64,000 nt of DNA from Thioalkalivibrio sp. ALE14. Its GTDB lineage: Bacteria; Pseudomonadota; Gammaproteobacteria; Ectothiorhodospirales; Ectothiorhodospiraceae. Under the pieces are notes generated by a model. The model saw only the letters and a program-made list of their open reading frames with translations. It made no database searches and was not told the origin of the DNA. Positions 1-64,000 of the stretch are shown here, one piece after another. A program made the position numbers and the translations under genes. The stretch lies in assembly GCF_000376845.1 (NCBI RefSeq), contig NZ_AQXY01000026.1, positions 1 to 64,000 of the forward strand, read 5' to 3'. The stretch's first letter is position 1. Every line of letters starts with the position of its first letter.

Positions 1-211
1 AGGCCTGATGCCGACAGGCGTTGCACTGAAACATCTTGCGCGGGCTGCCGTGCAGGACGCAGTGGGCTTGGCACCCGCAACGCGGGCAGCGGAAGCCGTC
101 CGGCCATCGGGCCCGTTCCAGCGCCGCCTCGCACTGGGCCTCGGTGCCGTACTGGGCGATGAATGCCGGCAACGACATCCCCGGCTGAAACTGAATCCGA
201 TTCTGCGCCAT
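1..211 (-). CDS. IS1595-family transposase, N-terminal part (cut by window edge)
   Basis: Reading the minus strand from the ATG at 211 gives 70 residues that run off the window. They contain the motif RWPDGFRCPRCG followed by a second Cys pair (CNAC), which is the N-terminal zinc ribbon of IS1595/ISXO2-like transposases; the DDE-type catalytic domain would lie outside. A perfect inverted repeat (GGCTCAC, 3-bp loop, GTGAGCC; 259-275) lies in the 96-bp leader between this start and the helicase gene. I could not identify the element's terminal inverted repeat, so the exact end of the insertion is unknown. The family call is firm for a fragment; whether the full element is intact cannot be seen. 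Confidence 0.8.
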   Translation of the reverse strand, partial: MAQNRIQFQPGMSLPAFIAQYGTEAQCEAALERARWPDGFRCPRCGCQAHCVLHGSPRKMFQCNACRHQA

Positions 212-307
212 GGTGGCACCCTCCGCTCGCTGTGTAGCCTCAGCGTACGCCCGGGGGTGGCTCACCCAGTGAGCCTGGCTGACTCTCGTCGCTAATCAGG
301 ACAGGCC

Positions 308-2569
308 TTGGAGTCGGAATCCAGCTCGGGGCCCGGGGCGCAGAAAGACGCCACCGCGTTCTTCGACCTGCGGCCGTATGCTTTTCAGCAGGAGATCCTG
401 GAGGACATCCAGCGCGAGCGCCGTTCGGGGATCGACCGCCACCTGGTGATCGCCGCCACCGGGACCGGCAAGACGATGATCGCCGCGTTCGACTATCGGC
501 GCTTTGCGCGTGAGCAGGCGGATAAAGGGCGTCCGTCGTTGCTGTTCATCGCTCACCGCGAGGAGATCCTGCGTCAGGCGATGGCGAGCTTCCGGCAGGT
601 ACTACAGGACCACGAGTTTGGTGACTTGCTGGTGGGCGGGGCGCGCCCGAGTCAGGACCGCCATCTGTTCTGTACGGTGGCGAGCTGGAATGCACGGGAC
701 CTCGACCGGCTGGCCCCGGAGCATTTCGATTACGTGGTGCTGGATGAGGCGCACCACAGTACCGCCGGCAGCTACCAACGAATCCTCGAGCATGTGCGGC
801 CCAAGTGCCTGCTGGGCCTGACGGCGACGCCGGAGCGCACGGATGCCGACGATATCCGCCAGCACTTCGGCCAGCGCTACACCCATGAGATCCGCCTGCC
901 GGATGCGATTGAACGGCGCCTGCTGGTGCCGTTCCATTACTTTGGTGTGGCCGACCATGAGTCGGTGGATCTGAGCCGGGTGGGCTGGCGGCGCGGGGGC
1001 TATGACGCCGACGAACTAGAAGGGGTGTTCACCGGCAACAGGGCACGCGCCGATTGGGTCCTGCAGCAGGCCCATGAACACGCCACGGATCTCGGTTCGG
1101 TCAGGGGCTTGGGTTTCTGCATCAGTCGTGCCCATGCGCGATTCATGGCCGAACATTTCTCAGCCAAGCAGGTGCCTAGCGCGGTGCTGACTGGCGACAG
1201 CTCGGATCACGAGCGGCAGTCGGTACAGCGCGACCTGCGCGAGGGGCGCATCCGCTTCATCTTCACGGTGGACCTCTACAACGAGGGTGTGGACCTGCCG
1301 GAGGTGGACACCGTTTTGCTGCTGCGCCCGACCGAGAGCCTGACGGTCTACCTGCAGCAGATGGGTCGCGGCCTGCGGTTGCACGAGGGCAAGCCGCACC
1401 TAACCGTGCTGGATCTCGTCGCGCCGCAGGATCGGCGTTTTCGTTATGCCGATCGGTTCCGGGCCTTGAGCGCGCGGCCGGAGAAGCGGGTGGATCACCA
1501 GATCCAGGAGGGCTTCCCGTGGTTGCCCAGCGGCTGCCTGATCCACCTCGACCGCCTGGCCACCCAGCGCGTCCTCGACAACATCCGCGCACAGATCAAC
1601 CGCCAGCGCCCGCAGATCGTGCGCGAGCTGAAGGACTGTTTCCGGGAGGACATCGACTCCGCCACCCTACCCAAGATGCTCGACTGCCTGCATATGGATG
1701 ATGCGGAAGACCTGCTGCGCAAGGACCTTCCCTCCCGGCTGCGCGCGGACTGCGGAGGGGAATCGACGGAGGCGCTGGGGCCCTATGCCAGCGGCCTCAA
1801 ACGCGGGCTGCAGCGCTTGGCGCGGTGTGACGATTACCAGTTGCTGGAAACCCTGCAGACCCATCTGGCGCAGCCGGCCGCGAACGTGGAGCAGCTTGCC
1901 GAAGAAGATCGGCTCCGGCTGGCCCTCGTCCACAGCACCCTATGGGGCAAGACGCGGCCGGGGGACGGGGACCTAACCGCCGTGGATGCCTTCGTCCGCG
2001 AACAGCGCCCCCTGTACCGGGATCTCCAGGAAGTCGCCGCCTGGCGACACGAGCGTATCGTCCCCGCCAGCGGCATCACCTTCCCGGAGCAGACGGGGCC
2101 GCTGGAACTGCACGCGTCCTACACCCGCGAGCAGATCCTGCTGGCGCTGGGACTTGGCAGCCTGGAGAAGCCGATCACCCAGCAGGAGGGTGTGCGGCAC
2201 GTATCGGAGCGGCGGGTCGATGCGTTGTTCGTGACCCTGGAGAAATCCGAGCAGGAGTTCTCGCCCACCACCATGTACGAGGACTACGCCCTCAACGAGC
2301 GGCGGTTCCACTGGCAGTCACAGTCCGGCACCTCCCCCACCTCGGAAACCGGGCAGCGTTACATCCACCACGAGGCGTGTGGCTACACCCCCATGCTGTT
2401 CATTCGCCGGGCCAAGCGTGATGCGACGGGCCTCAGTGAGCCATTCACCTTCTGCGGCCCGGTGCGCTACCAGCACCACGAAGGCAGCAAGCCGATGAGC
2501 ATCGTCTGGGAGCTGGATTACGAACTGCCCGCCCGGCTCCTGCACCTCGCCCGTCGGACGGTCCTGTAA
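308..2569 (+). CDS. DEAD/DEAH-box helicase with C-terminal DUF3427 domain, probably lacking its N-terminal nuclease domain
   Basis: This 753-residue protein is a superfamily 2 helicase. Residues about 20-60 carry the Q-motif region and Walker A (AATGTGKT); the DEAH box is in VVLDEAHHST, the second RecA domain has QQMGRGLRLH, and the C-terminal part (FHWQSQSGTSPTSETGQRYI) resembles DUF3427. Family members usually have about 250 more residues in front, including a phospholipase-D-like nuclease domain; here the helicase core starts almost at once. The first available start is a TTG, and an in-frame stop lies just upstream (293-295). A divergently oriented transposase begins 97 bp away. The likely reading is 5' truncation by the insertion, leaving an intact downstream frame. 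Relatives occur in phage-defence islands. Whether the product is made or active is unknown. Confidence 0.75.
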   Translation: MESESSSGPGAQKDATAFFDLRPYAFQQEILEDIQRERRSGIDRHLVIAATGTGKTMIAAFDYRRFAREQADKGRPSLLFIAHREEILRQAMASFRQVLQDHEFGDLLVGGARPSQDRHLFCTVASWNARDLDRLAPEHFDYVVLDEAHHSTAGSYQRILEHVRPKCLLGLTATPERTDADDIRQHFGQRYTHEIRLPDAIERRLLVPFHYFGVADHESVDLSRVGWRRGGYDADELEGVFTGNRARADWVLQQAHEHATDLGSVRGLGFCISRAHARFMAEHFSAKQVPSAVLTGDSSDHERQSVQRDLREGRIRFIFTVDLYNEGVDLPEVDTVLLLRPTESLTVYLQQMGRGLRLHEGKPHLTVLDLVAPQDRRFRYADRFRALSARPEKRVDHQIQEGFPWLPSGCLIHLDRLATQRVLDNIRAQINRQRPQIVRELKDCFREDIDSATLPKMLDCLHMDDAEDLLRKDLPSRLRADCGGESTEALGPYASGLKRGLQRLARCDDYQLLETLQTHLAQPAANVEQLAEEDRLRLALVHSTLWGKTRPGDGDLTAVDAFVREQRPLYRDLQEVAAWRHERIVPASGITFPEQTGPLELHASYTREQILLALGLGSLEKPITQQEGVRHVSERRVDALFVTLEKSEQEFSPTTMYEDYALNERRFHWQSQSGTSPTSETGQRYIHHEACGYTPMLFIRRAKRDATGLSEPFTFCGPVRYQHHEGSKPMSIVWELDYELPARLLHLARRTVL

Positions 2570-2618
2570 AGGAAGAAGTACAGGCTTGCTTGAGTGCTGG
2601 TTGCCTGGGGATTTGCTC

Positions 2619-2984
2619 TCAGGTGGGTAGCGCGGCCTGGAGCTGCCGCAAGGCGGGCAGATATCCCGGCAGCCGGGAGTAGAGTTGCTCGGCCAGCTTC
2701 TCGTCGTAGGTGTGCGAGGCGCGGTTGCGGTCATCCAGCATGGCGAGCCAGATGGCCTCATCCGATATCCAGCTCTGGCTCAGAGCCAATCGCAGGCAGG
2801 ATCGTGGCGACGCGCACTCCAGCCCTTCGGGCACCGCGGCTGCCTTTACGGATTTCCACGCCAGTTCGAAGGTGAATTCGAACCGCTGAATGCTGGCATC
2901 CCGGGCCAGGTCGCTGGTGGGCGCCTGCAGGGCTTCTTCAAGCCGGCCGAGGGCCTTGCCGAAACTGTCGCGGACGGTGGTCAA
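2619..2984 (-). CDS. HEPN-domain toxin of an MNT/HEPN pair (HI0074-like)
   Basis: A 121-residue helical protein of the HI0074/DUF86-like nucleotidyltransferase substrate-binding family. The HEPN signature is visible as R86-N87-x3-H91 (DDRNRASHTYDE), the catalytic RNase motif of HEPN toxins. Its start overlaps the stop of the upstream MNT gene by 4 bp (ATGA), so the two are translationally coupled. In characterised pairs the MNT partner neutralises the HEPN RNase, in some cases by adding AMP to the tyrosine near the motif; a Tyr (HTY) is present here. It converges with the helicase gene with 49 bp between. Function as a toxin is inferred from family. Confidence 0.82.
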   Translation of the reverse strand: MTTVRDSFGKALGRLEEALQAPTSDLARDASIQRFEFTFELAWKSVKAAAVPEGLECASPRSCLRLALSQSWISDEAIWLAMLDDRNRASHTYDEKLAEQLYSRLPGYLPALRQLQAALPT

Positions 2985-3325
2985 AGCGGGATTCCCTCGC
3001 TTTCGATTTCCTTGCGCAATTCATCGCTGACCTCGGTCATATCCACCAGGTCGAAGGTGTAGAGGGTGCGCAGGTCCTCGATGTGCCCGCGGAGTCGGCC
3101 CCAGTCGCTGATGGAAACCTCTCTGGCGGGGAGTACGGCGAGGTCGATGTCCGAGTTCCACCGTGCGGTGCCGCGCGGCCAGGACCCGCACCAGAACACC
3201 TGTGCGTCGTTGCCGAACTCTTCGCGCACGAGTTCCGCGGCCGCATGCGCGAGGTTGGTCACGCGTTCGCGGGGCGGGAGTACTTCTGCCGTGTTGCCGG
3301 TGCTGGCGTGGAGGGTCGATGCCAT
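2981..3325 (-). CDS. MNT-type minimal nucleotidyltransferase, antitoxin of the HEPN pair
   Basis: A 114-residue DNA polymerase beta-like minimal nucleotidyltransferase. The active-site motif runs GSWPRGTARWNSDIDLAV, with G47-S48 and the metal-binding D59 and D61 present, so it looks catalytically competent. It is the first gene of a two-gene unit with the HEPN toxin, which it overlaps by 4 bp. Upstream, a TATAGT hexamer on the minus strand (3354-3359) is a possible -10 box, but no convincing -35 was found. The pair sits in a cluster of toxin-antitoxin and defence-type genes at the edge of the EPS locus. Confidence 0.82.
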   Translation of the reverse strand: MASTLHASTGNTAEVLPPRERVTNLAHAAAELVREEFGNDAQVFWCGSWPRGTARWNSDIDLAVLPAREVSISDWGRLRGHIEDLRTLYTFDLVDMTEVSDELRKEIESEGIPL

Positions 3326-3391
3326 GTTTCGGACCGCCTGGGACTTTGGTTTGACTATAGCATTCGGCCCTCAATGCCTGGGAGGCGCGGA

Positions 3392-3484
3392 TCAGGCGGT
3401 CTGCAGCGCGGTCTTCTGTTCCCAGGCGAGGGTCTGGCGGATGCGGCCGGCGTCGGCCATCAGGGCGGGCGGGTCGCCTTCGCG
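3392..3484 (-). pseudogene. Relic of the 3' end of galE with a 51-bp internal deletion
   Basis: About 94 bp here match the 3' end of the intact galE at 5652-5795, in the same orientation and including the stop codon. The relic still encodes REGDPPALMADAG then RIRQTLAWEQKTALQTA. Relative to galE it lacks 51 bp (17 codons). The deletion lies exactly between two copies of the 15-mer GTTCCCAGGCGAGGG, which galE keeps at 5678-5692 and 5729-5743, so slippage or recombination between them explains it. Together the relic and galE frame the type IV toxin-antitoxin genes as same-orientation copies, as expected if that pair arrived by insertion or duplication at the galE 3' end. No integrase is visible in between. 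Confidence 0.85.
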
Positions 3485-3518
3485 GCCCTCACCGTTGGAA
3501 TCATCCAGCGCGGGGCTT

Positions 3519-4400
3519 TCAGGTTTCGGAAGCCCGGATGCCGTCAAGCACTTCTTCCAGCATTCGAAGGATGCCGGTGGCGTCCTCAGGATCATGTGGT
3601 GAGGTGGCGATCATGTCGCCAACAAGCTGAAGCCGCCCGTCCGGCGCTGTCTCCCGTTCCAGGATTTCGACGAGACTGGCCCGGGGCGTCGGCGCCATGA
3701 GGGAGGCCAAGTCTGCTCCGAGCATATGCGCCCCGGCTTCTCGATAGTCGAAGTCTTCGCGATCAAGCAGGTTGGCATGCTCCTCGAATAGGCGATCACG
3801 ATTGCCGGCATCCAGGTACGTCTCCACAAGGTGCCGAAAGTCTTCCGCGTCACGTCGGCGGCGGCCGTCCAGCCGACCATCGTCCCAGGCAATGAGCTTG
3901 AGCAGGGCCAGGCCTGCAGGAGAGACGCAGCGAACGTCGGACGGTGGGTCGCTCCGGACCCGCACCAGGCGAGCCGTCTTGAAAGCGTCGCCGAAACCCA
4001 GGACGTTCATGCGAACCGTGTGGTCGGGTGGCCAGGTGATCTCGTGGTCCGAGTCCTCGATTTTGCCGTACGGGATCAAGTCGACAGGCAGGCGTTGGTC
4101 GCCATCGGTGAAAATCAGCCGCTGGGCGGCACGATCGGCGACGAAACGCCCGGTTGCCAGCAGGCTGTTCTCGAGATCCTGGAACGTATCCCAATGTGCG
4201 ATCTCCAGCCCGAGGTCGATATCCCGGGTGGCCCGCCGCACCTCGAGGCCGAAACCATGGTGAAGCACCATATCCCGTGCGGTCGCACCGACCACTATAA
4301 ACGGGATGCGGAGATCGGCGGCCAGGCGATCGATCTCGCCCAGCGCTTCGGCCAATAACGGGTCAATCCGGTTCGAGATGTCCAGCCAGACCCTGTTCAT
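3519..4400 (-). CDS. AbiEii-like nucleotidyltransferase, toxin of a type IV toxin-antitoxin pair
   Basis: A 293-residue nucleotidyltransferase of the AbiEii/predicted-nucleotidyltransferase (COG4849-like) group. The core is VVGATARDMVL followed by RRATRDIDLGL, with acidic residues D60 and D62. I start it at the ATG at 4400; the frame stays open up to 4766, but the extra 122 residues are low-complexity and lie antisense-like within the neighbouring gene. The start lies inside the 3' end of the upstream regulator (38-bp overlap), so translation is probably coupled. AbiE toxins are GTP-binding nucleotidyltransferases that arrest growth without contacting their antitoxin directly; this role is inferred from family and context. 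It ends just upstream of the galE relic. Confidence 0.78.
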   Translation of the reverse strand: MNRVWLDISNRIDPLLAEALGEIDRLAADLRIPFIVVGATARDMVLHHGFGLEVRRATRDIDLGLEIAHWDTFQDLENSLLATGRFVADRAAQRLIFTDGDQRLPVDLIPYGKIEDSDHEITWPPDHTVRMNVLGFGDAFKTARLVRVRSDPPSDVRCVSPAGLALLKLIAWDDGRLDGRRRRDAEDFRHLVETYLDAGNRDRLFEEHANLLDREDFDYREAGAHMLGADLASLMAPTPRASLVEILERETAPDGRLQLVGDMIATSPHDPEDATGILRMLEEVLDGIRASET

Positions 4401-5421
4401 CAAGCATCCTTGCGGTTTCGATGTTCCGTTCGTGTCCGCTCGCCAGTAATTCGGCATAGACGAGCAGGCGGGGCGCCAGGTCCGGTGCGTCTGTGTTGCA
4501 CTCCGGGGGCCAGAAGCTCTTGTGGAGCTCGATATTTCCTGTCGGGTCCTTGCGCAGGCCGAAGGTGGCCAGCAGAGGGGCTGGGGCCATTCGCGTGTGA
4601 ATGGAGATGCGTTCCGGGACCAGGTAGCTGGTGAGCCGCGCGGCCGCCACTTCACCGCCCCAGGCCGCACGGTCGGGCTCCAGCGCGGCGTCCTGCCACC
4701 ACTCCGGGTCGGCCGCGCGGTAACGCCCGAGGAAGGTTTTCGGCCGCAGTTGTTCGGGGTAGGCAAGGGTCCAGCGGTCGATCAGGGCCCGCACGTTATG
4801 CAGTCGCCGTGTGCGTCGGCCGGTTTCCAGGAGAAAGCCCTGATCCCGCAGTGCATGCAGCGTTCGGCTGGCGCTCCCCAGTGACACGCCGGCCGCCTCG
4901 GCGATTTCCCGATAGGTGGAGTTCACGAGATGTGGAGCGCAAAGCAGGGCGAACACGATGCGCAGCCCGGCGCCCTGAAAGGCGGCGTGCGCCGCGGGTC
5001 TGGGGTCCGGATATTCCATGGCCGCACGCTTGTTGCCCTTGATGAAGACATAGACTGGCGGGGCGTTGATGTACGCGTTGCCGGCGAGGTCCAGAAAGCC
5101 GATGTCCATGTCACGCAGGCGGTCGGCCATCTTCGGGTTCACGTATTCGCTGATGATCAGTGCGGGCCATTCGGGATCGAGCCGGTTGGCGGTCAGCCCC
5201 AGTTCGACTGGAGTGAGTCGGGGCAGGACGTGGACTTCAAAGCAATGGTTAGTGTGTTCCGGGGCGACGCGCAGGAATGCGGACGGCTCTCCCGCCCGAG
5301 CCGTGCTTCCGCGGGCGGGTGCGCGTTCCATTTGCGGCCGTAGTCCCGTCTCGCGCTCCAGGCGTTCGGATGCCTGCTGCAGAAGCGGAGGTGCCGCGAG
5401 GGTTTCGTCGGTCGGGCGCAT
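4363..5421 (-). CDS. AbiEi-like winged-helix regulator, antitoxin of the type IV pair
   Basis: A 352-residue protein resembling COG4861/AbiEi-type regulators. The middle part holds a winged-helix segment (STYREIAEAAGVSLGSASRT, about residues 168-187, followed by LHALRDQGFLLE). The C-terminal half is the conserved extension of this family. In AbiE systems the antitoxin represses its own promoter by binding inverted repeats, and a perfect inverted repeat sits on the promoter just upstream (separate entry). The ATG at 5421 has only a weak ribosome-binding site (GAACGA). It is upstream of and overlaps the nucleotidyltransferase gene, the standard order for these pairs. Confidence 0.75.
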   Translation of the reverse strand: MRPTDETLAAPPLLQQASERLERETGLRPQMERAPARGSTARAGEPSAFLRVAPEHTNHCFEVHVLPRLTPVELGLTANRLDPEWPALIISEYVNPKMADRLRDMDIGFLDLAGNAYINAPPVYVFIKGNKRAAMEYPDPRPAAHAAFQGAGLRIVFALLCAPHLVNSTYREIAEAAGVSLGSASRTLHALRDQGFLLETGRRTRRLHNVRALIDRWTLAYPEQLRPKTFLGRYRAADPEWWQDAALEPDRAAWGGEVAAARLTSYLVPERISIHTRMAPAPLLATFGLRKDPTGNIELHKSFWPPECNTDAPDLAPRLLVYAELLASGHERNIETARMLDEQGLAGHLEPD

Positions 5422-5439
5422 TCGTTCAGTACTAGTCTG

Positions 5440-5483
5440 TGTTCAATACGGTTGAACATAGGCTTAAATGGAACAAAAATCAA
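5440..5483 (-). promoter_or_regulatory. Promoter and palindromic operator of the AbiEi/AbiEii-like operon
   Basis: On the minus strand a -35 box TTGATT (5478-5483) is separated by 17 bp from a -10 box TATGTT (5455-5460). Overlapping the -10 box is a perfect palindrome, TGTTCAA, 5-bp spacer, TTGAACA (5440-5458), placed 19 bp before the start codon at 5421. This layout suits negative autoregulation by the downstream winged-helix protein. The boxes are read by eye; binding is inferred. Confidence 0.6.
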
Positions 5484-5651
5484 AGTCCGGATTGTTTGTG
5501 CGGTGAGGAACGGGATGTTTCCCGGCGTGGAGTGATGGATTGGTGTTGCACCGGTGGCGAGAGCGTCGGGGTCTACCCGCGAATCTTCAGACCTTGCCTT
5601 TGCCCCGGCCGTTATCGGACGGGGCCGCGATCCTCAGGGAGAGGTTAGTGC

Positions 5652-6632
5652 TCAGGCGGTCTCTAGTGCGGTCTTCTGTTCCCAGGCGAGGGCGTGGCGG
5701 ACGATGAGGTCGAGGTCGGCGTATTGCGGTTCCCAGGCGAGGGTCTGGCGGATGAGGCGGGCGTCGGCCATCAGGGCGGGCGGGTCGCCTTCGCGTCGCG
5801 GGCCGAGGGTGACGGGGAAGTCCACGCCGCTGGCGCGTTTCACGGCGTCGATGACCTCGAGCACGCTGTAGGCGTGGCCGTAGCCGCAGTTGAGTACCTG
5901 GGAGTCGCCGCCGCCGTCGAGGTGTTCCAGGGCGCGAACGTGGGCGGCGGCGAGGTCCTCGACGTGGATGTAATCGCGTTCGCAGGTGCCGTCGCGGGTG
6001 GCGTAGTCGGTGCCGAATACGGTCATGCCGTCACGCTGGCCGGTGGCGGCCTGGCAGGCGACCTTGATCAGGTGGGTGGCGTCCGGGGTGGCCTGGCCCA
6101 GCCGGCCTTCGGGGTCGGCGCCGGCGACGTTGAAGTAGCGCAGGCTGACGTAGCGCAGGTCGGAGGCGGCGCCCAGGTCCATCAGCATCCGTTCGGACAT
6201 CATCTTGGAGGCGCCGTAGGGGTTGATCGGTTGTAGCGGTGCGTCCTCCGCGACCGAGACGGTGTCGGGGATGCCGTAGACGGCGGCGGTGGAGGAGAAC
6301 ACGAAGTAGCGCACGCCGGTGGCGGCACAGGCCTCCAGGAGGTTGAAGGTGTTGCGGGTGTTGTTGCCGTAGTACTTGATCGGGTCGGTGACCGATTCCG
6401 GCACGATGATGTGCGCGGCAAAGTGGAGTACGCCGTCGAAGCCGCGTTCGAGCGTTTCTCGCAGGCGGCCGGTATCCGCCAGGTCGCCGACCACCAGCTC
6501 GGCATCCCCCACGGCCCATGCGTGCCCGGTGCTGAGGTTGTCGTACACGGTGACGTCGTGCCCCGCCTCGCGCAGGTGCCGCGTCACGTGGCTTCCGATG
6601 TAGCCGGCGCCGCCTGTTACGAGCATTTTCAT
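5652..6632 (-). CDS. galE: UDP-glucose 4-epimerase
   Basis: A 326-residue short-chain dehydrogenase-type epimerase that interconverts UDP-glucose and UDP-galactose, supplying sugar nucleotides for the polysaccharide genes downstream. The NAD-binding glycine motif is at the N-terminus (TGGAGYIGSH). The catalytic set is visible as S113/S114 in FSSTAAVYG and Y139-x3-K143 in NPYGASK. Length matches the family. It follows the ElyC/YdcF-like gene by 42 bp on the same strand and may share its transcript. Its last 144 bp contain two copies of a 15-bp repeat, and a shortened duplicate of this end lies at 3392-3484. Confidence 0.93.
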   Translation of the reverse strand: MKMLVTGGAGYIGSHVTRHLREAGHDVTVYDNLSTGHAWAVGDAELVVGDLADTGRLRETLERGFDGVLHFAAHIIVPESVTDPIKYYGNNTRNTFNLLEACAATGVRYFVFSSTAAVYGIPDTVSVAEDAPLQPINPYGASKMMSERMLMDLGAASDLRYVSLRYFNVAGADPEGRLGQATPDATHLIKVACQAATGQRDGMTVFGTDYATRDGTCERDYIHVEDLAAAHVRALEHLDGGGDSQVLNCGYGHAYSVLEVIDAVKRASGVDFPVTLGPRREGDPPALMADARLIRQTLAWEPQYADLDLIVRHALAWEQKTALETA

Positions 6633-6674
6633 CCGCCGCCCCCGGTGGTGATGGGTTGGGGCTGGCGGGGCGCG

Positions 6675-7451
6675 TCAGGTGCCCGGTGATGCCGGGTGAC
6701 GGCCGTATTGCCAGCGATACCACAGAATACCGAGGTACTCGTGCATGGCGAGCCAGCTGGTGCGCATGGCGTTAGCCTGGGGTTTGAAGGCGCCTAACGA
6801 CAGGCGCGTGTCGTGGGCCACGAAGGCACCGGTGGGGGCCGGGATGGGCTCCAGCCCGGCGCGCTCGAACGCGGCCATGGCGCGCGGGAGGTGGTGGGCA
6901 TGGGTAACCAGCAGCACGCGCTGCATGCCCCGTTCGTGCAGCAGCGCGGCGGAGTGGCGGGCGTTGCCCTCGGTGTCGCATGCCCGGGTTTCCTGCCATA
7001 CCGGGGTGACGCCGAACTCCTCGAGGACCTCGGCCATCCAGCGGGCCTCCGGTTCCCGGTCCTCCGGGCCGCCGCCGGTGGCGACGACCGGGAGCCCGGT
7101 GCGCCGATGCAGGGCGGCGGCATAGCGCAGGCGCACCAGGGCCAGGTCGTTGACCGTCTCGCCGGAGAATTCCACCGCCCCGCTGCGATAGCCGGCACCG
7201 AGCACGACGATCGCCTCGGCGCGTTCCAGCGCTGGGGCGTCGGGTGGCGACCAGGGCGCCTGCAGCGGGGCCATCAGGGCGTGGCTGACCGGCGGGAGGC
7301 TGAAGGCGTAGGTCAGTAGCAGCCCGCCGGTCAGCAGGGCCTTGCCCGTCAGGGTGCGATACAGCAGCAGGCCTGCCAGGGCCATCAGGAGTGGCCCGCT
7401 GGGCGGGAGCAGCAGCCAGTCAGCCAGAACACGAAGCGAAAGAAAATCCAC
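6675..7451 (-). CDS. YdcF/ElyC-type DUF218 membrane protein
   Basis: A 258-residue protein with two hydrophobic N-terminal segments (about residues 10-28 and 38-52) followed by a soluble DUF218 domain. Recognisable pieces are AIVVLGAGYRSG, VVATGGGPED and RVLLVTHAHHLPRAMAAFER, as in ElyC/SanA/YdcF proteins, which act in envelope or lipid-carrier maintenance. ElyC is linked to use of the undecaprenyl carrier, a sensible partner for an EPS locus, but the substrate is not known. The start is a GTG at 7451. It lies upstream of galE on the same strand and is divergent from the export lipoprotein gene. The 250-bp gap between the divergent starts must carry both promoters; I found no confident boxes in it. 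Confidence 0.8.
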   Translation of the reverse strand: MDFLSLRVLADWLLLPPSGPLLMALAGLLLYRTLTGKALLTGGLLLTYAFSLPPVSHALMAPLQAPWSPPDAPALERAEAIVVLGAGYRSGAVEFSGETVNDLALVRLRYAAALHRRTGLPVVATGGGPEDREPEARWMAEVLEEFGVTPVWQETRACDTEGNARHSAALLHERGMQRVLLVTHAHHLPRAMAAFERAGLEPIPAPTGAFVAHDTRLSLGAFKPQANAMRTSWLAMHEYLGILWYRWQYGRHPASPGT

Positions 7452-7701
7452 GGGGCACCCTTGTTGGCGGCAGACGGACGGCCCGGCTGCGCCGTAACGA
7501 GAACGTTAGTCCGGAGGCGCCGGGAATGAAGACCTTACGTGGACTCTGTTCACAACCGGGGCCTAACATCAAGTCACTTGTGGAATCCGGTATTCCCGGT
7601 AAGCGTAGCCAGTTGCCGCAGCCTTCGGGACGCGGTGCGGGCCCGGTTCCCGGTCGGGTGAAGCCTCCAATAACCGCGAGAACGTCCAAGGGGGAGTCGC
7701 G

Positions 7702-8349
7702 ATGTCCCTGATCAATGCTTCAAAGGTCGGGCGGAAGGCCGGGCCGAGGTTCGGCTTCGTCATCCTGCTGCCGGCTCTGCTGATGGCTGGCTGTGCCACG
7801 ACGGATTATCCGGAGGCCCCGACCTCCATCGAGCGCACGGTGATCGAGCAGTACATCATCGGTCCCGGCGATTCCCTGCAGGTGGCCGTGCGCGGTAACC
7901 CGGATCTATCCACCGGCGTGGCCGTACGCCCCGACGGGCAGATCACGACCCCGCTGGTCGAGGATGTCCAGGCCAGCGGCCAGACGCCCACGGAACTGGC
8001 CCGCGCGATGGAGGAAGAGCTGTCCCGTTTCCTGCGCGATCCGATCGTGACCGTCATGGTGACCGGCTTTGCCGGGCCCTACAGCCGTCAGGTCCGTGTG
8101 ATCGGGCAGGCTGCGGAGCCGCAGGCCCTGCAGTACCGCGAGGAGATGAGCGTGATGGACGTGATGATCGCCGTGGGCGGGATCACGGACTTCGCGGCGG
8201 GCAACCGCGCGGTGATCGTGCGCAACGAGAACGGCGAGCGCCGGCAATATCGCGTGCGCCTCGATGACCTCGTCAATGGCGGCGACATCTCGGCCAACGT
8301 GGACATGCTGCCCGGCGACACGCTGATCATTCCGGAACGACGCTTCTGA
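7702..8349 (+). CDS. XrtA-system polysaccharide export lipoprotein (Wza/EpsE-like)
   Basis: A 215-residue periplasmic/outer-membrane polysaccharide export protein. It has a lipoprotein signal with lipobox LMAGC (Cys31), then a polysaccharide export sequence domain (YIIGPGDSLQVAVRG, about residues 53-67) and a SLBB-like domain (VRVIGQAAEPQALQYREEMS, about 132-151). It is short compared with classical Wza (about 380 residues) but normal for the PEP-CTERM-associated export family (TIGR03027 type). A strong ribosome-binding site (AAGGGGGAG) precedes the ATG. It is the first gene of the plus-strand block that leads to prsK, prsR and prsT. Role: outer-membrane conduit for EPS with the chain-length determinant at 27.5 kb. 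Confidence 0.9.
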   Translation: MSLINASKVGRKAGPRFGFVILLPALLMAGCATTDYPEAPTSIERTVIEQYIIGPGDSLQVAVRGNPDLSTGVAVRPDGQITTPLVEDVQASGQTPTELARAMEEELSRFLRDPIVTVMVTGFAGPYSRQVRVIGQAAEPQALQYREEMSVMDVMIAVGGITDFAAGNRAVIVRNENGERRQYRVRLDDLVNGGDISANVDMLPGDTLIIPERRF

Positions 8350-8507
8350 CGAGCCCGGGGCGCGACGGGCGGCTTCCGGGCGCGCGGCGCTGAGGCGCCG
8401 CCGGGGAACCGTCGCCGCCACGCTGCGGGATCGGGGACGGTAGACATGGACCCCCTGACAAGGACGCACAACCCCGCTGCGCAAGCGCCTCGGCGAGAGG
8501 GCTAGTT

Positions 8508-9902
8508 GTGCGCATCTTCGGTCACTACATACGCCGCCGCGTGCTGATGCTCGCGACCGCGGAACTGCTGGTGGCGTATCTGTGCCTGTACCTGGTGCTG
8601 ACCTTGCCACCCTTCCAGCCGGAGGCCCTCAGCCTGCTGGACCCGGAGCTGGTGGCGGCGACGCTGGTTGTCCTGCTGGTGCTCACCCTGGCGGGCCTGT
8701 ACGAGTCGGACTATCTGGCCACCCGCAGCACGCTGCGCTCCCTGTTGCGCCTGGTGCCGGCGCTGTTGTTCGTGGGCGGACTGCTGCTCCTGTATGGGGC
8801 CCTGGTGCCGGCGGCGCTGTTTTCGCCAACGGCGGTCGGCGGCGGGGTGCTGCTGTTGCTGACCGGGCTGGTTGCCGAGCGCACCCTCTGGTGCAATTTC
8901 TCCGACGCCGACGCCTTCAAGCGCCGCATCCTGGTGCTGGGTACCGGAAGCCGGGCCCGCGCGATCGAGACGGTCCACCCGGACAAGGCCCCGGACGACC
9001 TGCCGTTCCGGGTGCTGGGCTACATCGCCACCGAGGGCGAGAAGGACTGTCCGCAGGATCCGGCGCGCCAGTTGCAGCTGGGCTGCGACGCGAGCCTGCT
9101 GGAGATGGCGCGCGACTTTCGGGCCCACGAGATCGTGGTCGCCATCCGCGACCGACGGGGCAACCTGCCCGTCCGGCAGTTGCTGGAGTGCAAGCTGAAC
9201 GGGGTGGCTGTCACCGATGTGTCCAGTTTCTTCGAGCGCGAACAGCAACGGGTGCAACTGGACTCGCTGAATGCCAGCTGGCTGATCTTTGGCGAGGGGT
9301 TCCGCCAGCACTGGACCCGCAACGCCATCAAGCGGACGTTCGATGTGCTGGCCAGTTCGACGCTGCTGCTGATCACCCTGCCGGTGATGCTGGCGACGGC
9401 CCTGGCGATCAAGCTGGAGAGCCGCGGCCCGGTGTTCTACTGGCAGACGCGCGTCGGCCTGCGGAACGTACCGTTCGAGGTCTGCAAGTTCCGCAGCATG
9501 CGCGAGGACGCCGAAGTCGATGGTGTGGCGCGCTGGGCGGTGCGGGATGACGACCGCATTACCCGCGTCGGGCGCATCATCCGCAAGCTGCGCATCGACG
9601 AGCTGCCGCAGGTGATCAACGTGTTCCAGGGCAGCATGTCGTTCGTCGGGCCGCGCCCGGAGCGGCCCGTGTTCGTCGAGCAGCTGACCGAGCAGATCCC
9701 CTATTTCCCGGCGCGTCACACCATTCGCCCGGGCATTACGGGGTGGGCCCAGGTGCGCTATCCCTACGGGGCCTCGGTCGAGGATGCGCGTCAGAAGCTG
9801 CAGTACGACCTCTACTACGTGAAGAATCACACCCTGTTCCTGGACATCCTGGTCCTGTTCGAGACCGTCAAGGTCGTACTGTTCGGACGCGGCGCGCGCT
9901 GA
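8508..9902 (+). CDS. Initiating sugar-phosphate transferase (undecaprenyl-phosphate glucose phosphotransferase, EpsB/TIGR03013 type)
   Basis: A 464-residue integral membrane protein that starts EPS repeat-unit synthesis by moving a hexose-1-phosphate to undecaprenyl phosphate. It has four to five N-terminal membrane segments, a nucleotide-binding-like middle domain (RRILVLGTGSRARAIE), one more membrane segment and the bacterial sugar transferase domain with KFRSMREDAE, RIDELPQVINV and SFVGPRPERP. Its start is a GTG at 8508. The 158-bp gap before it contains a GC-rich hairpin (CGGCGC, 4-bp loop, GCGCCG near 8385-8400) that may affect readthrough from the upstream gene. It is followed after 7 bp by prsK, implying co-transcription. 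Confidence 0.92.
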   Translation: MRIFGHYIRRRVLMLATAELLVAYLCLYLVLTLPPFQPEALSLLDPELVAATLVVLLVLTLAGLYESDYLATRSTLRSLLRLVPALLFVGGLLLLYGALVPAALFSPTAVGGGVLLLLTGLVAERTLWCNFSDADAFKRRILVLGTGSRARAIETVHPDKAPDDLPFRVLGYIATEGEKDCPQDPARQLQLGCDASLLEMARDFRAHEIVVAIRDRRGNLPVRQLLECKLNGVAVTDVSSFFEREQQRVQLDSLNASWLIFGEGFRQHWTRNAIKRTFDVLASSTLLLITLPVMLATALAIKLESRGPVFYWQTRVGLRNVPFEVCKFRSMREDAEVDGVARWAVRDDDRITRVGRIIRKLRIDELPQVINVFQGSMSFVGPRPERPVFVEQLTEQIPYFPARHTIRPGITGWAQVRYPYGASVEDARQKLQYDLYYVKNHTLFLDILVLFETVKVVLFGRGAR

Positions 9903-9909
9903 AACCGCG

Positions 9910-11958
9910 ATGACGATGCCCCTGGCCGCGACCAGCTATCTGACGGCGGCGCTTGCGTTCCTGATCCTCGCGGTCGTCACGCTGGTGCGCTGGCGCAACC
10001 GGCCTTCGGGCCTCTGGGTGGTGCTGGCCTCCCTGTTGTCGGTGGGCTGGGCCGGCTATCTGGCCTTTCTCGCCTGGCAGTACGGAACCAGTGCGGCAAT
10101 CTCCGGCGGCGTAATGGAAGTGGCGCGCAATGCCGGATGGTTTGCGGTGCTGCTGGCGCTGCTCGCCGGCAGCAACAGTCGTCCGGGTGTCGATCCGCGT
10201 GCGCTGCGCTGGTGGGCCAGTGCCGTGGCGGCCTTTTTGTTGTTCATCCTGGTGCCGATGCTGTGGCCGCAGTTGCTGGGTGCTGTCTGGCCGGGGCTGG
10301 CCACCCTGTTGATGGCGATCGCCGGCCTTGTGCTGGTGGAGCAGGTGTACCGCAACACGCCGCCGCAGAATCGCTGGGAGATCAAGTTCCTGTGCCTGGG
10401 GCTGGGCGGCCTGTTCGCGTTCGACCTGTTCCTGTTCGCGGATCTGGTCCTGTTCCAGACGGTCGACAGCCCGTCGTGGCAGGCCCGCGGGTTCGTCAAT
10501 GCACTGGTGGTGCCATTGCTGGCGGTTGCGGTGAGCCGGCGCCTGCCGCAGCGCGAGGGTCCCACGGTCTCCCGGCATCTCCTGTTCCACACCGCGTCAC
10601 TGTTCGGGGCCGGCCTCTATCTGCTCGCGGTGGGGGGTGCGGGGTACTACCTGCGCCACCACGGGGGCGAGCTGGGCGCATTGCTGCAGGTCACCCTGCT
10701 GTTCGGGGCCGTGCTGTTGCTGGCGATTGTGCTCTTTTCCGGCAGTGTGCGCGCCCAGTTGCGCGTCTGGCTGGCGAAGCATTTCTTCAACTACCGCTAC
10801 GACTACCGCCAGGAATGGCTGCGGTTCACCGGAACCCTGGCGCAGACGGACCATGAAACCCCGTTTCGGCAGCGGGCGATACAGGCCATCGGCGAACTGG
10901 TCGAGAGCCCCGGGGGGCTGCTCTGGGTCCACCGGGACGATGGCACCTTCGCCCTTGATGGTGTGCTGAATCTGGGCGAACCGGATTACCCGCCGCTGGA
11001 ACCGGACGACGCTCTGGTGGTGTTTCTGATGCAGTCCGGCTGGGTCATCGACATCGAAGAGTTCCGCCGTGACCCGGCGTTCTACCAGGGACTGGAGTTG
11101 CCGGCGTGGCTGGTGGATAACCCGCGTCACTGGGCGGTGGTGCCGCTGCTGAAAAGCGATGGCCTGGAGGGGTTCGTCGTGCTCGCCCAGCCGCGCGCTC
11201 GGCATCGCATCGACTGGGAGGAGCGCGACCTGCTGAAGACCGCGGGCCGTCAGCTGGCGGTGTACGTGGCACTTGTTCAGACCGACGAGGCCCTGCTGGA
11301 GGCGCGCCAGTTCGAGACCTTCCACCGCCTGGCCGCGTTCCTCGTCCACGATCTCAAGAACGTCTCGGCCCAGCTGTCCCTGATCAGTGCCAACGCCGAG
11401 CGCCACCGCGACAACCCCGAGTTCGTGGCGGATGCCTTCCGCACCGTCGGCAATGCCCGCGAGCGCCTGGAACGCACCCTGGCCCAGTTGCGCAAGGCGC
11501 AGCCGAGTGCCGACAGCCCCCGTCAGGCCATCGATCTGGATGCCCTGCTGCACGAAGTCGCGCGCGACAGCCGCGAGGTCCAGCCGGTGCCTCGGGTGGC
11601 GATCGCGGCGCCCGCCGGTGTCCTCGGAAACCGCGACGCACTGCGGAATGTGCTGCTCCATCTAGTGCGGAATGCGCAGGAGGCCACACCGGATAACGGC
11701 GATATAACCATGACCCTGAAAACCCGGGATCAATGGGCCATCATCGAAATCGAGGATAACGGCGCGGGCATGGACGAGGATTTCGTGCGTCGGCGGCTGT
11801 TCCGCCCTTTCCAGACCACCAAGGGAAATGCCGGCATGGGCATCGGCCTGTACGAGGCCCGGGATCTGGTGGTCCGGATGGGTGGCCGGATCGATGTATC
11901 CAGCCGCGTTGGCGAGGGGACCGCCTTCACGCTGCGCCTTCCGCAATACGGCACATGA
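9910..11958 (+). CDS. prsK: PEP-CTERM system sensor histidine kinase PrsK
   Basis: A 682-residue membrane histidine kinase. The first 280 residues hold about eight hydrophobic segments. A GAF-like sensor region follows (about 310-450). The kinase core has the phosphoacceptor H480 in FLVHDLKN, an N box (HLVRNAQEAT) and G boxes (DNGAGMDEDF, GMGIGLYEAR). This architecture matches PrsK, the kinase encoded beside EPS/exosortase genes. The partner regulator gene prsR begins 52 bp downstream. The signal sensed is unknown; the pair is thought to control expression of PEP-CTERM proteins through sigma-54. Confidence 0.93.
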   Translation: MTMPLAATSYLTAALAFLILAVVTLVRWRNRPSGLWVVLASLLSVGWAGYLAFLAWQYGTSAAISGGVMEVARNAGWFAVLLALLAGSNSRPGVDPRALRWWASAVAAFLLFILVPMLWPQLLGAVWPGLATLLMAIAGLVLVEQVYRNTPPQNRWEIKFLCLGLGGLFAFDLFLFADLVLFQTVDSPSWQARGFVNALVVPLLAVAVSRRLPQREGPTVSRHLLFHTASLFGAGLYLLAVGGAGYYLRHHGGELGALLQVTLLFGAVLLLAIVLFSGSVRAQLRVWLAKHFFNYRYDYRQEWLRFTGTLAQTDHETPFRQRAIQAIGELVESPGGLLWVHRDDGTFALDGVLNLGEPDYPPLEPDDALVVFLMQSGWVIDIEEFRRDPAFYQGLELPAWLVDNPRHWAVVPLLKSDGLEGFVVLAQPRARHRIDWEERDLLKTAGRQLAVYVALVQTDEALLEARQFETFHRLAAFLVHDLKNVSAQLSLISANAERHRDNPEFVADAFRTVGNARERLERTLAQLRKAQPSADSPRQAIDLDALLHEVARDSREVQPVPRVAIAAPAGVLGNRDALRNVLLHLVRNAQEATPDNGDITMTLKTRDQWAIIEIEDNGAGMDEDFVRRRLFRPFQTTKGNAGMGIGLYEARDLVVRMGGRIDVSSRVGEGTAFTLRLPQYGT

Positions 11959-12010
11959 AGTCTCTTCGTGCCGTTCACCATCATGTCCTCGCGGGGGCCG
12001 GTGCAAAGTA

Positions 12011-13357
12011 ATGGAGTCGATGCTCAAGCTTCTGATTGTCGAGGATGACGCCGGCCTGCAAAGCCAGTTGCGCTGGTGCCTGGACGGCTACGAGATCCTC
12101 CAGGCGCAGGATCGCGCGAGCGCGATGGCTCACATGCGTCGGCACGAGCCCGAGCTGGTCACGCTGGACCTGGGACTGCCCCCCGACCCCGCCAATGCCA
12201 CCGAGGGCCTGGCGCTTCTGGAGGAGATCCTCGCGTTCAATCCCGGCACCAAGGTAATCGTGGTCACGGGGAACGATGATCGAGAGAACGCGCTGAAAGC
12301 CGTCGCACTCGGGGCCTACGACTTTTACATCAAGCCCGTGGACGCTGAACTGCTGCGGCTGATCGTGGATCGCGCCGCACGCCTGTACGAACTCGAGGAA
12401 GAGAATCGTCGCCTGGCGCGGGGCAGCACCTCGTCGCTGTCCGGGATCATTACCTCGGACCCGGGCATGCTGCAGGTCTGCCGCATGGTGGAGCGCGTGG
12501 CGCCCTCCGACGCGACGGTCCTGTTGCTGGGCGACAGTGGCACCGGCAAGGAGGTCCTGGCGCGCGCCGTCCATGACCTGAGCAACCGCGCAAAAGAACG
12601 GTTCGTCGCGATCAACTGCGCCGCGATCCCGGAAAACCTCCTGGAAAGCGAACTGTTCGGCTACGAGAAGGGCGCCTTCACCGGCGCGACGCGCCAGACC
12701 ATCGGCAAGATCGAGCATGCCGACAAGGGCACGCTGTTCCTCGACGAGATCGGCGACCTGCCGCAGAGCCTGCAGGCCAAGCTGCTGCGCTTCCTGCAGG
12801 AGCGCACGGTCGAGCGCCTCGGCGGGCGCAACGAGATCCCGGTGGACGTGCGCATCATCGGTGCGACCAATCAGGATCTCCAGGCATTGATCCAGTCGGG
12901 GGATTTTCGCGAGGACCTGTTCTACCGCATCAGCGAGATCGCGATCGAGATCCCGCCGGTCCGAGAGCGTCAGGGCGACGCCACCCTGCTCGCGCACGCG
13001 CTGCTGGAACGCTTTGCGCGCGAGCAGGGCAAGCCGCGGCGTGGCTTTACCGCCGACGCGCTGCGGGCGATCGAAGGCCACAGCTGGCCCGGCAACGTGC
13101 GCGAGATGGAAAACCTCATCCGGCGCGCCGTGATCATGGCCGACGGCAATCTGGTGACGGCGGAGGACCTCGGCCTCCAGGACCGGGACCAGGAGGCGTC
13201 CCCCGAGCGTCTGCGCGAGGCCCGCGACCGCGCCGAATATCAATCCGTAATCAAGGCGATGGGCCGTTGCAACGGCAACATCGCCCAGGCAGCCGACACC
13301 CTCGGCATTACCCGTCCAACGCTCTACGGCCTGCTCGACAAGTACGGCCTTAGATGA
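12011..13357 (+). CDS. prsR: Sigma-54-dependent response regulator PrsR
   Basis: A 448-residue NtrC-type activator. The receiver domain has LLIVEDD and the phosphoacceptor D53 in LDLGLPPDP. The AAA+ domain has Walker A (GDSGTGKE, about 174), the sigma-54 contact loop GAFTGA (about 221) and Walker B (GTLFLDEIGDL). The C-terminal Fis-type helix-turn-helix is NIAQAADTLGITRPTLYGLL. I chose the ATG at 12011; an in-frame ATG at 12020 is also possible, and an upstream extension would be inside prsK. An intact GAFTGA means it should activate sigma-54 promoters, and one such promoter lies in this window (18643-18658). Confidence 0.93.
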   Translation: MESMLKLLIVEDDAGLQSQLRWCLDGYEILQAQDRASAMAHMRRHEPELVTLDLGLPPDPANATEGLALLEEILAFNPGTKVIVVTGNDDRENALKAVALGAYDFYIKPVDAELLRLIVDRAARLYELEEENRRLARGSTSSLSGIITSDPGMLQVCRMVERVAPSDATVLLLGDSGTGKEVLARAVHDLSNRAKERFVAINCAAIPENLLESELFGYEKGAFTGATRQTIGKIEHADKGTLFLDEIGDLPQSLQAKLLRFLQERTVERLGGRNEIPVDVRIIGATNQDLQALIQSGDFREDLFYRISEIAIEIPPVRERQGDATLLAHALLERFAREQGKPRRGFTADALRAIEGHSWPGNVREMENLIRRAVIMADGNLVTAEDLGLQDRDQEASPERLREARDRAEYQSVIKAMGRCNGNIAQAADTLGITRPTLYGLLDKYGLR

Positions 13358-13365
13358 GGAGCATC

Positions 13366-16212
13366 ATGGTGACTACTCGATACACGACACAAGGCCCCGG
13401 GTTCTCCCGGCCCCGTCACAGCCGCATGCCGAATGGACGGTTGAAGCCGCTGGCGCTGGCGGTGGTGCTGGCCACGGGCGTGGGCCTGGCGGGTTGCGAC
13501 CAGATCGGCTCGGCCAGCGAACAGGACTATCTCGAACGTGCCCAGGCCCTGCAGGAGCAGGGTGACTACCGTGGCGCGCGTATCGAATACCGCAATGCCC
13601 TGCAGCTGAACACCGATGCCCCCGCCACTCGGCGCAGCCTCGGGAAGGTGTACCTGGAACTGGAAAACCCCGAGGAGGCCCGCCGCCAGCTGGAGCGGGC
13701 GCAATCGCTCGGGATCCCGGAGGCCGAGGTGGCGCTGCCACTGGCCGAGGCCTGGTTCGCCCTCGATCGGTTTGCCCGTATCCGCGAGCAGGAGGTGCCG
13801 GAAGGTCTGCCCGTCGAAGAGCGGCCGCGGCTGCATGCGTTGCGGGCGGTTGCCTTCGCGGCCGTGGGGGATCGCGCCGCGGCGGAAGGCGAGCTGGCAC
13901 AGATCGAGGCGGGCGAACAGGCGCCTCTGCAGGCCCTGGCACATGCCCATCTGTCGATGGCGGAGGGGGCTGCCGACGAGGCGATCGAATCCCTGGAAAA
14001 GGCCATCGATCTGGAACCCGGACTGGGACAGGCGTGGAGCCTTCTGGGCGAGTATCGCCGCATCACCGGTGACGCGGATGGTGCAGAAGAGGCCTTCAGC
14101 CGGGCCATCGAGGTGCGTCCGGCTTCCGGACGCGACCACATGGCGCGAGCGATGGTGCGCCTGAACCAGGGGGATTACGAGGGCGCACGGGCGGATGTTG
14201 ACGGCCTGAAGCAAGGCGGCTCGTCCCATCCGGGCGTGCATTATCTGGATGGCATGCTCCTGATGGAGCAGGAGCGTTATGGCGAGGCGCGGGCGAGTTT
14301 CGAGCAGGCCGTGGCGGCCAATCGTGCCTACAGTCCGGCGCTGCTGGGCCTCGGGCTGGCGCATCGCAGCCTGGGCAACCTGGAGCAGGCCGAGCACAAC
14401 CTCAACCGTCATGTTCAGGAGAGCCCGGGATCGCTGCAGGGCATCCGGACGCTGACGGCGATCTACCTGGAACAGGATCGCGTGGAGGATGCCCTGCAGT
14501 TCGTGGAGCGGGTCAGCCGCGAATACACCGGCGATCCGGCCGACATGGCTGAACTGCGCGGGCGACTGTTGCTGGTCGCTGGCGATTCCGATGCCGGGAT
14601 CGAGGCCTTGCGTGACGCCGCGGCCTCGAGCCCGGGATCGCAGGGTCTGCAGGAACTCCTGGCGGTCGCACTGCTCCGGGGCGGCGAGACTGAAGAGGGT
14701 CTGGATACCCTGCGTGCCGCGGGAGGGGGCGAGGCCGGCGTCCAGCAGGTGGATACCACCATGGTGTTGTACTTGTTGCAGCAGGGGCGCTATGACGAGG
14801 CGCTGGAACGCGCGCAGCGGCTGCAGGAGTCGCAGCCCGAAGCGGCGGGCCCGCTGAGTCTGCAGGGTGCCGCCCTGATGGGCCTGGGGCGAATCGACGA
14901 GGCCCGCGCGGCCTTCCGCGAGGGTGTCGCGCTGGATCCGGATGACGTCTCCGTGGCGATGAACCTCGCCGGACTGGAGCTTCAGGTGGGCAATCGCGGG
15001 GCGGCACGCGAGGTCCTGGAAGGGATCCAGGAACGCCACCCCGGGCATGCCCGGTCCGCGCAGCGCCTGGCCAGCCTGAGCCTGCAGGACGGCGATCAGC
15101 AGGGAGCGGCTCGCTGGTTTCGGGTGGCGATCGACGCGCAGCCGGAAATGCTGCCTCCGCATCTTGCGCTGGCCCAGATCCAGCTCCAGGGTGGTCAGCC
15201 GGAGCAGGCGCTGGAGACGCTCCAGGCAGCGCGCGAACACCACCCGCGCAATCCGGACCTGCTGTATGCGCTGGCGGATGTCCAGCAGACGCTTAATCGT
15301 CCCGGTGCCGCAGTCGCGAGCCTCGCAGAGGCCGTCGAACAGGCGCCGGACAACGTGAACCTGCGCCTGGCCCTGGCCCGCGCGCATGCGCAGGCGGGCG
15401 ACGAGGGCGCGACCGAGGCCACGCTTCGCGAGCTCCTGGACCAGCAGCCGGACCATTATCGGGCCCGCGTGCTGCTGGCCCGGGGTCTGCTCAACCAGGA
15501 CCGCCCGGAGGATGCCCGGCCCCATCTGCAGCGGCTGGAGGAACGGTACGAGGATCGCAGCGAGGTCCAGGCCCTGCTGGGCCGGGCGGCCCTGCAGCGG
15601 GAGGATCCCGGATCCGCCGTGGCGCACTACCGGGCCGCCCTGGCGGATCCGGACGCCCAGCGTCGGGACTGGGTGCATGAACTGGCCCGCGCTCAGCGGG
15701 ATTCAGGCGATGTCGAGGCCGGACAGGCCACGCTGGCCGACTGGCTGGACCAGAACCCGCAGGACCTGGCCACCCGGCACATCTATGCGGCGCAGCAAAT
15801 GGCAACGGGCGACCCGTCCGGGGCGGTGGCTTCGTACCGCCGGATCGTCGAGCAGGATGCGGACGACGTGATCGCGCTCAACAACCTCGCATGGTCGCTG
15901 CGCGAGAGTGAAACCGAAGAGGCGCTGGGGCACGCCCGCCGGGCCGCGGAGCTGGCTCCGGAGGCCCCGCCGGTACTGGATACCCTCGCGGTGGTGCTGA
16001 TCCATGCGGGCGAGCCGGCGGAGGCCGTGGACATCCTGGAGCGTGCCGGCGAGCTGGCACCGGACGATCCCGGCATCCAGTACCACCTGGCCTGGGCGGA
16101 AAGCGAACAGGGCGCACGCGACGCCGCCGCCGACCGCCTGCGGCAACTGCTGGACGCGCACGACGCCTTCCCGCAACGGGCCGACGCCGAGGCATTGCTC
16201 GAGCGCCTGTAG
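13366..16212 (+). CDS. prsT: PEP-CTERM system TPR-repeat lipoprotein PrsT
   Basis: A protein of about 948 residues with a lipoprotein signal (lipobox GLAGC, Cys44 from this start) and then tetratricopeptide-type helical repeats along almost its whole length, ending in a Leu-rich terminus. This is the architecture of PrsT (TIGR02917 type), found with prsK and prsR. Starts are possible at 13354 (overlapping the prsR stop), 13366 and 13426; I prefer 13366 because GAGGAG lies just before it. It is probably anchored to a periplasm-facing membrane and acts as a scaffold in EPS or PEP-CTERM secretion; the exact role is not established. A strong terminator follows 20 bp after the stop. Confidence 0.92.
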   Translation: MVTTRYTTQGPGFSRPRHSRMPNGRLKPLALAVVLATGVGLAGCDQIGSASEQDYLERAQALQEQGDYRGARIEYRNALQLNTDAPATRRSLGKVYLELENPEEARRQLERAQSLGIPEAEVALPLAEAWFALDRFARIREQEVPEGLPVEERPRLHALRAVAFAAVGDRAAAEGELAQIEAGEQAPLQALAHAHLSMAEGAADEAIESLEKAIDLEPGLGQAWSLLGEYRRITGDADGAEEAFSRAIEVRPASGRDHMARAMVRLNQGDYEGARADVDGLKQGGSSHPGVHYLDGMLLMEQERYGEARASFEQAVAANRAYSPALLGLGLAHRSLGNLEQAEHNLNRHVQESPGSLQGIRTLTAIYLEQDRVEDALQFVERVSREYTGDPADMAELRGRLLLVAGDSDAGIEALRDAAASSPGSQGLQELLAVALLRGGETEEGLDTLRAAGGGEAGVQQVDTTMVLYLLQQGRYDEALERAQRLQESQPEAAGPLSLQGAALMGLGRIDEARAAFREGVALDPDDVSVAMNLAGLELQVGNRGAAREVLEGIQERHPGHARSAQRLASLSLQDGDQQGAARWFRVAIDAQPEMLPPHLALAQIQLQGGQPEQALETLQAAREHHPRNPDLLYALADVQQTLNRPGAAVASLAEAVEQAPDNVNLRLALARAHAQAGDEGATEATLRELLDQQPDHYRARVLLARGLLNQDRPEDARPHLQRLEERYEDRSEVQALLGRAALQREDPGSAVAHYRAALADPDAQRRDWVHELARAQRDSGDVEAGQATLADWLDQNPQDLATRHIYAAQQMATGDPSGAVASYRRIVEQDADDVIALNNLAWSLRESETEEALGHARRAAELAPEAPPVLDTLAVVLIHAGEPAEAVDILERAGELAPDDPGIQYHLAWAESEQGARDAAADRLRQLLDAHDAFPQRADAEALLERL

Positions 16213-16232
16213 GCCCGAAGAGGCCGTGCTCC

Positions 16233-16261
16233 GAGGGGCTGCCTGTGGCAGCCCCTCTTTT
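16233..16261 (+). terminator. Rho-independent terminator after prsT
   Basis: A perfect 11-bp stem (GAGGGGCTGCC, loop TGT, GGCAGCCCCTC; 16233-16257) is followed by TTTTGT. It lies 20 bp after the prsT stop and marks the end of the 7.7-16.2 kb transcription unit. Confidence 0.92.
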
Positions 16262-16290
16262 GTATACCGGCCCTGCACGCCCGCACGCCC

Positions 16291-17440
16291 GGGGGCTTGC
16301 GCGGCGTCGGTGGCAGCGTCGGGAGACCCCGGCTCTCCGCTTCGCTACGGCCGGGATGACGGTGTGTGTGAGTATGCGGCCGGGAATCCGGATGTCCTGA
16401 TCCGACCCCTGTGGGAGCCTGCTCGCAGGCGAATGCTCCTGCCCACGTCCGGCTCTGGCAGGGGCTTCGCCTGCAAGCAGGCTCCTACAAGAATGCTTCC
16501 ACCGCGCACCCCCTCTGTCGTCATCCCGGAGACCGCGCAGCGGTTATCCGGGATCACCCGGGGGCTGGCCCGACGCCGGTGGCAGCGTCGGGAGATCCCG
16601 GCTCTCCGTTTCGCTACGGCCGGGATGACGGTGTGTGTGAGTATGTGGCCGGGAATCCGGATGTCCTGATCCGACCCCTGTGGGAGCCTGCTTGCAGGCG
16701 AATGCTCCTGCCCGCGTCCGGCCCTGGCAGGGGCTTCGCCTGCGAGCAGGCTCCCACAAGGCTGTTTCCACCGCGCACCCCCCCTTGTCGTCATCCTGGA
16801 AACCGCGTTGTGGTTATCCGGGATCTCCGGGGCTGGCGCGGCGTCGGTGGCAGCATCGGGAGATCCCGGCTCTCCGTTTCGCTACGGCCGGGATGACGGA
16901 CTGTGTGGCGGTTATGTGGTCGGGAATCCGGATGTCCTGATCCGACCTCTGTAGGAGCCTGCTTGCAGGCGAATGCTCCGGCCCGCGTCCGGCTCTGGCA
17001 GGGGCTTCGCCTGCAAGCAGGCTCCTACAAGGATGTGTCCACCGCGCACCCCCCCTGTCGTCATCCTGGAAACCGCGCAGCGGTTCTCCGGGATATTCGG
17101 GGCTTGTGCGGCGGTGGTGGCAGAGTCGGGAGACCCCGACTCTCCGCTGCGCTGCGGCCGGGATGACGGTGTGTGTGAGTATGAGGCCGGGAATCCGGAT
17201 GTCCTGATCCGACCCCTGTAGGAGCCTGCTTGCAGGCGAATGCTCCTGCCCGCGTCCGGCTCTGGCAGGGGCTTCGCCTGCAAGCAGGCTCCCACAAGGA
17301 TGCTTCCACCGCGCACCCCCTGTCGTCATCCTGGAAACCGCGTTGTGGCTATCCGGGATCTCCGGGGCTGGCGCGGCGTCGGTGGCAGCGTTGGGAGATC
17401 GCGGCTCTTCGCTGCGCACCGGCCGGGATGACCGGGGGGA
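16291..17440. repeat. Tandem array of about 4.3 units of a ~268-bp composite REP-like repeat
   Basis: The block TGGCAGCGTCGGGAGA recurs at 16311, 16580, 16848, 17118 and 17383 (spacing 269, 268, 270, 265), and GATGTCCTGA recurs at 16391, 16660, 16931 and 17198. Each unit holds two palindromic pieces. One is an inverted pair built on GTAGGAGCCTGCTTGCAGGC and its reverse complement (for example 17216-17235 and 17275-17294). The other is built on CGGCCGGGATGACGG with its reverse complement near CGTCATCCCGGA-type sequence. The last unit is partial. Open frames across this stretch exist on both strands in several phases and are by-products of the repeat. No coding gene is supported in 16263-17496. 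A related single element lies near 45411-45455. Confidence 0.9.
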
Positions 17441-17496
17441 GCCTTGGGGGGAGGCATCCAGGGTTTTGGTCTGCGGTATGAGCCGGAGGGCGGGCA

Positions 17497-17525
17497 CAAA
17501 AAAGGGCTCCACGGAGGGAGCCCTT
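17497..17525 (-). terminator. Rho-independent terminator of the PEP-CTERM gene
   Basis: Read on the minus strand, a 9-bp stem AAGGGCTCC, 6-bp loop, GGAGCCCTT (17525-17502) is followed by a run of T residues (plus-strand A run ending at 17503). It lies about 54 bp after the stop codon of the PEP-CTERM gene and separates it from the repeat array. Confidence 0.88.
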
Positions 17526-17578
17526 AACTCGTTGGCCCCCAGGGGGGAGGGCCGCCAAGGTTGTCGTTTTGTTATCGG

Positions 17579-18553
17579 TCAGGCTGCCTGGCGGGAGGCG
17601 TTGCCGGAGCGGCGGCGCATGCCACCGACCCCGATGAAGCCCGCCAGGATCAGCAGGGACAGGCCCATCAGCGCCAGGGTACCCGGCTCCGGCACCGCGA
17701 AGCGCAGGCTGCCGTCGTGGGTGGACTGAGTTTCGCTGAAGAGGGTTTGCCCTTCGCGCTCGTCGCCGTAGACGTTGTTGGCGTCTTCGCCGAAGAAGGT
17801 CTCGGGGGGCGGTGTTTGGATCGTGCCGGCGCTGGCGAAGGCCGAGACGATGAACGTCGGGGCGCCTTCCTCGTCCTCGAGCAGATCGGCGAAGTCGATG
17901 CCGTCAGAGGTGAACCAGAAGCCCGGCAGGACGTTCACGACCTGAAATTCGAAGGTGAAGGCCCCTTCGATGAAGGCGCCGCCCGCGCTTTCAAACTCCA
18001 GGATGCTGTTCCCGGACTTCAGGGCCAGCTCCATCACCTGTTCGCCGGCACTGTAGTGGGCCTGCGCCGCTTCATAGTCCTGACCGAAACCGGGACTCGT
18101 CGAGTCGGACATGAAGAGCTGGAAGTTGTCGGTGCCCACCGAGGTGTAGTTGGCGTTGACCACGTAGTTGCCGCCGACAGTATCGGTCCCGGTGACCACC
18201 CCGCGCAGTTCATCCCAGAGGAGCCCCATGGAATATGTGGCGCCAATGAAGTCGGGCCCGGACTGGGGTGCTGACCCACCACCCGAGGTGCGGTAGGACG
18301 AGGCATCGCCGTAGCCACGGTCATAGAAGACATCGCCGACCTGAACCGGGTTGCCGGGGTTCTGAACGTACTGGAAGGTCTGGGTGTTCAGGTCGAACTG
18401 GATGCGGCGGACGTTTTCGACCGAACCGCTGTAGTCCGCGGTGGCGTCGAGGTTGATGTCGAAGTCGATGATCTCTGCCGCTGTCGCCGTGCTCGCGCCG
18501 GCGGCGAACATGCCGACAAAGAGCGAAGCGAGAAGTACTTTTTTCGCGTTCAT
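17579..18553 (-). CDS. PEP-CTERM domain protein (exosortase substrate)
   Basis: A 324-residue secreted protein. It has a cleavable signal peptide (hydrophobic residues about 5-25, ending ATAAE), a beta-rich middle region without a recognised enzymatic motif, and a classic PEP-CTERM tail: the VPEPGTLALMG motif, a membrane segment, then basic residues GMRRRSG. Such tails are recognised and cut by exosortase A, encoded at 36543-38093. A good ribosome-binding site (AGGAGAG) precedes the ATG. The gene is monocistronic, with its own terminator and a sigma-54-type promoter about 90 bp upstream. It is the only PEP-CTERM protein seen in this window. Its function beyond being an exosortase substrate is not known; an extracellular matrix or EPS-associated role is likely. 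Confidence 0.93.
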   Translation of the reverse strand: MNAKKVLLASLFVGMFAAGASTATAAEIIDFDINLDATADYSGSVENVRRIQFDLNTQTFQYVQNPGNPVQVGDVFYDRGYGDASSYRTSGGGSAPQSGPDFIGATYSMGLLWDELRGVVTGTDTVGGNYVVNANYTSVGTDNFQLFMSDSTSPGFGQDYEAAQAHYSAGEQVMELALKSGNSILEFESAGGAFIEGAFTFEFQVVNVLPGFWFTSDGIDFADLLEDEEGAPTFIVSAFASAGTIQTPPPETFFGEDANNVYGDEREGQTLFSETQSTHDGSLRFAVPEPGTLALMGLSLLILAGFIGVGGMRRRSGNASRQAA

Positions 18554-18642
18554 GGGGCTCTCCTGATGCTCAATTTACAGCGATTCAACCATCGCCGGGG
18601 TCTGGCCTGGTGGCCGTGTCTGTTGCTTTCGGTTGAATACAA

Positions 18643-18658
18643 AGCAGGCTCCGTGCCA
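18643..18658 (-). promoter_or_regulatory. Sigma-54 (RpoN) promoter of the PEP-CTERM gene
   Basis: The minus strand reads TGGCACGGAGCCTGCT. Compared with the consensus TGGCAC-N5-TTGCA, the -24 element is perfect and the -12 element keeps the essential GC with the right spacing. It lies about 90 bp upstream of the PEP-CTERM start codon and matches the presence of a GAFTGA-containing activator (PrsR) in the same locus. Read by eye; not tested against other matches in the genome. Confidence 0.8.
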
Positions 18659-18933
18659 ATTTCCCGGCTCGGGGTGGAGGCCTCTCAAGACATTGAAAAT
18701 AAAGGAGGAAAGTGGGGGTCATGTGCTGGGCCATGGGCCGCGTGATCGCAGGAGGGTCTTGTGGCCGGGGAACTGTAAAGGGTGTCGACGAGCGGGCCGG
18801 CTGGATGAGGCCGTCAGGACGCCCGAAACCGGAGAAACCGGTAAAGAATGTGCAAAAACATAGGGTTGTGCGGATTACTTGGCTTGTAAAGCATCTCGAC
18901 AGCCCGGTCGCCAGAGGCGCGGCCGGGGCTCGG
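18659..18933. other. Upstream region of the sigma-54 promoter; no gene seen
   Basis: This stretch lies between the RND permease stop and the sigma-54 promoter. It has no supported gene; short frames on the plus strand lack recognisable protein features. It is the natural place for enhancer sites of PrsR, but I did not find a clear pair of matching palindromes. Confidence 0.4.
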
Positions 18934-21192
18934 TCAGGCCGTGCGGGCCCGCGCGAGCCGGTGCCCGACGACCAGCAGGGCCGGTAGTACCAGCAGGTCG
19001 AACAGTAGCGCCGCGATCAGCCCGAAGGCGGTCAACCAGCCAAAGGCGGCCGTGGGCTGGAAGTCGGACAGGGCCAGCAGCAGGAACTGGCCCACCAGCA
19101 CGATGGTGGTGGCGGTGATCGCGCGCCCGCTGCGGCGGAAGCTGCGGGCGAGGGCCCAGGCGACCGGGCTGCCACGCCCGCGGCGCTGGCGATAGTTGTG
19201 CAGGATGTGGATGGTGTCGTCCACGGCGATCCCGATGGCGACACTGGCAATCATGGCCGTGGCCATGTCCAGCCAGATCCCCAGCAGGCCCATCAGGGCG
19301 AAGATCATCGCCACCGGTGCCAGGTTGGGGATCATGCTGAGGAGGGTCAGGGGGATCGAGCGCCACATCAGCAGCATCAGCAGCGTGATCATCGCGGCCA
19401 CGGCATACAGGCTGTGGAGTTGCCCCTCGATCAGCAGGCGCTCCTGGTCCGCGAACAGTCGGGCCATGCCGGCCATGTCCCACTCGAGGTCGGCCGGTGG
19501 ATTGGCGTCCAGATGGGCGCGCAGGTCGTTCATCAGCACGTTGATGGCGCGGGCGCCGTGGGCGTTCAGATTGAGCAGGATGCGGCTGCGTTCGAAGTCC
19601 CGGTCGACGGCATCGAACAGATCGCGGCCGTCGTAGATGAACAGGTACTGGGCGACCAGGTTGGGGTCGTCCGGGATCCGCCGGTATGCCGGGTCTTCCT
19701 CGTTGAAGGCCCAGTGCATCTCGGCGACGAGATCCGGCAGGGACAGGCTGTAGTCGACTTCGGGGCGCTGGTCCAGCCAGTGCTGCACCCGCTGGATGGC
19801 CTGCAGGCGTTCCGGGTCCTGGAGGCTGTCCCACTCCGGGCCGTCGAACACCACCTCCAGTGCCATCACCCCGGAGAGTTCGTTCTCCACCGCACGGGTC
19901 GCCTGGGTGATCGAGTGGTCGTCGTCGAAGAAGGCGTAGAGATCGGTTTCGACCTCGACATGCCGGATCTGCGGGATGGCCAGCGCCAGCAGGATGGCCG
20001 TGGCCAGCAGGACCCAGCCGGCCCGGCGGATCGCCAGGTGTGCCGCCAGCGCCGTCACGCGGTCCAGCAGGCGCAGCCCGCGCCGGGGCGCGAGCCAGTT
20101 GCCACGGTCCCAGCGCACCATGATCGCCGGCAGGATCAGCAGCACGACCGCTGCCGCGACGAGGACGCCAAAGGCCCCGATCAGGCCGAAGGTCTCGATC
20201 GGCCGGATGCTGCTGACCTGCAGCGAGGCGAGCCCCGCCGCCGTGGTCAGCGCCATGAACCACGTGGGCCGGGCCACGGCGGAAAGCGCCGCTTCCACTC
20301 GCGCGCGCCCCCGGTGGCCACGTTGCGCGGCGTGCAGCATGGCGTTGAAGAAGTGCATCAGCATCGCCACGGTGAGCGCGGTCAGTAGTGGCGGCAGGAT
20401 GGCGGAGATCAGCGTGAACGGCCGGTCGAGCAGGATCAGCAGGGCGATCGCGGGCCCGGTGACCGCGCTGATGGTGGCCGCGGACAGCACGACCACCAGC
20501 GGGCGCCGGAACAGCCACCACAGGAGCAGGAGGCTCACGGTCATAGTGCCCGGAACCAGGAAGGCGAGGTCCTTGACCATCGCCCGGAGCTGGGCGACAT
20601 CCAGGGCAATATGGCCGGCGATGGCGGCCAGCTCGCCTTCCAGTTCGTGTTCCCGGATCCGGTCGCGCAGCAGGCGTTCCAGCTGCAGGCGTTGCAGGCT
20701 GTTGTCCAGCGCGTGCGGCCGCACCACCACGGCCAGGGCCTCGCCCCCGGGACCGGCCACCAGGCCGGGCGCGAAGCGATCGCGCAGCACCCGCTCGCGC
20801 CATTGTTCCGGGGTGCGCTCGTCCAGCGCGCGACCGTCCACCAGGCGGTCCACGGTAAAGCCGTCCGTCGTCGCCCGGATGTGGTCCAGGGTGGTGACCG
20901 ACAGCACCCGTTCGACGCTCGGGTCGGACTCCATGTCCTGTACCAGCGCGTCGATGCGTTGCAGGAAATCGGTCTCGAACAGGTGACTTCCGGTAAACAG
21001 GCCGACCAGCACCTGGTCCTGGGGGAAGCGCTCGCGCAGTTCGCGATCGAAGGTGACGGCCGGGGCGTCCTCGGGGAAGTACGACTCGGGTGCGTTGTCC
21101 AGATTGACCTGTAGCAGGACCGGGCCGGGCAGCAGGATCAGCAGGGCCAGGATGCCCAGGGCCAGGAGGGGGTGCCCCAGGAACCAGCGCAT
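18934..21192 (-). CDS. RND/MMPL-family export permease
   Basis: A 752-residue inner-membrane transporter with the two-fold RND layout: one N-terminal membrane helix, a large periplasmic loop (about 30-220), a five- to six-helix bundle, a second loop (about 420-590) and a second bundle. The second bundle contains ASVAIGIAVDDTIHILHNYR, typical of sterol-sensing-domain-like MMPL/HAE3 transporters. These move lipids or other hydrophobic molecules out of the inner membrane using the proton gradient. It overlaps the upstream beta-barrel gene by one base and is the last gene of the minus-strand operon starting at 27143. Together with a LolA-like protein and a beta-barrel it could form an inner-to-outer-membrane export route. 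Substrate unknown. Confidence 0.85.
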   Translation of the reverse strand: MRWFLGHPLLALGILALLILLPGPVLLQVNLDNAPESYFPEDAPAVTFDRELRERFPQDQVLVGLFTGSHLFETDFLQRIDALVQDMESDPSVERVLSVTTLDHIRATTDGFTVDRLVDGRALDERTPEQWRERVLRDRFAPGLVAGPGGEALAVVVRPHALDNSLQRLQLERLLRDRIREHELEGELAAIAGHIALDVAQLRAMVKDLAFLVPGTMTVSLLLLWWLFRRPLVVVLSAATISAVTGPAIALLILLDRPFTLISAILPPLLTALTVAMLMHFFNAMLHAAQRGHRGRARVEAALSAVARPTWFMALTTAAGLASLQVSSIRPIETFGLIGAFGVLVAAAVVLLILPAIMVRWDRGNWLAPRRGLRLLDRVTALAAHLAIRRAGWVLLATAILLALAIPQIRHVEVETDLYAFFDDDHSITQATRAVENELSGVMALEVVFDGPEWDSLQDPERLQAIQRVQHWLDQRPEVDYSLSLPDLVAEMHWAFNEEDPAYRRIPDDPNLVAQYLFIYDGRDLFDAVDRDFERSRILLNLNAHGARAINVLMNDLRAHLDANPPADLEWDMAGMARLFADQERLLIEGQLHSLYAVAAMITLLMLLMWRSIPLTLLSMIPNLAPVAMIFALMGLLGIWLDMATAMIASVAIGIAVDDTIHILHNYRQRRGRGSPVAWALARSFRRSGRAITATTIVLVGQFLLLALSDFQPTAAFGWLTAFGLIAALLFDLLVLPALLVVGHRLARARTA

Positions 21193-23147
21193 CAGAACTG
21201 CCCCCGCCAGCCGGTCACGAGCATGCGGTTATCGCGGTAGAAGCCCCCGGTTGTGCCCTCGGCCCCGTCCAGCCAGTGCAGGCCGATATAGAACTCCATG
21301 GGTTCGCGGGCAATCCAGGTCAACTCCGGGTTCAGGTAGATGTCGCGCCGGTTCAGGCCGAACGAATAGCGCAGGCGAGCCCGCCAGTTGTAGGCGGCAA
21401 ACGGGCTTTCCAGTTCTCCGGTGAGGAAGTAGCTTTCGCGGGCGTCCAGCATGTCGCCGGCATCGATCAGGTGCTGGCCGGCCAGCTGGGTCGTCATGCG
21501 GAAGTCCCCGTCGCCGGGGAAGCCCTCGGCGCCGATCACCCAGTCGACGCCTTCCACCGTTGTCTGGCGCAGGTCGTCCGCGCGGGTGACCGGTACATCG
21601 CCCAGCCAGGCGGCCTCGGCGCGCCAGGTCCAGGCCCCCGCCGCAAAGGCGGTGTCACCGCCGACGACCCAGGTGCGCGGGTGTACGGCCTCCAGCGTCG
21701 GGTTGTCGGCCGGCTGGCCGGTCAGGATGGCCTGTCGGGTGTCGGTATCGAAGCGGTAGTAGGGCTGCGAGTGCCGGGCACGCTGAACGGTGACGGCGAA
21801 GTCGGCACCCCGCCCGGAACGCCCCAGCCGTACCCCGGCGCCGCCGTTGCCGGAGACGTCGTCGTCGAGCGCGGCCTGTTCGATCACCGGCGCCAGCGCC
21901 GGGTCCTGCGGCAGTCCCAGCAGGCGTCCGCGGTTGCGGTCCACCGGGTGCCAGAGGCTGTCACGGTCGGGGAGCTCCGCCGGGCGAAAGATGGGCAGGA
22001 ACACCAGGTCGGCGTGCCAGGGCCCTTCGAAGAATTCCGCGCGAATGGCTGGGTTCGCGCGGCGGCGATCGGCGTAGGGGTCCAGCCCGAAGCGGGTCAG
22101 GTCCTTGGTGCTGAGCCGGTCGGTGGGCGGGATCTCGTCCACCCGTCCCCACAGGATGCGCTGGGTGCCCACGGTGACGCGCGTACGATCGCCGCGGTAG
22201 CGCAGGAAGTTTTCGTCGTAGTCGGCGCGTGCGCGGGTGGTGCTCGGGTAGTCGCCGCCCTGCTGGGCCTGGATGTCCGCGCGCGCGCCCAGGCGCAGCT
22301 CCCAGGCCTCGTTCAGGTCGCGGCGGGCACTGACCACGCCGCGGCCGTGCTGCACATGGTCCACGGGGCGCCCGGATGTGCCCAGCATGCCCAGTTCGAT
22401 GCGGGCGTCCTCTACCCGCAGGTCCCAGGCGGCGGCGCCGGTCTGGGTGTCCGCGTCCGCATCCTCGGCCGACTCCTCGCCAAACACGAACGTGCGTTGC
22501 GCTTCGTCTTCGGCATCGTTCCTGGCGCCGTCGCGCTCCGGCGCCGGGGTGTCGGGCGCGGCGTCGCCCGCGGGGGCGGGGGATGCCTCCGCGACGGCCA
22601 CGGGCTCAGCGGTGGGCCCAGGCCCAGCCGTGGGCATGTCCGGGACCTGCAGCACCGCGCCGGCGCGCAGGGTATGCACGTCGCCGTCGAAGGCGTGCGG
22701 ATTGTGCTCGAACAGGCGCTGGACCATCTCCCGGGTGGGGATGCTCGGGTCCGGGCGCAGGCGCTCGGCCACGCTCCACAGGGTGTCGCTGGCGCGCACT
22801 GTGTAGTGGTTGCCGGCGTTCGGGATGGGCGAGGGTTCGGTGCGCGCAAGCTGCTCCGGCGCGGGCGGCAGGAGCGTGGCCCCGGCCTTCAGGCCCTCGG
22901 GTCCGCCGTCAAAGGCATCCGGGTTGCGGGCATACAGTGCCTGCGCCATGGCCTGGATGCGGACGGACGGGTCGGGGCGCAGGTCGCGGGCGATGCTCCA
23001 GAGGGTGTCGCCCGGCTGCACCGTGTAGGGGGCCGGCGACGCGGTGGCCAGCGGCAGCGGCGCCAGCACCAGCAGCCCGGCGAGCACCGCTACGCGGTAG
23101 CCCCCGGGCAGAAGGCCGCCGGCGTCATGGACGATGGGGGCGCGCAA
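21192..23147 (-). CDS. Fusion of two LysM/FimV-like domains with an outer-membrane beta-barrel (DUF1302-like)
   Basis: A 651-residue protein. After a signal sequence (about residues 18-37) come two similar LysM-type segments, YTVQPGDTLWSIARDLRPDP (about 41-60) and YTVRASDTLWSVAERLRPDP (about 114-133), each followed by an (A/H)FDG-type stretch. This resembles the N-terminus of FimV. An Ala/Pro-rich acidic linker follows (about 180-240). The last 400 residues alternate polar and aromatic residues and end in GWRGQF, with a terminal Phe as in outer-membrane beta-barrels; segments such as RVTVGTQRILWGRVDEIPPT recall DUF1302-type proteins. The LysM part could bind peptidoglycan while the barrel sits in the outer membrane. 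It overlaps the LolA-like gene by 23 bp and the RND gene by 1 bp. Confidence 0.72.
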   Translation of the reverse strand: MRAPIVHDAGGLLPGGYRVAVLAGLLVLAPLPLATASPAPYTVQPGDTLWSIARDLRPDPSVRIQAMAQALYARNPDAFDGGPEGLKAGATLLPPAPEQLARTEPSPIPNAGNHYTVRASDTLWSVAERLRPDPSIPTREMVQRLFEHNPHAFDGDVHTLRAGAVLQVPDMPTAGPGPTAEPVAVAEASPAPAGDAAPDTPAPERDGARNDAEDEAQRTFVFGEESAEDADADTQTGAAAWDLRVEDARIELGMLGTSGRPVDHVQHGRGVVSARRDLNEAWELRLGARADIQAQQGGDYPSTTRARADYDENFLRYRGDRTRVTVGTQRILWGRVDEIPPTDRLSTKDLTRFGLDPYADRRRANPAIRAEFFEGPWHADLVFLPIFRPAELPDRDSLWHPVDRNRGRLLGLPQDPALAPVIEQAALDDDVSGNGGAGVRLGRSGRGADFAVTVQRARHSQPYYRFDTDTRQAILTGQPADNPTLEAVHPRTWVVGGDTAFAAGAWTWRAEAAWLGDVPVTRADDLRQTTVEGVDWVIGAEGFPGDGDFRMTTQLAGQHLIDAGDMLDARESYFLTGELESPFAAYNWRARLRYSFGLNRRDIYLNPELTWIAREPMEFYIGLHWLDGAEGTTGGFYRDNRMLVTGWRGQF

Positions 23148-23943
23148 GGCTCGGGTCCGACAGGCCGCGGAGGGTGAACAGTTCGTCCGGGAGACCGCTG
23201 TTGTAGGTCACGTCCTCGACCTCGAGGATGGTGGTGCGGCCGCTGGCGAGATGGGTCATGGAGCTGCGGGTGACCGTCCAGTAGCCCTGGATGTCCTCGA
23301 TCCGTTGCACCTCCAGGCGTTTCGCTGGCTCGTCGCCCCCCTCGTAGAGGTCGATCCGCAACGGCAACCGGGTCTCCTCGTGGATCCAGCTGACGCGCTT
23401 GCTGTAGACGGAGTTGCCGCTGTCCACCGGGATGCTCTCGAGGACGGTGACGGGGGTCCCTTCGTAGGTGTCCTCACCCAGGATGCGATGGTGGTCCTTG
23501 TGCGGCTCGCGGTCTTCCAGGTCCTCGAAGTAGAGCTCGGACTGCACAAAGCTGCCGCCGCGGTTTTCGCTGCTGATGCGGCGTTCGCGCTGGATGGCGG
23601 GGAGATAGAGCCACTGGTCGACATCCCCGCCGGGGTGGTTGTGGATCAGGATGGCCGTGTCGGCGATGTTGCGTGGCGACGTGAAGCGGATGAGGTTGCG
23701 GCTGGCGCCGGGCTCCTCGCCTTCCAGGCGGTACTCGTAGCTTTCGCGCACGCGCTCGCGGCGTCCGCCGCCGGTGAGCGTCATGATCCCCCGGGTGACG
23801 GCATCGTCGCCTTCCGGGCGCTCGTGTACGGCGCGCGCCAGGTCGCGTGCGGTGGATTCCTCGGCCAGGGCCGCGGGGGGCAGCGTGCCGCCCGACAGCA
23901 GCAGGGCGACGGTACCGACGAACATGGCGATCCGGCTGATCAT
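23125..23943 (-). CDS. LolA-like outer-membrane lipoprotein-sorting protein
   Basis: A 272-residue periplasmic protein with a signal peptide (about residues 3-27) and a LolA/LolB-like fold predicted from its pattern. Family-like pieces include RNLIRFTSPRNIADTAIL, DQWLYLPAIQRERRISSENR and GSFVQSELYFEDLED, as in the group of outer membrane lipoprotein-sorting proteins encoded beside MMPL/RND permeases. I use the ATG at 23943; an upstream ATG at 23994 would add 17 residues in front of the signal sequence and overlap the ThiF gene. Such proteins carry lipids across the periplasm. Position between a ThiF-like gene and the barrel/RND genes suggests it shuttles the exported molecule. Confidence 0.82.
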   Translation of the reverse strand: MISRIAMFVGTVALLLSGGTLPPAALAEESTARDLARAVHERPEGDDAVTRGIMTLTGGGRRERVRESYEYRLEGEEPGASRNLIRFTSPRNIADTAILIHNHPGGDVDQWLYLPAIQRERRISSENRGGSFVQSELYFEDLEDREPHKDHHRILGEDTYEGTPVTVLESIPVDSGNSVYSKRVSWIHEETRLPLRIDLYEGGDEPAKRLEVQRIEDIQGYWTVTRSSMTHLASGRTTILEVEDVTYNSGLPDELFTLRGLSDPSLARPHRP

Positions 23944-23947
23944 GGCG

Positions 23948-24850
23948 TCATTGTACTCCGGGGTTCGCGGCCCGCTGCCGGGCGCGCTGGGCATGCAGCC
24001 GTTTGCGGGCGATGCGGATCAGGAGGCGATGGAGCGGATTGCGGTTGCCCCCGGGGCGCCACGTTCGCGCGAGGCGCTGGCGGTAGGCGTCGAAGTGCAC
24101 ACCCCGCGGGGCCCAGGTGATCGAGCCACGGCCCAGTAGAAGCTTGAGCACCTCGGTCCCCATGACCCCGGCGCACAGGTCGCAGGCCATGGGGGTGGAG
24201 GGGCCGCGCCGCGCGGCCAGGTCGACGGCCGTCGGGTCGGCCAGGTAGCCCATCTGCAACATGGCGGGCGCGAGGCCGATCATGAAGCGGAGGGCCAGTT
24301 CTTCGTCGTCGAGGTCGTCGTGCAGGTCGAAGTAGGCATCGAAGCTCATCCCGCCGGGGCGGAAATTCAGGAGCGCCGCCCCCATTCCGAGCGGCGCGAC
24401 CGTGACGGCGGGTATGCCGCGCTCCGCGCAGGCCGCGAATACCTGGCGGCGAATGTCGAAGGCGAAGAAATCGAGGCCATCGACATACACATCCACGCCC
24501 GCGAGAAAGGTGTCCAGGTTGTCCGGCTGGACACCCTGCGGGAAGGCGTCGATCTCGAGCTCCGGATTGATGTCGCGCGCCATCTCCTCCAGCACCTCGA
24601 CCTTGGGGCGGTCCAGGCGCGAGAGTGCCGCGCCAACCTGGCGGTTCATGTTGTGCAGTTCGAAGATATCCGGATCGGCAATGCGGAAGCGGCCGATCCC
24701 GAGGCGGACGAGCGTGAGCAGGTGCGCCCCGCCGACGCCGCCAAGGCCGGCGATTGCGACCCGCGCCCCGCGTAGCTGCTGCAGCTCACCGGTCGTGACC
24801 CAGCCAACCGTGCGGGCGAAGGCGGTTTGGTAGTCGAAGCCCGAACTCAA
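23948..24850 (-). CDS. ThiF/E1-like adenylating enzyme
   Basis: A 300-residue member of the ThiF/MoeB/E1 family, which adenylate carboxyl groups. The nucleotide-binding part is clear: VAIAGLGGVGGAH (about 30-42), IADPDIFELHNMNRQ with the conserved Asp and the N-x-NRQ element, and RPKVEVL. One CxxC (ACDLCAG) is present, but the second Cys pair of the usual zinc site is not visible near the C-terminus, which ends in an Arg-rich tail. No ThiS/MoaD-like carrier protein is encoded nearby. It overlaps the upstream acyltransferase gene by 4 bp. In this setting it may activate a carboxylate for the two acyltransferases, or cyclise or modify their product; that is inference. Confidence 0.8.
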   Translation of the reverse strand: MSSGFDYQTAFARTVGWVTTGELQQLRGARVAIAGLGGVGGAHLLTLVRLGIGRFRIADPDIFELHNMNRQVGAALSRLDRPKVEVLEEMARDINPELEIDAFPQGVQPDNLDTFLAGVDVYVDGLDFFAFDIRRQVFAACAERGIPAVTVAPLGMGAALLNFRPGGMSFDAYFDLHDDLDDEELALRFMIGLAPAMLQMGYLADPTAVDLAARRGPSTPMACDLCAGVMGTEVLKLLLGRGSITWAPRGVHFDAYRQRLARTWRPGGNRNPLHRLLIRIARKRLHAQRARQRAANPGVQ

Positions 24851-25722
24851 CGCATCAACCCGTGGTATCCATTTTCAGGTGCTGTTGGTGGCGGTATGCG
24901 GGTCCGGCCGGCCGGCAAGCCCGTGGCAGGCATCACGACGCCACGTGGCCAGGCCGTCTTCGCTGGCATGACGGCGGGTTGCGGAAGCGGTCCGCGCAAC
25001 AGGGTCGACTCCACGTATCCGCACAGCTCGCTCAGGGCGCTCGACCGCCGGATGCTTTCGTGTGCCTCGCCGGAGTCGATGTAGAACGCGGCGCGCTTGC
25101 CATGATAGTGCACGACCTCGCCGACCTGGGTGAACTCCAGCCCGGTGTGTCGCAGGATCCGGGCAAGGGCCGGCTCCATCATCGCGAAGGCGTGTTGCTT
25201 GCGATAATGCACGCAAAGCAGGGTTGCGGCCACGAACAGGCTGACCGCCAGGATCGGGAATACGCGAATCTGGTCCTGCGAGAGCTTCAGGGCCTCGATG
25301 TCGCCGATCGGCGTGGCGGCCTCGCCATTCCGTCGCCGGAACATGCCGTGCACGGCCAGCCGGGAGACCTCGCAGATGCTGTCGCGGTCCAGGCGGTCGG
25401 GGCGCCAGGCACTGTCGAAGAAGCTGTCGGCGCAGTGGCGTTCCATGGGCAACTCGCCGATCGGGTCATGGGTGTCGACATGCACCACCCGCACGCAGCC
25501 GGCGGCCATACCGCTGGGCTTGTGTTCCAGCAGACAATGCCAGGCCTGGGTGTCGTATTCGTCGACCTCCTTGTGGCCCGGGCAGTCTTCCTCGCGTTCG
25601 AAGCCGAACTCCTTGCAGTACACCTGATAGCGAAGGTGCTGGATATCCTCCAGGTCCTGCCCCACGCGCTTGGAGAGCTCGAAGTACCGTTTGAATGCGC
25701 TGACCACCGAGTCGTTTTCCAC
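24847..25722 (-). CDS. Exosortase-associated acyltransferase, LuxI/FeeM-like (first copy)
   Basis: A 291-residue protein of the PEP-CTERM/exosortase-associated acyltransferase family (TIGR03694 type), related to acyl-homoserine-lactone synthases and N-acyl amino acid synthases. Family marks are HLRYQVYCKEFGF near the N-terminus and ICEVSRLAVHG, which corresponds to the E-x-SR motif of LuxI. The GTG start at 25722 is supported by AGGAGG about 8 bp upstream; the frame is open further up to 26235, but that part overlaps the other acyltransferase gene. Predicted reaction: transfer of a fatty acyl group from acyl-ACP or acyl-CoA to an amine. Product unknown. The C-terminal 60 residues are Pro/Ala-rich and not conserved in type. 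Confidence 0.85.
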   Translation of the reverse strand: MENDSVVSAFKRYFELSKRVGQDLEDIQHLRYQVYCKEFGFEREEDCPGHKEVDEYDTQAWHCLLEHKPSGMAAGCVRVVHVDTHDPIGELPMERHCADSFFDSAWRPDRLDRDSICEVSRLAVHGMFRRRNGEAATPIGDIEALKLSQDQIRVFPILAVSLFVAATLLCVHYRKQHAFAMMEPALARILRHTGLEFTQVGEVVHYHGKRAAFYIDSGEAHESIRRSSALSELCGYVESTLLRGPLPQPAVMPAKTAWPRGVVMPATGLPAGRTRIPPPTAPENGYHGLMR

Positions 25723-25724
25723 GA

Positions 25725-26492
25725 CTAGTTTCCTCCTGCTGCAAGCCCCGGAACGCCGGAGGGCGGGCCCCCGCGGTCGGGAAGGCCCGCCGGGTGCGGC
25801 GGATGTTCCGATCCGGGATCCTCCCATGCAGTGTAGTGGGGAACGTCCGATGGTGCCGGAAGCTGCAATCGCTGCCGCCAGGCCAGCAGTGCGGTTCCCG
25901 CCGCATCCGTGTATGCCAGGCACGGGATGCGCGTGCCGCGATGTCGGTGGGGTGAGCCGCACACCTCGATGGGCAGGCCGTGACGCTGCAGCAGCCGTGC
26001 GAGGGCCGGACGCACCAGAAAGAACATGCGCGAGTATGCGTGGCGTCGCGCGTATTCCTGCGCGGCCTGGCAGAGGTAATAAAGGATCTCGGACGAAGCC
26101 CCGCGTACGATCAACCGCGACACTTCCAGTGCCGCGGCATCGGCTTCGTCCGCCACTTCCGGGAAGAGTCGGCAGTTTGCGGTGGTGGGCAGGGGGCGCT
26201 GTCCCGGCAGGATCAGGCGCATGGTGCCCACCCAACGCGTTTCCGGAGGGCGGCCCTCGTGGCCGACCAGGAAATGTTCGGCGTGCTCGTCGAAGACATC
26301 GCGCTCGACGCCGTCCGGGTGCTGTTCCGGCGGTTCAAAGCCGGTCTCGCGGCAGTACACCTCGTAGCGCAGCCGGAAGTGGATGCGTCGGGCGGCCTCG
26401 GAGCGGGCGAGATAGGTGCGCAAACGGCCGGGGCTATGCACGCGACGGGGCCCGCCCGGTACCGCATGCAGTGAATGATCGTGGAGGCGCAA
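25725..26492 (-). CDS. Exosortase-associated acyltransferase, LuxI/FeeM-like (second copy)
   Basis: A 255-residue paralogue of the following gene. It keeps FRLRYEVYCRETGF, TMRLILPGQ and ALEVSRLIVRG, again matching the acyl-homoserine-lactone synthase/N-acyl amino acid synthase superfamily, but the two proteins differ along most of their length. The stop at 25725 is 2 bp from the start of the first copy, whose ribosome-binding site lies inside this gene, so translation is coupled. The C-terminus is Pro/Gly-rich (about residues 205-255). Two different acyltransferases in tandem suggest two acylation steps or two substrates. Function inferred from family. Confidence 0.83.
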   Translation of the reverse strand: MRLHDHSLHAVPGGPRRVHSPGRLRTYLARSEAARRIHFRLRYEVYCRETGFEPPEQHPDGVERDVFDEHAEHFLVGHEGRPPETRWVGTMRLILPGQRPLPTTANCRLFPEVADEADAAALEVSRLIVRGASSEILYYLCQAAQEYARRHAYSRMFFLVRPALARLLQRHGLPIEVCGSPHRHRGTRIPCLAYTDAAGTALLAWRQRLQLPAPSDVPHYTAWEDPGSEHPPHPAGLPDRGGPPSGVPGLAAGGN

Positions 26493-26570
26493 TGGCGCCA
26501 GGGTTCAAGGCCAATACGGCCACTGGATGATGCATGTTCCTGCTCCCATGGTTGGGGCGGGGGGCATGCT

Positions 26571-27143
26571 TCAGGCCGCGGCGTTCGCGAACTGCAGCCC
26601 GACCCCCCTTGGACTGGAAAAGACAACGACGCCGTCGCGCACGCCGCCATCCGGGATCGCCACGCGAATGGCGGTGCCAGGGGGCAGCCGCGGCTGGTAG
26701 CGCAGTGGCATGACCCGCGCGCCGAAACGCGAGATGTCCACCAGCCGGCAGCGTGCCGGGTGCCCCTGAACCCACATCTCCGTGAACAGGTTGACCATCC
26801 TGCGCGGCCAGCGCCGCCGTTCCTCGCGCGCCGGTGCGGCCTCGCCGGCCTCCTGCCCCTCGCCGAATTGCCATACCATCGCCGCCCCCCAGTGGCGCTC
26901 TTCCGCGGAACCGGCATAAACCTCGGCCTGTGCCGGGTCAGTGACGGGTGGCGAGCCCAGGCGGTCGATCAATGCGGCGACGAAGCTGGCGGAGACCTGT
27001 TCGTACTCCTCCGCGGTTTCCAGATCCTGATAAAGCTGGCCATGGATCTCGTCGAGGAGGCGGAGGCGTTCCGCCCACGTCTCGTTCGCGATGGCCGGGA
27101 ACCAGAAGTCCGCGAGCTCCAGTGCCAACTTTTCGTGACTCAT
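26571..27143 (-). CDS. PilZ-domain (cyclic-di-GMP-binding) protein
   Basis: A 190-residue cytoplasmic protein. The N-terminal half is helical. The C-terminal half is a PilZ domain with an RxxxR-type element (RRRWPRRMVN) and DISRFGARV, matching the second PilZ motif D-x-S-x-x-G. I start it at the ATG at 27143; an upstream ATG at 27248 would add 35 unlikely residues. It is the first gene of the minus-strand operon, 78 bp before the second acyltransferase. It would let the operon's enzymes or the EPS machinery respond to cyclic-di-GMP, the usual trigger for biofilm polysaccharides; this link is inference. Confidence 0.82.
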   Translation of the reverse strand: MSHEKLALELADFWFPAIANETWAERLRLLDEIHGQLYQDLETAEEYEQVSASFVAALIDRLGSPPVTDPAQAEVYAGSAEERHWGAAMVWQFGEGQEAGEAAPAREERRRWPRRMVNLFTEMWVQGHPARCRLVDISRFGARVMPLRYQPRLPPGTAIRVAIPDGGVRDGVVVFSSPRGVGLQFANAAA

Positions 27144-27504
27144 CAGCGATCCTTGATGGTCGGTGCAGGGGCCGCTGCAGGCTTGAGACTCTACCCATTG
27201 GCGCTGAAGCAAACCCTGTACCAGTTCACAGAAGTGACCGGGATTCATTCATCTTCGCGCGATTGGCGGCTCCGTGATCCGCGCGTCAGTTAGCGGGATG
27301 TAAACAATCCCGACATCTGTGGACAGGCCTTCCCAAACCCACTTCAATGAACCTGGGATTTTTCCCAACCCGGGCGGCACCTGCGTGGCGCCGGGCCCGG
27401 GTGGTCCCGGTGCCACGCAGGTGCGTCCGGGGGACAGGTATTCGCTGCAGATCGGCCCGTCGGCGCTCCCTGCGCCGGTGCGGTCGGCGGGAAGCTGGGT
27501 CGTA
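27144..27504. other. Divergent promoter region between the minus-strand operon and the EPS core genes
   Basis: This 361-bp gap separates two divergent transcription units and must contain promoters for both. I found no box pair convincing enough to annotate and no sigma-54 match on either strand. It contains a long hairpin (separate entry) in the leader of the chain-length gene. A reading frame on the plus strand is open from 27319 but lacks protein-like features before 27505. Confidence 0.5.
27377..27424 (+). promoter_or_regulatory. Long GC-rich hairpin in the 5' leader of the EPS core operon
   Basis: GCACCTGCGTGGC (27377-27389) pairs perfectly with GCCACGCAGGTGC (27412-27424). The stem can be extended inward by GCCGGG/CCCGGT (one G-U pair), giving about 19 bp with a 10-nt loop. 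It lies 80 bp before the start codon of the chain-length determinant. No T run follows, so it is not a simple terminator. It could be a leader-RNA control element, a transcript-stabilising structure or a protein-binding palindrome. Confidence 0.55.
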
Positions 27505-29049
27505 ATGGAAAAGATCGTTCAAGAGCTCTGGCAGCATGTCCGGGCCACCTGGCGCAAGCGCTGGTGGATCCTGCCCATCGCCTGGCTGGTCTGTCTGGGT
27601 GGCTGGGCCTACGCCCACAACCTGCCGGATACCTATCAGGCGGATGCCCGGGTCTACGTGAACACCCAGTCGGTTCTCGATCCGTTGCTGCGCGGCATGA
27701 CGGTGCGTCCGAACACCGAGCAGCGCCTGCGCATGATCACCCGCACCCTGCTCAGCCGGGATAACCTCGAGGAGATTGCCCGCGAGAGCGATCTCGACGT
27801 CCTGACGGGCAATTCCAGTCTGGATGCCCAGGTGGCATTGCTGCGTTCCCGCCTGACCCTGGAAGGTGGCGAGCGCGACAACATCTACAGCGTACGCTTC
27901 CGCCACAGCAACCCGGAGGTGGCCTACCGGGTGGTGCGCGAGACGGTCGACCTGTTCATGGCCCGTGGCATGGGCGATTCGCGCCTTGATCTCACCACCT
28001 CGCAGCAGTTCATCGAGCGTCAGCTCGAGAACTACGAGCAACAGCTGCAGGAGAAGGAAGCCGAGATCGAACAGTTCAAGCGCGACAACGCGCGCTTCCT
28101 CAGTGGTGACGGAAACTTCTATTCACGCCTGGAGCGGACCCGCGATCAGCTGCAACAGGCGCGCCTGCAGCAGCGCGAGGCCCAGAGCCGGCTGCAGACC
28201 CTGCAGCGGCGTGCGCGTGAAGGCCGGGCCAATGGCCTGGGGGGCTACGAGAACTCGGAGCTGGATCGGCGCATTAGTGACCTGCAGCAAAACATCGATG
28301 CGATGCGGTTGAGCTACACCGACGAGCACCCGGACGTGGTGTCGTCCCGTCGTATCCTGGCCGAGCTGGAAGAACGCCGGGAACAGGAAGCGCGGGAGTT
28401 CGCACAGAACCCGCAGGCCATCCAGCGTCCGGGCAGCAGTAACGAGGCCCTGCAAAACGCCATCAGCGAAACCGAAAGCGAGGTTGCTTCGCTGAACACG
28501 CGCATTGCCGAATTCGAGGACCGGGTGGCGCGGCTGGAGGGCGACGTGGATCGCGCCCCGGCAGTGGAATCCGAACTGACTTCTCTGACACGCAATTACG
28601 ACGTCATGCGCAACTCGTTCCGCCAGCTACAGGACCGCCGCGAGCAGGCCGTCATGTCCGGCGCCGTCGAGAGCCAGACCGATGCGGTCGATTTCCGCGT
28701 GCTCGAGCCGCCGCGTCAGCCCACGGCGCCGGCTTCGCCGGATCGTCCCATGCTGGCGACGGCGGTACTCCTGGTCGGCCTCGGAGCGGGTACCGGCTTC
28801 GCCTTCCTGCTCTCGCAACTGCGGCGGACGATCAGCAGCAGCCAGCAACTGGCGGCGGTGACCGGCCGGCCGGTCCTGGGTAGTGTATCGCGCGTGCGCA
28901 CGCCAATGACCCGGCATCGGCGCCTGTCCGAACTGGCGGTGTTCGCGGCTGCCCTGGGAACGCTGGTGCTGGTATATGCCGTGGTGATGGGGCTCTATGC
29001 GACCGGGTCCGAGTTCCTTCTGGACGAACTCATGGGATTGGTTCGATGA
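27505..29049 (+). CDS. XrtA-system polysaccharide chain-length determinant (Wzz/EpsC-like)
   Basis: A 514-residue inner-membrane protein that sets EPS chain length and couples to the export channel. It has an N-terminal membrane helix (WWILPIAWLVCLGGWAYA, about 21-38), a large periplasmic coiled-coil region (about 150-400, rich in Gln/Glu/Arg) and a C-terminal membrane helix (about 425-445) after a Pro-rich PRQPTAPASPDRP stretch. A third hydrophobic segment lies near the end (about 475-500). Length and layout match the PEP-CTERM-associated family (TIGR03007 type). The start chosen is the ATG at 27505 because family members begin close to the first helix; the frame is open further upstream. 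The partner kinase follows after 115 bp. Confidence 0.9.
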   Translation: MEKIVQELWQHVRATWRKRWWILPIAWLVCLGGWAYAHNLPDTYQADARVYVNTQSVLDPLLRGMTVRPNTEQRLRMITRTLLSRDNLEEIARESDLDVLTGNSSLDAQVALLRSRLTLEGGERDNIYSVRFRHSNPEVAYRVVRETVDLFMARGMGDSRLDLTTSQQFIERQLENYEQQLQEKEAEIEQFKRDNARFLSGDGNFYSRLERTRDQLQQARLQQREAQSRLQTLQRRAREGRANGLGGYENSELDRRISDLQQNIDAMRLSYTDEHPDVVSSRRILAELEERREQEAREFAQNPQAIQRPGSSNEALQNAISETESEVASLNTRIAEFEDRVARLEGDVDRAPAVESELTSLTRNYDVMRNSFRQLQDRREQAVMSGAVESQTDAVDFRVLEPPRQPTAPASPDRPMLATAVLLVGLGAGTGFAFLLSQLRRTISSSQQLAAVTGRPVLGSVSRVRTPMTRHRRLSELAVFAAALGTLVLVYAVVMGLYATGSEFLLDELMGLVR

Positions 29050-29164
29050 CGGCGCCGATCGGGTTCGCCGGGCACTGGCCCGGTAATCAACGCGCGGGCG
29101 GACTATCTTTCAGGAAACGGGCCGGCTCGCCGAAGCCGGTTGCCGACAGGGGGCTGACAGCGCG

Positions 29165-30061
29165 ATGAGCATTATCGAGAAGGCACTGGACAAGAACCGG
29201 GCGCGTCAGCCGATCGCTGAAGCAAGGGCGGAACAGGCGCCGGCCCCCGAAACCGCGAAACCCGACCCCGAACCTCAACGGGCACCGGTATCACAGGAAG
29301 TCAGCATCGATTTCGCCTGGTTGCGCAAGCAGGGGATCATCGTACCCGGGGACCAGCGTTCCAGCGTCGCGGAAGAGTTCCGCATGATGAAGCGCCCGCT
29401 GCTGAACAACGCCTTCGGGCGCCACGCGGCAATGCGCGTGCCCCGCGGTCGGCTGATCATGATCACCAGTGCCCTGCCAGGGGAAGGCAAGACCTTCACC
29501 AGTGTGAACCTGGCCCTGAGCATGGCGATGGAGCTGGAGCGCACGGTGCTGCTGGTGGATGCCGACGTGGCGCGACCGGCGATCCCCCGCACGCTGGGTT
29601 TCAAGGCCGACCTAGGACTGATGGATGTCCTCAGCGAGCCGGATATCCAGATCCCCGATGTCCTGTTGCGCACCAACGTGGAGAACCTGACCGTTCTGCC
29701 CGCGGGCCGTCCGCACGGGCGTTCGACCGAGATCCTGGCGAGCGACGTGATGCGGGATCTGGTCGATGACCTGCACGATCGCTACGAGGACCGGATCATC
29801 CTGTTCGACTCCCCGCCCCTGCTGGCGACCAGCGAGCCGGGCGTGCTGGCGACCCACATGGGTCAGGTGGTGATGGTGGTCGAGGCCGATCGCACGCCGG
29901 CCAGCACGGTGGAGCGGGCCATGCATCAACTCGATTCCTGCGGGGTCGTGCTCACCTCTCTCAACCGCGCGACGCCCGGTATCGGCATGGGGGGGCAGTA
30001 CTACGGGGGCAGCTACTATGGCAGCGAGCGTGATCATGTCGCCGGCGCCCCGTCCCGCTAG
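29165..30061 (+). CDS. XrtA-associated tyrosine autokinase (BY-kinase)
   Basis: A 298-residue cytoplasmic bacterial tyrosine kinase of the CpsD/EpsD type. Walker A is SALPGEGKTF (about 102-111), Walker A' is VLLVDADVARP (about 128-138), and Walker B is in RIILFDSPPLL. The C-terminus carries a tyrosine cluster (GGQYYGGSYYGSE), the expected autophosphorylation site. It works with the chain-length protein upstream, the phosphorylation cycle controlling polymerisation and export. Its 3' end overlaps the start of the beta-barrel gene. Confidence 0.93.
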   Translation: MSIIEKALDKNRARQPIAEARAEQAPAPETAKPDPEPQRAPVSQEVSIDFAWLRKQGIIVPGDQRSSVAEEFRMMKRPLLNNAFGRHAAMRVPRGRLIMITSALPGEGKTFTSVNLALSMAMELERTVLLVDADVARPAIPRTLGFKADLGLMDVLSEPDIQIPDVLLRTNVENLTVLPAGRPHGRSTEILASDVMRDLVDDLHDRYEDRIILFDSPPLLATSEPGVLATHMGQVVMVVEADRTPASTVERAMHQLDSCGVVLTSLNRATPGIGMGGQYYGGSYYGSERDHVAGAPSR

Positions 30062-31550
30062 GCCCCGGGGCCCGGCGGTGGCCCGTCGGTGGTGGATCGG
30101 CGCGGCCGCGGTCGTGCTGGCGGTGCCCGGTAGTGCGCAGGCCGTCGACTGGACGTTCACCCCGCGGGTCACGGTATCCGCGGAGGTGACCGACAACGCC
30201 CGCCTGGCCCCGCGGGGGCAGGAGGAGGCGGACCTGATCGGCACGGTGAGCCCCGGCTTCACGTTGCGCGGGGAGGGTGCGCGCAGCGACACCCGCATTG
30301 ACTACCGCATGAATTCGCGCTTTTATGCCGACGATACACGCCAGGACCGCACGACCCACACCCTGCGCGGCCGCACGAACTGGGAGCTGGTGGACGACAC
30401 CTTTTTCGTCGATGCCGGGGCCTCGCGTACCGAGCAGGCGGCCTCGATCCTCGGGCCGGTCGGGATCGGGGGCAGTACCCCGCGCGAGAACCTGCAGGAG
30501 ACCACCACCTACAGCGTCTCGCCGATGCTGCGCACCCGCTACGGCAGTTTCGCCACGCAGGAGATCCGCTACACCTACGGCGAGAATCTCTACCACCGCA
30601 GCAACCGCCAGGACAGCGACTACCACCGGGGTGAATACGTCCTCGACAGCGGGGCCGCGTTCAACCGGCCCTTCTGGCAGCTCGCCGGGTTCTACGAGAA
30701 GGAACGCTTCGAGGACGGCCTGGAGGGCGAGTTCGGGCAGGTCAGCGGGACGCTCGGCTACCGCTTCGGTCGCTCTCTGCGCCTGTTCGGCGTGGTCGGG
30801 GAGGACTTCAACGACTACGCCACGACCCGCGAGGACGACGACGGAAGCTTCTGGCAGGTCGGCGCAGGCTGGGCCCCCACCCGGGTGACCAACATCGAGG
30901 CGCGCTACGGCGAGCGCTACTTCGGCAAGAACCGCGCGCTGTCGGTGGACCATCGCAGCCGCCGCGCCACCTACCGCCTCAGCTACACCGAAGGGGTGAA
31001 CTCGACCCGGCAGCGCCGCGAGGGGCCCTTTGCCCAGTTGGCGGAGGATATTCAGTTCATGACCTTCGGCGAGCTTCTGGAAAATTACAGTTTTGACGAG
31101 ATTTTGTTGTTCCTCGATAACCCGGCACTGGCTGACGAGGCGTTCATCGAGGGCTTCTACCTGACCCGCACCTGGCGTGCGGGCTGGAGCTACGACACCG
31201 GCCGCAGCGTGTTCGGCGTCAATCTGATCCAGACCGAACGCGAATCCGAGACCCAGACCAACATTGGCCTGTTCGAGGACAACCGGACCCAGCGCGGGGC
31301 CAACGCCTTCTGGCAACGGCAGGTCGGCCCGCGCACCACCTCCCTGCTGAGCACCGGCATCAGCCGGACCGAGTTCGCCGACAGCGATCGCGAGGATGAC
31401 CTCTGGTTCCTGCGGGCCAGCGTCACCCGTCAGTTGACCCCGGACACCAGCGCGAGCCTCGCCGTCCGCCACCAGCGCCGCGATTCGACCAGTGCGGCCA
31501 ACGAGTACCGCGAGAACGCGGTCATCGGCACGCTGACCAAGGAGTTCTGA
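30036..31550 (+). CDS. PEP-CTERM-system outer-membrane beta-barrel protein (TIGR03016 type)
   Basis: A 504-residue secreted protein with a signal peptide (RRWWIGAAAVVLAVPGSAQA) followed by alternating beta-strand patterns rich in Tyr, Arg and Asp and a C-terminal Phe (LTKEF), as in outer-membrane barrels. Position between the tyrosine autokinase and the ExeA-like ATPase is that of the conserved PEP-CTERM-associated hypothetical barrel. An ATG at 30018 is also possible; both starts lie inside the preceding gene. A plausible role is an outer-membrane EPS secretion or anchoring porin; not proven for this family. Confidence 0.82.
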   Translation: MSPAPRPARPRGPAVARRWWIGAAAVVLAVPGSAQAVDWTFTPRVTVSAEVTDNARLAPRGQEEADLIGTVSPGFTLRGEGARSDTRIDYRMNSRFYADDTRQDRTTHTLRGRTNWELVDDTFFVDAGASRTEQAASILGPVGIGGSTPRENLQETTTYSVSPMLRTRYGSFATQEIRYTYGENLYHRSNRQDSDYHRGEYVLDSGAAFNRPFWQLAGFYEKERFEDGLEGEFGQVSGTLGYRFGRSLRLFGVVGEDFNDYATTREDDDGSFWQVGAGWAPTRVTNIEARYGERYFGKNRALSVDHRSRRATYRLSYTEGVNSTRQRREGPFAQLAEDIQFMTFGELLENYSFDEILLFLDNPALADEAFIEGFYLTRTWRAGWSYDTGRSVFGVNLIQTERESETQTNIGLFEDNRTQRGANAFWQRQVGPRTTSLLSTGISRTEFADSDREDDLWFLRASVTRQLTPDTSASLAVRHQRRDSTSAANEYRENAVIGTLTKEF

Positions 31551-31553
31551 GTC

Positions 31554-32642
31554 ATGTACGAGGAATTCTACGGGTTCACCGGCCGGCCCTTCGCGCTGAG
31601 CCCCGATCCGCGTTTCTTTTACGCGAGCAAGGGCCACAGCCGGGCGATGGCCTATCTCGAATACGGCGTGCAGCTGGAGGAGGGCTTCATCGTCATCACC
31701 GGCGAGGTCGGGGCGGGCAAGACGACCCTGGTGCGCAGCCTGTTCGAGACCCTGACCGACAAGCCCCTGGTGGCGGCCCAGCTGGTCAGTACCCAGCTGG
31801 ATGCCGAGGACCTGCTGCGCTCGGTCTGCCTCGCCTTCGGTCTGGAGGATGCCCCGAATCACAAGGCCGGCCAGCTGCGGCGTCTCGAGACCTTCCTGCA
31901 TGACACGCGTGCGCGGGGGCAGCGGGCGCTGCTGGTGGTCGACGAGGCGCAGAACCTGGGGCCCGACGCCGTGGAAGAACTGCGCATGCTGTCCAACTTC
32001 CAGGGCGAGGACGGGCCGCTGCTGCAGAGCTTCCTGCTCGGGCAGCCGGAGTTTCGGCGCCTGCTGCGCAGCGAAAACATGCAGCAGCTGCGGCAGCGCG
32101 TGATTGCGACCTACCACCTGGGGCCGATGGACGAGGACGATACACGCGCCTACGTCGAGCACCGGCTCGCCCGGGTCGGGTGGAGCGGGCGGCCGCATTT
32201 CGACGACGATATCTGGCCGCGTATCCACGACTACACCAGCGGCATCCCGCGCAAGGTGAATACCTTCTGCGACCGCCTGTTGCTGATGGGGTACCTGGAA
32301 GAGTGCGCCGATCTGGATGCGGCGCGGGCGCAGCAGGTCATCGACGAGATCGAGGAAGACCTCGAAGGGGTCCTGCTGGACGAAGGTCCAGCCGCCGCGC
32401 AGTCTTCCGAACGCCGCTCGGAGCCGGAGGACGTCGCCCGCGCCGATGACCAGGCCATTGCGAGCCAGGTCTCCATGCTGCGCATCGAACAGGACATCGA
32501 GGCGCTGGAAGAACGCCTGCAACGGATCGAGCGCAATCTCCTGGTCAACTTTCGGGTGACCCAGGAGGTGCTGAAGATCGTGCGTGACGAGGGCTACGAG
32601 CCGGAGTCTCTGGCGCCGGTTCCCAGCGCCGCGCGCTCGTAG
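31554..32642 (+). CDS. XrtA-associated ExeA/GspA-like ATPase (TIGR03015 type)
   Basis: A 362-residue AAA-type ATPase. Walker A is GEVGAGKTTL (about 47-56) and Walker B is LLVVDEAQNL; the N-terminus MYEEFYGFTGRPFALSPDP is characteristic of the ExeA-like group. A C-terminal stretch rich in Glu/Arg (about 300-340) is likely coiled coil. It begins 3 bp after the beta-barrel stop and 15 bp before the deacetylase, so it is in the same operon. ExeA-like ATPases help assemble envelope secretion complexes; the specific partner here is probably the EPS secretion machinery. Confidence 0.9.
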   Translation: MYEEFYGFTGRPFALSPDPRFFYASKGHSRAMAYLEYGVQLEEGFIVITGEVGAGKTTLVRSLFETLTDKPLVAAQLVSTQLDAEDLLRSVCLAFGLEDAPNHKAGQLRRLETFLHDTRARGQRALLVVDEAQNLGPDAVEELRMLSNFQGEDGPLLQSFLLGQPEFRRLLRSENMQQLRQRVIATYHLGPMDEDDTRAYVEHRLARVGWSGRPHFDDDIWPRIHDYTSGIPRKVNTFCDRLLLMGYLEECADLDAARAQQVIDEIEEDLEGVLLDEGPAAAQSSERRSEPEDVARADDQAIASQVSMLRIEQDIEALEERLQRIERNLLVNFRVTQEVLKIVRDEGYEPESLAPVPSAARS

Positions 32643-32657
32643 CCACGGGCCCCTGCC

Positions 32658-33563
32658 ATGCAGTCGCAAAGCGCCCAGCGTCCCAACGCCCTGACCGTCG
32701 ATGTCGAGGACTACTTCCAGGTCTCGGCGCTGGCCCCGTGCATCCCGCGCGATACCTGGGATGCGCGCGAATGCCGGATCGAGCGGAACCTCGAGCGCAT
32801 CCTTGAACTGTTCGATCAGAACGGTGCGCAGGCAACCTTCTTTACCCTCGGCTGGATCGCCGAGCGCTATCCGCACGCGATCCGCCGCATCGTCGACGCC
32901 GGCCACGAGCTGGCAAGCCATGGCTACGGCCACGAGCGGGTCACGGACCTGACGCCCGCCGCCTTCCGGTCCGATATCGAGCGCGCCCAGCGCATCATCG
33001 AGGACCTGTCCGGGGCCCCGGTTCGAGGTTATCGCGCGCCCAGCTTCTCCATCGGGGAGGGCAACCTCTGGGCGCTCGAGATTCTGCGCGAGGTCGGGCT
33101 GGAATACAGCTCGAGCATCTATCCCGTGCATCACGATCACTACGGTATGCCGGGGGCCCCGCGGCATCCGCATCGTCCGGTGTCCGCCGGGGTGCTGGAA
33201 CTGCCGCCGGCGACCCTGCGCATGGGCGGGCGCAACCTGCCAGCCGCGGGCGGCGGGTATTTCCGGCTGCTGCCGTACGCCCTGTCACGCCGGGCACTCC
33301 GGCGAATCGGGGCGGTGGATGCGATGCCGGCGGTTTTCTACTTCCACCCCTGGGAGATCGATCCCGGGCAGCCGCGAGTCCCCGGGCTGGGCGCGCGCAG
33401 CCGGTTCCGGCATTACGTGAACCTGCACCGGATGGAGTCGCGCCTGGAGCGTTTGCTACAGGACTTTCGCTGGGGCCGAATGGATCGCGTATTCGCCGCG
33501 GAACTGGCGACACCCGAAGACCCGGTACGGGCAAATGGGGACGGCCATGTACGAACCGCCTGA
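32658..33563 (+). CDS. XrtA-associated polysaccharide deacetylase (TIGR03006 type)
   Basis: A 301-residue NodB-type deacetylase. The metal-binding Asp is in TVDVEDYFQV near the N-terminus, the His pair in ELASHGYGH, and the Arg/Pro element in RGYRAPSFSI. A DUF3473-like C-terminal segment follows (FYFHPWEIDPGQPR). It would remove N-acetyl groups from EPS sugars. No signal peptide is seen, so it may act on lipid-linked intermediates in the cytoplasm, or be exported another way. It overlaps the next gene by 17 bp. Confidence 0.92.
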   Translation: MQSQSAQRPNALTVDVEDYFQVSALAPCIPRDTWDARECRIERNLERILELFDQNGAQATFFTLGWIAERYPHAIRRIVDAGHELASHGYGHERVTDLTPAAFRSDIERAQRIIEDLSGAPVRGYRAPSFSIGEGNLWALEILREVGLEYSSSIYPVHHDHYGMPGAPRHPHRPVSAGVLELPPATLRMGGRNLPAAGGGYFRLLPYALSRRALRRIGAVDAMPAVFYFHPWEIDPGQPRVPGLGARSRFRHYVNLHRMESRLERLLQDFRWGRMDRVFAAELATPEDPVRANGDGHVRTA

Positions 33564-34614
33564 TCAGCGCGCCAGCGGCACCGGTGCCCTCCAGGTACGG
33601 ACCCTGGCCGCAACCGATCATGCGCGCTGGGACCGGTTCGTGGAGAGCTGTCCCCAGGCAACCTTTTTCCATCGGGCCGGCTGGTCGACGGTGCTGCGCG
33701 AGGCGTTCGGGCACGAGACCTATTTCCTCTACGCCGAGGCGGATGGCGCCATCCAGGGCGTGTTGCCACTGGCGCGCATCCAGTCCCGACTGTTCGGGCA
33801 CTCGCTTTCCTCGCTGCCGTTCTGTGTTTACGGCGGTGTTGCCGCGGTCACCGACGCCGCGGCCGCAGCGCTGGATGCCCGGGCGCAGGCCCTCGCGCGC
33901 AGTTTGAATGTCGACTACCTCGAATACCGGAACCTCGAACCCCGGCACCCGGACTGGCCGACCAAGAGCGAGCTCTACGTGACCTTCCGCCGCCTGCTGG
34001 ATCCCGATGTCGAGGCGAACATGAACGCGATCCCGCGCAAGCAGCGCCGGATGGTGCGCAAGGGCATCAAGGCGGGGCTGGTCAGCGAGGTCGACGCGGA
34101 TCTCGACCGCTTCTATCCGATCTACGCGGCCAATGTCCGGCGCATGGGGACCCCGGTCTTCGCGCAAAAATACTTCCGCCTGCTGCTGGAGGTGTTTGGC
34201 GAGGATTGCGACGTGCTGACGGTGACGCACGAGGGCGAAGCGGTTGCCAGCGTGGTGAGCTTCTGGTTCCGCAACGAGGTGCTGCCCTACTACGGCGCGG
34301 GAACCCCGCGGGCCCGCGAAGTCGCGGGCTACGACTTCCTTTACTGGGAGCTGATGCGCCGTGCCTGCGAGGCAGGCTACCGCGTGTTCGACTTCGGCCG
34401 GAGCAAGCGCGATACCGGTTCCTTCAGCTTCAAGAAGAACTGGGGTTTCGAGCCGCAGCCGCTGTACTACGAATACGACCTGGTCCGGGCCCGCGAGATG
34501 CCGGACGTCAATCCCCTCAATCCCAAGTACCAGTACTTCATCAAGGCCTGGCAGCGCCTGCCCCTGCCGGTCGCCAACTGGCTCGGCCCCAAAATCTCCC
34601 GCTCCCTCGGCTGA
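33547..34614 (+). CDS. XrtA-associated FemAB-like GNAT-fold protein (TIGR03019 type)
   Basis: A 355-residue FemAB/Fem-related protein with two acetyltransferase-fold halves. Recognisable pieces are FFHRAGWSTVLREAFGHETY, the basic IPRKQRRMVRKG element, and the C-terminal YRVFDFGRSKRDTGSFSFKK. Fem proteins transfer amino acids from aminoacyl-tRNA to an amine; exosortase-linked members are thought to modify EPS or PEP-CTERM proteins, but the substrate is unknown. I prefer the ATG at 33547 (GGGGA upstream) over 33535. After it the plus-strand operon is interrupted by a repeat-flanked GxxExxY gene. Confidence 0.88.
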   Translation: MYEPPDQRASGTGALQVRTLAATDHARWDRFVESCPQATFFHRAGWSTVLREAFGHETYFLYAEADGAIQGVLPLARIQSRLFGHSLSSLPFCVYGGVAAVTDAAAAALDARAQALARSLNVDYLEYRNLEPRHPDWPTKSELYVTFRRLLDPDVEANMNAIPRKQRRMVRKGIKAGLVSEVDADLDRFYPIYAANVRRMGTPVFAQKYFRLLLEVFGEDCDVLTVTHEGEAVASVVSFWFRNEVLPYYGAGTPRAREVAGYDFLYWELMRRACEAGYRVFDFGRSKRDTGSFSFKKNWGFEPQPLYYEYDLVRAREMPDVNPLNPKYQYFIKAWQRLPLPVANWLGPKISRSLG

Positions 34615-34644
34615 GCGAATGGAAGGTCAAGGTCAAGTACGTTT

Positions 34645-35277
34645 AACAGGAAGAAGGGAAGAAACGAAGATTTATGGTGTGGCGTTCGGGGAAAAGCTTG
34701 GGTTGGGGCAGCCTTTGGCGTTGGTCTTTACCGTAGGCGCCCCAGAACTCTTCTCACCTTCTAACCTTCCTGTGAACCGCTCTTTAGCCGAAGCTATGTG
34801 AGAGCTGTATCGAACCGAACAATGTTGAAGGGACGGGAGCGAAATGGAATTCGACCCGCTTTCGAAGGAAGTGATTGGCGCCGCGATCGAAGTTCATCGG
34901 GAGCTGGGCCCAGGACTGATGGAGTCCGTCTACGAGAAGTGCCTTGCCCATGAACTTCGTGAACGAAGGATCTGTTGCGCCACGCAGGTTTCGATGCCCG
35001 TTGCCTACAAGGGCGAAACCATTGATGCGGGGTACCGCATTGACGTTCTCGTCGAGGATTGCCTGATGATTGAACTGAAGAGCGTGGATGAGCTCAGTGG
35101 CCTGCACAAGGCGCAGCTTCTGACGTACATGAAACTTGCGCGAGTCGACACGGGACTCTTGATCAACTTCAACGCCCCCGTCCTCAAGGATGGTATCCGC
35201 CGTCTTGTGCGGCGGGGCGTTTCAGCTGGTTTTTGAAACTCATTCCATGAGCCTTCCCGTCTTCAAACCTTCCTGTG
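34645..35277. repeat. Purine-rich repeats flanking the GxxExxY gene
   Basis: Three related segments surround the GxxExxY gene: AACAGGAAGAAGGGAAG (starting 34645) on the plus strand, and two inverse copies ending in CCTTCCTGTG (34750-34774 and 35252-35277). The same sequence type occurs at 45336-45360 and near 45563-45572 in a second intergenic block without a gene. The 229-bp stretch before the GxxExxY gene (34615-34843) holds only these repeats and no supported gene. The arrangement suggests a small repeat-bounded insertion between the FemAB-like and glycosyltransferase genes. Confidence 0.65.
34844..35236 (+). CDS. GxxExxY protein
   Basis: A 130-residue protein of the GxxExxY family, named for its signature, here GPGLMESVYEKCL (about residues 23-35). 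The rest (RIDVLVEDCLMIELKSVDEL, then QLLTYMKLARVDTGLLINFN) resembles PD-(D/E)XK nuclease-fold proteins, with D and E-x-K in the right order. The function is not established. Unlike its neighbours it is visibly richer in A and T, has its own repeats on both sides and has no logical link to EPS synthesis, so it is probably a recent insertion. Confidence 0.88.
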   Translation: MEFDPLSKEVIGAAIEVHRELGPGLMESVYEKCLAHELRERRICCATQVSMPVAYKGETIDAGYRIDVLVEDCLMIELKSVDELSGLHKAQLLTYMKLARVDTGLLINFNAPVLKDGIRRLVRRGVSAGF

Positions 35278-35302
35278 ATCAACTGCAGTTGGCAGATGCC
35301 TG

Positions 35303-36553
35303 ATGGATGATCTTTTGTATTTGGTGCATCGGATTCCGTGGCCGCCGAACAAGGGCGACAAGATTCGCTCGCACCACATCCTGCGCTATCTGGCGCGGCA
35401 CTACCGCGTACACCTGGGTACCTTTATTGACGACCCGGCGGATGCCGTCTACCTGCCGGAGCTCAAGAAGTTGTGTACCAGCGTCTGCGCCCGACCGCTC
35501 CCGCGTCGGCGTGCGCAGTTGCGCGCGCTGACCGGCTTCTTCACCGGCGAGCCGCTGACCGTGCCGTGGTATCGCGACAGGGAGCTGGCGCGCTGGGTTC
35601 GTGCGACGTTGATCCGCCAGCCAGTGGCCCATGCGGTGGCCTTCTCTTCGGCGATGGCCCAGTACCTGCCGGAGGGCAGTGGGCGGACCCGAGTGGTCGA
35701 TTTCGTGGACGTGGATTCGGACAAGTGGACCCAGTACGCCCCCACCCGGCGCTGGCCCATGAGCGCGGTGTATCGGCGGGAAGGGCGTCGGCTGCTGGCC
35801 TACGAGCGGCAAGTGGCGCAGGCCAGCAACGCGAGCCTGTTCGTCTCGCCGGCCGAGGCGGAGGCCTTTCGTGAGCGGGCACCGGAGGTCGCCGGCCGGG
35901 TGCACGCGCTGAACAACGGCGTGGATGCCGGCCGTTTCTCGCCCGACGCGGTTGCGGGTCTGGATCCCTATCCCGACGGGGTGCGCGCCATCGTCTTCTC
36001 CGGCGCGATGGATTACTGGCCCAATGTCGACGCGGTGGTCTGGTTCGCCGACCACGTCCTGCCCGCGTTGCGCGCCGAACACCCGGATGTGGAGTTCTGC
36101 ATCGTCGGCAGCCGACCCGCCCCCGAGGTAGCGGCCCTGGCGGCCCGGCCCGGTGTGACGGTAACCGGGTTCGTGGACGACGTGCGCCCGTGGATCGCGC
36201 ACGCGACGGTTGCGGTCGCGCCGTTACGCATTGCCCGCGGGGTGCAGAACAAGGTGCTGGAGGCGATGGCCCTGGGGCGCCCGGTCGTGGCCAGCCCGCA
36301 GGCCCTGGAGGGCCTGACGGCGCGTATCGGGAGCGAGGTCATCCAGGCCGAGGCCGACCCCCGCGCCTTCCTGGAGGCCGTTTCCGGGTATCTGCGCGCG
36401 CCGGATCCGGCGCTCGGGCACGCGGCGCGGGCCCGAGTATTGGCGGATTACGACTGGGCGCGCAACCTCTCGTACCTGGGCGAGATCCTTCGCCGTCGCC
36501 CGGGCCCTGCGCCTGGAGCCGAACCGACCGTGGAGGCCGCGCATGGCCGCTGA
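35303..36553 (+). CDS. XrtA-associated glycosyltransferase (stp1, TIGR03087 type)
   Basis: A 416-residue GT-B fold glycosyltransferase. The N-terminus LVHRIPWPPNKGDKIRS is characteristic of the PEP-CTERM/EpsH1-associated sugar transferase family. The C-terminal domain has IVFSGAMDYWPNVDAV, VTVTGFVDDVRPWI and GVQNKVLEAMALGRPVVAS, the GT4-like nucleotide-sugar-binding region. It adds a sugar to the lipid-linked EPS unit; donor and linkage cannot be read. It overlaps xrtA by 11 bp. Confidence 0.9.
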   Translation: MDDLLYLVHRIPWPPNKGDKIRSHHILRYLARHYRVHLGTFIDDPADAVYLPELKKLCTSVCARPLPRRRAQLRALTGFFTGEPLTVPWYRDRELARWVRATLIRQPVAHAVAFSSAMAQYLPEGSGRTRVVDFVDVDSDKWTQYAPTRRWPMSAVYRREGRRLLAYERQVAQASNASLFVSPAEAEAFRERAPEVAGRVHALNNGVDAGRFSPDAVAGLDPYPDGVRAIVFSGAMDYWPNVDAVVWFADHVLPALRAEHPDVEFCIVGSRPAPEVAALAARPGVTVTGFVDDVRPWIAHATVAVAPLRIARGVQNKVLEAMALGRPVVASPQALEGLTARIGSEVIQAEADPRAFLEAVSGYLRAPDPALGHAARARVLADYDWARNLSYLGEILRRRPGPAPGAEPTVEAAHGR

Positions 36554-38093
36554 CGCACTCGATACCCGGACGCGTGCAAGCGGTTCGTCCTGGTGGCTGG
36601 CCGGCCCGGTACTGGTGCTGGGGCTGGCTGTGCTGGGGTGGATGTTCTACCCGACATTCGCGTCAATCGTGGATGTCTGGAACCGGTCGGATACCTTTGC
36701 CCATGGCTTCCTGATCGTTCCGATCGTCCTGTTCCTGCTGTTTCTGAAGCGTCAGGAGGTGCTGGCCCTGGAGCCGCAGCCATCGTGGTGGGCGCTGGTA
36801 CCCCTGGCGGGTTTTTCCCTGGTCTGGGTGGCAGGAGAGCTGGTGGATGTCGTGTCAGTGCGCCAGTTCGCGGCCGTGCTGATGATCCCCGCTCTGTTCT
36901 GGCTGGTGCTAGGCAATGCGATTACCTGGCGCTTGCAGTTCCCCCTAGCGTATTTGCTGTTCGCGGTTCCGTTTGGCGAATTCCTGGTCCCGCCGCTGAT
37001 GGACTTCACCGCGGATTTCACCGTGGCGGCGGTGCAGCTGACCGGGATCCCGGTCTATCGCGACGGGCTGTATTTCGATTTGCCCACCAGTCGCTGGTCG
37101 GTCATCGAGGCCTGCAGCGGTGTGCGCTATCTGATTGCGTCGGTCGCACTCGGGACGCTGTATGCCTATCTCATGTACCGCAGTACCTGGCGCAGGCTCG
37201 TGTTTGTGGGCGTTTCCATCGTGGTCCCGATCGTGGCCAACGGGCTGCGGGCCTACATGATCGTGATGATCGGGCATCTGAGCGACATGGAGTATGCGGC
37301 CGGGGTCGATCACCTGATCTATGGCTGGATCTTCTTCGGCGTGGTGATCGCGCTGATGTTCGGGATCGGGGCCTTCTGGCGCGAGGACATGGATGCGCCC
37401 GGCGCGCCGGTGCGCAGCGTGGCGCCGGGACGTTCGCCGCATGCCGGGTCGTTCGCTGTAGCGGCCGTGCTGGCGGTGGTGCTGGCCAGCGCGGCGCCGC
37501 TGTATGCGGAGTGGATGAACCAGCGGGATCTGGGTCCGGTGGCGGGGCTGGGTGCCGGGCCGCTGACGCCACCCGGCTGGCGGGCGCTGGAGGATCAGTC
37601 CAACGCGTGGGAGCCGGGCTACCGGGGCGCCCGGGACGGCCGCGGCGGTCTGGTCGTCGCGGAAGAAGGCGGGCCGCCGGTGGGCATGCACGTATTGTTC
37701 TACCGCAAGCAGCACCAGTACGGGACCATGGTGGGCTGGAGCAACACCCTGGCCGGGCGTCATCGCGCGGGGGTCTGGTCGCAATCGCATCGCGGGCGGA
37801 CCGCGGTCGACGGCTATCCCGATCCGGACCGTTTCCTGCTGAACGGGCCCGGGCAGCAGCTTCTCGTCTGGCGCTGGTACTGGGCGGGTGGCCAGCTGAC
37901 GACGCTGCCGCACACGGTCAAGGCTCGGGAGGCGCTGAACCGGCTGGTGGGCGGTCGGGACGACGCCGCGCTGGTGGTGTTCTACGCGCCCTATGACCTT
38001 GAGTCTGACGAGGTCGAGGCGGCCCTTCAGGCCTATGCAGCCGACGCCCTCCCGGGCATCCTCGAACGGCTTGCCACCGTCACGCGACAGTGA
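36543..38093 (+). CDS. xrtA: Exosortase A fused to an EpsI domain
   Basis: A 516-residue inner-membrane protease/transpeptidase that recognises PEP-CTERM tails. About eight membrane helices fill residues 20-285. The catalytic triad is intact: C191 in EACSGVRY, R236 in NGLRAYMIV and H257 in VDHLIYGW. After a short linker a further helix (about 298-320) leads into a 200-residue periplasmic domain of the EpsI type (about 320-510), encoded in the same frame rather than as a separate gene. It sits between two exosortase-linked glycosyltransferases with overlapping ends on both sides, so the three are translationally coupled. Its visible substrate is the PEP-CTERM protein at 17579-18553; others may lie elsewhere in the genome. 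Confidence 0.95.
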   Translation: MAADALDTRTRASGSSWWLAGPVLVLGLAVLGWMFYPTFASIVDVWNRSDTFAHGFLIVPIVLFLLFLKRQEVLALEPQPSWWALVPLAGFSLVWVAGELVDVVSVRQFAAVLMIPALFWLVLGNAITWRLQFPLAYLLFAVPFGEFLVPPLMDFTADFTVAAVQLTGIPVYRDGLYFDLPTSRWSVIEACSGVRYLIASVALGTLYAYLMYRSTWRRLVFVGVSIVVPIVANGLRAYMIVMIGHLSDMEYAAGVDHLIYGWIFFGVVIALMFGIGAFWREDMDAPGAPVRSVAPGRSPHAGSFAVAAVLAVVLASAAPLYAEWMNQRDLGPVAGLGAGPLTPPGWRALEDQSNAWEPGYRGARDGRGGLVVAEEGGPPVGMHVLFYRKQHQYGTMVGWSNTLAGRHRAGVWSQSHRGRTAVDGYPDPDRFLLNGPGQQLLVWRWYWAGGQLTTLPHTVKAREALNRLVGGRDDAALVVFYAPYDLESDEVEAALQAYAADALPGILERLATVTRQ

Positions 38094-39265
38094 CGGGACC
38101 CGTTGCCAAAGCGGTCCGGGAGGGGGATCCCCGGCCCTGCGTCGCGCACGTGATCCACCGCCTGGACATTGGCGGGATGGAGAACGGGCTGGTCAACCTG
38201 ATCAACCATATGCCGGCGGATCGCTTTCGCCACGCCATCATTTGCATGACGGACTACACCGACTTCCGCCTGCGCATCCGGCGCGACGATGTCAGCCTGC
38301 ATGCCCTGCACAAGCGCGAAGGCAAGGACCCGCGGGTCCATGTCCGACTGTGGCAGGTGCTGCGTGCCCTGCGGCCGGACGTCGTCCATACCCGGAACTT
38401 CGGCACCCTGGAAGCGCAGGTGACGGCCGCGCTCGCCGGCGTGCGCGCGCGGGTGCATGGCGAGCACGGCTGGGATGTCGGGGACCTCGATGGCACGCGT
38501 GATCGCAACCGTCGCCTGCGCCGCCTGGTACGGCCGCTGGTCGGTCACTACATTGCGCTGTCGCAGCATCAGAAGGGCTACCTTCGGGACGCGATCGGCG
38601 TGTCCCCGTCGCGGCTGTCGCATATCTTCAACGGCGTGGATATCGACCGTTTCGCGCCTGCGTCTGGTGGGTTCGTTTCCCCGGCCCCGGACGGTTTCCG
38701 CAGCCCCGGCACATTCGTGATCGGTTCGGTCATGCGCATGCAGGCCGTCAAGGCGCCGCTGGATCTGGCGCGCGCCTTTGTCGCGTTGCGCGAGCGCATG
38801 CCGGAGGTGTTCCCGCGCCTGCGCCTGGTGATGATCGGGGACGGTCCGCTGCGCGCGGAGGTCCGCGAGTTCCTCGAGCAGGCCGGGGTCGCGGACCAGG
38901 TGTGGCTCCCCGGCGCCCGGGAAGACGTCGCCGACTGCCTGCGGGCGCTGGACCTGTTCGTTCTGCCGTCGCTGGCCGAGGGGATCTGCAACACCATCCT
39001 CGAGGCGATGGCGACCGGCCTGCCGGTGGTCGCGACGGATGTCGGGGGCAACCCCGATCTGGTGCAGCCCGGCGAGACCGGGGCGCTGGTGCCGGCCGGG
39101 GACCCCGACGCGATGGCCCGCGCGCTGATGGCCTACCCCGGCGATGCCTCGCGCACCGCGCGCGAGGGGCAGGCCGCCCGTGCCCGGGCCGAGGCGGCCT
39201 TCAGCATGGAGGCGATGGTCACGGGCTACATGGCGGTATACGACCGGGTACTGGCCCGGCGTTAG
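38090..39265 (+). CDS. XrtA-associated glycosyltransferase (stp2, TIGR03088 type)
   Basis: A 391-residue GT4-type glycosyltransferase. The N-terminal VAHVIHRLDIGGMENGLVNL is diagnostic of the PEP-CTERM-associated stp2 family; the C-terminal domain has VWLPGAREDVADCLRALD and GICNTILEAMATGLPVVATD with the conserved E-x7-E. It starts with GTG overlapping the xrtA stop (GTGA). It builds the EPS repeat unit; the sugar is unknown. A 204-bp gap follows, with a small hairpin (TGGCG, 4-bp loop, CGCCA near 39272) and no clear terminator. Confidence 0.9.
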   Translation: MTGPVAKAVREGDPRPCVAHVIHRLDIGGMENGLVNLINHMPADRFRHAIICMTDYTDFRLRIRRDDVSLHALHKREGKDPRVHVRLWQVLRALRPDVVHTRNFGTLEAQVTAALAGVRARVHGEHGWDVGDLDGTRDRNRRLRRLVRPLVGHYIALSQHQKGYLRDAIGVSPSRLSHIFNGVDIDRFAPASGGFVSPAPDGFRSPGTFVIGSVMRMQAVKAPLDLARAFVALRERMPEVFPRLRLVMIGDGPLRAEVREFLEQAGVADQVWLPGAREDVADCLRALDLFVLPSLAEGICNTILEAMATGLPVVATDVGGNPDLVQPGETGALVPAGDPDAMARALMAYPGDASRTAREGQAARARAEAAFSMEAMVTGYMAVYDRVLARR

Positions 39266-39469
39266 TTGTGGCGCTAACGCCAGCGGCCCCACGGCGCGAA
39301 TCGCGGGCGCTCGGTGGCGGGGTTGTCGTTTATTCTGGATTTTCCGTGATGGAGTGAGGGGTCCCGGCCCGAACCGGTGCCCGCCCGCCGGCGCCGCCCA
39401 GCGTCGACCGGGCCGTAGTTCGCCCGAATCCGATCGAAGCCCAGGCAAGGAAGCAATCAGGATCCCTAC

Positions 39470-41365
39470 ATGTGCGGCATCACCGGCATCTTCGATCTGC
39501 GCGACCGGCGACCGGTAAACCGGTCCCTGCTGGAGGCGATGAACGAGACCCAGTTTCACCGGGGTCCGGACGAGGGTGGCGTACACCTGGAGCCGGGCGT
39601 GGGGCTGGCGCATCGTCGCCTTTCGATCATCGACCTCGCGAGTGGGCAGCAGCCGCTGTTCAACGAGGACGAAACCGTCGTCGTGACCTACAACGGGGAG
39701 ATCTACAACTTTCCCGAGCTGACCACCGAGCTGCAGCAGGCGGGGCACCAGTTCCGCTCCCATTGTGATACCGAGGTGATCGTGCACGCCTGGGAAGAGT
39801 GGGGCGAGGCCTGCGTGCAGCGCTTTCGCGGCATGTTTGCCTTCGCCGTCTGGGATCGCAATCGCGACACCCTGTTCCTGGCCCGTGACCGGCTGGGGAT
39901 CAAGCCCCTGTACTACAGCGCGCTGGCGGACGGGCACCTGATCTTCGGCTCGGAGCTCAAGGCGCTGATGGCGCACCCAGGGATGCCGCGAGAGATGGAT
40001 CCGCATGCGGTGGAGGACTATTTCGCCTTTGGCTATGTGCCGGAGCCGCGCAGCATCTTCCGCGGCGTGCACAAGCTGCCGCCGGGCCATACGCTGACCC
40101 TGCGCCGTGGCCAGGGCAACCTGACCGAGCCACGCGAATACTGGGATGTGCCCTTCGCGGACAACGGGGTGGCGGATGCCGACACCGCCGCCGAGGAACT
40201 CACCGCCCGCCTGCGGGAGGCGGTGGATATCCGCATGGTGGCCGATGTTCCGCTGGGGGCGTTTTTGTCCGGCGGAGTGGACTCCAGCGCGGTGGTCGCG
40301 ATGATGGCGGGGCTGTCCGATGATCCGGTCCGGACCAGTTCTATCGGCTTTGCCGATCCCGCCTACGACGAATCCCGCTACGCGCGGATGGTCGCCGAGC
40401 GTTACCACACCGATCACCACACGCAGGAAGTCGATCCCGACGACTTCGCGCTACTGGATCGGCTGAGCGGGCTGTACGACGAACCGTTTGCCGACAGTTC
40501 CGCGCTGCCGACCTATCGCGTCTGCGAACAGGCGCGCCAGCAGGTGGTGGTGGCGCTTTCCGGGGACGGCGGCGACGAGAACCTCGCCGGGTACCGCCGC
40601 TACCGCCACCACCTGGCCGAGGAACGCCTGCGGTCGCCCCTGTCCCTCGGGCTGCGGCGACCACTGTTCGGCACCCTTGCGAAACTCTATCCGAAGGCCG
40701 ACTGGGCCCCGCGTCCGCTGCGCGCCAAGGCGACCTTCCAGGCGCTGGCGCGGGACTCGGTGGAGGGCTATTTCCAGGGCGTATCCATCCTGCGCGACGA
40801 CCTGCGCGCGCATCTGTTTTCGCCGGCATTCCGGCGCTCGCTTCAGGGCTACAGCGCGGTGGAGGTCCTGCGTCGGCATGCGGCGCGCGCGCCTACCGAG
40901 CATCCGTTGTCGCTGGTGCAGTACCTGGACATGAAGACCTACCTGCCGGGCGACATCCTGACCAAGGTCGACCGCGCGAGCATGGCGCATGCGCTGGAGG
41001 TGCGCGTCCCGATCCTCGACCACCAGCTGGTCGAGTGGATCTCGGGCTTGCCGCCGGAGCTCAAGTTGCATGGGGCGGAGGGCAAGTACGTCTTCAAGAA
41101 GGCCATGGAGCCCTACCTGCCGGAAGAGATCCTCTATCGTCGCAAGAAGGGGTTTGCCGTGCCGGTGGCCGAATGGTTCCGTGGCCCATTGCGCGAACGC
41201 ATGCAGGCGCAGGTGCTGGGGCCGCGCATCGCCGACTCCGGCATCTTCGACATGGACTACCTCAAGACCCTGGTGGACCAGCACACCAGTGGCGCCCGCG
41301 ACCACAGCCCGGCGCTTTGGTCATTGCTGATGTTCGAGGGCTTCCTGGCCCGATCAACGGCCTGA
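39470..41365 (+). CDS. XrtA-associated amidotransferase, asparagine synthase-like (TIGR03108 type)
   Basis: A 631-residue glutamine-dependent amidotransferase of the AsnB superfamily. The N-terminal glutaminase is complete: catalytic Cys2 (MCGITGIF), HRGPDEGG and YNGEIYNF. The synthetase domain has the ATP pyrophosphatase loop LSGGVDSSAV (about residues 264-273) and the C-terminal KVDRASMAHALEVRVPILDH. It should move ammonia from glutamine to a carboxylate, probably a uronic acid of the EPS or a small decoration, rather than make free asparagine. It is followed after 10 bp by a glycosyltransferase. Contrast the second homologue at 45690-47513, whose glutaminase is degenerate. Confidence 0.92.
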   Translation: MCGITGIFDLRDRRPVNRSLLEAMNETQFHRGPDEGGVHLEPGVGLAHRRLSIIDLASGQQPLFNEDETVVVTYNGEIYNFPELTTELQQAGHQFRSHCDTEVIVHAWEEWGEACVQRFRGMFAFAVWDRNRDTLFLARDRLGIKPLYYSALADGHLIFGSELKALMAHPGMPREMDPHAVEDYFAFGYVPEPRSIFRGVHKLPPGHTLTLRRGQGNLTEPREYWDVPFADNGVADADTAAEELTARLREAVDIRMVADVPLGAFLSGGVDSSAVVAMMAGLSDDPVRTSSIGFADPAYDESRYARMVAERYHTDHHTQEVDPDDFALLDRLSGLYDEPFADSSALPTYRVCEQARQQVVVALSGDGGDENLAGYRRYRHHLAEERLRSPLSLGLRRPLFGTLAKLYPKADWAPRPLRAKATFQALARDSVEGYFQGVSILRDDLRAHLFSPAFRRSLQGYSAVEVLRRHAARAPTEHPLSLVQYLDMKTYLPGDILTKVDRASMAHALEVRVPILDHQLVEWISGLPPELKLHGAEGKYVFKKAMEPYLPEEILYRRKKGFAVPVAEWFRGPLRERMQAQVLGPRIADSGIFDMDYLKTLVDQHTSGARDHSPALWSLLMFEGFLARSTA

Positions 41366-41375
41366 TGCGGGGGTA

Positions 41376-42596
41376 ATGATGAAGATCCTGCACGTGCTCG
41401 ATCACTCCATACCGCTGCACAGCGGGTATACCTTTCGCACGGCCGCCATCCTGCGCGAGCAGCACCGGCTCGGCTGGGAGACGTTTCACCTGACCAGCCC
41501 CAAGCAGGGTGCGGTGGACGCGGACGAGGAGGATGTCGACGGCCTGCACTTCTACCGCACGCGCTACCGCCCCGGAAAGCTCCCCGGACTTGGCGAGTGG
41601 GGGTTGATGCGCGCCCTGACCCGGCGCCTCGATGCCGTGGCGCGGCAGGTGCAGCCGGATGTGCTTCATGCCCATTCCCCGGTCCTCAACGCGCTGCCGG
41701 CGCTGCGGGTTGGCCGGCGTCTCGGCATCCCGGTGGTCTACGAAGTCCGGGCCTTCTGGGAGGATGCCGCGGTCGATCACGGGACCAGCCGCGAACACGG
41801 CCTGCGTTACCGCATGACGCGCGGCTTCGAGACGCACGTGTTCCGCCGGGCGGATCACGTGACCACCATCTGTGAAGGCCTGCGCCAGGACATCGTCGCC
41901 CGGGGTATCCCGCAGGACCGGGTGACCGTGATCCCGAATGCCGTGGATGCCGAGGCCTTCCGTCTGGGCGGGTCCCCGGACGCGGAGTTGAAGGCGCAAC
42001 TGGGGCTGGCCGATGCCCGGGTGCTGGGCTTTATCGGCTCGTTCTATGCCTACGAGGGGCTGGACCTGCTGCTGGAGGCGTATCCGCGCATCCGCGAGCA
42101 GGCGCCCGATGTGCGCATCCTGCTGGTGGGTGGCGGCCCGCAGGCGGAACGCCTGCAGGAGCAGGCCCGGCGCCTGGGCATCGCAGATCAGGTTGTCTTT
42201 GCGGGCCGTGTGCCGCATGACCAGGTACAGCGCTACTACGACCTGGTCGACCTGCTCGTGTACCCCCGGCACTCGATGCGGCTGACCGAACTGGTCACCC
42301 CGCTCAAGCCGCTGGAGGCGATGGCCCAGGGGCGACTGCTGGTGGCCTCGGACGTGGGCGGCCACCAGGAACTGATCCGGAACGGCGAGACCGGCTGGCT
42401 GTTTCCGGCCGATGATCCCGAGGCACTGGCGAACACCGTACTGGACACCCTGGCCCGCGAGCCCGAATGGGATGCGGTGCGCGCCGCGGGGCGCCGCTTT
42501 GTCGAGCAGGAACGCACCTGGGCGAGGAGTGTGGCCCGCTACCAGGCGATCTACGAACGTCTGCGGGGTGTCGTGGAGCCCGCCCATGCCCGGTGA
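41376..42596 (+). CDS. XrtA-associated glycosyltransferase (TIGR04063/Daro_2409 type)
   Basis: A 406-residue GT4-type glycosyltransferase. The N-terminus ILHVLDHSIPLHSGYTFRTA is the hallmark of the exosortase A-associated Daro_2409 family. The C-terminal half has VLGFIGSFYAYEGLDLLLEA and LVTPLKPLEAMAQGRLLVAS. It is encoded 10 bp after the amidotransferase and overlaps the next glycosyltransferase by 11 bp. Sugar donor unknown. Confidence 0.9.
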   Translation: MMKILHVLDHSIPLHSGYTFRTAAILREQHRLGWETFHLTSPKQGAVDADEEDVDGLHFYRTRYRPGKLPGLGEWGLMRALTRRLDAVARQVQPDVLHAHSPVLNALPALRVGRRLGIPVVYEVRAFWEDAAVDHGTSREHGLRYRMTRGFETHVFRRADHVTTICEGLRQDIVARGIPQDRVTVIPNAVDAEAFRLGGSPDAELKAQLGLADARVLGFIGSFYAYEGLDLLLEAYPRIREQAPDVRILLVGGGPQAERLQEQARRLGIADQVVFAGRVPHDQVQRYYDLVDLLVYPRHSMRLTELVTPLKPLEAMAQGRLLVASDVGGHQELIRNGETGWLFPADDPEALANTVLDTLAREPEWDAVRAAGRRFVEQERTWARSVARYQAIYERLRGVVEPAHAR

Positions 42597-43845
42597 TTGG
42601 CGTCATCCGGGCCGACGTCCACGGCTCGTGGTCTTCACCCGTGTCTATCCGAACGCCGCGCAGCCGAACCTCGGTCTGTTCGTGCGCGAACGCATGCGGC
42701 GGGTGGCCGGACACCTGGATCTGGTCGTCGTGGCACCGGCCCCGTGGTTTCCGTTCCAGGGATTGCTCGGGCGTCTCAGGCCGCATTCGCGCCCCCCGCT
42801 GCCGCGCTACGAGGAGCAGGACGGCATTGCGGTCTACCACCCCCGGTTTTTTTGTTTCCCCGGCGTGCTCAAGTGGACCGACGGGCTCTTCCTGGCGCTG
42901 GGCAGTTTCCGGTTGATGCGGCGGTTGCGGCGTGACTTCGGATTCGACGTAATCGACGCGCACTTTGTGTATCCCGACGGCGTGGCCGCCCGCTGGCTGG
43001 CGCGCTGGCTGCGCTGCCCCTACACCATCACCCTGCGCGGCAGCCTGACCCGTTTCGCCGGCAGCGCCCTGCATCGGCGCCAGATCTCCCGGGCGATGAG
43101 CGGGGCCGCCCGAGTGTTCTCGGTGGCGGACTCGCTGCGCCAGGATGCCATTGCCTGGGGGCAGGCCCCGGGGCATGTCCAGGTGGTCGGCAACGGCGCG
43201 GACCTGGCGCGTTTCCACCCCGAGGACCGGGCTGTGGCCCGGCGGCGTCTGGGGTTGCCGCAGGAAGGCCGTTTCCTGGTGTCGGTGGGCGGACTGACCG
43301 AGCGCAAGGGTTTTCACCGGGTGATCGCGACCCTGCCCGAATTACTGCAAACGGAGCCCGACCTGCATCTGGTGATTGCCGGTGGCGCGACCCCCGAGGG
43401 CAACAACGAGGCGGAGTTGCGCGAGCAGGTACGGGCGCTGGGTCTGGAGGACCGGGTGTGGTTCCTGGGGCAGGTGGCGCCCGACGATCTGCGCTACGTC
43501 TATTCGTCGGGCGATGTGTTCGTCCTGGCCACCCGGTTCGAGGGCTGGGCCAATGTCTTCCTGGAGGCTTCCGCCTGCGGGCTGCCCATCGTGACGACCC
43601 GTGTCGGGGGGAATGCGGAGGTGGTGAACTCCGATCGGGTCGGCATCGTGGTCCCCTACGGTGACCATGACGCACTGCGCGATGCCCTCAAGGATGCGCT
43701 TGAACGCGACTGGGATCGCGAGGCCATCCTGGCGCATGCGCGGGCGAATGCCTGGGAGACACGGATCCCGGAGCTGGTCGCGGCCTTCGAACAGATCGCG
43801 GACGCGGATGCCGCGACGGCCCACGGGGCCGCCCGGTCCGACTGA
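42586..43845 (+). CDS. GT4-family glycosyltransferase
   Basis: A 419-residue GT-B glycosyltransferase. The N-terminal part has VVFTRVYPNAAQPNLGLFVR and the acceptor-side FDVIDAHFVYPDGVAA; the C-terminal part has LVSVGGLTERKGFHRVIATL, DVFVLATRFEGWANVFLEAS and the conserved E-x7-E region. It starts inside the end of the previous gene (ATG at 42586) and is 11 bp from the CapK-like gene. It is the fourth glycosyltransferase of the block, suggesting a repeat unit of at least four to five sugars together with the initiating transferase. Confidence 0.88.
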   Translation: MPGDWRHPGRRPRLVVFTRVYPNAAQPNLGLFVRERMRRVAGHLDLVVVAPAPWFPFQGLLGRLRPHSRPPLPRYEEQDGIAVYHPRFFCFPGVLKWTDGLFLALGSFRLMRRLRRDFGFDVIDAHFVYPDGVAARWLARWLRCPYTITLRGSLTRFAGSALHRRQISRAMSGAARVFSVADSLRQDAIAWGQAPGHVQVVGNGADLARFHPEDRAVARRRLGLPQEGRFLVSVGGLTERKGFHRVIATLPELLQTEPDLHLVIAGGATPEGNNEAELREQVRALGLEDRVWFLGQVAPDDLRYVYSSGDVFVLATRFEGWANVFLEASACGLPIVTTRVGGNAEVVNSDRVGIVVPYGDHDALRDALKDALERDWDREAILAHARANAWETRIPELVAAFEQIADADAATAHGAARSD

Positions 43846-43856
43846 TCGGCGGATAC

Positions 43857-45221
43857 ATGGGGCTGTATACGCAATGGGTAGCGCATGGCCTGTTCCCCCT
43901 GCAGGAGCGGCTCAAGGGCCATCCGACCGTGCGCCACTTGCGGGCCCTGGAGGCCAGCCAGTGGTGGAGCCCGGAGGCCCTGCGGGTCCTGCAGGCGCAG
44001 CGTTTGCAGGCGCTTCTGGAAAATGTCGCGCGGCAGGTGCCGTTCTACCGGGAGTTGTTTGCGCAACGGGGTTTATTCCCTTCGGACTTCTCCGGCATCG
44101 CGGATCTCCAGCGCCTCCCGGTCACCGACAAGGCACTGATCCGCGAGCAGGGTTCGGCGTGGCGCGCGGAGGGTGCGAGGCACCTTGAATCGCAGCACAC
44201 CAGCGGTTCATCCGGCGAGCCGCTGAGCTTCTGGCTGGGCCCCGATCGCATCGGGACGGACATCGCCGCGCGCTGGCGGGCGACGCGCTGGTGGGGCCTG
44301 GATGTGGGCGACCGCGAACTGGTGCTGTGGGGATCCGCCGTCGAGAACGAGGCCCAGAATCGCGTACGGGCCTGGCGCGATCGCCTGTTCCGTTCGTACC
44401 TGGTCCCTGCGCGAGACCTGAATCCGGACCGGCTCGACCGGATCATCGAGCAAATACGCCAGCGCCGCCCGCGCATGCTGTTCGGCTATCCGTCGGCGCT
44501 GTCCCGAGTGGCCTGGCGGGCGCGCGAGCAGGGGCAACGACTGGACGATCTCGGGATCCGTGTCGCGTTCACGACCTCGGAGGTGTTGCGACCGGAATGG
44601 CGCGAGGTGATCGGCGAGGTGATGGGCTGCGGGGTAGCGAACGAATACGGCGCGCGCGACGCGGGATTCATCGCCCGCGAGTGTCCGGCGGGCGGGATGC
44701 ACATCACGGCCGAGGCCCTGATCGTCGAAATCCTGGACGACGATGATCGACCGGTGTCAGCCGGCGAGACCGGGAACATTGTCGTCACCAACCTGACGGG
44801 GCCGGAGTTCCCGTTCATCCGCTATCGCACCGGGGACCGGGGTGCGCTGGACCCGCGGCCCTGCCCCTGCGGACGTGGCCTGCCGCTGCTACGCGATATC
44901 GACGGCCGCGCCAACGACGGCTTGATCGCGGCGGATGGCTCGTGGGTCCACGGCAGCCGTTTCAACTACCTGATGCGCGACCTGCCCGGGCTGCGCGCCT
45001 ACAAGATCATTCAGCACGACCGAAATCGTGTGGAGGTTCTGCTGAACCTGGTCGCCCCATTGCCGACCGAGGCGGAGGCGCGACTGCGCCACGCGATCGT
45101 CGCCGCACTGGGCCAGACGATCCACGTGGAGGTCCACGTCGTGGATGCCATCCCGCCGGAGCCCAACGGCAAGCACCGCCACGTCGTGTGCCGCGCCCCC
45201 GCCCCCGATCGCCCCGGGTGA
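43857..45221 (+). CDS. CapK/phenylacetate-CoA ligase-like AMP-binding protein
   Basis: A 454-residue adenylate-forming enzyme of the CapK/PaaK group found in capsule and EPS loci. The phosphate-binding loop is HTSGSSGEPLSFWLG, the substrate/adenine region includes NEYGARDAGFIARECP, and YRTGDRG precedes a Cys-rich CPCGRG. The C-terminal lobe ends with PNGKHRHV. It probably activates a carboxylic acid for attachment to a sugar or carrier protein. An acyl carrier protein is encoded 2.5 kb downstream, but the substrate is not known. It closes the plus-strand run before a repeat block. Confidence 0.86.
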   Translation: MGLYTQWVAHGLFPLQERLKGHPTVRHLRALEASQWWSPEALRVLQAQRLQALLENVARQVPFYRELFAQRGLFPSDFSGIADLQRLPVTDKALIREQGSAWRAEGARHLESQHTSGSSGEPLSFWLGPDRIGTDIAARWRATRWWGLDVGDRELVLWGSAVENEAQNRVRAWRDRLFRSYLVPARDLNPDRLDRIIEQIRQRRPRMLFGYPSALSRVAWRAREQGQRLDDLGIRVAFTTSEVLRPEWREVIGEVMGCGVANEYGARDAGFIARECPAGGMHITAEALIVEILDDDDRPVSAGETGNIVVTNLTGPEFPFIRYRTGDRGALDPRPCPCGRGLPLLRDIDGRANDGLIAADGSWVHGSRFNYLMRDLPGLRAYKIIQHDRNRVEVLLNLVAPLPTEAEARLRHAIVAALGQTIHVEVHVVDAIPPEPNGKHRHVVCRAPAPDRPG

Positions 45222-45250
45222 TGTCGGGTCCCCGTGCCGAAGTGGATTTT

Positions 45251-45667
45251 TTGCACCACAGAGGGCACAGAGGACACGGAGAAGGGAAGGACCAATTGAC
45301 CACGAAGCGCCCGAAGACACGAAGAAGGGCGAATTCACAGGAAGCGACGAAGAAGGGAAGATTCGTGATGGTGGTACGGGGGCGCGTCGGGCGCTTGGGT
45401 CGGCCTCTATGCGGGAGATCCCGGCTCCCTGCTTCGCTGCGGCCGGGACGAAGGTGTGGGGCGCTACGGCCCGGATGACGGGGGTATGGCATCCGCCACT
45501 TCCGGGAGAGCCGCAAGCAGTCGATCCCGAGTTATTTCATCCTGAGCCTTCGCGCGCTTCCCGCCTTCCTGTTGCCCGCCCTTGACCTGCCTTTCTCCGT
45601 GACCTCTGTGCCCTCCGTGGTGCAATCGCCCTTGCCCTTCCTTCGTGTCTTCGTGCCCTTCGTGGTG
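45251..45667. repeat. Nested inverted-repeat block with a REP-like core, no gene
   Basis: The gap between the CapK-like gene and the convergent synthase holds two nested inverted pairs. TTGCACCACAGAGGGCACAG (starting 45251) is matched inversely by a segment ending CTCCGTGGTGCAA (45592-45625). GACCACGAAGCGCCCGAAGA (starting 45298) is matched by a segment ending TCGTGCCCTTCGTGGTG (45637-45667). Between them are a CACAGGAAG/CTTCCTG pair like that flanking the GxxExxY gene, and a REP-like palindrome near 45411-45455 (GGGAGATCCCGGCTCCCTGC, then CGGCCGGGACG) resembling the 16-17 kb array. No coding gene is supported here. Confidence 0.8.
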
Positions 45668-45689
45668 AACAAATAGCGAGCGTAGGCGG

Positions 45690-47513
45690 CTAGCGCGCGG
45701 CAGGGTGGGACTCGAGCCAGAGGTCGAGCATCATCAGGATCCAGACGAAATCGCCGTAATAGGCCGCATGCCCCTCGCGGTGCAGGCGGATCAGCTCGTC
45801 GATGAAGTCGTCGCGCAGGAAATCGCGGCCCTTCAGGCGCAGCAGGCTGTCGTAGGCGAGTTCCTGTAATGGGGCGTGCTCCTGCATCCAGACGCCGAAT
45901 GGCAGGCCGAAGCCGTGTTTCTTCTTGTCGATGATGGCGTCGGGCAGAAAGCCGGTGAGCGCCTCCTTGTAGAAGTGGCGCAGCCGGCCGTTTTTCAGCT
46001 TGAGGTCCGACGGCACGCGACAGGAGAACTCCACCAGGTCGTCGTCCAGCATCGGGAAGGCGACGTCCACCCCGGCCAGCTGGCACATCTCCGCGACCTT
46101 GCGCAGGTCGTTGTCGGCCAGGGTCTGCTGCCAGTCCAGGTACATCATGCGGTTGAGTGACGACGCCGATTCCGGCTCCGAATAGATCCGGCGCATGAGT
46201 TCCCAGGGTGCTTCGGTGTCCACCGCCGCGAGAAACTCCGGCTCGAACATCGCCTCCGGCGCCAGGCGGTGCAGGTAGTTGTAGGTCTGCAGTCGGTCCG
46301 GCAGCGGGATGCGGGCCTGCTCCACGTAGCTGCGGGCCTTGCCAGCCAGCGGCAGTCCACGCGGCAACCGGGTAAACAATGGATCGAGCAGGTGGTGGCG
46401 CAGCGGCGCGGGAATCCGGCCCCAGTGTTCGAACACCCCTTGCTTGGCGTAGCGCGCATTGCCGGCGAAGAGTTCGTCACCGCCATCACCAGCCAGTAGC
46501 CGGGTGATGCCGGCGTCGGCCGCCATGCGCGCGCAGAAATAGGCCGGCAGCGCCGAGGAGTTGCCGAAGGGCTCGTCGTAGCTGCGAGCGATCCGGGGTA
46601 CGGCCTCGACCACGTCCTCCGGCGTCACGTAATACTCGTGGGCCTCGGTGCCGAAGTGCTGTGCGGCGATGCGCGCATACTCCATCTCGTCGTAACCGGG
46701 GGCATCGAAGCCGATGCTGAAGCTGTCCGCCCCGGGGTGTTTGCCGGCGAGCATTCCGGCGACGGTCGAACTGTCCAGGCCGCCGCTCAGGAAGGCGCCG
46801 GGGTGTGGCGTGTCCGCTCGGCGGTCCACTGCCGCTTGCACGTGTTCGCGCAGGGCCTTTTCCAGGGCCTCGGGCGTGGCGCTGCGGTCTTCCTCGAAGC
46901 GCGGGCTCCAGTAGCGGGTTACTTCGGCCCGGTCGCCGTTGTGGGTCAGGCAGTGGGCGGCCGGCAGTTTCTCCAGCCCGGCGAACAGGCTGACCGGGGC
47001 CGGAAGCATGTGGAAGAAGCAGTAGTGGTAGAGGCCCTCGCGGGTCACCTCGGTAGCGACTGCCGGGTGGGCAGCCACACACCCGGCACTGGTGCCAAAC
47101 GCCACGCCGCCATTCAGCCGTGCATAGTGGAGCGGTGTCTGGCCCAGGCGATCGGTGCCGGCCACCAGCCGGCCCCGGCCGGCATCCAAGATGACCAGCG
47201 CATAGTCGCCGCTGACCTGTTCGAACAGGCCGGTGCCGTGTTGTCGCCAGGCCTCCAGCAGGGCCTGCGCGGGGTCGCGTTCGCGTGCGCGTTCCGCCAG
47301 TGAGGGTTTGCGCCATTGCGGATGGCCGGCGATTGCGGCGATGACGTCCCCTTCCTGTGCGGTCGAGCCGCCCCGAACCAGGCAGCCACCCAGGCGGTTC
47401 GTACACCGGGATTCAGGCGCCCCGGCGAGCCCCGGAAGGGCCGCCCCCTGGGCCTCGAGGGCGTCGCCCGGGGATGCGGCATTCACCGCGAACCATCCAC
47501 AAAGTCCCGCCAT
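45690..47513 (-). CDS. Asparagine-synthase-like protein with degenerate glutaminase domain
   Basis: A 607-residue AsnB-superfamily protein on the strand opposite its neighbours. The synthetase domain is intact: LSGGLDSSTV, LAGDGGDELFAG and a C-terminal region ending in DKKKHGFGLPFGVWM. The glutaminase half looks inactive. The first Cys is residue 5 (MAGLCGWF), not residue 2, and the RGPD-x-x-G and NGEIYN motifs of the homologue at 39470-41365 are absent. It may use free ammonia, or form an amide or lactam by adenylating a carboxylate as beta-lactam synthetases do. No alternative start gives a Met-Cys N-terminus. It lies beside the ACP and hydrolase genes, divergent from the ACP. Confidence 0.85.
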   Translation of the reverse strand: MAGLCGWFAVNAASPGDALEAQGAALPGLAGAPESRCTNRLGGCLVRGGSTAQEGDVIAAIAGHPQWRKPSLAERARERDPAQALLEAWRQHGTGLFEQVSGDYALVILDAGRGRLVAGTDRLGQTPLHYARLNGGVAFGTSAGCVAAHPAVATEVTREGLYHYCFFHMLPAPVSLFAGLEKLPAAHCLTHNGDRAEVTRYWSPRFEEDRSATPEALEKALREHVQAAVDRRADTPHPGAFLSGGLDSSTVAGMLAGKHPGADSFSIGFDAPGYDEMEYARIAAQHFGTEAHEYYVTPEDVVEAVPRIARSYDEPFGNSSALPAYFCARMAADAGITRLLAGDGGDELFAGNARYAKQGVFEHWGRIPAPLRHHLLDPLFTRLPRGLPLAGKARSYVEQARIPLPDRLQTYNYLHRLAPEAMFEPEFLAAVDTEAPWELMRRIYSEPESASSLNRMMYLDWQQTLADNDLRKVAEMCQLAGVDVAFPMLDDDLVEFSCRVPSDLKLKNGRLRHFYKEALTGFLPDAIIDKKKHGFGLPFGVWMQEHAPLQELAYDSLLRLKGRDFLRDDFIDELIRLHREGHAAYYGDFVWILMMLDLWLESHPAAR

Positions 47514-47698
47514 CCGTCCGCCTGTTGCCTGGTCGGTCCAGGGAAACGCTGGTTGATGTATGCACCCGGGCGTGGGCCCGGCGATCCGTGCCGTCTTTGG
47601 TCGTTATTCTACGTCCGGGGTCGGGTGTTCGAGGGGGTGCGGGATCCGGGGGGTTAACGAGCCGATCACGCGGGAGTCGTGGCGTCTCGGCGATGATC

Positions 47699-47726
47699 TG
47701 GACAGCCTGTGCAGATGCGGTAACCT
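47699..47726 (+). promoter_or_regulatory. Possible sigma-70 promoter of the ACP-hydrolase operon
   Basis: TGGACA (47699-47704) and TAACCT (47721-47726) are 16 bp apart and lie 56 bp before the ACP start codon. Matches to the consensus are partial. The 269-bp gap between the divergent synthase and ACP genes must hold promoters for both; this is the best candidate seen for the plus strand. Confidence 0.4.
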
Positions 47727-47782
47727 GCCTGCTAACCCGCATCCCCGGCCGGGCACGGATACCCGCCTTCAGGAACCCTTAT

Positions 47783-48031
47783 ATGTCGACCCTCGATCAC
47801 ACCCGGAATCTGCTGGACAGTGCCCTGAGCCTGAATGGACGCGCTCAGCAATTCGATCGCAACACCACGCTGCTGGGCGGCGTCCCCGAGCTGGACTCCA
47901 TGGCGGTCGTATCGCTGATCACCGCGATCGAGAGCCACTTCGACATCGTGATCGATGACGACGATGTCAGCGCCGAGACCTTCGAGACGGTCGGCACCCT
48001 CGCCGATTTCATCGACGCCAAGCTGGACTAG
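47783..48031 (+). CDS. Acyl carrier protein (exosortase A locus type)
   Basis: An 82-residue acidic, helical carrier protein. The phosphopantetheine attachment Ser is S39 in PELDSMAVVSL, followed by the usual helix III and an acidic region (IVIDDDDV). The ATG at 47783 is preceded by AGGAA; the frame is open upstream, but the extra part is not protein-like. It begins a run with the two hydrolase genes and may carry an acyl or aminoacyl group activated by the CapK-like, acyl-CoA-ligase-like or stand-alone adenylation enzymes of the locus. The loading partner is not known. Confidence 0.9.
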   Translation: MSTLDHTRNLLDSALSLNGRAQQFDRNTTLLGGVPELDSMAVVSLITAIESHFDIVIDDDDVSAETFETVGTLADFIDAKLD

Positions 48032-48038
48032 CTCGGTC

Positions 48039-48842
48039 ATGGAAGCCGGGTTCCTGGAAGGCAAGGCCGGGCCGGTGTTCCATGTGCTGCATCGGCCGGA
48101 TGGTCCGTCCGTTCGGGGCGCGATCCTGTTTGTCCCGCCCCTGGCCGAAGAACTCAACAAGTCCCGCCGCATGGTGAACCTGCAGGCCCGCCGCATGGCG
48201 CAGGCTGGGTACGCGGTGCTGATCCCGGATCTCTACGGATGCGGCGACAGCGGCGGCGACTTCGGCGACGCCGACTGGGATCTCTGGCTGGACGACCTCG
48301 CCCGCTGCAGCGACCACCTCGAAGCCTGCTGCCCGGCGCCGCTTGTGGTCTGGGGGTTGCGCGCGGGATGTCTGCTGGCAGGCGATTTCCTGGCCGCGCG
48401 GACCGAACAAGCCGCAGCCGCGATCTACTGGGCGCCCGTCACCAATGGCGAACAGCACCTGACCCAGTTTCTCCGCCTGCGCATGGCCGCCGGCATGATG
48501 GGCGGGCAGAAGGAATCCACAGGTGATCTGCGTTCGCGGCTGCGGGATGGCGAAGCACTGGAAGTGGCGGGCTACACGCTTGCGCCCACCCTGGCCGAGC
48601 GCCTTGCCACCGCCCGCCTGGAGCAGCCCCGCGCGGCATCCATTGCCTGGTTCGACATCGCGGCACAGGATGATGCCCCGCTACCGCCGGCGGCCGAACG
48701 CCTGATCGAGCGCTGGCGCGAAGAGGGGGCGGCCGTAACCGCAACGGTCGTGGGCGGCGACGCCTTCTGGTCCACCCAGGACATCATCGAGGTGCCGCAA
48801 TTGCTGGAGGCGACCACGCAGTGCCTGGAGGCCCTGGCGTGA
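48039..48842 (+). CDS. Exosortase A-associated hydrolase 2 (TIGR03101 type)
   Basis: A 267-residue alpha/beta-hydrolase-like protein. The N-terminal region has ILFVPPLAEELNKSRRMVNL and LIPDLYGCGDSGGDFGD, diagnostic of the family always found with exosortase A EPS genes. At the nucleophile elbow position the sequence reads VVWGLRAGC, so the usual Ser of G-x-S-x-G is replaced; catalysis may not be standard. It starts 7 bp after the ACP stop and overlaps the next gene (GTGA). Likely role: release or transfer of the acyl group carried by the ACP (inference). Confidence 0.88.
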   Translation: MEAGFLEGKAGPVFHVLHRPDGPSVRGAILFVPPLAEELNKSRRMVNLQARRMAQAGYAVLIPDLYGCGDSGGDFGDADWDLWLDDLARCSDHLEACCPAPLVVWGLRAGCLLAGDFLAARTEQAAAAIYWAPVTNGEQHLTQFLRLRMAAGMMGGQKESTGDLRSRLRDGEALEVAGYTLAPTLAERLATARLEQPRAASIAWFDIAAQDDAPLPPAAERLIERWREEGAAVTATVVGGDAFWSTQDIIEVPQLLEATTQCLEALA

Positions 48843-49720
48843 GCGAGCGTGCCGTTGTCTTCCGGGTGGGGGAGGAGGAACTGCTGGGTATCCTGCACCC
48901 CGGCGCGGAGGGCGCCCGGCGTGGTGTGCTGATTGCCGTGGGCGGGCCGCAGTACCGCGTGGGCAGCCACCGCCAGTTCCTGCTCCTGGCTCGACACCTG
49001 GCGGCGCAGGGGATACCCGTGTTCCGCTTCGATTTTCGCGGCATGGGGGATTCGTCCGGCGCCCAGCGCGATTACGAGGAGGTCCACGATGACCTGCGGA
49101 CAGCCATGGAGACTTTCTCGGCCGAGATGTCGGGGATGCACGAGGTGGTGATCTGGGGGCTTTGTGGCGCTGCTTCCGCCGGCCTGTTCTATGCCTGGCG
49201 CGATGACCGGGTGGCGGGCCTGGTCCTGGTAAACCCCTGGGTTCGAACCAGTGACGGGCTGGCACGAGCCTACCTGAAGACTTACTACCTTCAGCGCCTG
49301 GCCAGTCGCGACTTCTGGAACGGGGCCCTGCGCGGGCGACTGAACCCGTGGAACTCGGTGAAATCCCTCGCGGGCATGACCAAGGCCGCCCTGCGTCCCC
49401 AAGCCCCCAATTCGGATTTGCGGGACATGGGCCCCGATACGGACCATGGCCCCCTGCCGGAGCGGATGGCCGCGGGCTGGAAGCGCTTTCAAGGACCGAT
49501 CCTCGTGATCCTGAGTGGCGACGACCTGACCGCGGCCGAGTTTCGCGATGTGGCGACCAATGCGCCGGCATGGAGCGGGCTGCTGCAGGAGCCGCGGGTA
49601 ACCCTGCAGGAACTACCGGCTGCCAACCACACCTTCTCCCGACGCGAGTGGCGCGATCAGGTGGCGAACTGGACCCATGACTGGGTACAGGGTCTTCCGG
49701 TGGAAGGCACAGAGTCATGA
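48839..49720 (+). CDS. Exosortase A-associated hydrolase 1 (TIGR03100 type)
   Basis: A 293-residue alpha/beta-hydrolase-like protein. GGPQYRVGSHRQFLLLARHL and FDFRGMGDSSG are diagnostic of the family. The elbow reads IWGLCGAAS, with Cys in the position usually taken by Ser, which may be a Cys nucleophile. The C-terminal His is probably in PAANHTFSRREW. The GTG start overlaps the stop of hydrolase 2, and its own stop overlaps the next gene by 4 bp, so the series ACP-hydrolase 2-hydrolase 1-GT2 is translationally coupled. Confidence 0.88.
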   Translation: MSERAVVFRVGEEELLGILHPGAEGARRGVLIAVGGPQYRVGSHRQFLLLARHLAAQGIPVFRFDFRGMGDSSGAQRDYEEVHDDLRTAMETFSAEMSGMHEVVIWGLCGAASAGLFYAWRDDRVAGLVLVNPWVRTSDGLARAYLKTYYLQRLASRDFWNGALRGRLNPWNSVKSLAGMTKAALRPQAPNSDLRDMGPDTDHGPLPERMAAGWKRFQGPILVILSGDDLTAAEFRDVATNAPAWSGLLQEPRVTLQELPAANHTFSRREWRDQVANWTHDWVQGLPVEGTES

Positions 49721-50691
49721 CGGCGCGGGACGACGACAAGCCGCTGGTGTCGGTCGTCATGCCGGCCTACAACACGGCCGCATACATCGCCGAGTCCGTG
49801 GACAGTGTCCTCGACCAGGACTACCCCAACGTCGAGTTGATCGTGGTGGATGATGGCTCGACCGACGGGACGATCGAGATCCTGCGCGAGTATGGCGACC
49901 GCCTGAGGTTGCTGACCCAGCAGAACCAGGGCGCGGCCGTGGCCCGCAATGCCGGCATCGCACAGTCGCAGGGCGACTACATCGCCTTTATTGATTCCGA
50001 TGATGTCTGGCTCCCGGGCAAAGTCGCGGCCCAGGTGGAGCACATGGACCGGCATCCCGAGATCGGGATGACCTTCACGGCCTGGCATAACTGGAAGCCT
50101 GATCCGTCCGGCACGTTCCAGAAACCCGATGCGGCCAAGGGAGCGCACCCGATGAACCCTGACGGAAAACCGCTTCTGGATCGCGGTTCCGGCTGGCTGT
50201 ACAACCGTCTGCTTTTCGGTTCGCTGCCTCACACCATCACGGTCATGATGCGACGCGATCTGGTCGAACGCGTTGGGCAGTTCGACCCTGAACTCAAGAG
50301 AGGCCAGGACTACGATTACTGGCTGCGGGCTTCCCGCTTGACCGAGATCCACCAACTGAACCTCGTGACCGCTCTCTACCGGCTTCATGGCGAGGGCTGT
50401 ATCACCAAGTACCCCGACACGAACTATGAATTCGAGGTCGTCCGCAAGACGCTCGGCCGCTGGGGTCGGGTTGGCCCGGGCGGAGAGCAGACGTCACGCG
50501 GCGCGATTCGCAGGCGCCTTGCCGAGACCTGCTTCAGTTTCGGCTATCACCATTACTGGGAGGGGGACCCGAGGCTGGCGGCACGGTCGTTCCTGCAATC
50601 GACGCTTCGAGACCCCTGGTCCGTGTCCACCTGGGCCTATCTGGTCCTGAGTGCCGGGAAGAGTCTGACAGGGAGACGCAAGGCGCGGTGA
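49717..50691 (+). CDS. Family 2 glycosyltransferase
   Basis: A 324-residue GT-A fold glycosyltransferase. The N-terminal domain has VSVVMPAYNTAAYIAESVDS, VDDGSTDGTIEIL and the donor/metal motif FIDSDDVWLPGK. The C-terminal part continues with KRGQDYDYWLRAS. It starts at the ATG overlapping hydrolase 1. It adds a sugar to the repeat unit or a side chain. It opens the accessory block that runs to 60.5 kb. Confidence 0.9.
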   Translation: MTARDDDKPLVSVVMPAYNTAAYIAESVDSVLDQDYPNVELIVVDDGSTDGTIEILREYGDRLRLLTQQNQGAAVARNAGIAQSQGDYIAFIDSDDVWLPGKVAAQVEHMDRHPEIGMTFTAWHNWKPDPSGTFQKPDAAKGAHPMNPDGKPLLDRGSGWLYNRLLFGSLPHTITVMMRRDLVERVGQFDPELKRGQDYDYWLRASRLTEIHQLNLVTALYRLHGEGCITKYPDTNYEFEVVRKTLGRWGRVGPGGEQTSRGAIRRRLAETCFSFGYHHYWEGDPRLAARSFLQSTLRDPWSVSTWAYLVLSAGKSLTGRRKAR

Positions 50692-50758
50692 GGCATTGGG
50701 CCGGGCCCGGCATTAAGGGCCATCGGCAAGACCCAAGCCGGAGACAGGAGGAGGCTCC

Positions 50759-51583
50759 GTGACTGAAGATCCATCTTCCGCCCAGGCCGAGCTGGTCGAG
50801 GCCGAAGCCTACGAGAGCATGATGCAGCTAGCTGAAAGCGCGGGGATCCCGGGCTTTCGAGCGGTCCGCTGCGGGACGCATGTTGCCCTGATCGCTCCGG
50901 CCCTGAAGAAGATGCTGGTCTTTAACCGGGTGTTGGGATTGGGCGTTTCAGGCCCGGCAACCGAGGGCCATATTGATGAACTAGCCGCCCTGTACGCCGA
51001 GCATGACCTTCCCTGGGCAATTGAACTCAGCCCTCATGCCCGCCCCGAGCCCATCCCCCAATGGTTACGCGATCGCAAGATTCGCCGGGCAGCGGCATCT
51101 GCAGTCCTGACGCGGTCCAGCAGCGACGTTCCCGAGGGGAAGACCGATCTCGAGATTCGCCCCTGGCGGCCAGAAGACCAGGATGCCGGCGCCGCGCTGG
51201 CGGTGGATGCGTTCTCAGTGCCGCAGGAAGCAAAGGCGCTTCTGGCGGAGCTGCCGCGTTCACCCAAGTGGCGTCAGTGGCTGGCGCTCGACGATGGAAC
51301 GGTTGTGGCAACCGGCCTGTTGTATCTCGGGAATGGCGCGGCCTGGGCCGGCTGGGAAGCAACCCGCCCGGACTATCGGGGCCGTGGATTGCATGGGGCC
51401 CTCCTCTCCGCCTGCCTCAGGGACGCGGCGCGGCATGGATGTACGTCGGTGATTACCGATACCGCCGTGGGTGCACCGGACAAACCGGACCCGTCCTATC
51501 AAAACCACCTCCGCAAGGGCTTCGAGGTCTCGCATTTGCGGCATACATACCTGGCGGTGCCGGGCGTGGTGACTCCGTCGTAG
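50759..51583 (+). CDS. GNAT-family acetyltransferase
   Basis: A 274-residue protein. The C-terminal half (about 125-265) is a GNAT domain with EIRPWRPEDQDAG and the acetyl-CoA loop RPDYRGRGLHGALLSA. The N-terminal half (about 15-110) resembles a second, degenerate GNAT repeat. A GTG start at 50759 has a very strong ribosome-binding site (AGGAGGAGG). It is convergent with the adenylation enzyme, the two stops being 7 bp apart. It may acetylate an amino sugar or the amine of the amino acid activated by its neighbour; inference from context. Confidence 0.84.
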   Translation: MTEDPSSAQAELVEAEAYESMMQLAESAGIPGFRAVRCGTHVALIAPALKKMLVFNRVLGLGVSGPATEGHIDELAALYAEHDLPWAIELSPHARPEPIPQWLRDRKIRRAAASAVLTRSSSDVPEGKTDLEIRPWRPEDQDAGAALAVDAFSVPQEAKALLAELPRSPKWRQWLALDDGTVVATGLLYLGNGAAWAGWEATRPDYRGRGLHGALLSACLRDAARHGCTSVITDTAVGAPDKPDPSYQNHLRKGFEVSHLRHTYLAVPGVVTPS

Positions 51584-51590
51584 CGTGCCC

Positions 51591-53204
51591 TTACTGTGTT
51601 GCAGTTTCTTCGAGGTCCGAAATCAGCGCCTTGCGGTCGACCTTGCCGTTCGCATTTAGCGGCAGGTTGTCCAGCGAGTGGATGGTTCGCGGGACCATTA
51701 CGGCGGGCAGGCGCTGGCGGAGCCGGTCGCGCAGGGCTGCCTCGTCGACTCCTTCCGCGACCACAAAGGCCACGATGCCGGAGGCGCCGCTTTCCGTTCG
51801 TGGCCATCCAATGGCCACGGCCTGGTCCGTGCCGGCGGCCTCGCGTAGTTCGGCTTCCACTTCTCCGAGTTCGATGCGCACCCCGCCAATCTTGATCTGG
51901 TGATCCAGGCGCCCGAGAAAGATGATCGGTTCGCCTGGGGGCGGTCGGCGCACCAGGTCCCCCGTGCGGTAGTGCACGCGCCCGTCGTCCAGATGCACGA
52001 AGGCCTGCGCCGTGCGCTCTGGGTCCTTCCAGTAGCCGGGGGTCACCTGTGGCCCGCTGATCAACAACTCGCCCTCGGCGCCGATGGCCACCTCCTGCAG
52101 GGTCTCGTCCGCCACGCGCAGTCCAACCTGGTTGCCCGGATAGCCGATCGGGGCCATTCCGTGCTCGCATTCCGTCGGTGATTGCTCCGGCTCCCAGCGG
52201 TAAAAGCAGGCATCCACCGTGCACTCGGTGGGCCCGTAGGCATTGTCGATCCAGGCATTGGGTGCGGCGGCGGCCATCGCCTCGGCCAGCTCCGCCGAGA
52301 GGGCCTCGCCGCCAAAGCGGCACAGGCGCAGGTCCGGAAAGCGTCCCGGTGCCCATCCGTTGCGACGGTTCATCCCGTGCCCGGCCGAGGGGGTGATGTC
52401 GATCACCGTGAGAGCCTTGTCCGCAATGTAGCGGTTGGGGTTGAACCATTCCTTCGCGGAGGGGCAGCAAAGGCAGGCACCAAACGCCCACGACACGTAG
52501 AGGTCGAACATTGAGGAATCGAAGGTGATGTCGTAGAACTGCGAGAAGCGGTCCGTCTCGTTGATGCCGAAGTCGCGGTAGCGCTCCTGCGACATCTCTA
52601 CAAAACGCGTCACATTGCTTTGCAGGACACCCACGCCCTTGGGAACGCCGGTGCTGCCGGAGGTGAAGAACAGGCAGGCCAGATCATCCGGAGATATGGT
52701 CGCTGGCGCCCATTCCGTTGGCCGGAGGGAATCCTCGATCACCCGGAAGTCGTGCCGGGGCCAACGCATTTTCAGCTCATCCAGCCGCTCCGCATCGGGC
52801 AGCAGTATCGCGAGTGGACGGGAAAGGCCCCTCAGCAGTTCATCGAGCCGTTCCAGCCCCTGGTGATCTACCAGCAAGCCCGCCAGCTCGGCCTGTTCGG
52901 CCATGGCGATCGTGCGTTCCGCGGGAAAGCCCGGATTCAGCGGGACCAGTGTATGGCCGGCCATCAGGGCCCCCAGGATGCCCTGGTACATTGGCAGCGA
53001 GCGCTGCGCCAGTACACCGACCCGAGCCGGTATGCCTGCACTCAGGGCCTGTTGCAGCGCATGAGCAACATCCGCCCCCGCTTCGAATAGCTCGCGGTAG
53101 GTGAACACGCGGCCCTCCACGTCCAGCGCAGGGCGGTCGGGGAATCGTTCTACCGAACGCAGGAAGCCGGTCAGCGCGCCCCTCGTTAGCCCGGCGTTTG
53201 GCAT
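51591..53204 (-). CDS. Stand-alone amino acid adenylation enzyme (NRPS A-domain/DltA-like)
   Basis: A 537-residue adenylate-forming enzyme with the canonical A-domain motifs: FFTSGSTGVPKGV (A3), FDSSMFDLYVS (A4), NAYGPTECTV (A5), GELLISGPQV (A6), YRTGD (A7), GRLDHQIKIGGVRIELGEVE (A8) and LNANGKVDRKAL with the A10 Lys. No carrier or condensation domain is attached. The nearest free carrier protein is the ACP at 47783-48031. It probably activates an amino acid for attachment to the EPS or to that ACP. It is on the minus strand, divergent from the ABC transporter gene; the specific amino acid cannot be read with confidence. Confidence 0.88.
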   Translation of the reverse strand: MPNAGLTRGALTGFLRSVERFPDRPALDVEGRVFTYRELFEAGADVAHALQQALSAGIPARVGVLAQRSLPMYQGILGALMAGHTLVPLNPGFPAERTIAMAEQAELAGLLVDHQGLERLDELLRGLSRPLAILLPDAERLDELKMRWPRHDFRVIEDSLRPTEWAPATISPDDLACLFFTSGSTGVPKGVGVLQSNVTRFVEMSQERYRDFGINETDRFSQFYDITFDSSMFDLYVSWAFGACLCCPSAKEWFNPNRYIADKALTVIDITPSAGHGMNRRNGWAPGRFPDLRLCRFGGEALSAELAEAMAAAAPNAWIDNAYGPTECTVDACFYRWEPEQSPTECEHGMAPIGYPGNQVGLRVADETLQEVAIGAEGELLISGPQVTPGYWKDPERTAQAFVHLDDGRVHYRTGDLVRRPPPGEPIIFLGRLDHQIKIGGVRIELGEVEAELREAAGTDQAVAIGWPRTESGASGIVAFVVAEGVDEAALRDRLRQRLPAVMVPRTIHSLDNLPLNANGKVDRKALISDLEETATQ

Positions 53205-53463
53205 GGCTGTGGCCCTCGTTCTGCTTCAAAACCCTTTGCCGACGCGGCTTCCAGGACCTTCCGGTCGGCACGCGTTGAGCATCCATTCGCGCCGTTGTCT
53301 GCTCGCGCGTCCACGGTGCCTTCAACGAGAGCATCGGCGATCACCTCATCTCGTACAATCGAAACGAGAAGCCAGCCTCAAGGCTTGGCTAACGGCTGCC
53401 TGATGGCGGTTCCCCCGTGGGTCGCCAAGGCCCCTCGCATGAAGGATCCGGGTCGGCGAAACC

Positions 53464-55266
53464 ATGCTTCAAACCCTGCGAAAGCTGAACGCCCTGCTGG
53501 ACCCCCGCGATCGCGGGAAGGTCGGGCTTCTGGTGATTCTCATGATCGTCACGGCCTTCATGCAGACCGCGGGCATTGCCTCGGTCATGCCGTTTCTGGC
53601 AGTACTGTCCGACCCGAACATGGTCCATGACAACGACATGCTGCGCATGGCGTACGAGTGGCTGGGGTTCGAGTCCACCAGTAGCTTCCTGTACTTTCTG
53701 GGGGTGGCGGCGTTTGTGCTCTTCGTGACCGGAACCGCGCTCCAGGCTCTGAACCAGTGGGCCATCACTCGGTTCACCCACATGCAGCAGTACGAGCTTT
53801 CGCGGCGACTGATGGGCGACTACCTCAGCCGACCGTTCACGTTCTTCCTCAACCGCAACTCCGGCGACCTGGCCAAGACTGTCCTGCAGGAGACGACCCA
53901 GGCCATCAATGGCGCTTTACTGCCGATGCTGCGATTGGTCAGCCAGGGCCTGCTGGCTCTTTTCATCATCGGCCTGTTGGTCGCGGCGCAACCCTGGCTG
54001 GCCCTGATCGTGGCCGTTAGCCTTGGCGGCGTCTACGGGGGCATTTACGTTCTGGCGCGCACCTGGCTGAACCGCATCGGTGAGGACCGCGTGGAGGCGA
54101 ACCGCGAACGCTTTACGGCCGCGGCGGAGGCCTTTGCGGGCGCAAAGGAAATCCGCCTGCTGGGACGGGAACGCGACTATCTGGAACGCTACCGCCATCC
54201 ATCCAAGCGCTTTGCCAGTCACCAGGCGAACGCAGCCCTGCTGCAAAATCTTCCTCAGTATGCGATCGAGGCCATTGCCTTCGGCGGGGTGCTTTTGCTG
54301 GTGCTGTACCTGATGGCGGGTGATGGTGGGTTGGCCCAGGCACTGCCGCTGATCGGTCTCTACGCCCTTGCCGGCCGGCAACTCATTCCCGCATTCCAGA
54401 AAATTTTCCAGCAGATCGCATCACTTCGCTTCAATACCGCGGCGTTGGACAACATTTTGAAAGACTTGGGTAGCCGCCCCGACAGCACACCCATGATCGG
54501 TCGTAATGATCGGCCGGAGCCACTGGCTCCGGCCAGGTCCATCGAGGTGAAGGGCCTTTCCTATCACTACCCAGGTCATGAACAACCGGCTCTCGAGGAT
54601 GTTTCGCTGGAGATCCCCGCACGAACCACCGTGGGATTTGTGGGTTCCTCCGGGGCGGGCAAGAGCACGCTCGTCGACCTCCTGCTGGGGCTATTGGAAC
54701 CCAACCAGGGAAGCATCCTTGTCGACGGCGAGCCGCTGACACGTTCCAACATCCGCCGGTGGCAGGCGGCACTGGGCTACGTGCCACAGCACATTTTTCT
54801 GGCAGATCAGAGTGTGGCTGCAAACATCGCCCTGGGGGTTCCGGAACACCGGATCGATCAGGACGCCGTCGAGCGAGCTGCCCGGCTGGCGAATCTGCAT
54901 GAATTTGTCGTACAGGAACTCCCGAAGGGTTACGCCACCATCATCGGCGAGCGGGGCACCCGGCTCTCCGGCGGCCAGCGCCAGAGAATCGGTATCGCCA
55001 GAGCGCTTTATCGCGATCCCGAGGTGCTGTTTTTCGACGAGGCCACCAGTGCGCTGGATAACGCCACCGAACGCGCGGTAATGGATGCACTGCACAATTT
55101 GTCGGGGCAAAAGACAATCCTATTGGTGGCCCACCGTCTAAGTACGGTGCGGCCTTGTGCCCGTATCTTCGTGCTCGAACAGGGGCAACTCGTGGACGCA
55201 GGGAGTTGGGAAGACCTTGCAAATAGGAGTGACTCGTTTCAAAGGTTGGCAGCCGGTGCCGCGTGA
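53464..55266 (+). CDS. ABC transporter with fused membrane and ATPase domains (PglK/MsbA-like flippase)
   Basis: A 600-residue half-transporter with six membrane helices in the first 320 residues and an ATPase domain: Walker A GSSGAGKST (about 394-402), signature LSGGQRQRIGIA, Walker B VLFFDEATSA and the H-loop in LLVAHRLSTV. The layout matches PglK/MsbA-type lipid-linked oligosaccharide or lipid flippases. No Wzx-type flippase was seen in the window, so this is a candidate to move the lipid-linked EPS unit, or a side-chain precursor, across the inner membrane. A TACAAT hexamer at 53354-53359 is a possible -10 box, but its -35 is poor. Confidence 0.86.
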   Translation: MLQTLRKLNALLDPRDRGKVGLLVILMIVTAFMQTAGIASVMPFLAVLSDPNMVHDNDMLRMAYEWLGFESTSSFLYFLGVAAFVLFVTGTALQALNQWAITRFTHMQQYELSRRLMGDYLSRPFTFFLNRNSGDLAKTVLQETTQAINGALLPMLRLVSQGLLALFIIGLLVAAQPWLALIVAVSLGGVYGGIYVLARTWLNRIGEDRVEANRERFTAAAEAFAGAKEIRLLGRERDYLERYRHPSKRFASHQANAALLQNLPQYAIEAIAFGGVLLLVLYLMAGDGGLAQALPLIGLYALAGRQLIPAFQKIFQQIASLRFNTAALDNILKDLGSRPDSTPMIGRNDRPEPLAPARSIEVKGLSYHYPGHEQPALEDVSLEIPARTTVGFVGSSGAGKSTLVDLLLGLLEPNQGSILVDGEPLTRSNIRRWQAALGYVPQHIFLADQSVAANIALGVPEHRIDQDAVERAARLANLHEFVVQELPKGYATIIGERGTRLSGGQRQRIGIARALYRDPEVLFFDEATSALDNATERAVMDALHNLSGQKTILLVAHRLSTVRPCARIFVLEQGQLVDAGSWEDLANRSDSFQRLAAGAA

Positions 55267-55443
55267 GCGGGCAGCTCAACGCTTCCGGCACACCACTGCG
55301 CGAAGGCTGGGGCGCCGTGAACCGGCGTCCGCTTTTGTCAGCCCCGGCTGTCGGCTCGACTCTTCATCCCTGATGCTGACAGCCGCATCATTTCGTGTAG
55401 TAAACGCGTCGAGAAACGACCCTTCGGACACCGGGGCCACTGA

Positions 55444-56274
55444 ATGAGTACAGACAACAGCCAGATGGTATTTCATGTGGGACCCTGGAAGACCGGTTCC
55501 ACCTATCTCCAGAAATACGTGTTCCCGCGGCTGACCAATGTTGAGGTCCTGTGGAATCCGAGTCTCCTGGCGATGTTGCGGGCCCGGGTCCGCGGAGGCC
55601 GCTTGCTGCTGACCTCCGAGGATTTCTCGGGAGTCCCCTATGGACAGGACTATGCTTCGCGAAGGAACGCGATGATTAAACACCTTTCCGATTCGTTTCC
55701 GGGTTCTTCCGTCATGGTCGTACTGAGGGATCCGGCAACGATGATCCCCAGTCTTTACTTCCAGTACGTGAAGCGGGGAGGCAGCAGGCCATTCGACGAG
55801 TTCTTCGACGAGAAGGTGGATGTATCGGCATTCAGATATGCCCCGTTTTTGGAAGAGATGGAGCGTTATTCGTTTAATAGAGTGGCGGTATCCTTTTTTG
55901 AAGACCTCTTTGGAGACGACAAGCGGCCAGAGCAGGTTCTCGAGGTCTTTGATGACTGGGAGTACGAGGCCCCATCGCAATCACTCGGGAGTGCCACCAA
56001 CGTGAGTCTCAAAAGGAATGGTGCCCGAATACTTCGCGCGGTAAATCGCGCCGCCTTTAATATGGGTATGGGTACGCGCGACTGGGTGCCTCACCTTAAT
56101 AAATATTGGCTCAGACGGTTGGGGATCGCGCCTGCACGCCTTTTGCAGAGCAGGCCCTTGCGGTGGATTGATCGAACAGGTGTCAGCCTGGTTGAGGAGA
56201 ACTGGCCTCCACTGCTGGATGAGCTGTCTGGCGAGTATCAGGAAATCAAAAGAGAAAGGGCGGGCAGTTCGTGA
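55444..56274 (+). CDS. Sulfotransferase-like protein
   Basis: A 276-residue protein with the two PAPS-binding signatures of sulfotransferases: the 5'-phosphosulfate loop GPWKTGSTYLQ (about 13-23) and the 3'-phosphate element VVLRDPATMIPSLYFQY with R95 and S103. It would transfer sulfate from PAPS to a sugar hydroxyl, decorating the EPS. Base composition is visibly more AT-rich than the core EPS genes (for example around 55861-55915), as is common in strain-specific polysaccharide genes. A 177-bp gap separates it from the ABC transporter. Confidence 0.78.
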   Translation: MSTDNSQMVFHVGPWKTGSTYLQKYVFPRLTNVEVLWNPSLLAMLRARVRGGRLLLTSEDFSGVPYGQDYASRRNAMIKHLSDSFPGSSVMVVLRDPATMIPSLYFQYVKRGGSRPFDEFFDEKVDVSAFRYAPFLEEMERYSFNRVAVSFFEDLFGDDKRPEQVLEVFDDWEYEAPSQSLGSATNVSLKRNGARILRAVNRAAFNMGMGTRDWVPHLNKYWLRRLGIAPARLLQSRPLRWIDRTGVSLVEENWPPLLDELSGEYQEIKRERAGSS

Positions 56275-56438
56275 CAGGTGCTGGTCCAATACCCGGCTAT
56301 CCGGCAACCGCTAATCAGCCCTTTGTCCTGTATCTTGCTCGCGCAATGGTCGCGGGGAAGGTCCTGAGTTCCTGCCTTTTGGTTTCTTTCCAAGGCTCTT
56401 GAGGCGCAGGGTGGTGACAAGCCGGGGAGGGTTGGGGT

Positions 56439-57359
56439 ATGCCCGATCAAATGGGTGAGGGAAACGGTGAAATGGATGATGAAACCCTCCGGAAGTTTTA
56501 CGTTGGCAAGGGGAGTTGGCACTGGATTACGGAGGAGCAGGCGCAACATGCCTCCGAACTCGCATCCACCGAATGGGCTCGGGTGCTGGCCGATATCGAA
56601 TATCCCTGGCTCTGCTGGAATGTCGATGATGAGTGGTGCCTGGTGCAGCAGCGGATGGTGGCATCGGTCGGATGGACACCCATCGTAGGTTTTGATCCGC
56701 GCGTTGGCGCGCCGCCCCTGGTCGACGGCGCGCGATTGATCGATTTTAATGATGGTTTGAATCTTCCGAGCATGTCGATGATGTTTCCGCTCGAGTTCGC
56801 CTGGCTTTTTGCGCCCAGGCTGGCCTTCTGGCATTCGGATCTCTTGGTCCGCGAGCCGCTTTTCCGGTTGCTTGCTGAGCAGTTCAAGGTGCTCCGAGAC
56901 GGGCAGACTGCGGCTGTAGACCTGCGGTTGGGTTGGCTTCGCCGTATGCGGGGACATTACGGTCGGTACTGGGAATTGATTGGGTGTACGACCCGTGTCG
57001 CCAGTCAGCAGCAGTATGACGCCGGTTGCGGGTGGTGGCGCCACCCGGCCGAGCATCCCAATGCGCCAGCCGATGATCCGGGAAACAAGCGAAACCGATA
57101 TATGCAGGACCATGGTGTCGGCATTCTGATCTGGGAGGAAATGCATGGCGGCGATGTCGTTCCCCTCAAAGCACGCCCCTTGCATGAAGGGCACTGCACT
57201 CGGATTGGCAATCCGCGTTACAAGAGGCAGTCTCCCAATGACGCACGGCGCGATCTGAGCAAGGACCTCACCTATAACTATGACCTGGAAGAGGTTTGCT
57301 CGAGCCTTGGCATCTCGCAGTATTTACGGCAGGATCCTTCTGCGCAGAACGGTCGATGA
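56439..57359 (+). CDS. Protein of unknown function in the EPS accessory block
   Basis: A 306-residue soluble protein, without signal peptide or membrane helix, that I do not recognise. It is rich in Trp, Arg and acidic residues. Notable segments are YPWLCWNVDDEWCLVQQRM, FAWLFAPRLAFWHSDLLVR and a His/Trp-rich stretch (YDAGCGWWRHPAEHPNAP). Its stop overlaps the start of the next gene by 4 bp (ATGA), so the two are coupled. Placed between a sulfotransferase and a glycosyltransferase-like protein, it may be a sugar-modifying or glycosyltransferase-related enzyme, but the sequence gives no direct support. It is out of phase with any neighbour and clearly a gene by its coupling and composition. Confidence 0.7.
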   Translation: MPDQMGEGNGEMDDETLRKFYVGKGSWHWITEEQAQHASELASTEWARVLADIEYPWLCWNVDDEWCLVQQRMVASVGWTPIVGFDPRVGAPPLVDGARLIDFNDGLNLPSMSMMFPLEFAWLFAPRLAFWHSDLLVREPLFRLLAEQFKVLRDGQTAAVDLRLGWLRRMRGHYGRYWELIGCTTRVASQQQYDAGCGWWRHPAEHPNAPADDPGNKRNRYMQDHGVGILIWEEMHGGDVVPLKARPLHEGHCTRIGNPRYKRQSPNDARRDLSKDLTYNYDLEEVCSSLGISQYLRQDPSAQNGR

Positions 57360-58366
57360 ACGGCGGCGCTGAAAGGGCGAACCCTGATACTGTTCACTTC
57401 CTGGGGCCTCGGGAAATATCGGAATTTCTCGACTCGCCGGCCAGCGCATCCATTGACGCCCAGCCCTACCTGTTCCGGAACAGCTCATGGGCCTGGATTG
57501 CCCAAACGGCGGTCGAGCTTCGGCAATGCGGGATTGACGTCAGTGCAGGGAGTGATTATCGGGCAGGGGTGGTCAATTTCGGCCTGGCTGCGGACATTCG
57601 TTGTCTGCCACCCCGGCCGGATGTATTCAAGGTGAGCATCGATGCGGATCAACTACGCCCGCGGTGGGCCAATCTAGCCTTGGTGCAGAACCAGAAACAG
57701 GCCGGTCGGTGGGCCTTTTGGGTGCCGCACTGGCCTCAACCGGGCCTGGTCCCGCGTGACCCGCAAAGAACCGGCTTTCGGACCGTCGGTTTCTTTGGCC
57801 TTGCGCGAAATCTCTGCAGACCACCTGAATGGTGGGAACAGTTATGCATGGCCCATGGGCTGGAGTTTCGCCTGAAAGACAGCTCGGAATGGCACGACTA
57901 CAGTGACATTGACGTCGCGGTGGCCTTGCGGGACTTCTCTTGCCGCAGACATCACGAGAAACCCCCGACTAAGATGTTCAATGCTTGGCTTGCGGGCGCG
58001 GTGTTTGTGGGGGGCTGTGACTCCGCCTACACGCAGGCAGGGGTCGAAGGCCGGAATTTCTTGCGCTGCCGCAACGAGGGAGAGCTTGTGCAGAGCCTCC
58101 GGGACGTGCGGAACAATCCCGATTGGGCGCAAGGGCTTGTCCGCAATGGTGCCGAGGCGGCCACACGTGTGGGTTCCCGCGAGGCCACCGTGCAGCGTTG
58201 GCTGATATTGATTGAGGATGAGGTGTTACCACGTTTTCGGCGGTGGCAGCAGGCACCTGAGTTTATCCGGCAAGGAGCCGCAGGAGCCGGAAGGCTCGGC
58301 GACTGGGCCGTGAGGCAGCGAAATTCGGTGTGGCGATTGACCAAACGCATCATGCGCAGACGCTGA
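57356..58366 (+). CDS. Probable GT-B-type glycosyltransferase
   Basis: A 336-residue protein. The N-terminal half is weakly conserved. The C-terminal half has RTVGFFGLARNLCRPPEWWE, then PPTKMFNAWLAGAVFVGG and an Arg/Glu-rich end, recalling the nucleotide-sugar-binding half of GT-B glycosyltransferases (a substitute for the usual K-x-x-E-A-x-A-x-G-x-P motif). The ATG at 57356 overlaps the upstream stop; an open frame continues further upstream but inside the previous gene. It likely adds a sugar specific to this strain's polysaccharide. Confidence in the family is moderate. Confidence 0.6.
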   Translation: MNGGAERANPDTVHFLGPREISEFLDSPASASIDAQPYLFRNSSWAWIAQTAVELRQCGIDVSAGSDYRAGVVNFGLAADIRCLPPRPDVFKVSIDADQLRPRWANLALVQNQKQAGRWAFWVPHWPQPGLVPRDPQRTGFRTVGFFGLARNLCRPPEWWEQLCMAHGLEFRLKDSSEWHDYSDIDVAVALRDFSCRRHHEKPPTKMFNAWLAGAVFVGGCDSAYTQAGVEGRNFLRCRNEGELVQSLRDVRNNPDWAQGLVRNGAEAATRVGSREATVQRWLILIEDEVLPRFRRWQQAPEFIRQGAAGAGRLGDWAVRQRNSVWRLTKRIMRRR

Positions 58367-58377
58367 ATCCGTCAAGC

Positions 58378-58397
58378 GACTATTCTCGCAAATAGTC
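58378..58397 (+). other. Short inverted repeat between convergent genes
   Basis: GACTATT, 6-bp loop, AATAGTC (58378-58397) lies 12 bp after the stop of the glycosyltransferase-like gene. No T run follows, so it is at best a weak terminator. The rest of the 257-bp gap to 58623 shows nothing recognisable. Confidence 0.4.
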
Positions 58398-58623
58398 TAT
58401 CCAGGGAATTGGCAGGTTGCAGATTATCGCGCAGGCGGCCACCGCGCCGGCGGTGACACGGGATTCCGGTGTGGATCACGTGGCCGTTATCCCGTTCGGG
58501 ACCTTCCTGGATTCCAGTGTCGGTCAGCCTGTCGCCTCGAAGCTCACTCAGGGCGCCTCTTCACGGCTGACTCGAGACGTGCCTTCTCGGCCGCCGCACT
58601 CGGTCAGAGTGGAGGTGGAGTTT

Positions 58624-60474
58624 TCATTCGCCGGTGGTGTCATGCCGCCGATCGGGACCAAATTCCCAGACGATGACGCACTCTGTGGAATGCCCACCGC
58701 TCGGAAGCTGCATTGGTTTTTGGCAGCGACCGGTTGCGTCCGGGATGGCGGAAGGTATGGCGGCCTCCTGCCATTCCTCGGCGCGTGCTGCCGCGGCACC
58801 GCTTGTCGCCAGGTGCTGGAATGAGCACTCCGCGAGTGGCGCACTGGTGACGGCGTGACCCCCCGGGTTCAGGTACCGAACCGGCCGGTCCCCGGTGTGT
58901 TCGAGGGTTAGTCGTTGTTCGACGCGAGGTTGGTCCAGATGGATGGTCAGCAAGATATGGCACGTGATGTCGTGCAGGCGGGGGCGGTTTAGGGCCGCCC
59001 CGTGGCCGAGAGCGCTATTGAGGAGGCGCCAGTCCAGCGCGGCCATGGCCCGCTCCTTCAGGCCGGTCGCCGGGGCGCGGAGTAGTGCCCGCGGCTGGCC
59101 GGAGAGCGAGATCCGCACGGTACGGTCCCGTAGCTCGTGTTCGCAATGATCAAAGTCGGTCAGCGCGAACAATGCCCCCCCGGCCTGGAAGATGGGGGTC
59201 CAACCCGCGAGTGCCGGGCACCCCTCTAGGGCGCTTCGTGGCACGCGACCCGGCGCTGGGCAAAGGGTGCGGCCCTTCCATGCGAGATGCAGCGGTATGC
59301 CTCCAGCGTATCGCAATTCCGCCTCGCTCCGGCTGAACCCCTGGGGCGGCTGGCCGCGGCTGGAGACGAGGGCAAAGGTGGCGTCGGGATCGCCCACGCG
59401 GAACTGCTCTGCAATGCTGGCATCGTGGGGTGAAGCAGAAGGACTCAAGGCTTGAAGGTCGAATCCTGGATGCCTGCGTCCCGCCTGACTGGCGCGTGCG
59501 CGAGCCCAGGCGACGAGTGCGGCGGCCCAAGCATTGTAGACCGAGAGGTGCATGTAGGCGTCGCAGCCGGTTCCAGGGTTAACAGCATCGGCGGGGTTCA
59601 GTGCGATAAAGCCGTTGGGGCGGGTCTGGACGATCCATCGTTCCAGAATGCCCTGGAGCATCTGCCCGGCGGCGGTCGATTGTGCTGACGGGTGTGCTGC
59701 CCCCAGCAGGATTAGGCTCGCGACCAGGCATGCATCACCAAACAGTGCGTGGCTGCTGCGGCCTAGGCCACCGACGTGTCCGTGCCCGTCCCAGCTCTGC
59801 ATGCTCCACTGCAGGAACGGCTTGACGAGGGGTTCCCAGACTTCCGGCTCCGAGTATTCGGAGGCCATGACTGCGACAAACAGTGCCTTGTGGTGATAGG
59901 CCGTGGGTGTCGCCCCGCGTGCTGGTGTGCCGGGGCGGGCCGGATAATCCACGAAGGCCCCATAAGGGGTTATCCAACGGTCAAGGAGCCCGCGCAGGCG
60001 GGCGTGTGCCCGGGTTCTGGCGTTTCCTCTGGCCTCCTGCAGCTCGCAGAGTCGGGCCAGCAGGGTCCAGTTGTTGGAGGGGTAGCGGCGTGAAAGCTTG
60101 CACCGTCGCGCCAGGTGCCGAATGTGCAAGGCCTCGCTTGTCGGTGCGCCGGATTGCTCGAGGTGCTCTGCGAGCAGATTCAGGAGGAATCGGTTGAAGG
60201 GGGCGTGCCCTGTCTGGTGCGCCGGCAAGGCCTCCCAAGCCTCCAGGGGGTGGCGCCAAAACCCGGAATCGGGACCCTCCTGGAGGGCGAGTGCCAGCGC
60301 GGCCGCGGTCTGTCCGTAGTGGTCCCCGGGCGTAGGGGTTTCGTCCACTGGATCGTAGAGGCCTGCCCCAGGCTGGATGTTGGCATGTAGCGCAGTGGTC
60401 AGGCTATCGAGGCATTGTTCCAGCGCGGTCGTCGTGTGGGCTGAGGGAGCGGGGTCCATCATGTCGTCATCCAC
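58624..60474 (-). CDS. Putative (alpha/alpha)-toroid carbohydrate-active protein, lyase-like
   Basis: A 616-residue soluble protein of no firmly recognised family. Residues about 15-330 are helical with repeated Trp/Ala/Leu-rich segments (ARRCKLSRRYPSNNWTLLAR, PTAYHHKALFVAVMASEYSE, SWDGHGHVGGLGRSSHALFG), suggesting an (alpha/alpha)6 toroid. Residues about 380-610 are beta-rich, as in polysaccharide lyases and related glycosidases. It lacks a signal peptide. The start is uncertain: GTG at 60474 or ATG at 60462/60459. It follows the O-antigen-ligase-like gene by 7 bp on the minus strand. A role in trimming or modifying the polysaccharide is plausible, by fold-like pattern only. Confidence 0.6.
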   Translation of the reverse strand: MDDDMMDPAPSAHTTTALEQCLDSLTTALHANIQPGAGLYDPVDETPTPGDHYGQTAAALALALQEGPDSGFWRHPLEAWEALPAHQTGHAPFNRFLLNLLAEHLEQSGAPTSEALHIRHLARRCKLSRRYPSNNWTLLARLCELQEARGNARTRAHARLRGLLDRWITPYGAFVDYPARPGTPARGATPTAYHHKALFVAVMASEYSEPEVWEPLVKPFLQWSMQSWDGHGHVGGLGRSSHALFGDACLVASLILLGAAHPSAQSTAAGQMLQGILERWIVQTRPNGFIALNPADAVNPGTGCDAYMHLSVYNAWAAALVAWARARASQAGRRHPGFDLQALSPSASPHDASIAEQFRVGDPDATFALVSSRGQPPQGFSRSEAELRYAGGIPLHLAWKGRTLCPAPGRVPRSALEGCPALAGWTPIFQAGGALFALTDFDHCEHELRDRTVRISLSGQPRALLRAPATGLKERAMAALDWRLLNSALGHGAALNRPRLHDITCHILLTIHLDQPRVEQRLTLEHTGDRPVRYLNPGGHAVTSAPLAECSFQHLATSGAAAARAEEWQEAAIPSAIPDATGRCQKPMQLPSGGHSTECVIVWEFGPDRRHDTTGE

Positions 60475-60481
60475 AACCGAA

Positions 60482-61912
60482 TCAGTTTCGGGGTGAAGAC
60501 GGCCTCATGAGGGTGCCCGACATGACCGTGTCGCTTCCCGTCTTGACCGGGTCGGGGCCGGGGGAGGAGGACGGTTCCGGCTGTACCGGACTGCTGGCGA
60601 CCGGAGCCGTAGCGGGCTGTGGGGCCTGTTCCAGTTCTCTGCGCATGATGACGGCCAGGGCGACAAAGGCGTACAGGAGGTTGAAATAGGCGACGTCCAG
60701 GAAGATGCCGGATATCAGGTAGCCCACAAGCCCGACCTGGAGGGCCCAGGCGTATTCCGACAGCCAGATCTCCCCGGTCCGCTGGCGCGCCGTTCGCCGG
60801 ATCCGATTGAGCGTGTGAAAGGTGAAGGCGATCAGCAGCAGAAAAACGGCCAGGCCGCCAAATCCATGCTGACCCAGGAGCCCAAAATACACGCTGTGGG
60901 GGGACAGTACGTGGCGCCAGCCACCTTCGAAATTGGCATAACCAATCCACCAGTCATAACCGAGGGCCGTGTTGCGGAAGCCCATGCCGGTGAGTGGTCG
61001 TTCCATCGCCATGTTCCAGGCCACTCCCCAGGACTGGATGCGCTGCATGGCGGACTGGTCTTCCTCGTAGGTTTCGATTGTTTGCCAGCGTTCAACCAGT
61101 GGCTCCGGCGCGGTAACGCCCATCACCACCACCAGGAAAAAACCGACGAGGACCATCAGCCACTTCTTGTGCATGTGCCAGAAGAGCAGGGGTACGATGG
61201 CGAGCAGGCCGACGAATGCCCCTCGCGAGTGAGTGGTCAGGATTGCGATGGCGGTGAGCCAGAAGACGCCGTAGAGGAACCACCCGATCGGGCGCGAGAA
61301 GCGGCTTAGGAGCTCGAAGCCAAGGTCGGCCGACCAGCGCTGGTGGAACATCCGGGCGGAGGCCAGGATGAGGGGCAGGACCATGAGCATGGCCAGCCCG
61401 ATATAGGTGTTGCCGGAGAGGTACGAGCCGGTGGGGCCGAGGACCATGTGGGCCCCGCCCGTCTGGATGGCGAAGATGCCGCCCTTGAACCCGTAGAAGG
61501 CGAGCGAGGCGGTGATGACCAGCAATAGCCACACGATGCGGCGCTCGCCGTAGATTAGTAGCGGGGTAATGAAAGTGATCAGCAGGATCTTCATGAAGTG
61601 GATCCAGAAGTCCCACGCCCCGCTCGAGTTGACCGCGAAGTGGCTGGTCATCGCGAAATAGGCCGCCAGCGCGAACAGCATGACCGTCTCGCGGGTGAAC
61701 GGGAACGGTTGCCGGTCCTTGGCCAGGAACAGTGCGATCAGGGTCGCCCCGCCGAAGTAGGTGGCCAGGGGCGCCCCGCGCATGAACGTCCAGGTGTGCC
61801 ACTGGGGCGCAAAGAGTCCGACCCAGAACCAGGCCAGGATGCCGATCCACGCGTAGCGCACGATCAGGGGCACGAGCACGACGACGATCAGGGCGAGCAG
61901 GTAGTCACGCAT
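60482..61912 (-). CDS. XrtA-associated O-antigen ligase/polymerase-like protein (TIGR03097 type)
   Basis: A 476-residue inner-membrane protein of the O-antigen ligase/Wzy superfamily with about ten to twelve hydrophobic segments. The long periplasmic loop typical of ligases contains SVYFGLLGQHGFGGLAVFLL and the preceding WRHVLSPHS, and TTHSRGAFVGLLAIVPLLF carries the conserved Arg region. Family members are described as exosortase A-linked O-glycosylation ligases; polymerase activity on the EPS unit is an alternative. I start it at the ATG at 61912; an upstream ATG at 61966 would add 18 residues without a ribosome-binding site. The C-terminus is a Pro/Ser-rich cytoplasmic tail. Confidence 0.86.
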   Translation of the reverse strand: MRDYLLALIVVVLVPLIVRYAWIGILAWFWVGLFAPQWHTWTFMRGAPLATYFGGATLIALFLAKDRQPFPFTRETVMLFALAAYFAMTSHFAVNSSGAWDFWIHFMKILLITFITPLLIYGERRIVWLLLVITASLAFYGFKGGIFAIQTGGAHMVLGPTGSYLSGNTYIGLAMLMVLPLILASARMFHQRWSADLGFELLSRFSRPIGWFLYGVFWLTAIAILTTHSRGAFVGLLAIVPLLFWHMHKKWLMVLVGFFLVVVMGVTAPEPLVERWQTIETYEEDQSAMQRIQSWGVAWNMAMERPLTGMGFRNTALGYDWWIGYANFEGGWRHVLSPHSVYFGLLGQHGFGGLAVFLLLIAFTFHTLNRIRRTARQRTGEIWLSEYAWALQVGLVGYLISGIFLDVAYFNLLYAFVALAVIMRRELEQAPQPATAPVASSPVQPEPSSSPGPDPVKTGSDTVMSGTLMRPSSPRN

Positions 61913-62117
61913 GCAGTTCGAACCTCGCGCCGCTGTGGCTGGGTCAGGCGATAGGGGCTGGCTCATGGCCCGTTTCGTCGCATGTTACACGCGGCCGCTC
62001 CGGTGTAACCCCGGGCCGACGAACGGGCTACTAACGGTGCGCCCGGGCCGCGGCCGGAAGCGGCAGGTGCCTGAGGTATGATCGAGCCGTCAGATTCCGA
62101 TACCCCCGGGCGCCGAG

Positions 62118-63719
62118 ATGTCCTTTCTCCTGCACGATTCCGTATGGATGCAAGCCGAACGTGCGGCGGCCGCTCCGGCCCTGCGTCATCGGGATACCGT
62201 GGAGGACTACGCGATGCTGGCGGCCAATATCGGCCATGCGGCGGCGCGCCTGCTGGCTTGTGGCCTGGAGCGCCAGGAACGCGTGGCGGTCTATCTGGAC
62301 AAGCGTCCGGAGACGGTGCATGCCCTGTTCGGTGCTGCCCGAGCCGGCGGGGTCTTCGTGCCGGTCAATCCGTTGCTCAAGGCCGAGCAGGTGGCGCACA
62401 TCCTGCGCGACTGCAATGTGCGCATCCTTGTGACCTCCACGGATCGGTTGTCGGCACTGCGTGCGGCACTCGCCGGGTGCCCCGATCTGCATACGGTGCT
62501 GGTGGTGGGCCCGGAGCCGAGCCAGGACTCGGGCGATGCCGAGGTCGGGCATGTCCGAGTGGATGCCTGGGATGCCGCGCCGGATCGCGATGGAGTGACC
62601 GGGCACCGGGTGATCGATACTGACATGGCCGCGATCCTCTACACCTCCGGGAGTACCGGCCGCCCCAAGGGGGTCGTGCTCTCGCACCGCAACATGGTTG
62701 CGGGCGCACAGAGTGTGTCGACCTATCTGGAGAATCGGCCGGACGATCGAATCCTCGCCGTGCTGCCGTTCAGCTTCGACTACGGACTGAGCCAGCTGAC
62801 CACCGCCTTCCGGACCGGAGCCGAGGCCGTATTGCTGACCTATCTGCTGCCGCGCGATGTGGTCCGGGCGGTGGCGCGCTACGGCATCACGGGTTTGGCG
62901 GCCGTCCCGCCGCTCTGGATTCAGCTTGCGCGTCTTGACTGGCCGGAGGAGGCGCAGCATTCCTTGCGCTATCTCACCAACTCCGGCGGTGCGATGCCGA
63001 AGGAGACGCTGGCCGCACTGCGCGAGCGCCTTCCGCGCACCGATTGCTACCTGATGTACGGTCTGACCGAGGCATTTCGTTCCACCTATCTGCCGCCCGA
63101 GGAGCTCGACAGGCGCCCCGGCTCCATGGGCCGGGCAATCCCCAATGCGGAGATCCAGGTGGTGCGCGAGGACGGCACCCCCTGCGCCCCCGGCGAGCCG
63201 GGCGAACTGGTCCATCGCGGCGCCCTGGTCGCCATGGGGTACTGGAACGACCCGGAGCGCACGGCGGGGCGTTTCCGTCCCGCGCCGGGCCAGCCGTCCG
63301 GTGTCTCATTGCCCGAGGTCGCGGTTTGGTCCGGCGACACCGTGCGCATGGACGAGGACGGTTTTCTGTATTTCGTGGGCCGCCGCGACGAGATGATCAA
63401 GACCTCGGGGTACCGCGTGAGTCCCAACGAGGTGGAAGAGGCGGTCTATGCGACGGGGTTGGTGGCGGAAGCCGCGGCGCTGGGGGTGGAGCACCCGGAT
63501 CTGGGTCAGGCCATCGTGCTGGCGGCCCTGCCCCAGGCCCCGGGCTTGAGTGAGGGCGACTTGCTCAACGCCCTTCGTCCCCATCTGCCGGGCTTCATGC
63601 TGCCGGCGCACGTGGGGCTGCGCACCGAGCCGCTGCCGCGTAACGCCAACGGCAAGATCGACCGCAAGGCGCTTGCTGAAGAATTCGGCGATCTGTTTCG
63701 GGAGGGGGTGCCGGCATGA
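62118..63719 (+). CDS. XrtA-associated acyl-CoA ligase (AMP-forming, TIGR03098 type)
   Basis: A 533-residue adenylate-forming ligase. Motifs: LYTSGSTGRPKGVVL, the central YLMYGLTEAFRST, GDTVRMDEDGFLYFVGRRDEMIKTSG and the C-terminal catalytic Lys region NANGKIDRKAL. It is the family always encoded next to the exosortase-linked PLP-dependent decarboxylase, whose start overlaps this stop by 4 bp. Together they may turn an amino acid into an activated amine or acyl group for the EPS pathway. It is divergent from the ligase gene; the 205-bp gap shows no convincing promoter. Confidence 0.91.
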   Translation: MSFLLHDSVWMQAERAAAAPALRHRDTVEDYAMLAANIGHAAARLLACGLERQERVAVYLDKRPETVHALFGAARAGGVFVPVNPLLKAEQVAHILRDCNVRILVTSTDRLSALRAALAGCPDLHTVLVVGPEPSQDSGDAEVGHVRVDAWDAAPDRDGVTGHRVIDTDMAAILYTSGSTGRPKGVVLSHRNMVAGAQSVSTYLENRPDDRILAVLPFSFDYGLSQLTTAFRTGAEAVLLTYLLPRDVVRAVARYGITGLAAVPPLWIQLARLDWPEEAQHSLRYLTNSGGAMPKETLAALRERLPRTDCYLMYGLTEAFRSTYLPPEELDRRPGSMGRAIPNAEIQVVREDGTPCAPGEPGELVHRGALVAMGYWNDPERTAGRFRPAPGQPSGVSLPEVAVWSGDTVRMDEDGFLYFVGRRDEMIKTSGYRVSPNEVEEAVYATGLVAEAAALGVEHPDLGQAIVLAALPQAPGLSEGDLLNALRPHLPGFMLPAHVGLRTEPLPRNANGKIDRKALAEEFGDLFREGVPA

Positions 63720-64000
63720 ACGATAGCCGTCCCGGTCACAGCGCGATGGAGCAGTTCACGACAGTGGACGACTGTCTGCAGATCGGCGGTATTTCGCTGC
63801 CCGATCTGGCCGCGCGTGTCGGCCAGACCCCCTTTTATGCCTACGACCGTGCCGTGATGAGGCGCCGGGTCGAGCACCTGCGCAGCAACCTGCCGGACGG
63901 CCTCTCCCTCCATTACGCGATCAAGGCCAACCCGATGCCGGCTGTGGTGCAGCATATGGCGGGTCTGGTGGACGGGCTCGACGTGGCCTCGCAGCGGGAG
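63716..64000 (+). CDS. XrtA-associated PLP-dependent decarboxylase, N-terminal part (cut by window edge)
   Basis: The first 95 residues of an alanine-racemase-fold (group IV) decarboxylase. The PLP-binding Lys is K70 in HYAIKANPMPAVV, and VGQTPFYAYDR precedes it, as in diaminopimelate/ornithine decarboxylase relatives and the exosortase-associated family (TIGR03099 type). The ATG at 63716 overlaps the ligase stop (ATGA). The rest of the gene lies beyond the window, so the substrate class cannot be narrowed. Confidence 0.92.
   Translation, partial: MNDSRPGHSAMEQFTTVDDCLQIGGISLPDLAARVGQTPFYAYDRAVMRRRVEHLRSNLPDGLSLHYAIKANPMPAVVQHMAGLVDGLDVASQRE

Follow-up and report, generated by a model that had tools for sequence, protein, structure and literature searches.

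Results

The window, the whole stretch of DNA analysed here, comprises the first 64,000 nucleotides of contig NZ_AQXY01000026.1 of Thioalkalivibrio sp. ALE14. It carries a gene of the asparagine synthase family for whose product we coined the name AsnL (Table 1). The AsnL frame coincides exactly with its tabulated coordinates, running from the first start codon past the upstream stop, and is free of internal stop codons. An acyl carrier protein (ACP) gene is transcribed divergently from it, and the gap between the two may serve as a shared control region. The original prediction placed an ACP and two hydrolases with atypical nucleophile elbows beside the gene, and family scans identify them as PF00550, TIGR03101 and TIGR03100. 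The unusual nucleophile positions are fixed across the families, with Arg in 23/23 hydrolase 2 sequences and Cys in 24/24 hydrolase 1 sequences, while the phosphopantetheine serine of the ACP is kept in 24/24 (sequences above the score limit, window protein included). In case of hydrolase 2, the start ATG at 48039 was picked by eye, as the listed ATG at 47955 falls within the ACP gene; the scan was run from 47955.

The surroundings are those of an XrtA/PEP-CTERM exopolysaccharide cluster, with TIGR03109, TIGR03108, TIGR03101, TIGR03100, TIGR03019, TIGR03006, TIGR03097, TIGR03098 and TIGR03099 all scoring over their cut-offs. The TIGR03098 and TIGR03099 genes together span contig positions 62118-64951. 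Acyltransferase-like and deacetylase-like genes (assigned by eye) follow beyond TIGR03099, as do a wecB-type epimerase at contig positions 72220-73446 and, at about 74944-76458, a nucleotide-sugar dehydrogenase recognized by eye from its translation only. An amino-sugar uronate is a plausible product of the cluster and would offer AsnL a usable carboxylate.

Table 1. Features of the AsnL locus, in window coordinates
Feature	Position	Strand	Evidence and remarks
XrtA system polysaccharide deacetylase TIGR03006	32658..33563	+	443.6 bits, cut-off 276.2
FemAB family XrtA-associated protein TIGR03019	33535..34614	+	520.3 bits, cut-off 260.35
Exosortase A (XrtA)	36543..38093	+	TIGR03109 361.5 bits, cut-off 208
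Intact sister, XrtA/PEP-CTERM amidotransferase TIGR03108, with MCGITG, RGPD and NGEIYN	39470..41365	+	1089.3 bits, cut-off 816.9
AsnL, glutaminase-dead asparagine-synthase-family protein	45690..47513	-	607 aa; frame, family scans, alignment, model
Intergenic gap separating divergent AsnL and ACP genes	47514..47782	.	269 bp
Acyl carrier protein (82 aa) with LDSM carrying the phosphopantetheine serine	47783..48031	+	PF00550 26.6 bits
Exosortase A-associated hydrolase 2 TIGR03101, Arg at nucleophile	48039..48842	+	282.7 bits, cut-off 202.75
Exosortase A-associated hydrolase 1 TIGR03100, Cys at nucleophile	48821..49720	+	324.7 bits, cut-off 168.45
Family 2-type glycosyltransferase	49717..50691	+	Family matches all below cut-off
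GNAT-type acetyltransferase	50759..51583	+	PF00583 33.5 bits
Stand-alone amino-acid adenylation enzyme	51591..53204	-	TIGR01733 318.5 bits, barely over cut-off of 317.4
Putative O-glycosylation ligase / Wzy TIGR03097	60482..61966	-	341.6 bits, cut-off 188.1; L135:2483-3967
AMP-forming ligase, exosortase A-associated, TIGR03098	62118..63719	+	786.3 bits, cut-off 592.35; L135:4119-5720
PLP decarboxylase TIGR03099, first part	63716..64000	+	622.9 bits, cut-off 478.45; continues to contig position 64951

The ATP-using synthetase half of AsnL is complete, as originally predicted: PF00733 matches residues 221-601 with 273 bits (gathering cut-off 21), and the translation carries SGGLDSS (an intact PPi loop), DEPFGN, GDGGDELF and KKHGFGLPFG. 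On the glutaminase side, the Pfam match to GATase_7 is limited to residues 82-143 and neither RGPD nor NGEIYN was found in the AsnL sequence, in line with their claimed absence. The predicted structure (mean pLDDT 92.9) retains both domains. Sequence and model show that the Ntn domain retains its fold while its glutamine-site Cys, Arg, Asn and Asp are gone, and that the ATP site is preserved in its PPi loop, GDGGDE loop and catalytic Lys. Every NCBIfam model stays below its curated cut-off. The best is TIGR03108 (273.7 vs 816.9 bits), followed by the glutamine-hydrolysing asparagine synthetase model TIGR01536 (245.8 vs 267.1 bits); the lasso peptide cyclase model NF033535 reaches 115.7 vs 525 bits and the ikarugamycin-type cyclase model 89.8 bits.

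The catalytic Cys had been described as sitting at position 5 instead of 2, of which the loss of the catalytic residue stands and the shift does not. The AsnL N-terminus MAGLCGWF aligns without gaps to MCGITGIF: Ala2 takes the place of the catalytic Cys, Cys5 falls in the fifth column, which is variable, and the MCGI.G motif retains its Gly3 and Gly6. An intact sister in locus L119 reads MCGICG, and the Cys5 column holds C in 22/73 AsnL sequences and is thus not conserved. Structural alignments agree, since they begin by pairing residue 2 of the AsnL model with chain residue 1 of AsnB (1ct9), GlmS (1jxa) and PurF (1ecb), which is the catalytic Cys of the mature enzymes, and with chain residue 2 of TsnB9 and EgtC. 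Codon 4 of AsnL is CTT, so that no alternative start would place Cys5 second. Over the 11 sequences checked this codon is CTT, CTC, CTA, TTT, ATT, ATC or ATA; ATT, ATC and ATA are rare starts, and in those relatives the exclusion of an alternative start rests on the alignment alone. Some glutamine amidotransferases are known to be processed, and the glutaminase could in principle become active if a short N-terminal stretch were cleaved off to expose Cys5. We consider the chance of this negligible, as alignment and structure place residue 2, not residue 5, at the Cys position, the fifth column is C in only 22/73 sequences, and the other three site residues, Arg, Asn and Asp, are substituted as well. 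No intact Ntn site after processing was seen: in the window protein, Ala replaces Cys, Leu replaces Arg, Ala replaces Asn and Pro replaces Asp.

These substitutions extend to the whole family. The search yielded 97 frames of >250 bits and >430 aa, 93 of which were kept at >500 aa. Sequences were sorted into AsnL and sister (TIGR03108) sets by the better score against the two window proteins, with the circularity of this step checked by a tree of the synthetase half; the 73 AsnL and 22 sister sequences each include the window protein. Within the AsnL clade, the N-terminal Cys of class II (Ntn) glutamine amidotransferases is found in 0/73 sequences, and the glutamine-site residues Arg, Asn and Asp are kept in 4, 0 and 6 of them. 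Sister sequences keep Cys in 20, Arg in 21, Asn in 21 and Asp in 22 of 22, and the misses are L057 and L129, both cut at the sequence end. Counted per protein, none of the four residues is present in 64/73 AsnL sequences, one in 8 and two in 1, against all four in 20/22 sisters, the other two being the same truncated entries. RGPD and NGE never occur jointly in the 73 AsnL sequences, and RGPD by itself was seen only in L087.

In the synthetase half, by comparison, the SGG, D and S residues and the GDGGDE acids are kept in 73/73 AsnL sequences and the catalytic Lys in 71/73, the remaining two being gaps. The mean frequency of the commonest residue is 0.32 in AsnL vs 0.62 in the sister family for residues 1-80, 0.44 vs 0.63 for residues 81-200, and 0.61 in both for residues 235-545. 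As the drop is confined to residues 1-200, constraint has been lifted from the glutaminase half only. Alignment, conservation profile and synthetase-half tree thus extend the predicted combination of a lost glutaminase and an intact ATP half to the family as a whole. At six synthetase sites the two families are each fixed for a different residue, and three of these sites are uniform in every AsnL sequence (N318/D342, C327/V351 and N352/Y375, AsnL/sister). The GDGGDE-loop acid itself, D343 in AsnL, is kept in 73/73 AsnL and 18/22 sister sequences; we counted this likeness to most of the ammonia-using sisters against a separate amine as the AsnL substrate.

A tree built from the synthetase half, which excludes the glutaminase trait, places all 73 AsnL sequences on the same side of a branch supported at 100/100, although its bootstrap had not fully settled. 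The joint RGPD and NGE pattern was also scored absent in the sister sequences L121_4705 and L129_3401 and in own_L004, so that the tree needs four pattern changes instead of one. However, L121_4705 keeps the NGE column and was missed by the pattern, and L129_3401 is cut. Two long branches, L055_14744 and own_L004, join at that point of the tree. One old loss of the glutaminase is the simplest reading of these sequences. With its own branch and a TIGR03108 score far below the cut-off, AsnL would represent a separate clade of amide synthetases, old, widespread and not covered by a dedicated NCBIfam model.

Some AsnL frames are unusually long. Apparent fusions in three genomes (G192, G303 and G398, frames of 1,029-1,042 aa) were rejected, the part ahead of AsnL being low-complexity, G+C-rich translation by eye, and a 1,003-aa frame in G347 with one TGA was reduced to a plain 620-aa frame. 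One of the four long frames from named loci that were scanned, in L089, has a PF13480 domain ahead of AsnL.

AsnL was found in 54/369 genomes drawn from the class of the host and in 20/47 genomes of its order, counted at E values up to 1e-100, with other families counted at their curated cut-offs. XrtA is present in 73/369 genomes and in 49/54 of those with AsnL (exceptions G090, G098, G236, G293 and G310); TIGR03108 is present in 65/369 genomes and in 51/54 of those with AsnL (exceptions G084, G098 and G310). The Fisher values for these co-occurrences disregard the kinship of genomes and thus overstate significance. These overlaps mark AsnL as a gene of XrtA exopolysaccharide genomes and give strong support to the exopolysaccharide context that had been proposed. 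Conversely, 24/73 XrtA genomes have no AsnL.

Hydrolase 1 was found in 29/369 genomes and TIGR03099 in 37/369, and AsnL is shared by 24 genomes in each case. The two occur together in 28 genomes, that is, in 28/29 of those with hydrolase 1. Each of them is absent at its cut-off from 30/54 AsnL genomes. The ligase-ACP-decarboxylase-hydrolase set is a second, optional unit that often joins AsnL. Since hydrolase 1 accompanies the ACP module and is missing from 30 of the AsnL genomes, the ACP module cannot define the chemistry of AsnL.

Among 80 named loci retained from a search with at least 575 confirmed relatives, 77 hold AsnL by best score, and the other three (L128, L130 and L131) hold the TIGR03108-like type only. 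By title, the AsnL loci among the matches listed belong to Gamma-, Beta- and Alphaproteobacteria, Acidobacteria, Nitrospirae and Desulfobacula. At no more than 8 kb from AsnL, the 77 loci contain a deacetylase in at least 28 cases, Wzx in at least 23, an ACP in at least 21, hydrolase 1 in at least 20 and a TIGR03108-like gene in at least 17. These are lower bounds, as open reading frames were chosen by shared similarity and loci are cut by contig ends, and the labels derive from similarity clusters with a small number of representatives scanned. Plasmids gave no AsnL match at 1e-60, and two pattern matches in viral contigs included no AsnL relative.

Discussion

AsnL is the sister of the WbpS-like amidotransferase TIGR03108 in XrtA-type exopolysaccharide clusters. 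It resembles the TIGR03108/WbpS type in its synthetase half, its size, its exopolysaccharide and exosortase context and the genomes in which it occurs, and differs from it in being without the glutaminase residues tested and in the AsnL-specific fixed residues at positions 318, 327 and 352. Among solved structures, the best match by both sequence and fold is the hydroxyamidotransferase TsnB9 (7ylz, Z 32.7, 20% identity). E. coli AsnB (1ct9) shares the entire fold (452 residues, Z 30.1), with PPi loop, catalytic loop and Lys aligned, whereas at 19% identity AsnL is without the glutaminase site and stands in an exopolysaccharide context.

Our preferred reading, to which we give about an even chance of being right, is that AsnL is an ATP-dependent amide synthetase that joins an amine not taken from glutamine to an exopolysaccharide carboxylate, probably a uronic acid. 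The enzyme would activate the carboxylate as an acyl-adenylate, as the fold does elsewhere, and a separate amine would then attack to give an N-substituted amide, its nitrogen not coming from glutamine hydrolysed by AsnL. As AsnL is without a glutaminase, the nitrogen must come from elsewhere, and we favour a separate amine over free ammonia as its source. More tentatively, the carboxylate may be the C-6 of a uronic acid in the exopolysaccharide or in a nucleotide-sugar precursor, and candidates for the amine are amino acids, amino alcohols and amino sugars. In clusters that have it, such as this one, the ligase-ACP-decarboxylase-hydrolase module may supply the amine.

Several other functions were weighed against this reading. 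AsnL could be an ammonia-dependent uronamide synthetase that converts a second uronic acid to its primary amide, with ammonia either free or delivered by the TIGR03108 partner. The near-constant presence of TIGR03108 in AsnL genomes, its gene within 8 kb in the loci counted above and the likeness of the GDGGDE acid and Lys to those of the sisters are all compatible with such a role. However, the two genes often lie apart (on one contig in 31/51 genomes and within 20 kb in 22, to which contig breaks contribute) and the six synthetase sites are fixed differently, as expected if the substrates differ, so we regard ammonia dependence as rather unlikely. We think it more improbable still that AsnL acts on a carrier-bound substrate, with TIGR03098 loading an amino acid on the ACP, TIGR03099 decarboxylating it in the manner of BtrK on BtrI, and AsnL forming the next amide. 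The adjoining ACP, hydrolase 2 and hydrolase 1 genes in this cluster, the shared occurrence of hydrolase 1 with TIGR03099 and AsnL and the fixed ACP serine fit this route, and BtrK, of the same fold class, makes GABA-S-BtrI according to the accessible text of PMC7857480. As a general job it is disfavoured because 30/54 AsnL genomes are without hydrolase 1 and 30/54 without TIGR03099.

The lost residues of one half might also point to a non-catalytic regulator or a decaying pseudogene. We hold this to be very unlikely, given synthetase residues that are invariant across several phyla, a conservation of that half equal to the sister's and a frame free of stops. The original prediction favoured the logic of beta-lactam synthetases. 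Beta-lactam and carbapenam synthetases combine a non-working Ntn domain with intramolecular ring closure, and they carry a Tyr in place of the catalytic-loop acid of AsnB. They share the asparagine-synthase fold with AsnL (1jgt and 1q15, Z 24 to 28; 1mc1 27.9, carbapenam synthetase 25.1), and this overall likeness together with the non-working Ntn domain would suit a ring closure within one molecule. Their sequence scores against AsnL are nevertheless below that of AsnB, the best-scoring models are the intermolecular amidotransferases TIGR03108 and TIGR01536, the residue that would correspond to the Tyr is Asp343 in AsnL, an acid kept throughout the clade, and no scanned neighbour matched best to a beta-lactam pathway family. 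Because of this kinship to amidotransferases and the retained loop acid, the proposed logic is not supported and ring closure is highly improbable.

The nearest described pathway is that of the linking sugar in type IX secretion. There, according to the accessible parts of PMC7468200, cargo is amide-linked to an aminoacyl uronamide sugar made by a deacetylase, a FemAB-related transferase and a TIGR03108-type enzyme; the sortase uses this sugar, and WbpS of P. gingivalis, of the TIGR03108 type, makes the uronamide. The same text connects FemAB and TIGR03108 genes near exosortases with a possible sugar acceptor. The AsnL cluster has relatives of the deacetylase, the FemAB-related protein (TIGR03019) and the TIGR03108-type enzyme in common with this Wbp/Vim pathway, and differs from it in its glutaminase-dead paralogue, of which those parts of PMC7468200 describe no equivalent. 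By analogy, AsnL might act on a uronic-acid sugar that would receive PEP-CTERM proteins from exosortase A, and give it an amine-bearing group. It would then forge an N-substituted amide and help make the exosortase's acceptor, a very doubtful extension that is weakened by the XrtA genomes without AsnL.

Genetic data from Rubrivivax gelatinosus may bear on the role of AsnL as an amide synthetase. In an EmbRS-null Tn5 screen for mutants that aggregate less or no longer, the psc1 cluster received 25 insertions, and RGS1_10435, which adjoins wzxC, and RGS1_10407, likened to WbpS, are both marked as hit in the accessible portion of PMC3684757, where a table labels RGS1_10435 a glutamine-hydrolysing asparagine synthase. 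On one contig of a related Rubrivivax genome, AsnL (48% identity) lies at 63.7 kb with Wzx beside it, a third homologue (26%) at 78.1 kb and the TIGR03108 type (31%) at 98.7 kb, which is the order of RGS1_10435, 10423 and 10407. The matching gene order makes RGS1_10435 the likely AsnL orthologue, an assignment made by gene order and not by the RGS1_10435 sequence. Given the residues of its family, the labelled activity would be very unlikely. Asparagine synthases also appear in work on flocs: the available text of PMC9012009 names two genes of a conserved floc cluster of Zoogloea and Aquincola only as asparagine synthetase, and that of PMC7662799 reports two asparagine synthases, family not given, as needed for floc formation. 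In the part of the literature covered, we found no account of a glutaminase-dead member in XrtA-type loci and no paper combining exosortase, asparagine synthase, acyl carrier protein and exopolysaccharide; PMC9850573 mentions neither an amidotransferase nor a hydrolase.

In conclusion, a clade of AsnL proteins tied to exosortase exopolysaccharides would explain a sugar decoration in bacteria that form flocs and biofilms, and AsnL offers a defined enzyme as an entry point to the chemistry of exosortase systems.

Results and discussion

The nucleophile position is invariant in both exosortase A-associated hydrolases. Among the alignment rows above the score limit, which include the protein of the window itself, arginine occupies it in all 23 rows for hydrolase 2 and cysteine in all 24 for hydrolase 1. 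Judged from these residues, hydrolase 1 appears to be a thiol-based enzyme, and hydrolase 2 appears not to act as a hydrolase. In a Haliea MAG (L109:981-7889), the set of acyl carrier protein, hydrolase 2 and hydrolase 1 is present twice on a single contig.

Positions of the hydrolases and the ligase-decarboxylase pair
Feature	Window position	Residue at nucleophile position
Exosortase A-associated hydrolase 2	48039-48842	Arg
Exosortase A-associated hydrolase 1	48821-49720	Cys
TIGR03098 ligase and TIGR03099 decarboxylase	62118-64000, on to contig position 64951	

Relatives of AsnL, the glutaminase-dead asparagine-synthase-family protein, were observed in other settings. In a Burkholderiaceae MAG (L089:8078-11767), a PF13480 acyltransferase-type domain lies upstream of AsnL in a single frame. 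The Rubrivivax cluster carrying AsnL holds a third asparagine-synthase homologue (G412:C54:78134-79642; 26% identity to AsnL), which occupies the place of RGS1_10423, a gene of the psc1 cluster of Rubrivivax gelatinosus.

Elsewhere in the window, a family profile scan identified a second, stand-alone adenylation enzyme (51591-53204, minus strand) that is similar in sequence to NRPS A domains. By eye only, a ThiF/E1-like gene and two proteins like autoinducer-synthase-type acyltransferases were recognized at 23948-26492, and the protein encoded at 17579-18553 appeared to end in a PEP-CTERM-like tail (VPEPGTLALMGLSLLILAGF followed by an Arg-rich stretch).

The ligase and decarboxylase genes overlap by 4 bases, and the latter runs past the window end. 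Taken together with the acyl carrier protein, their products resemble, by analogy, the BtrI/BtrK carrier chemistry.
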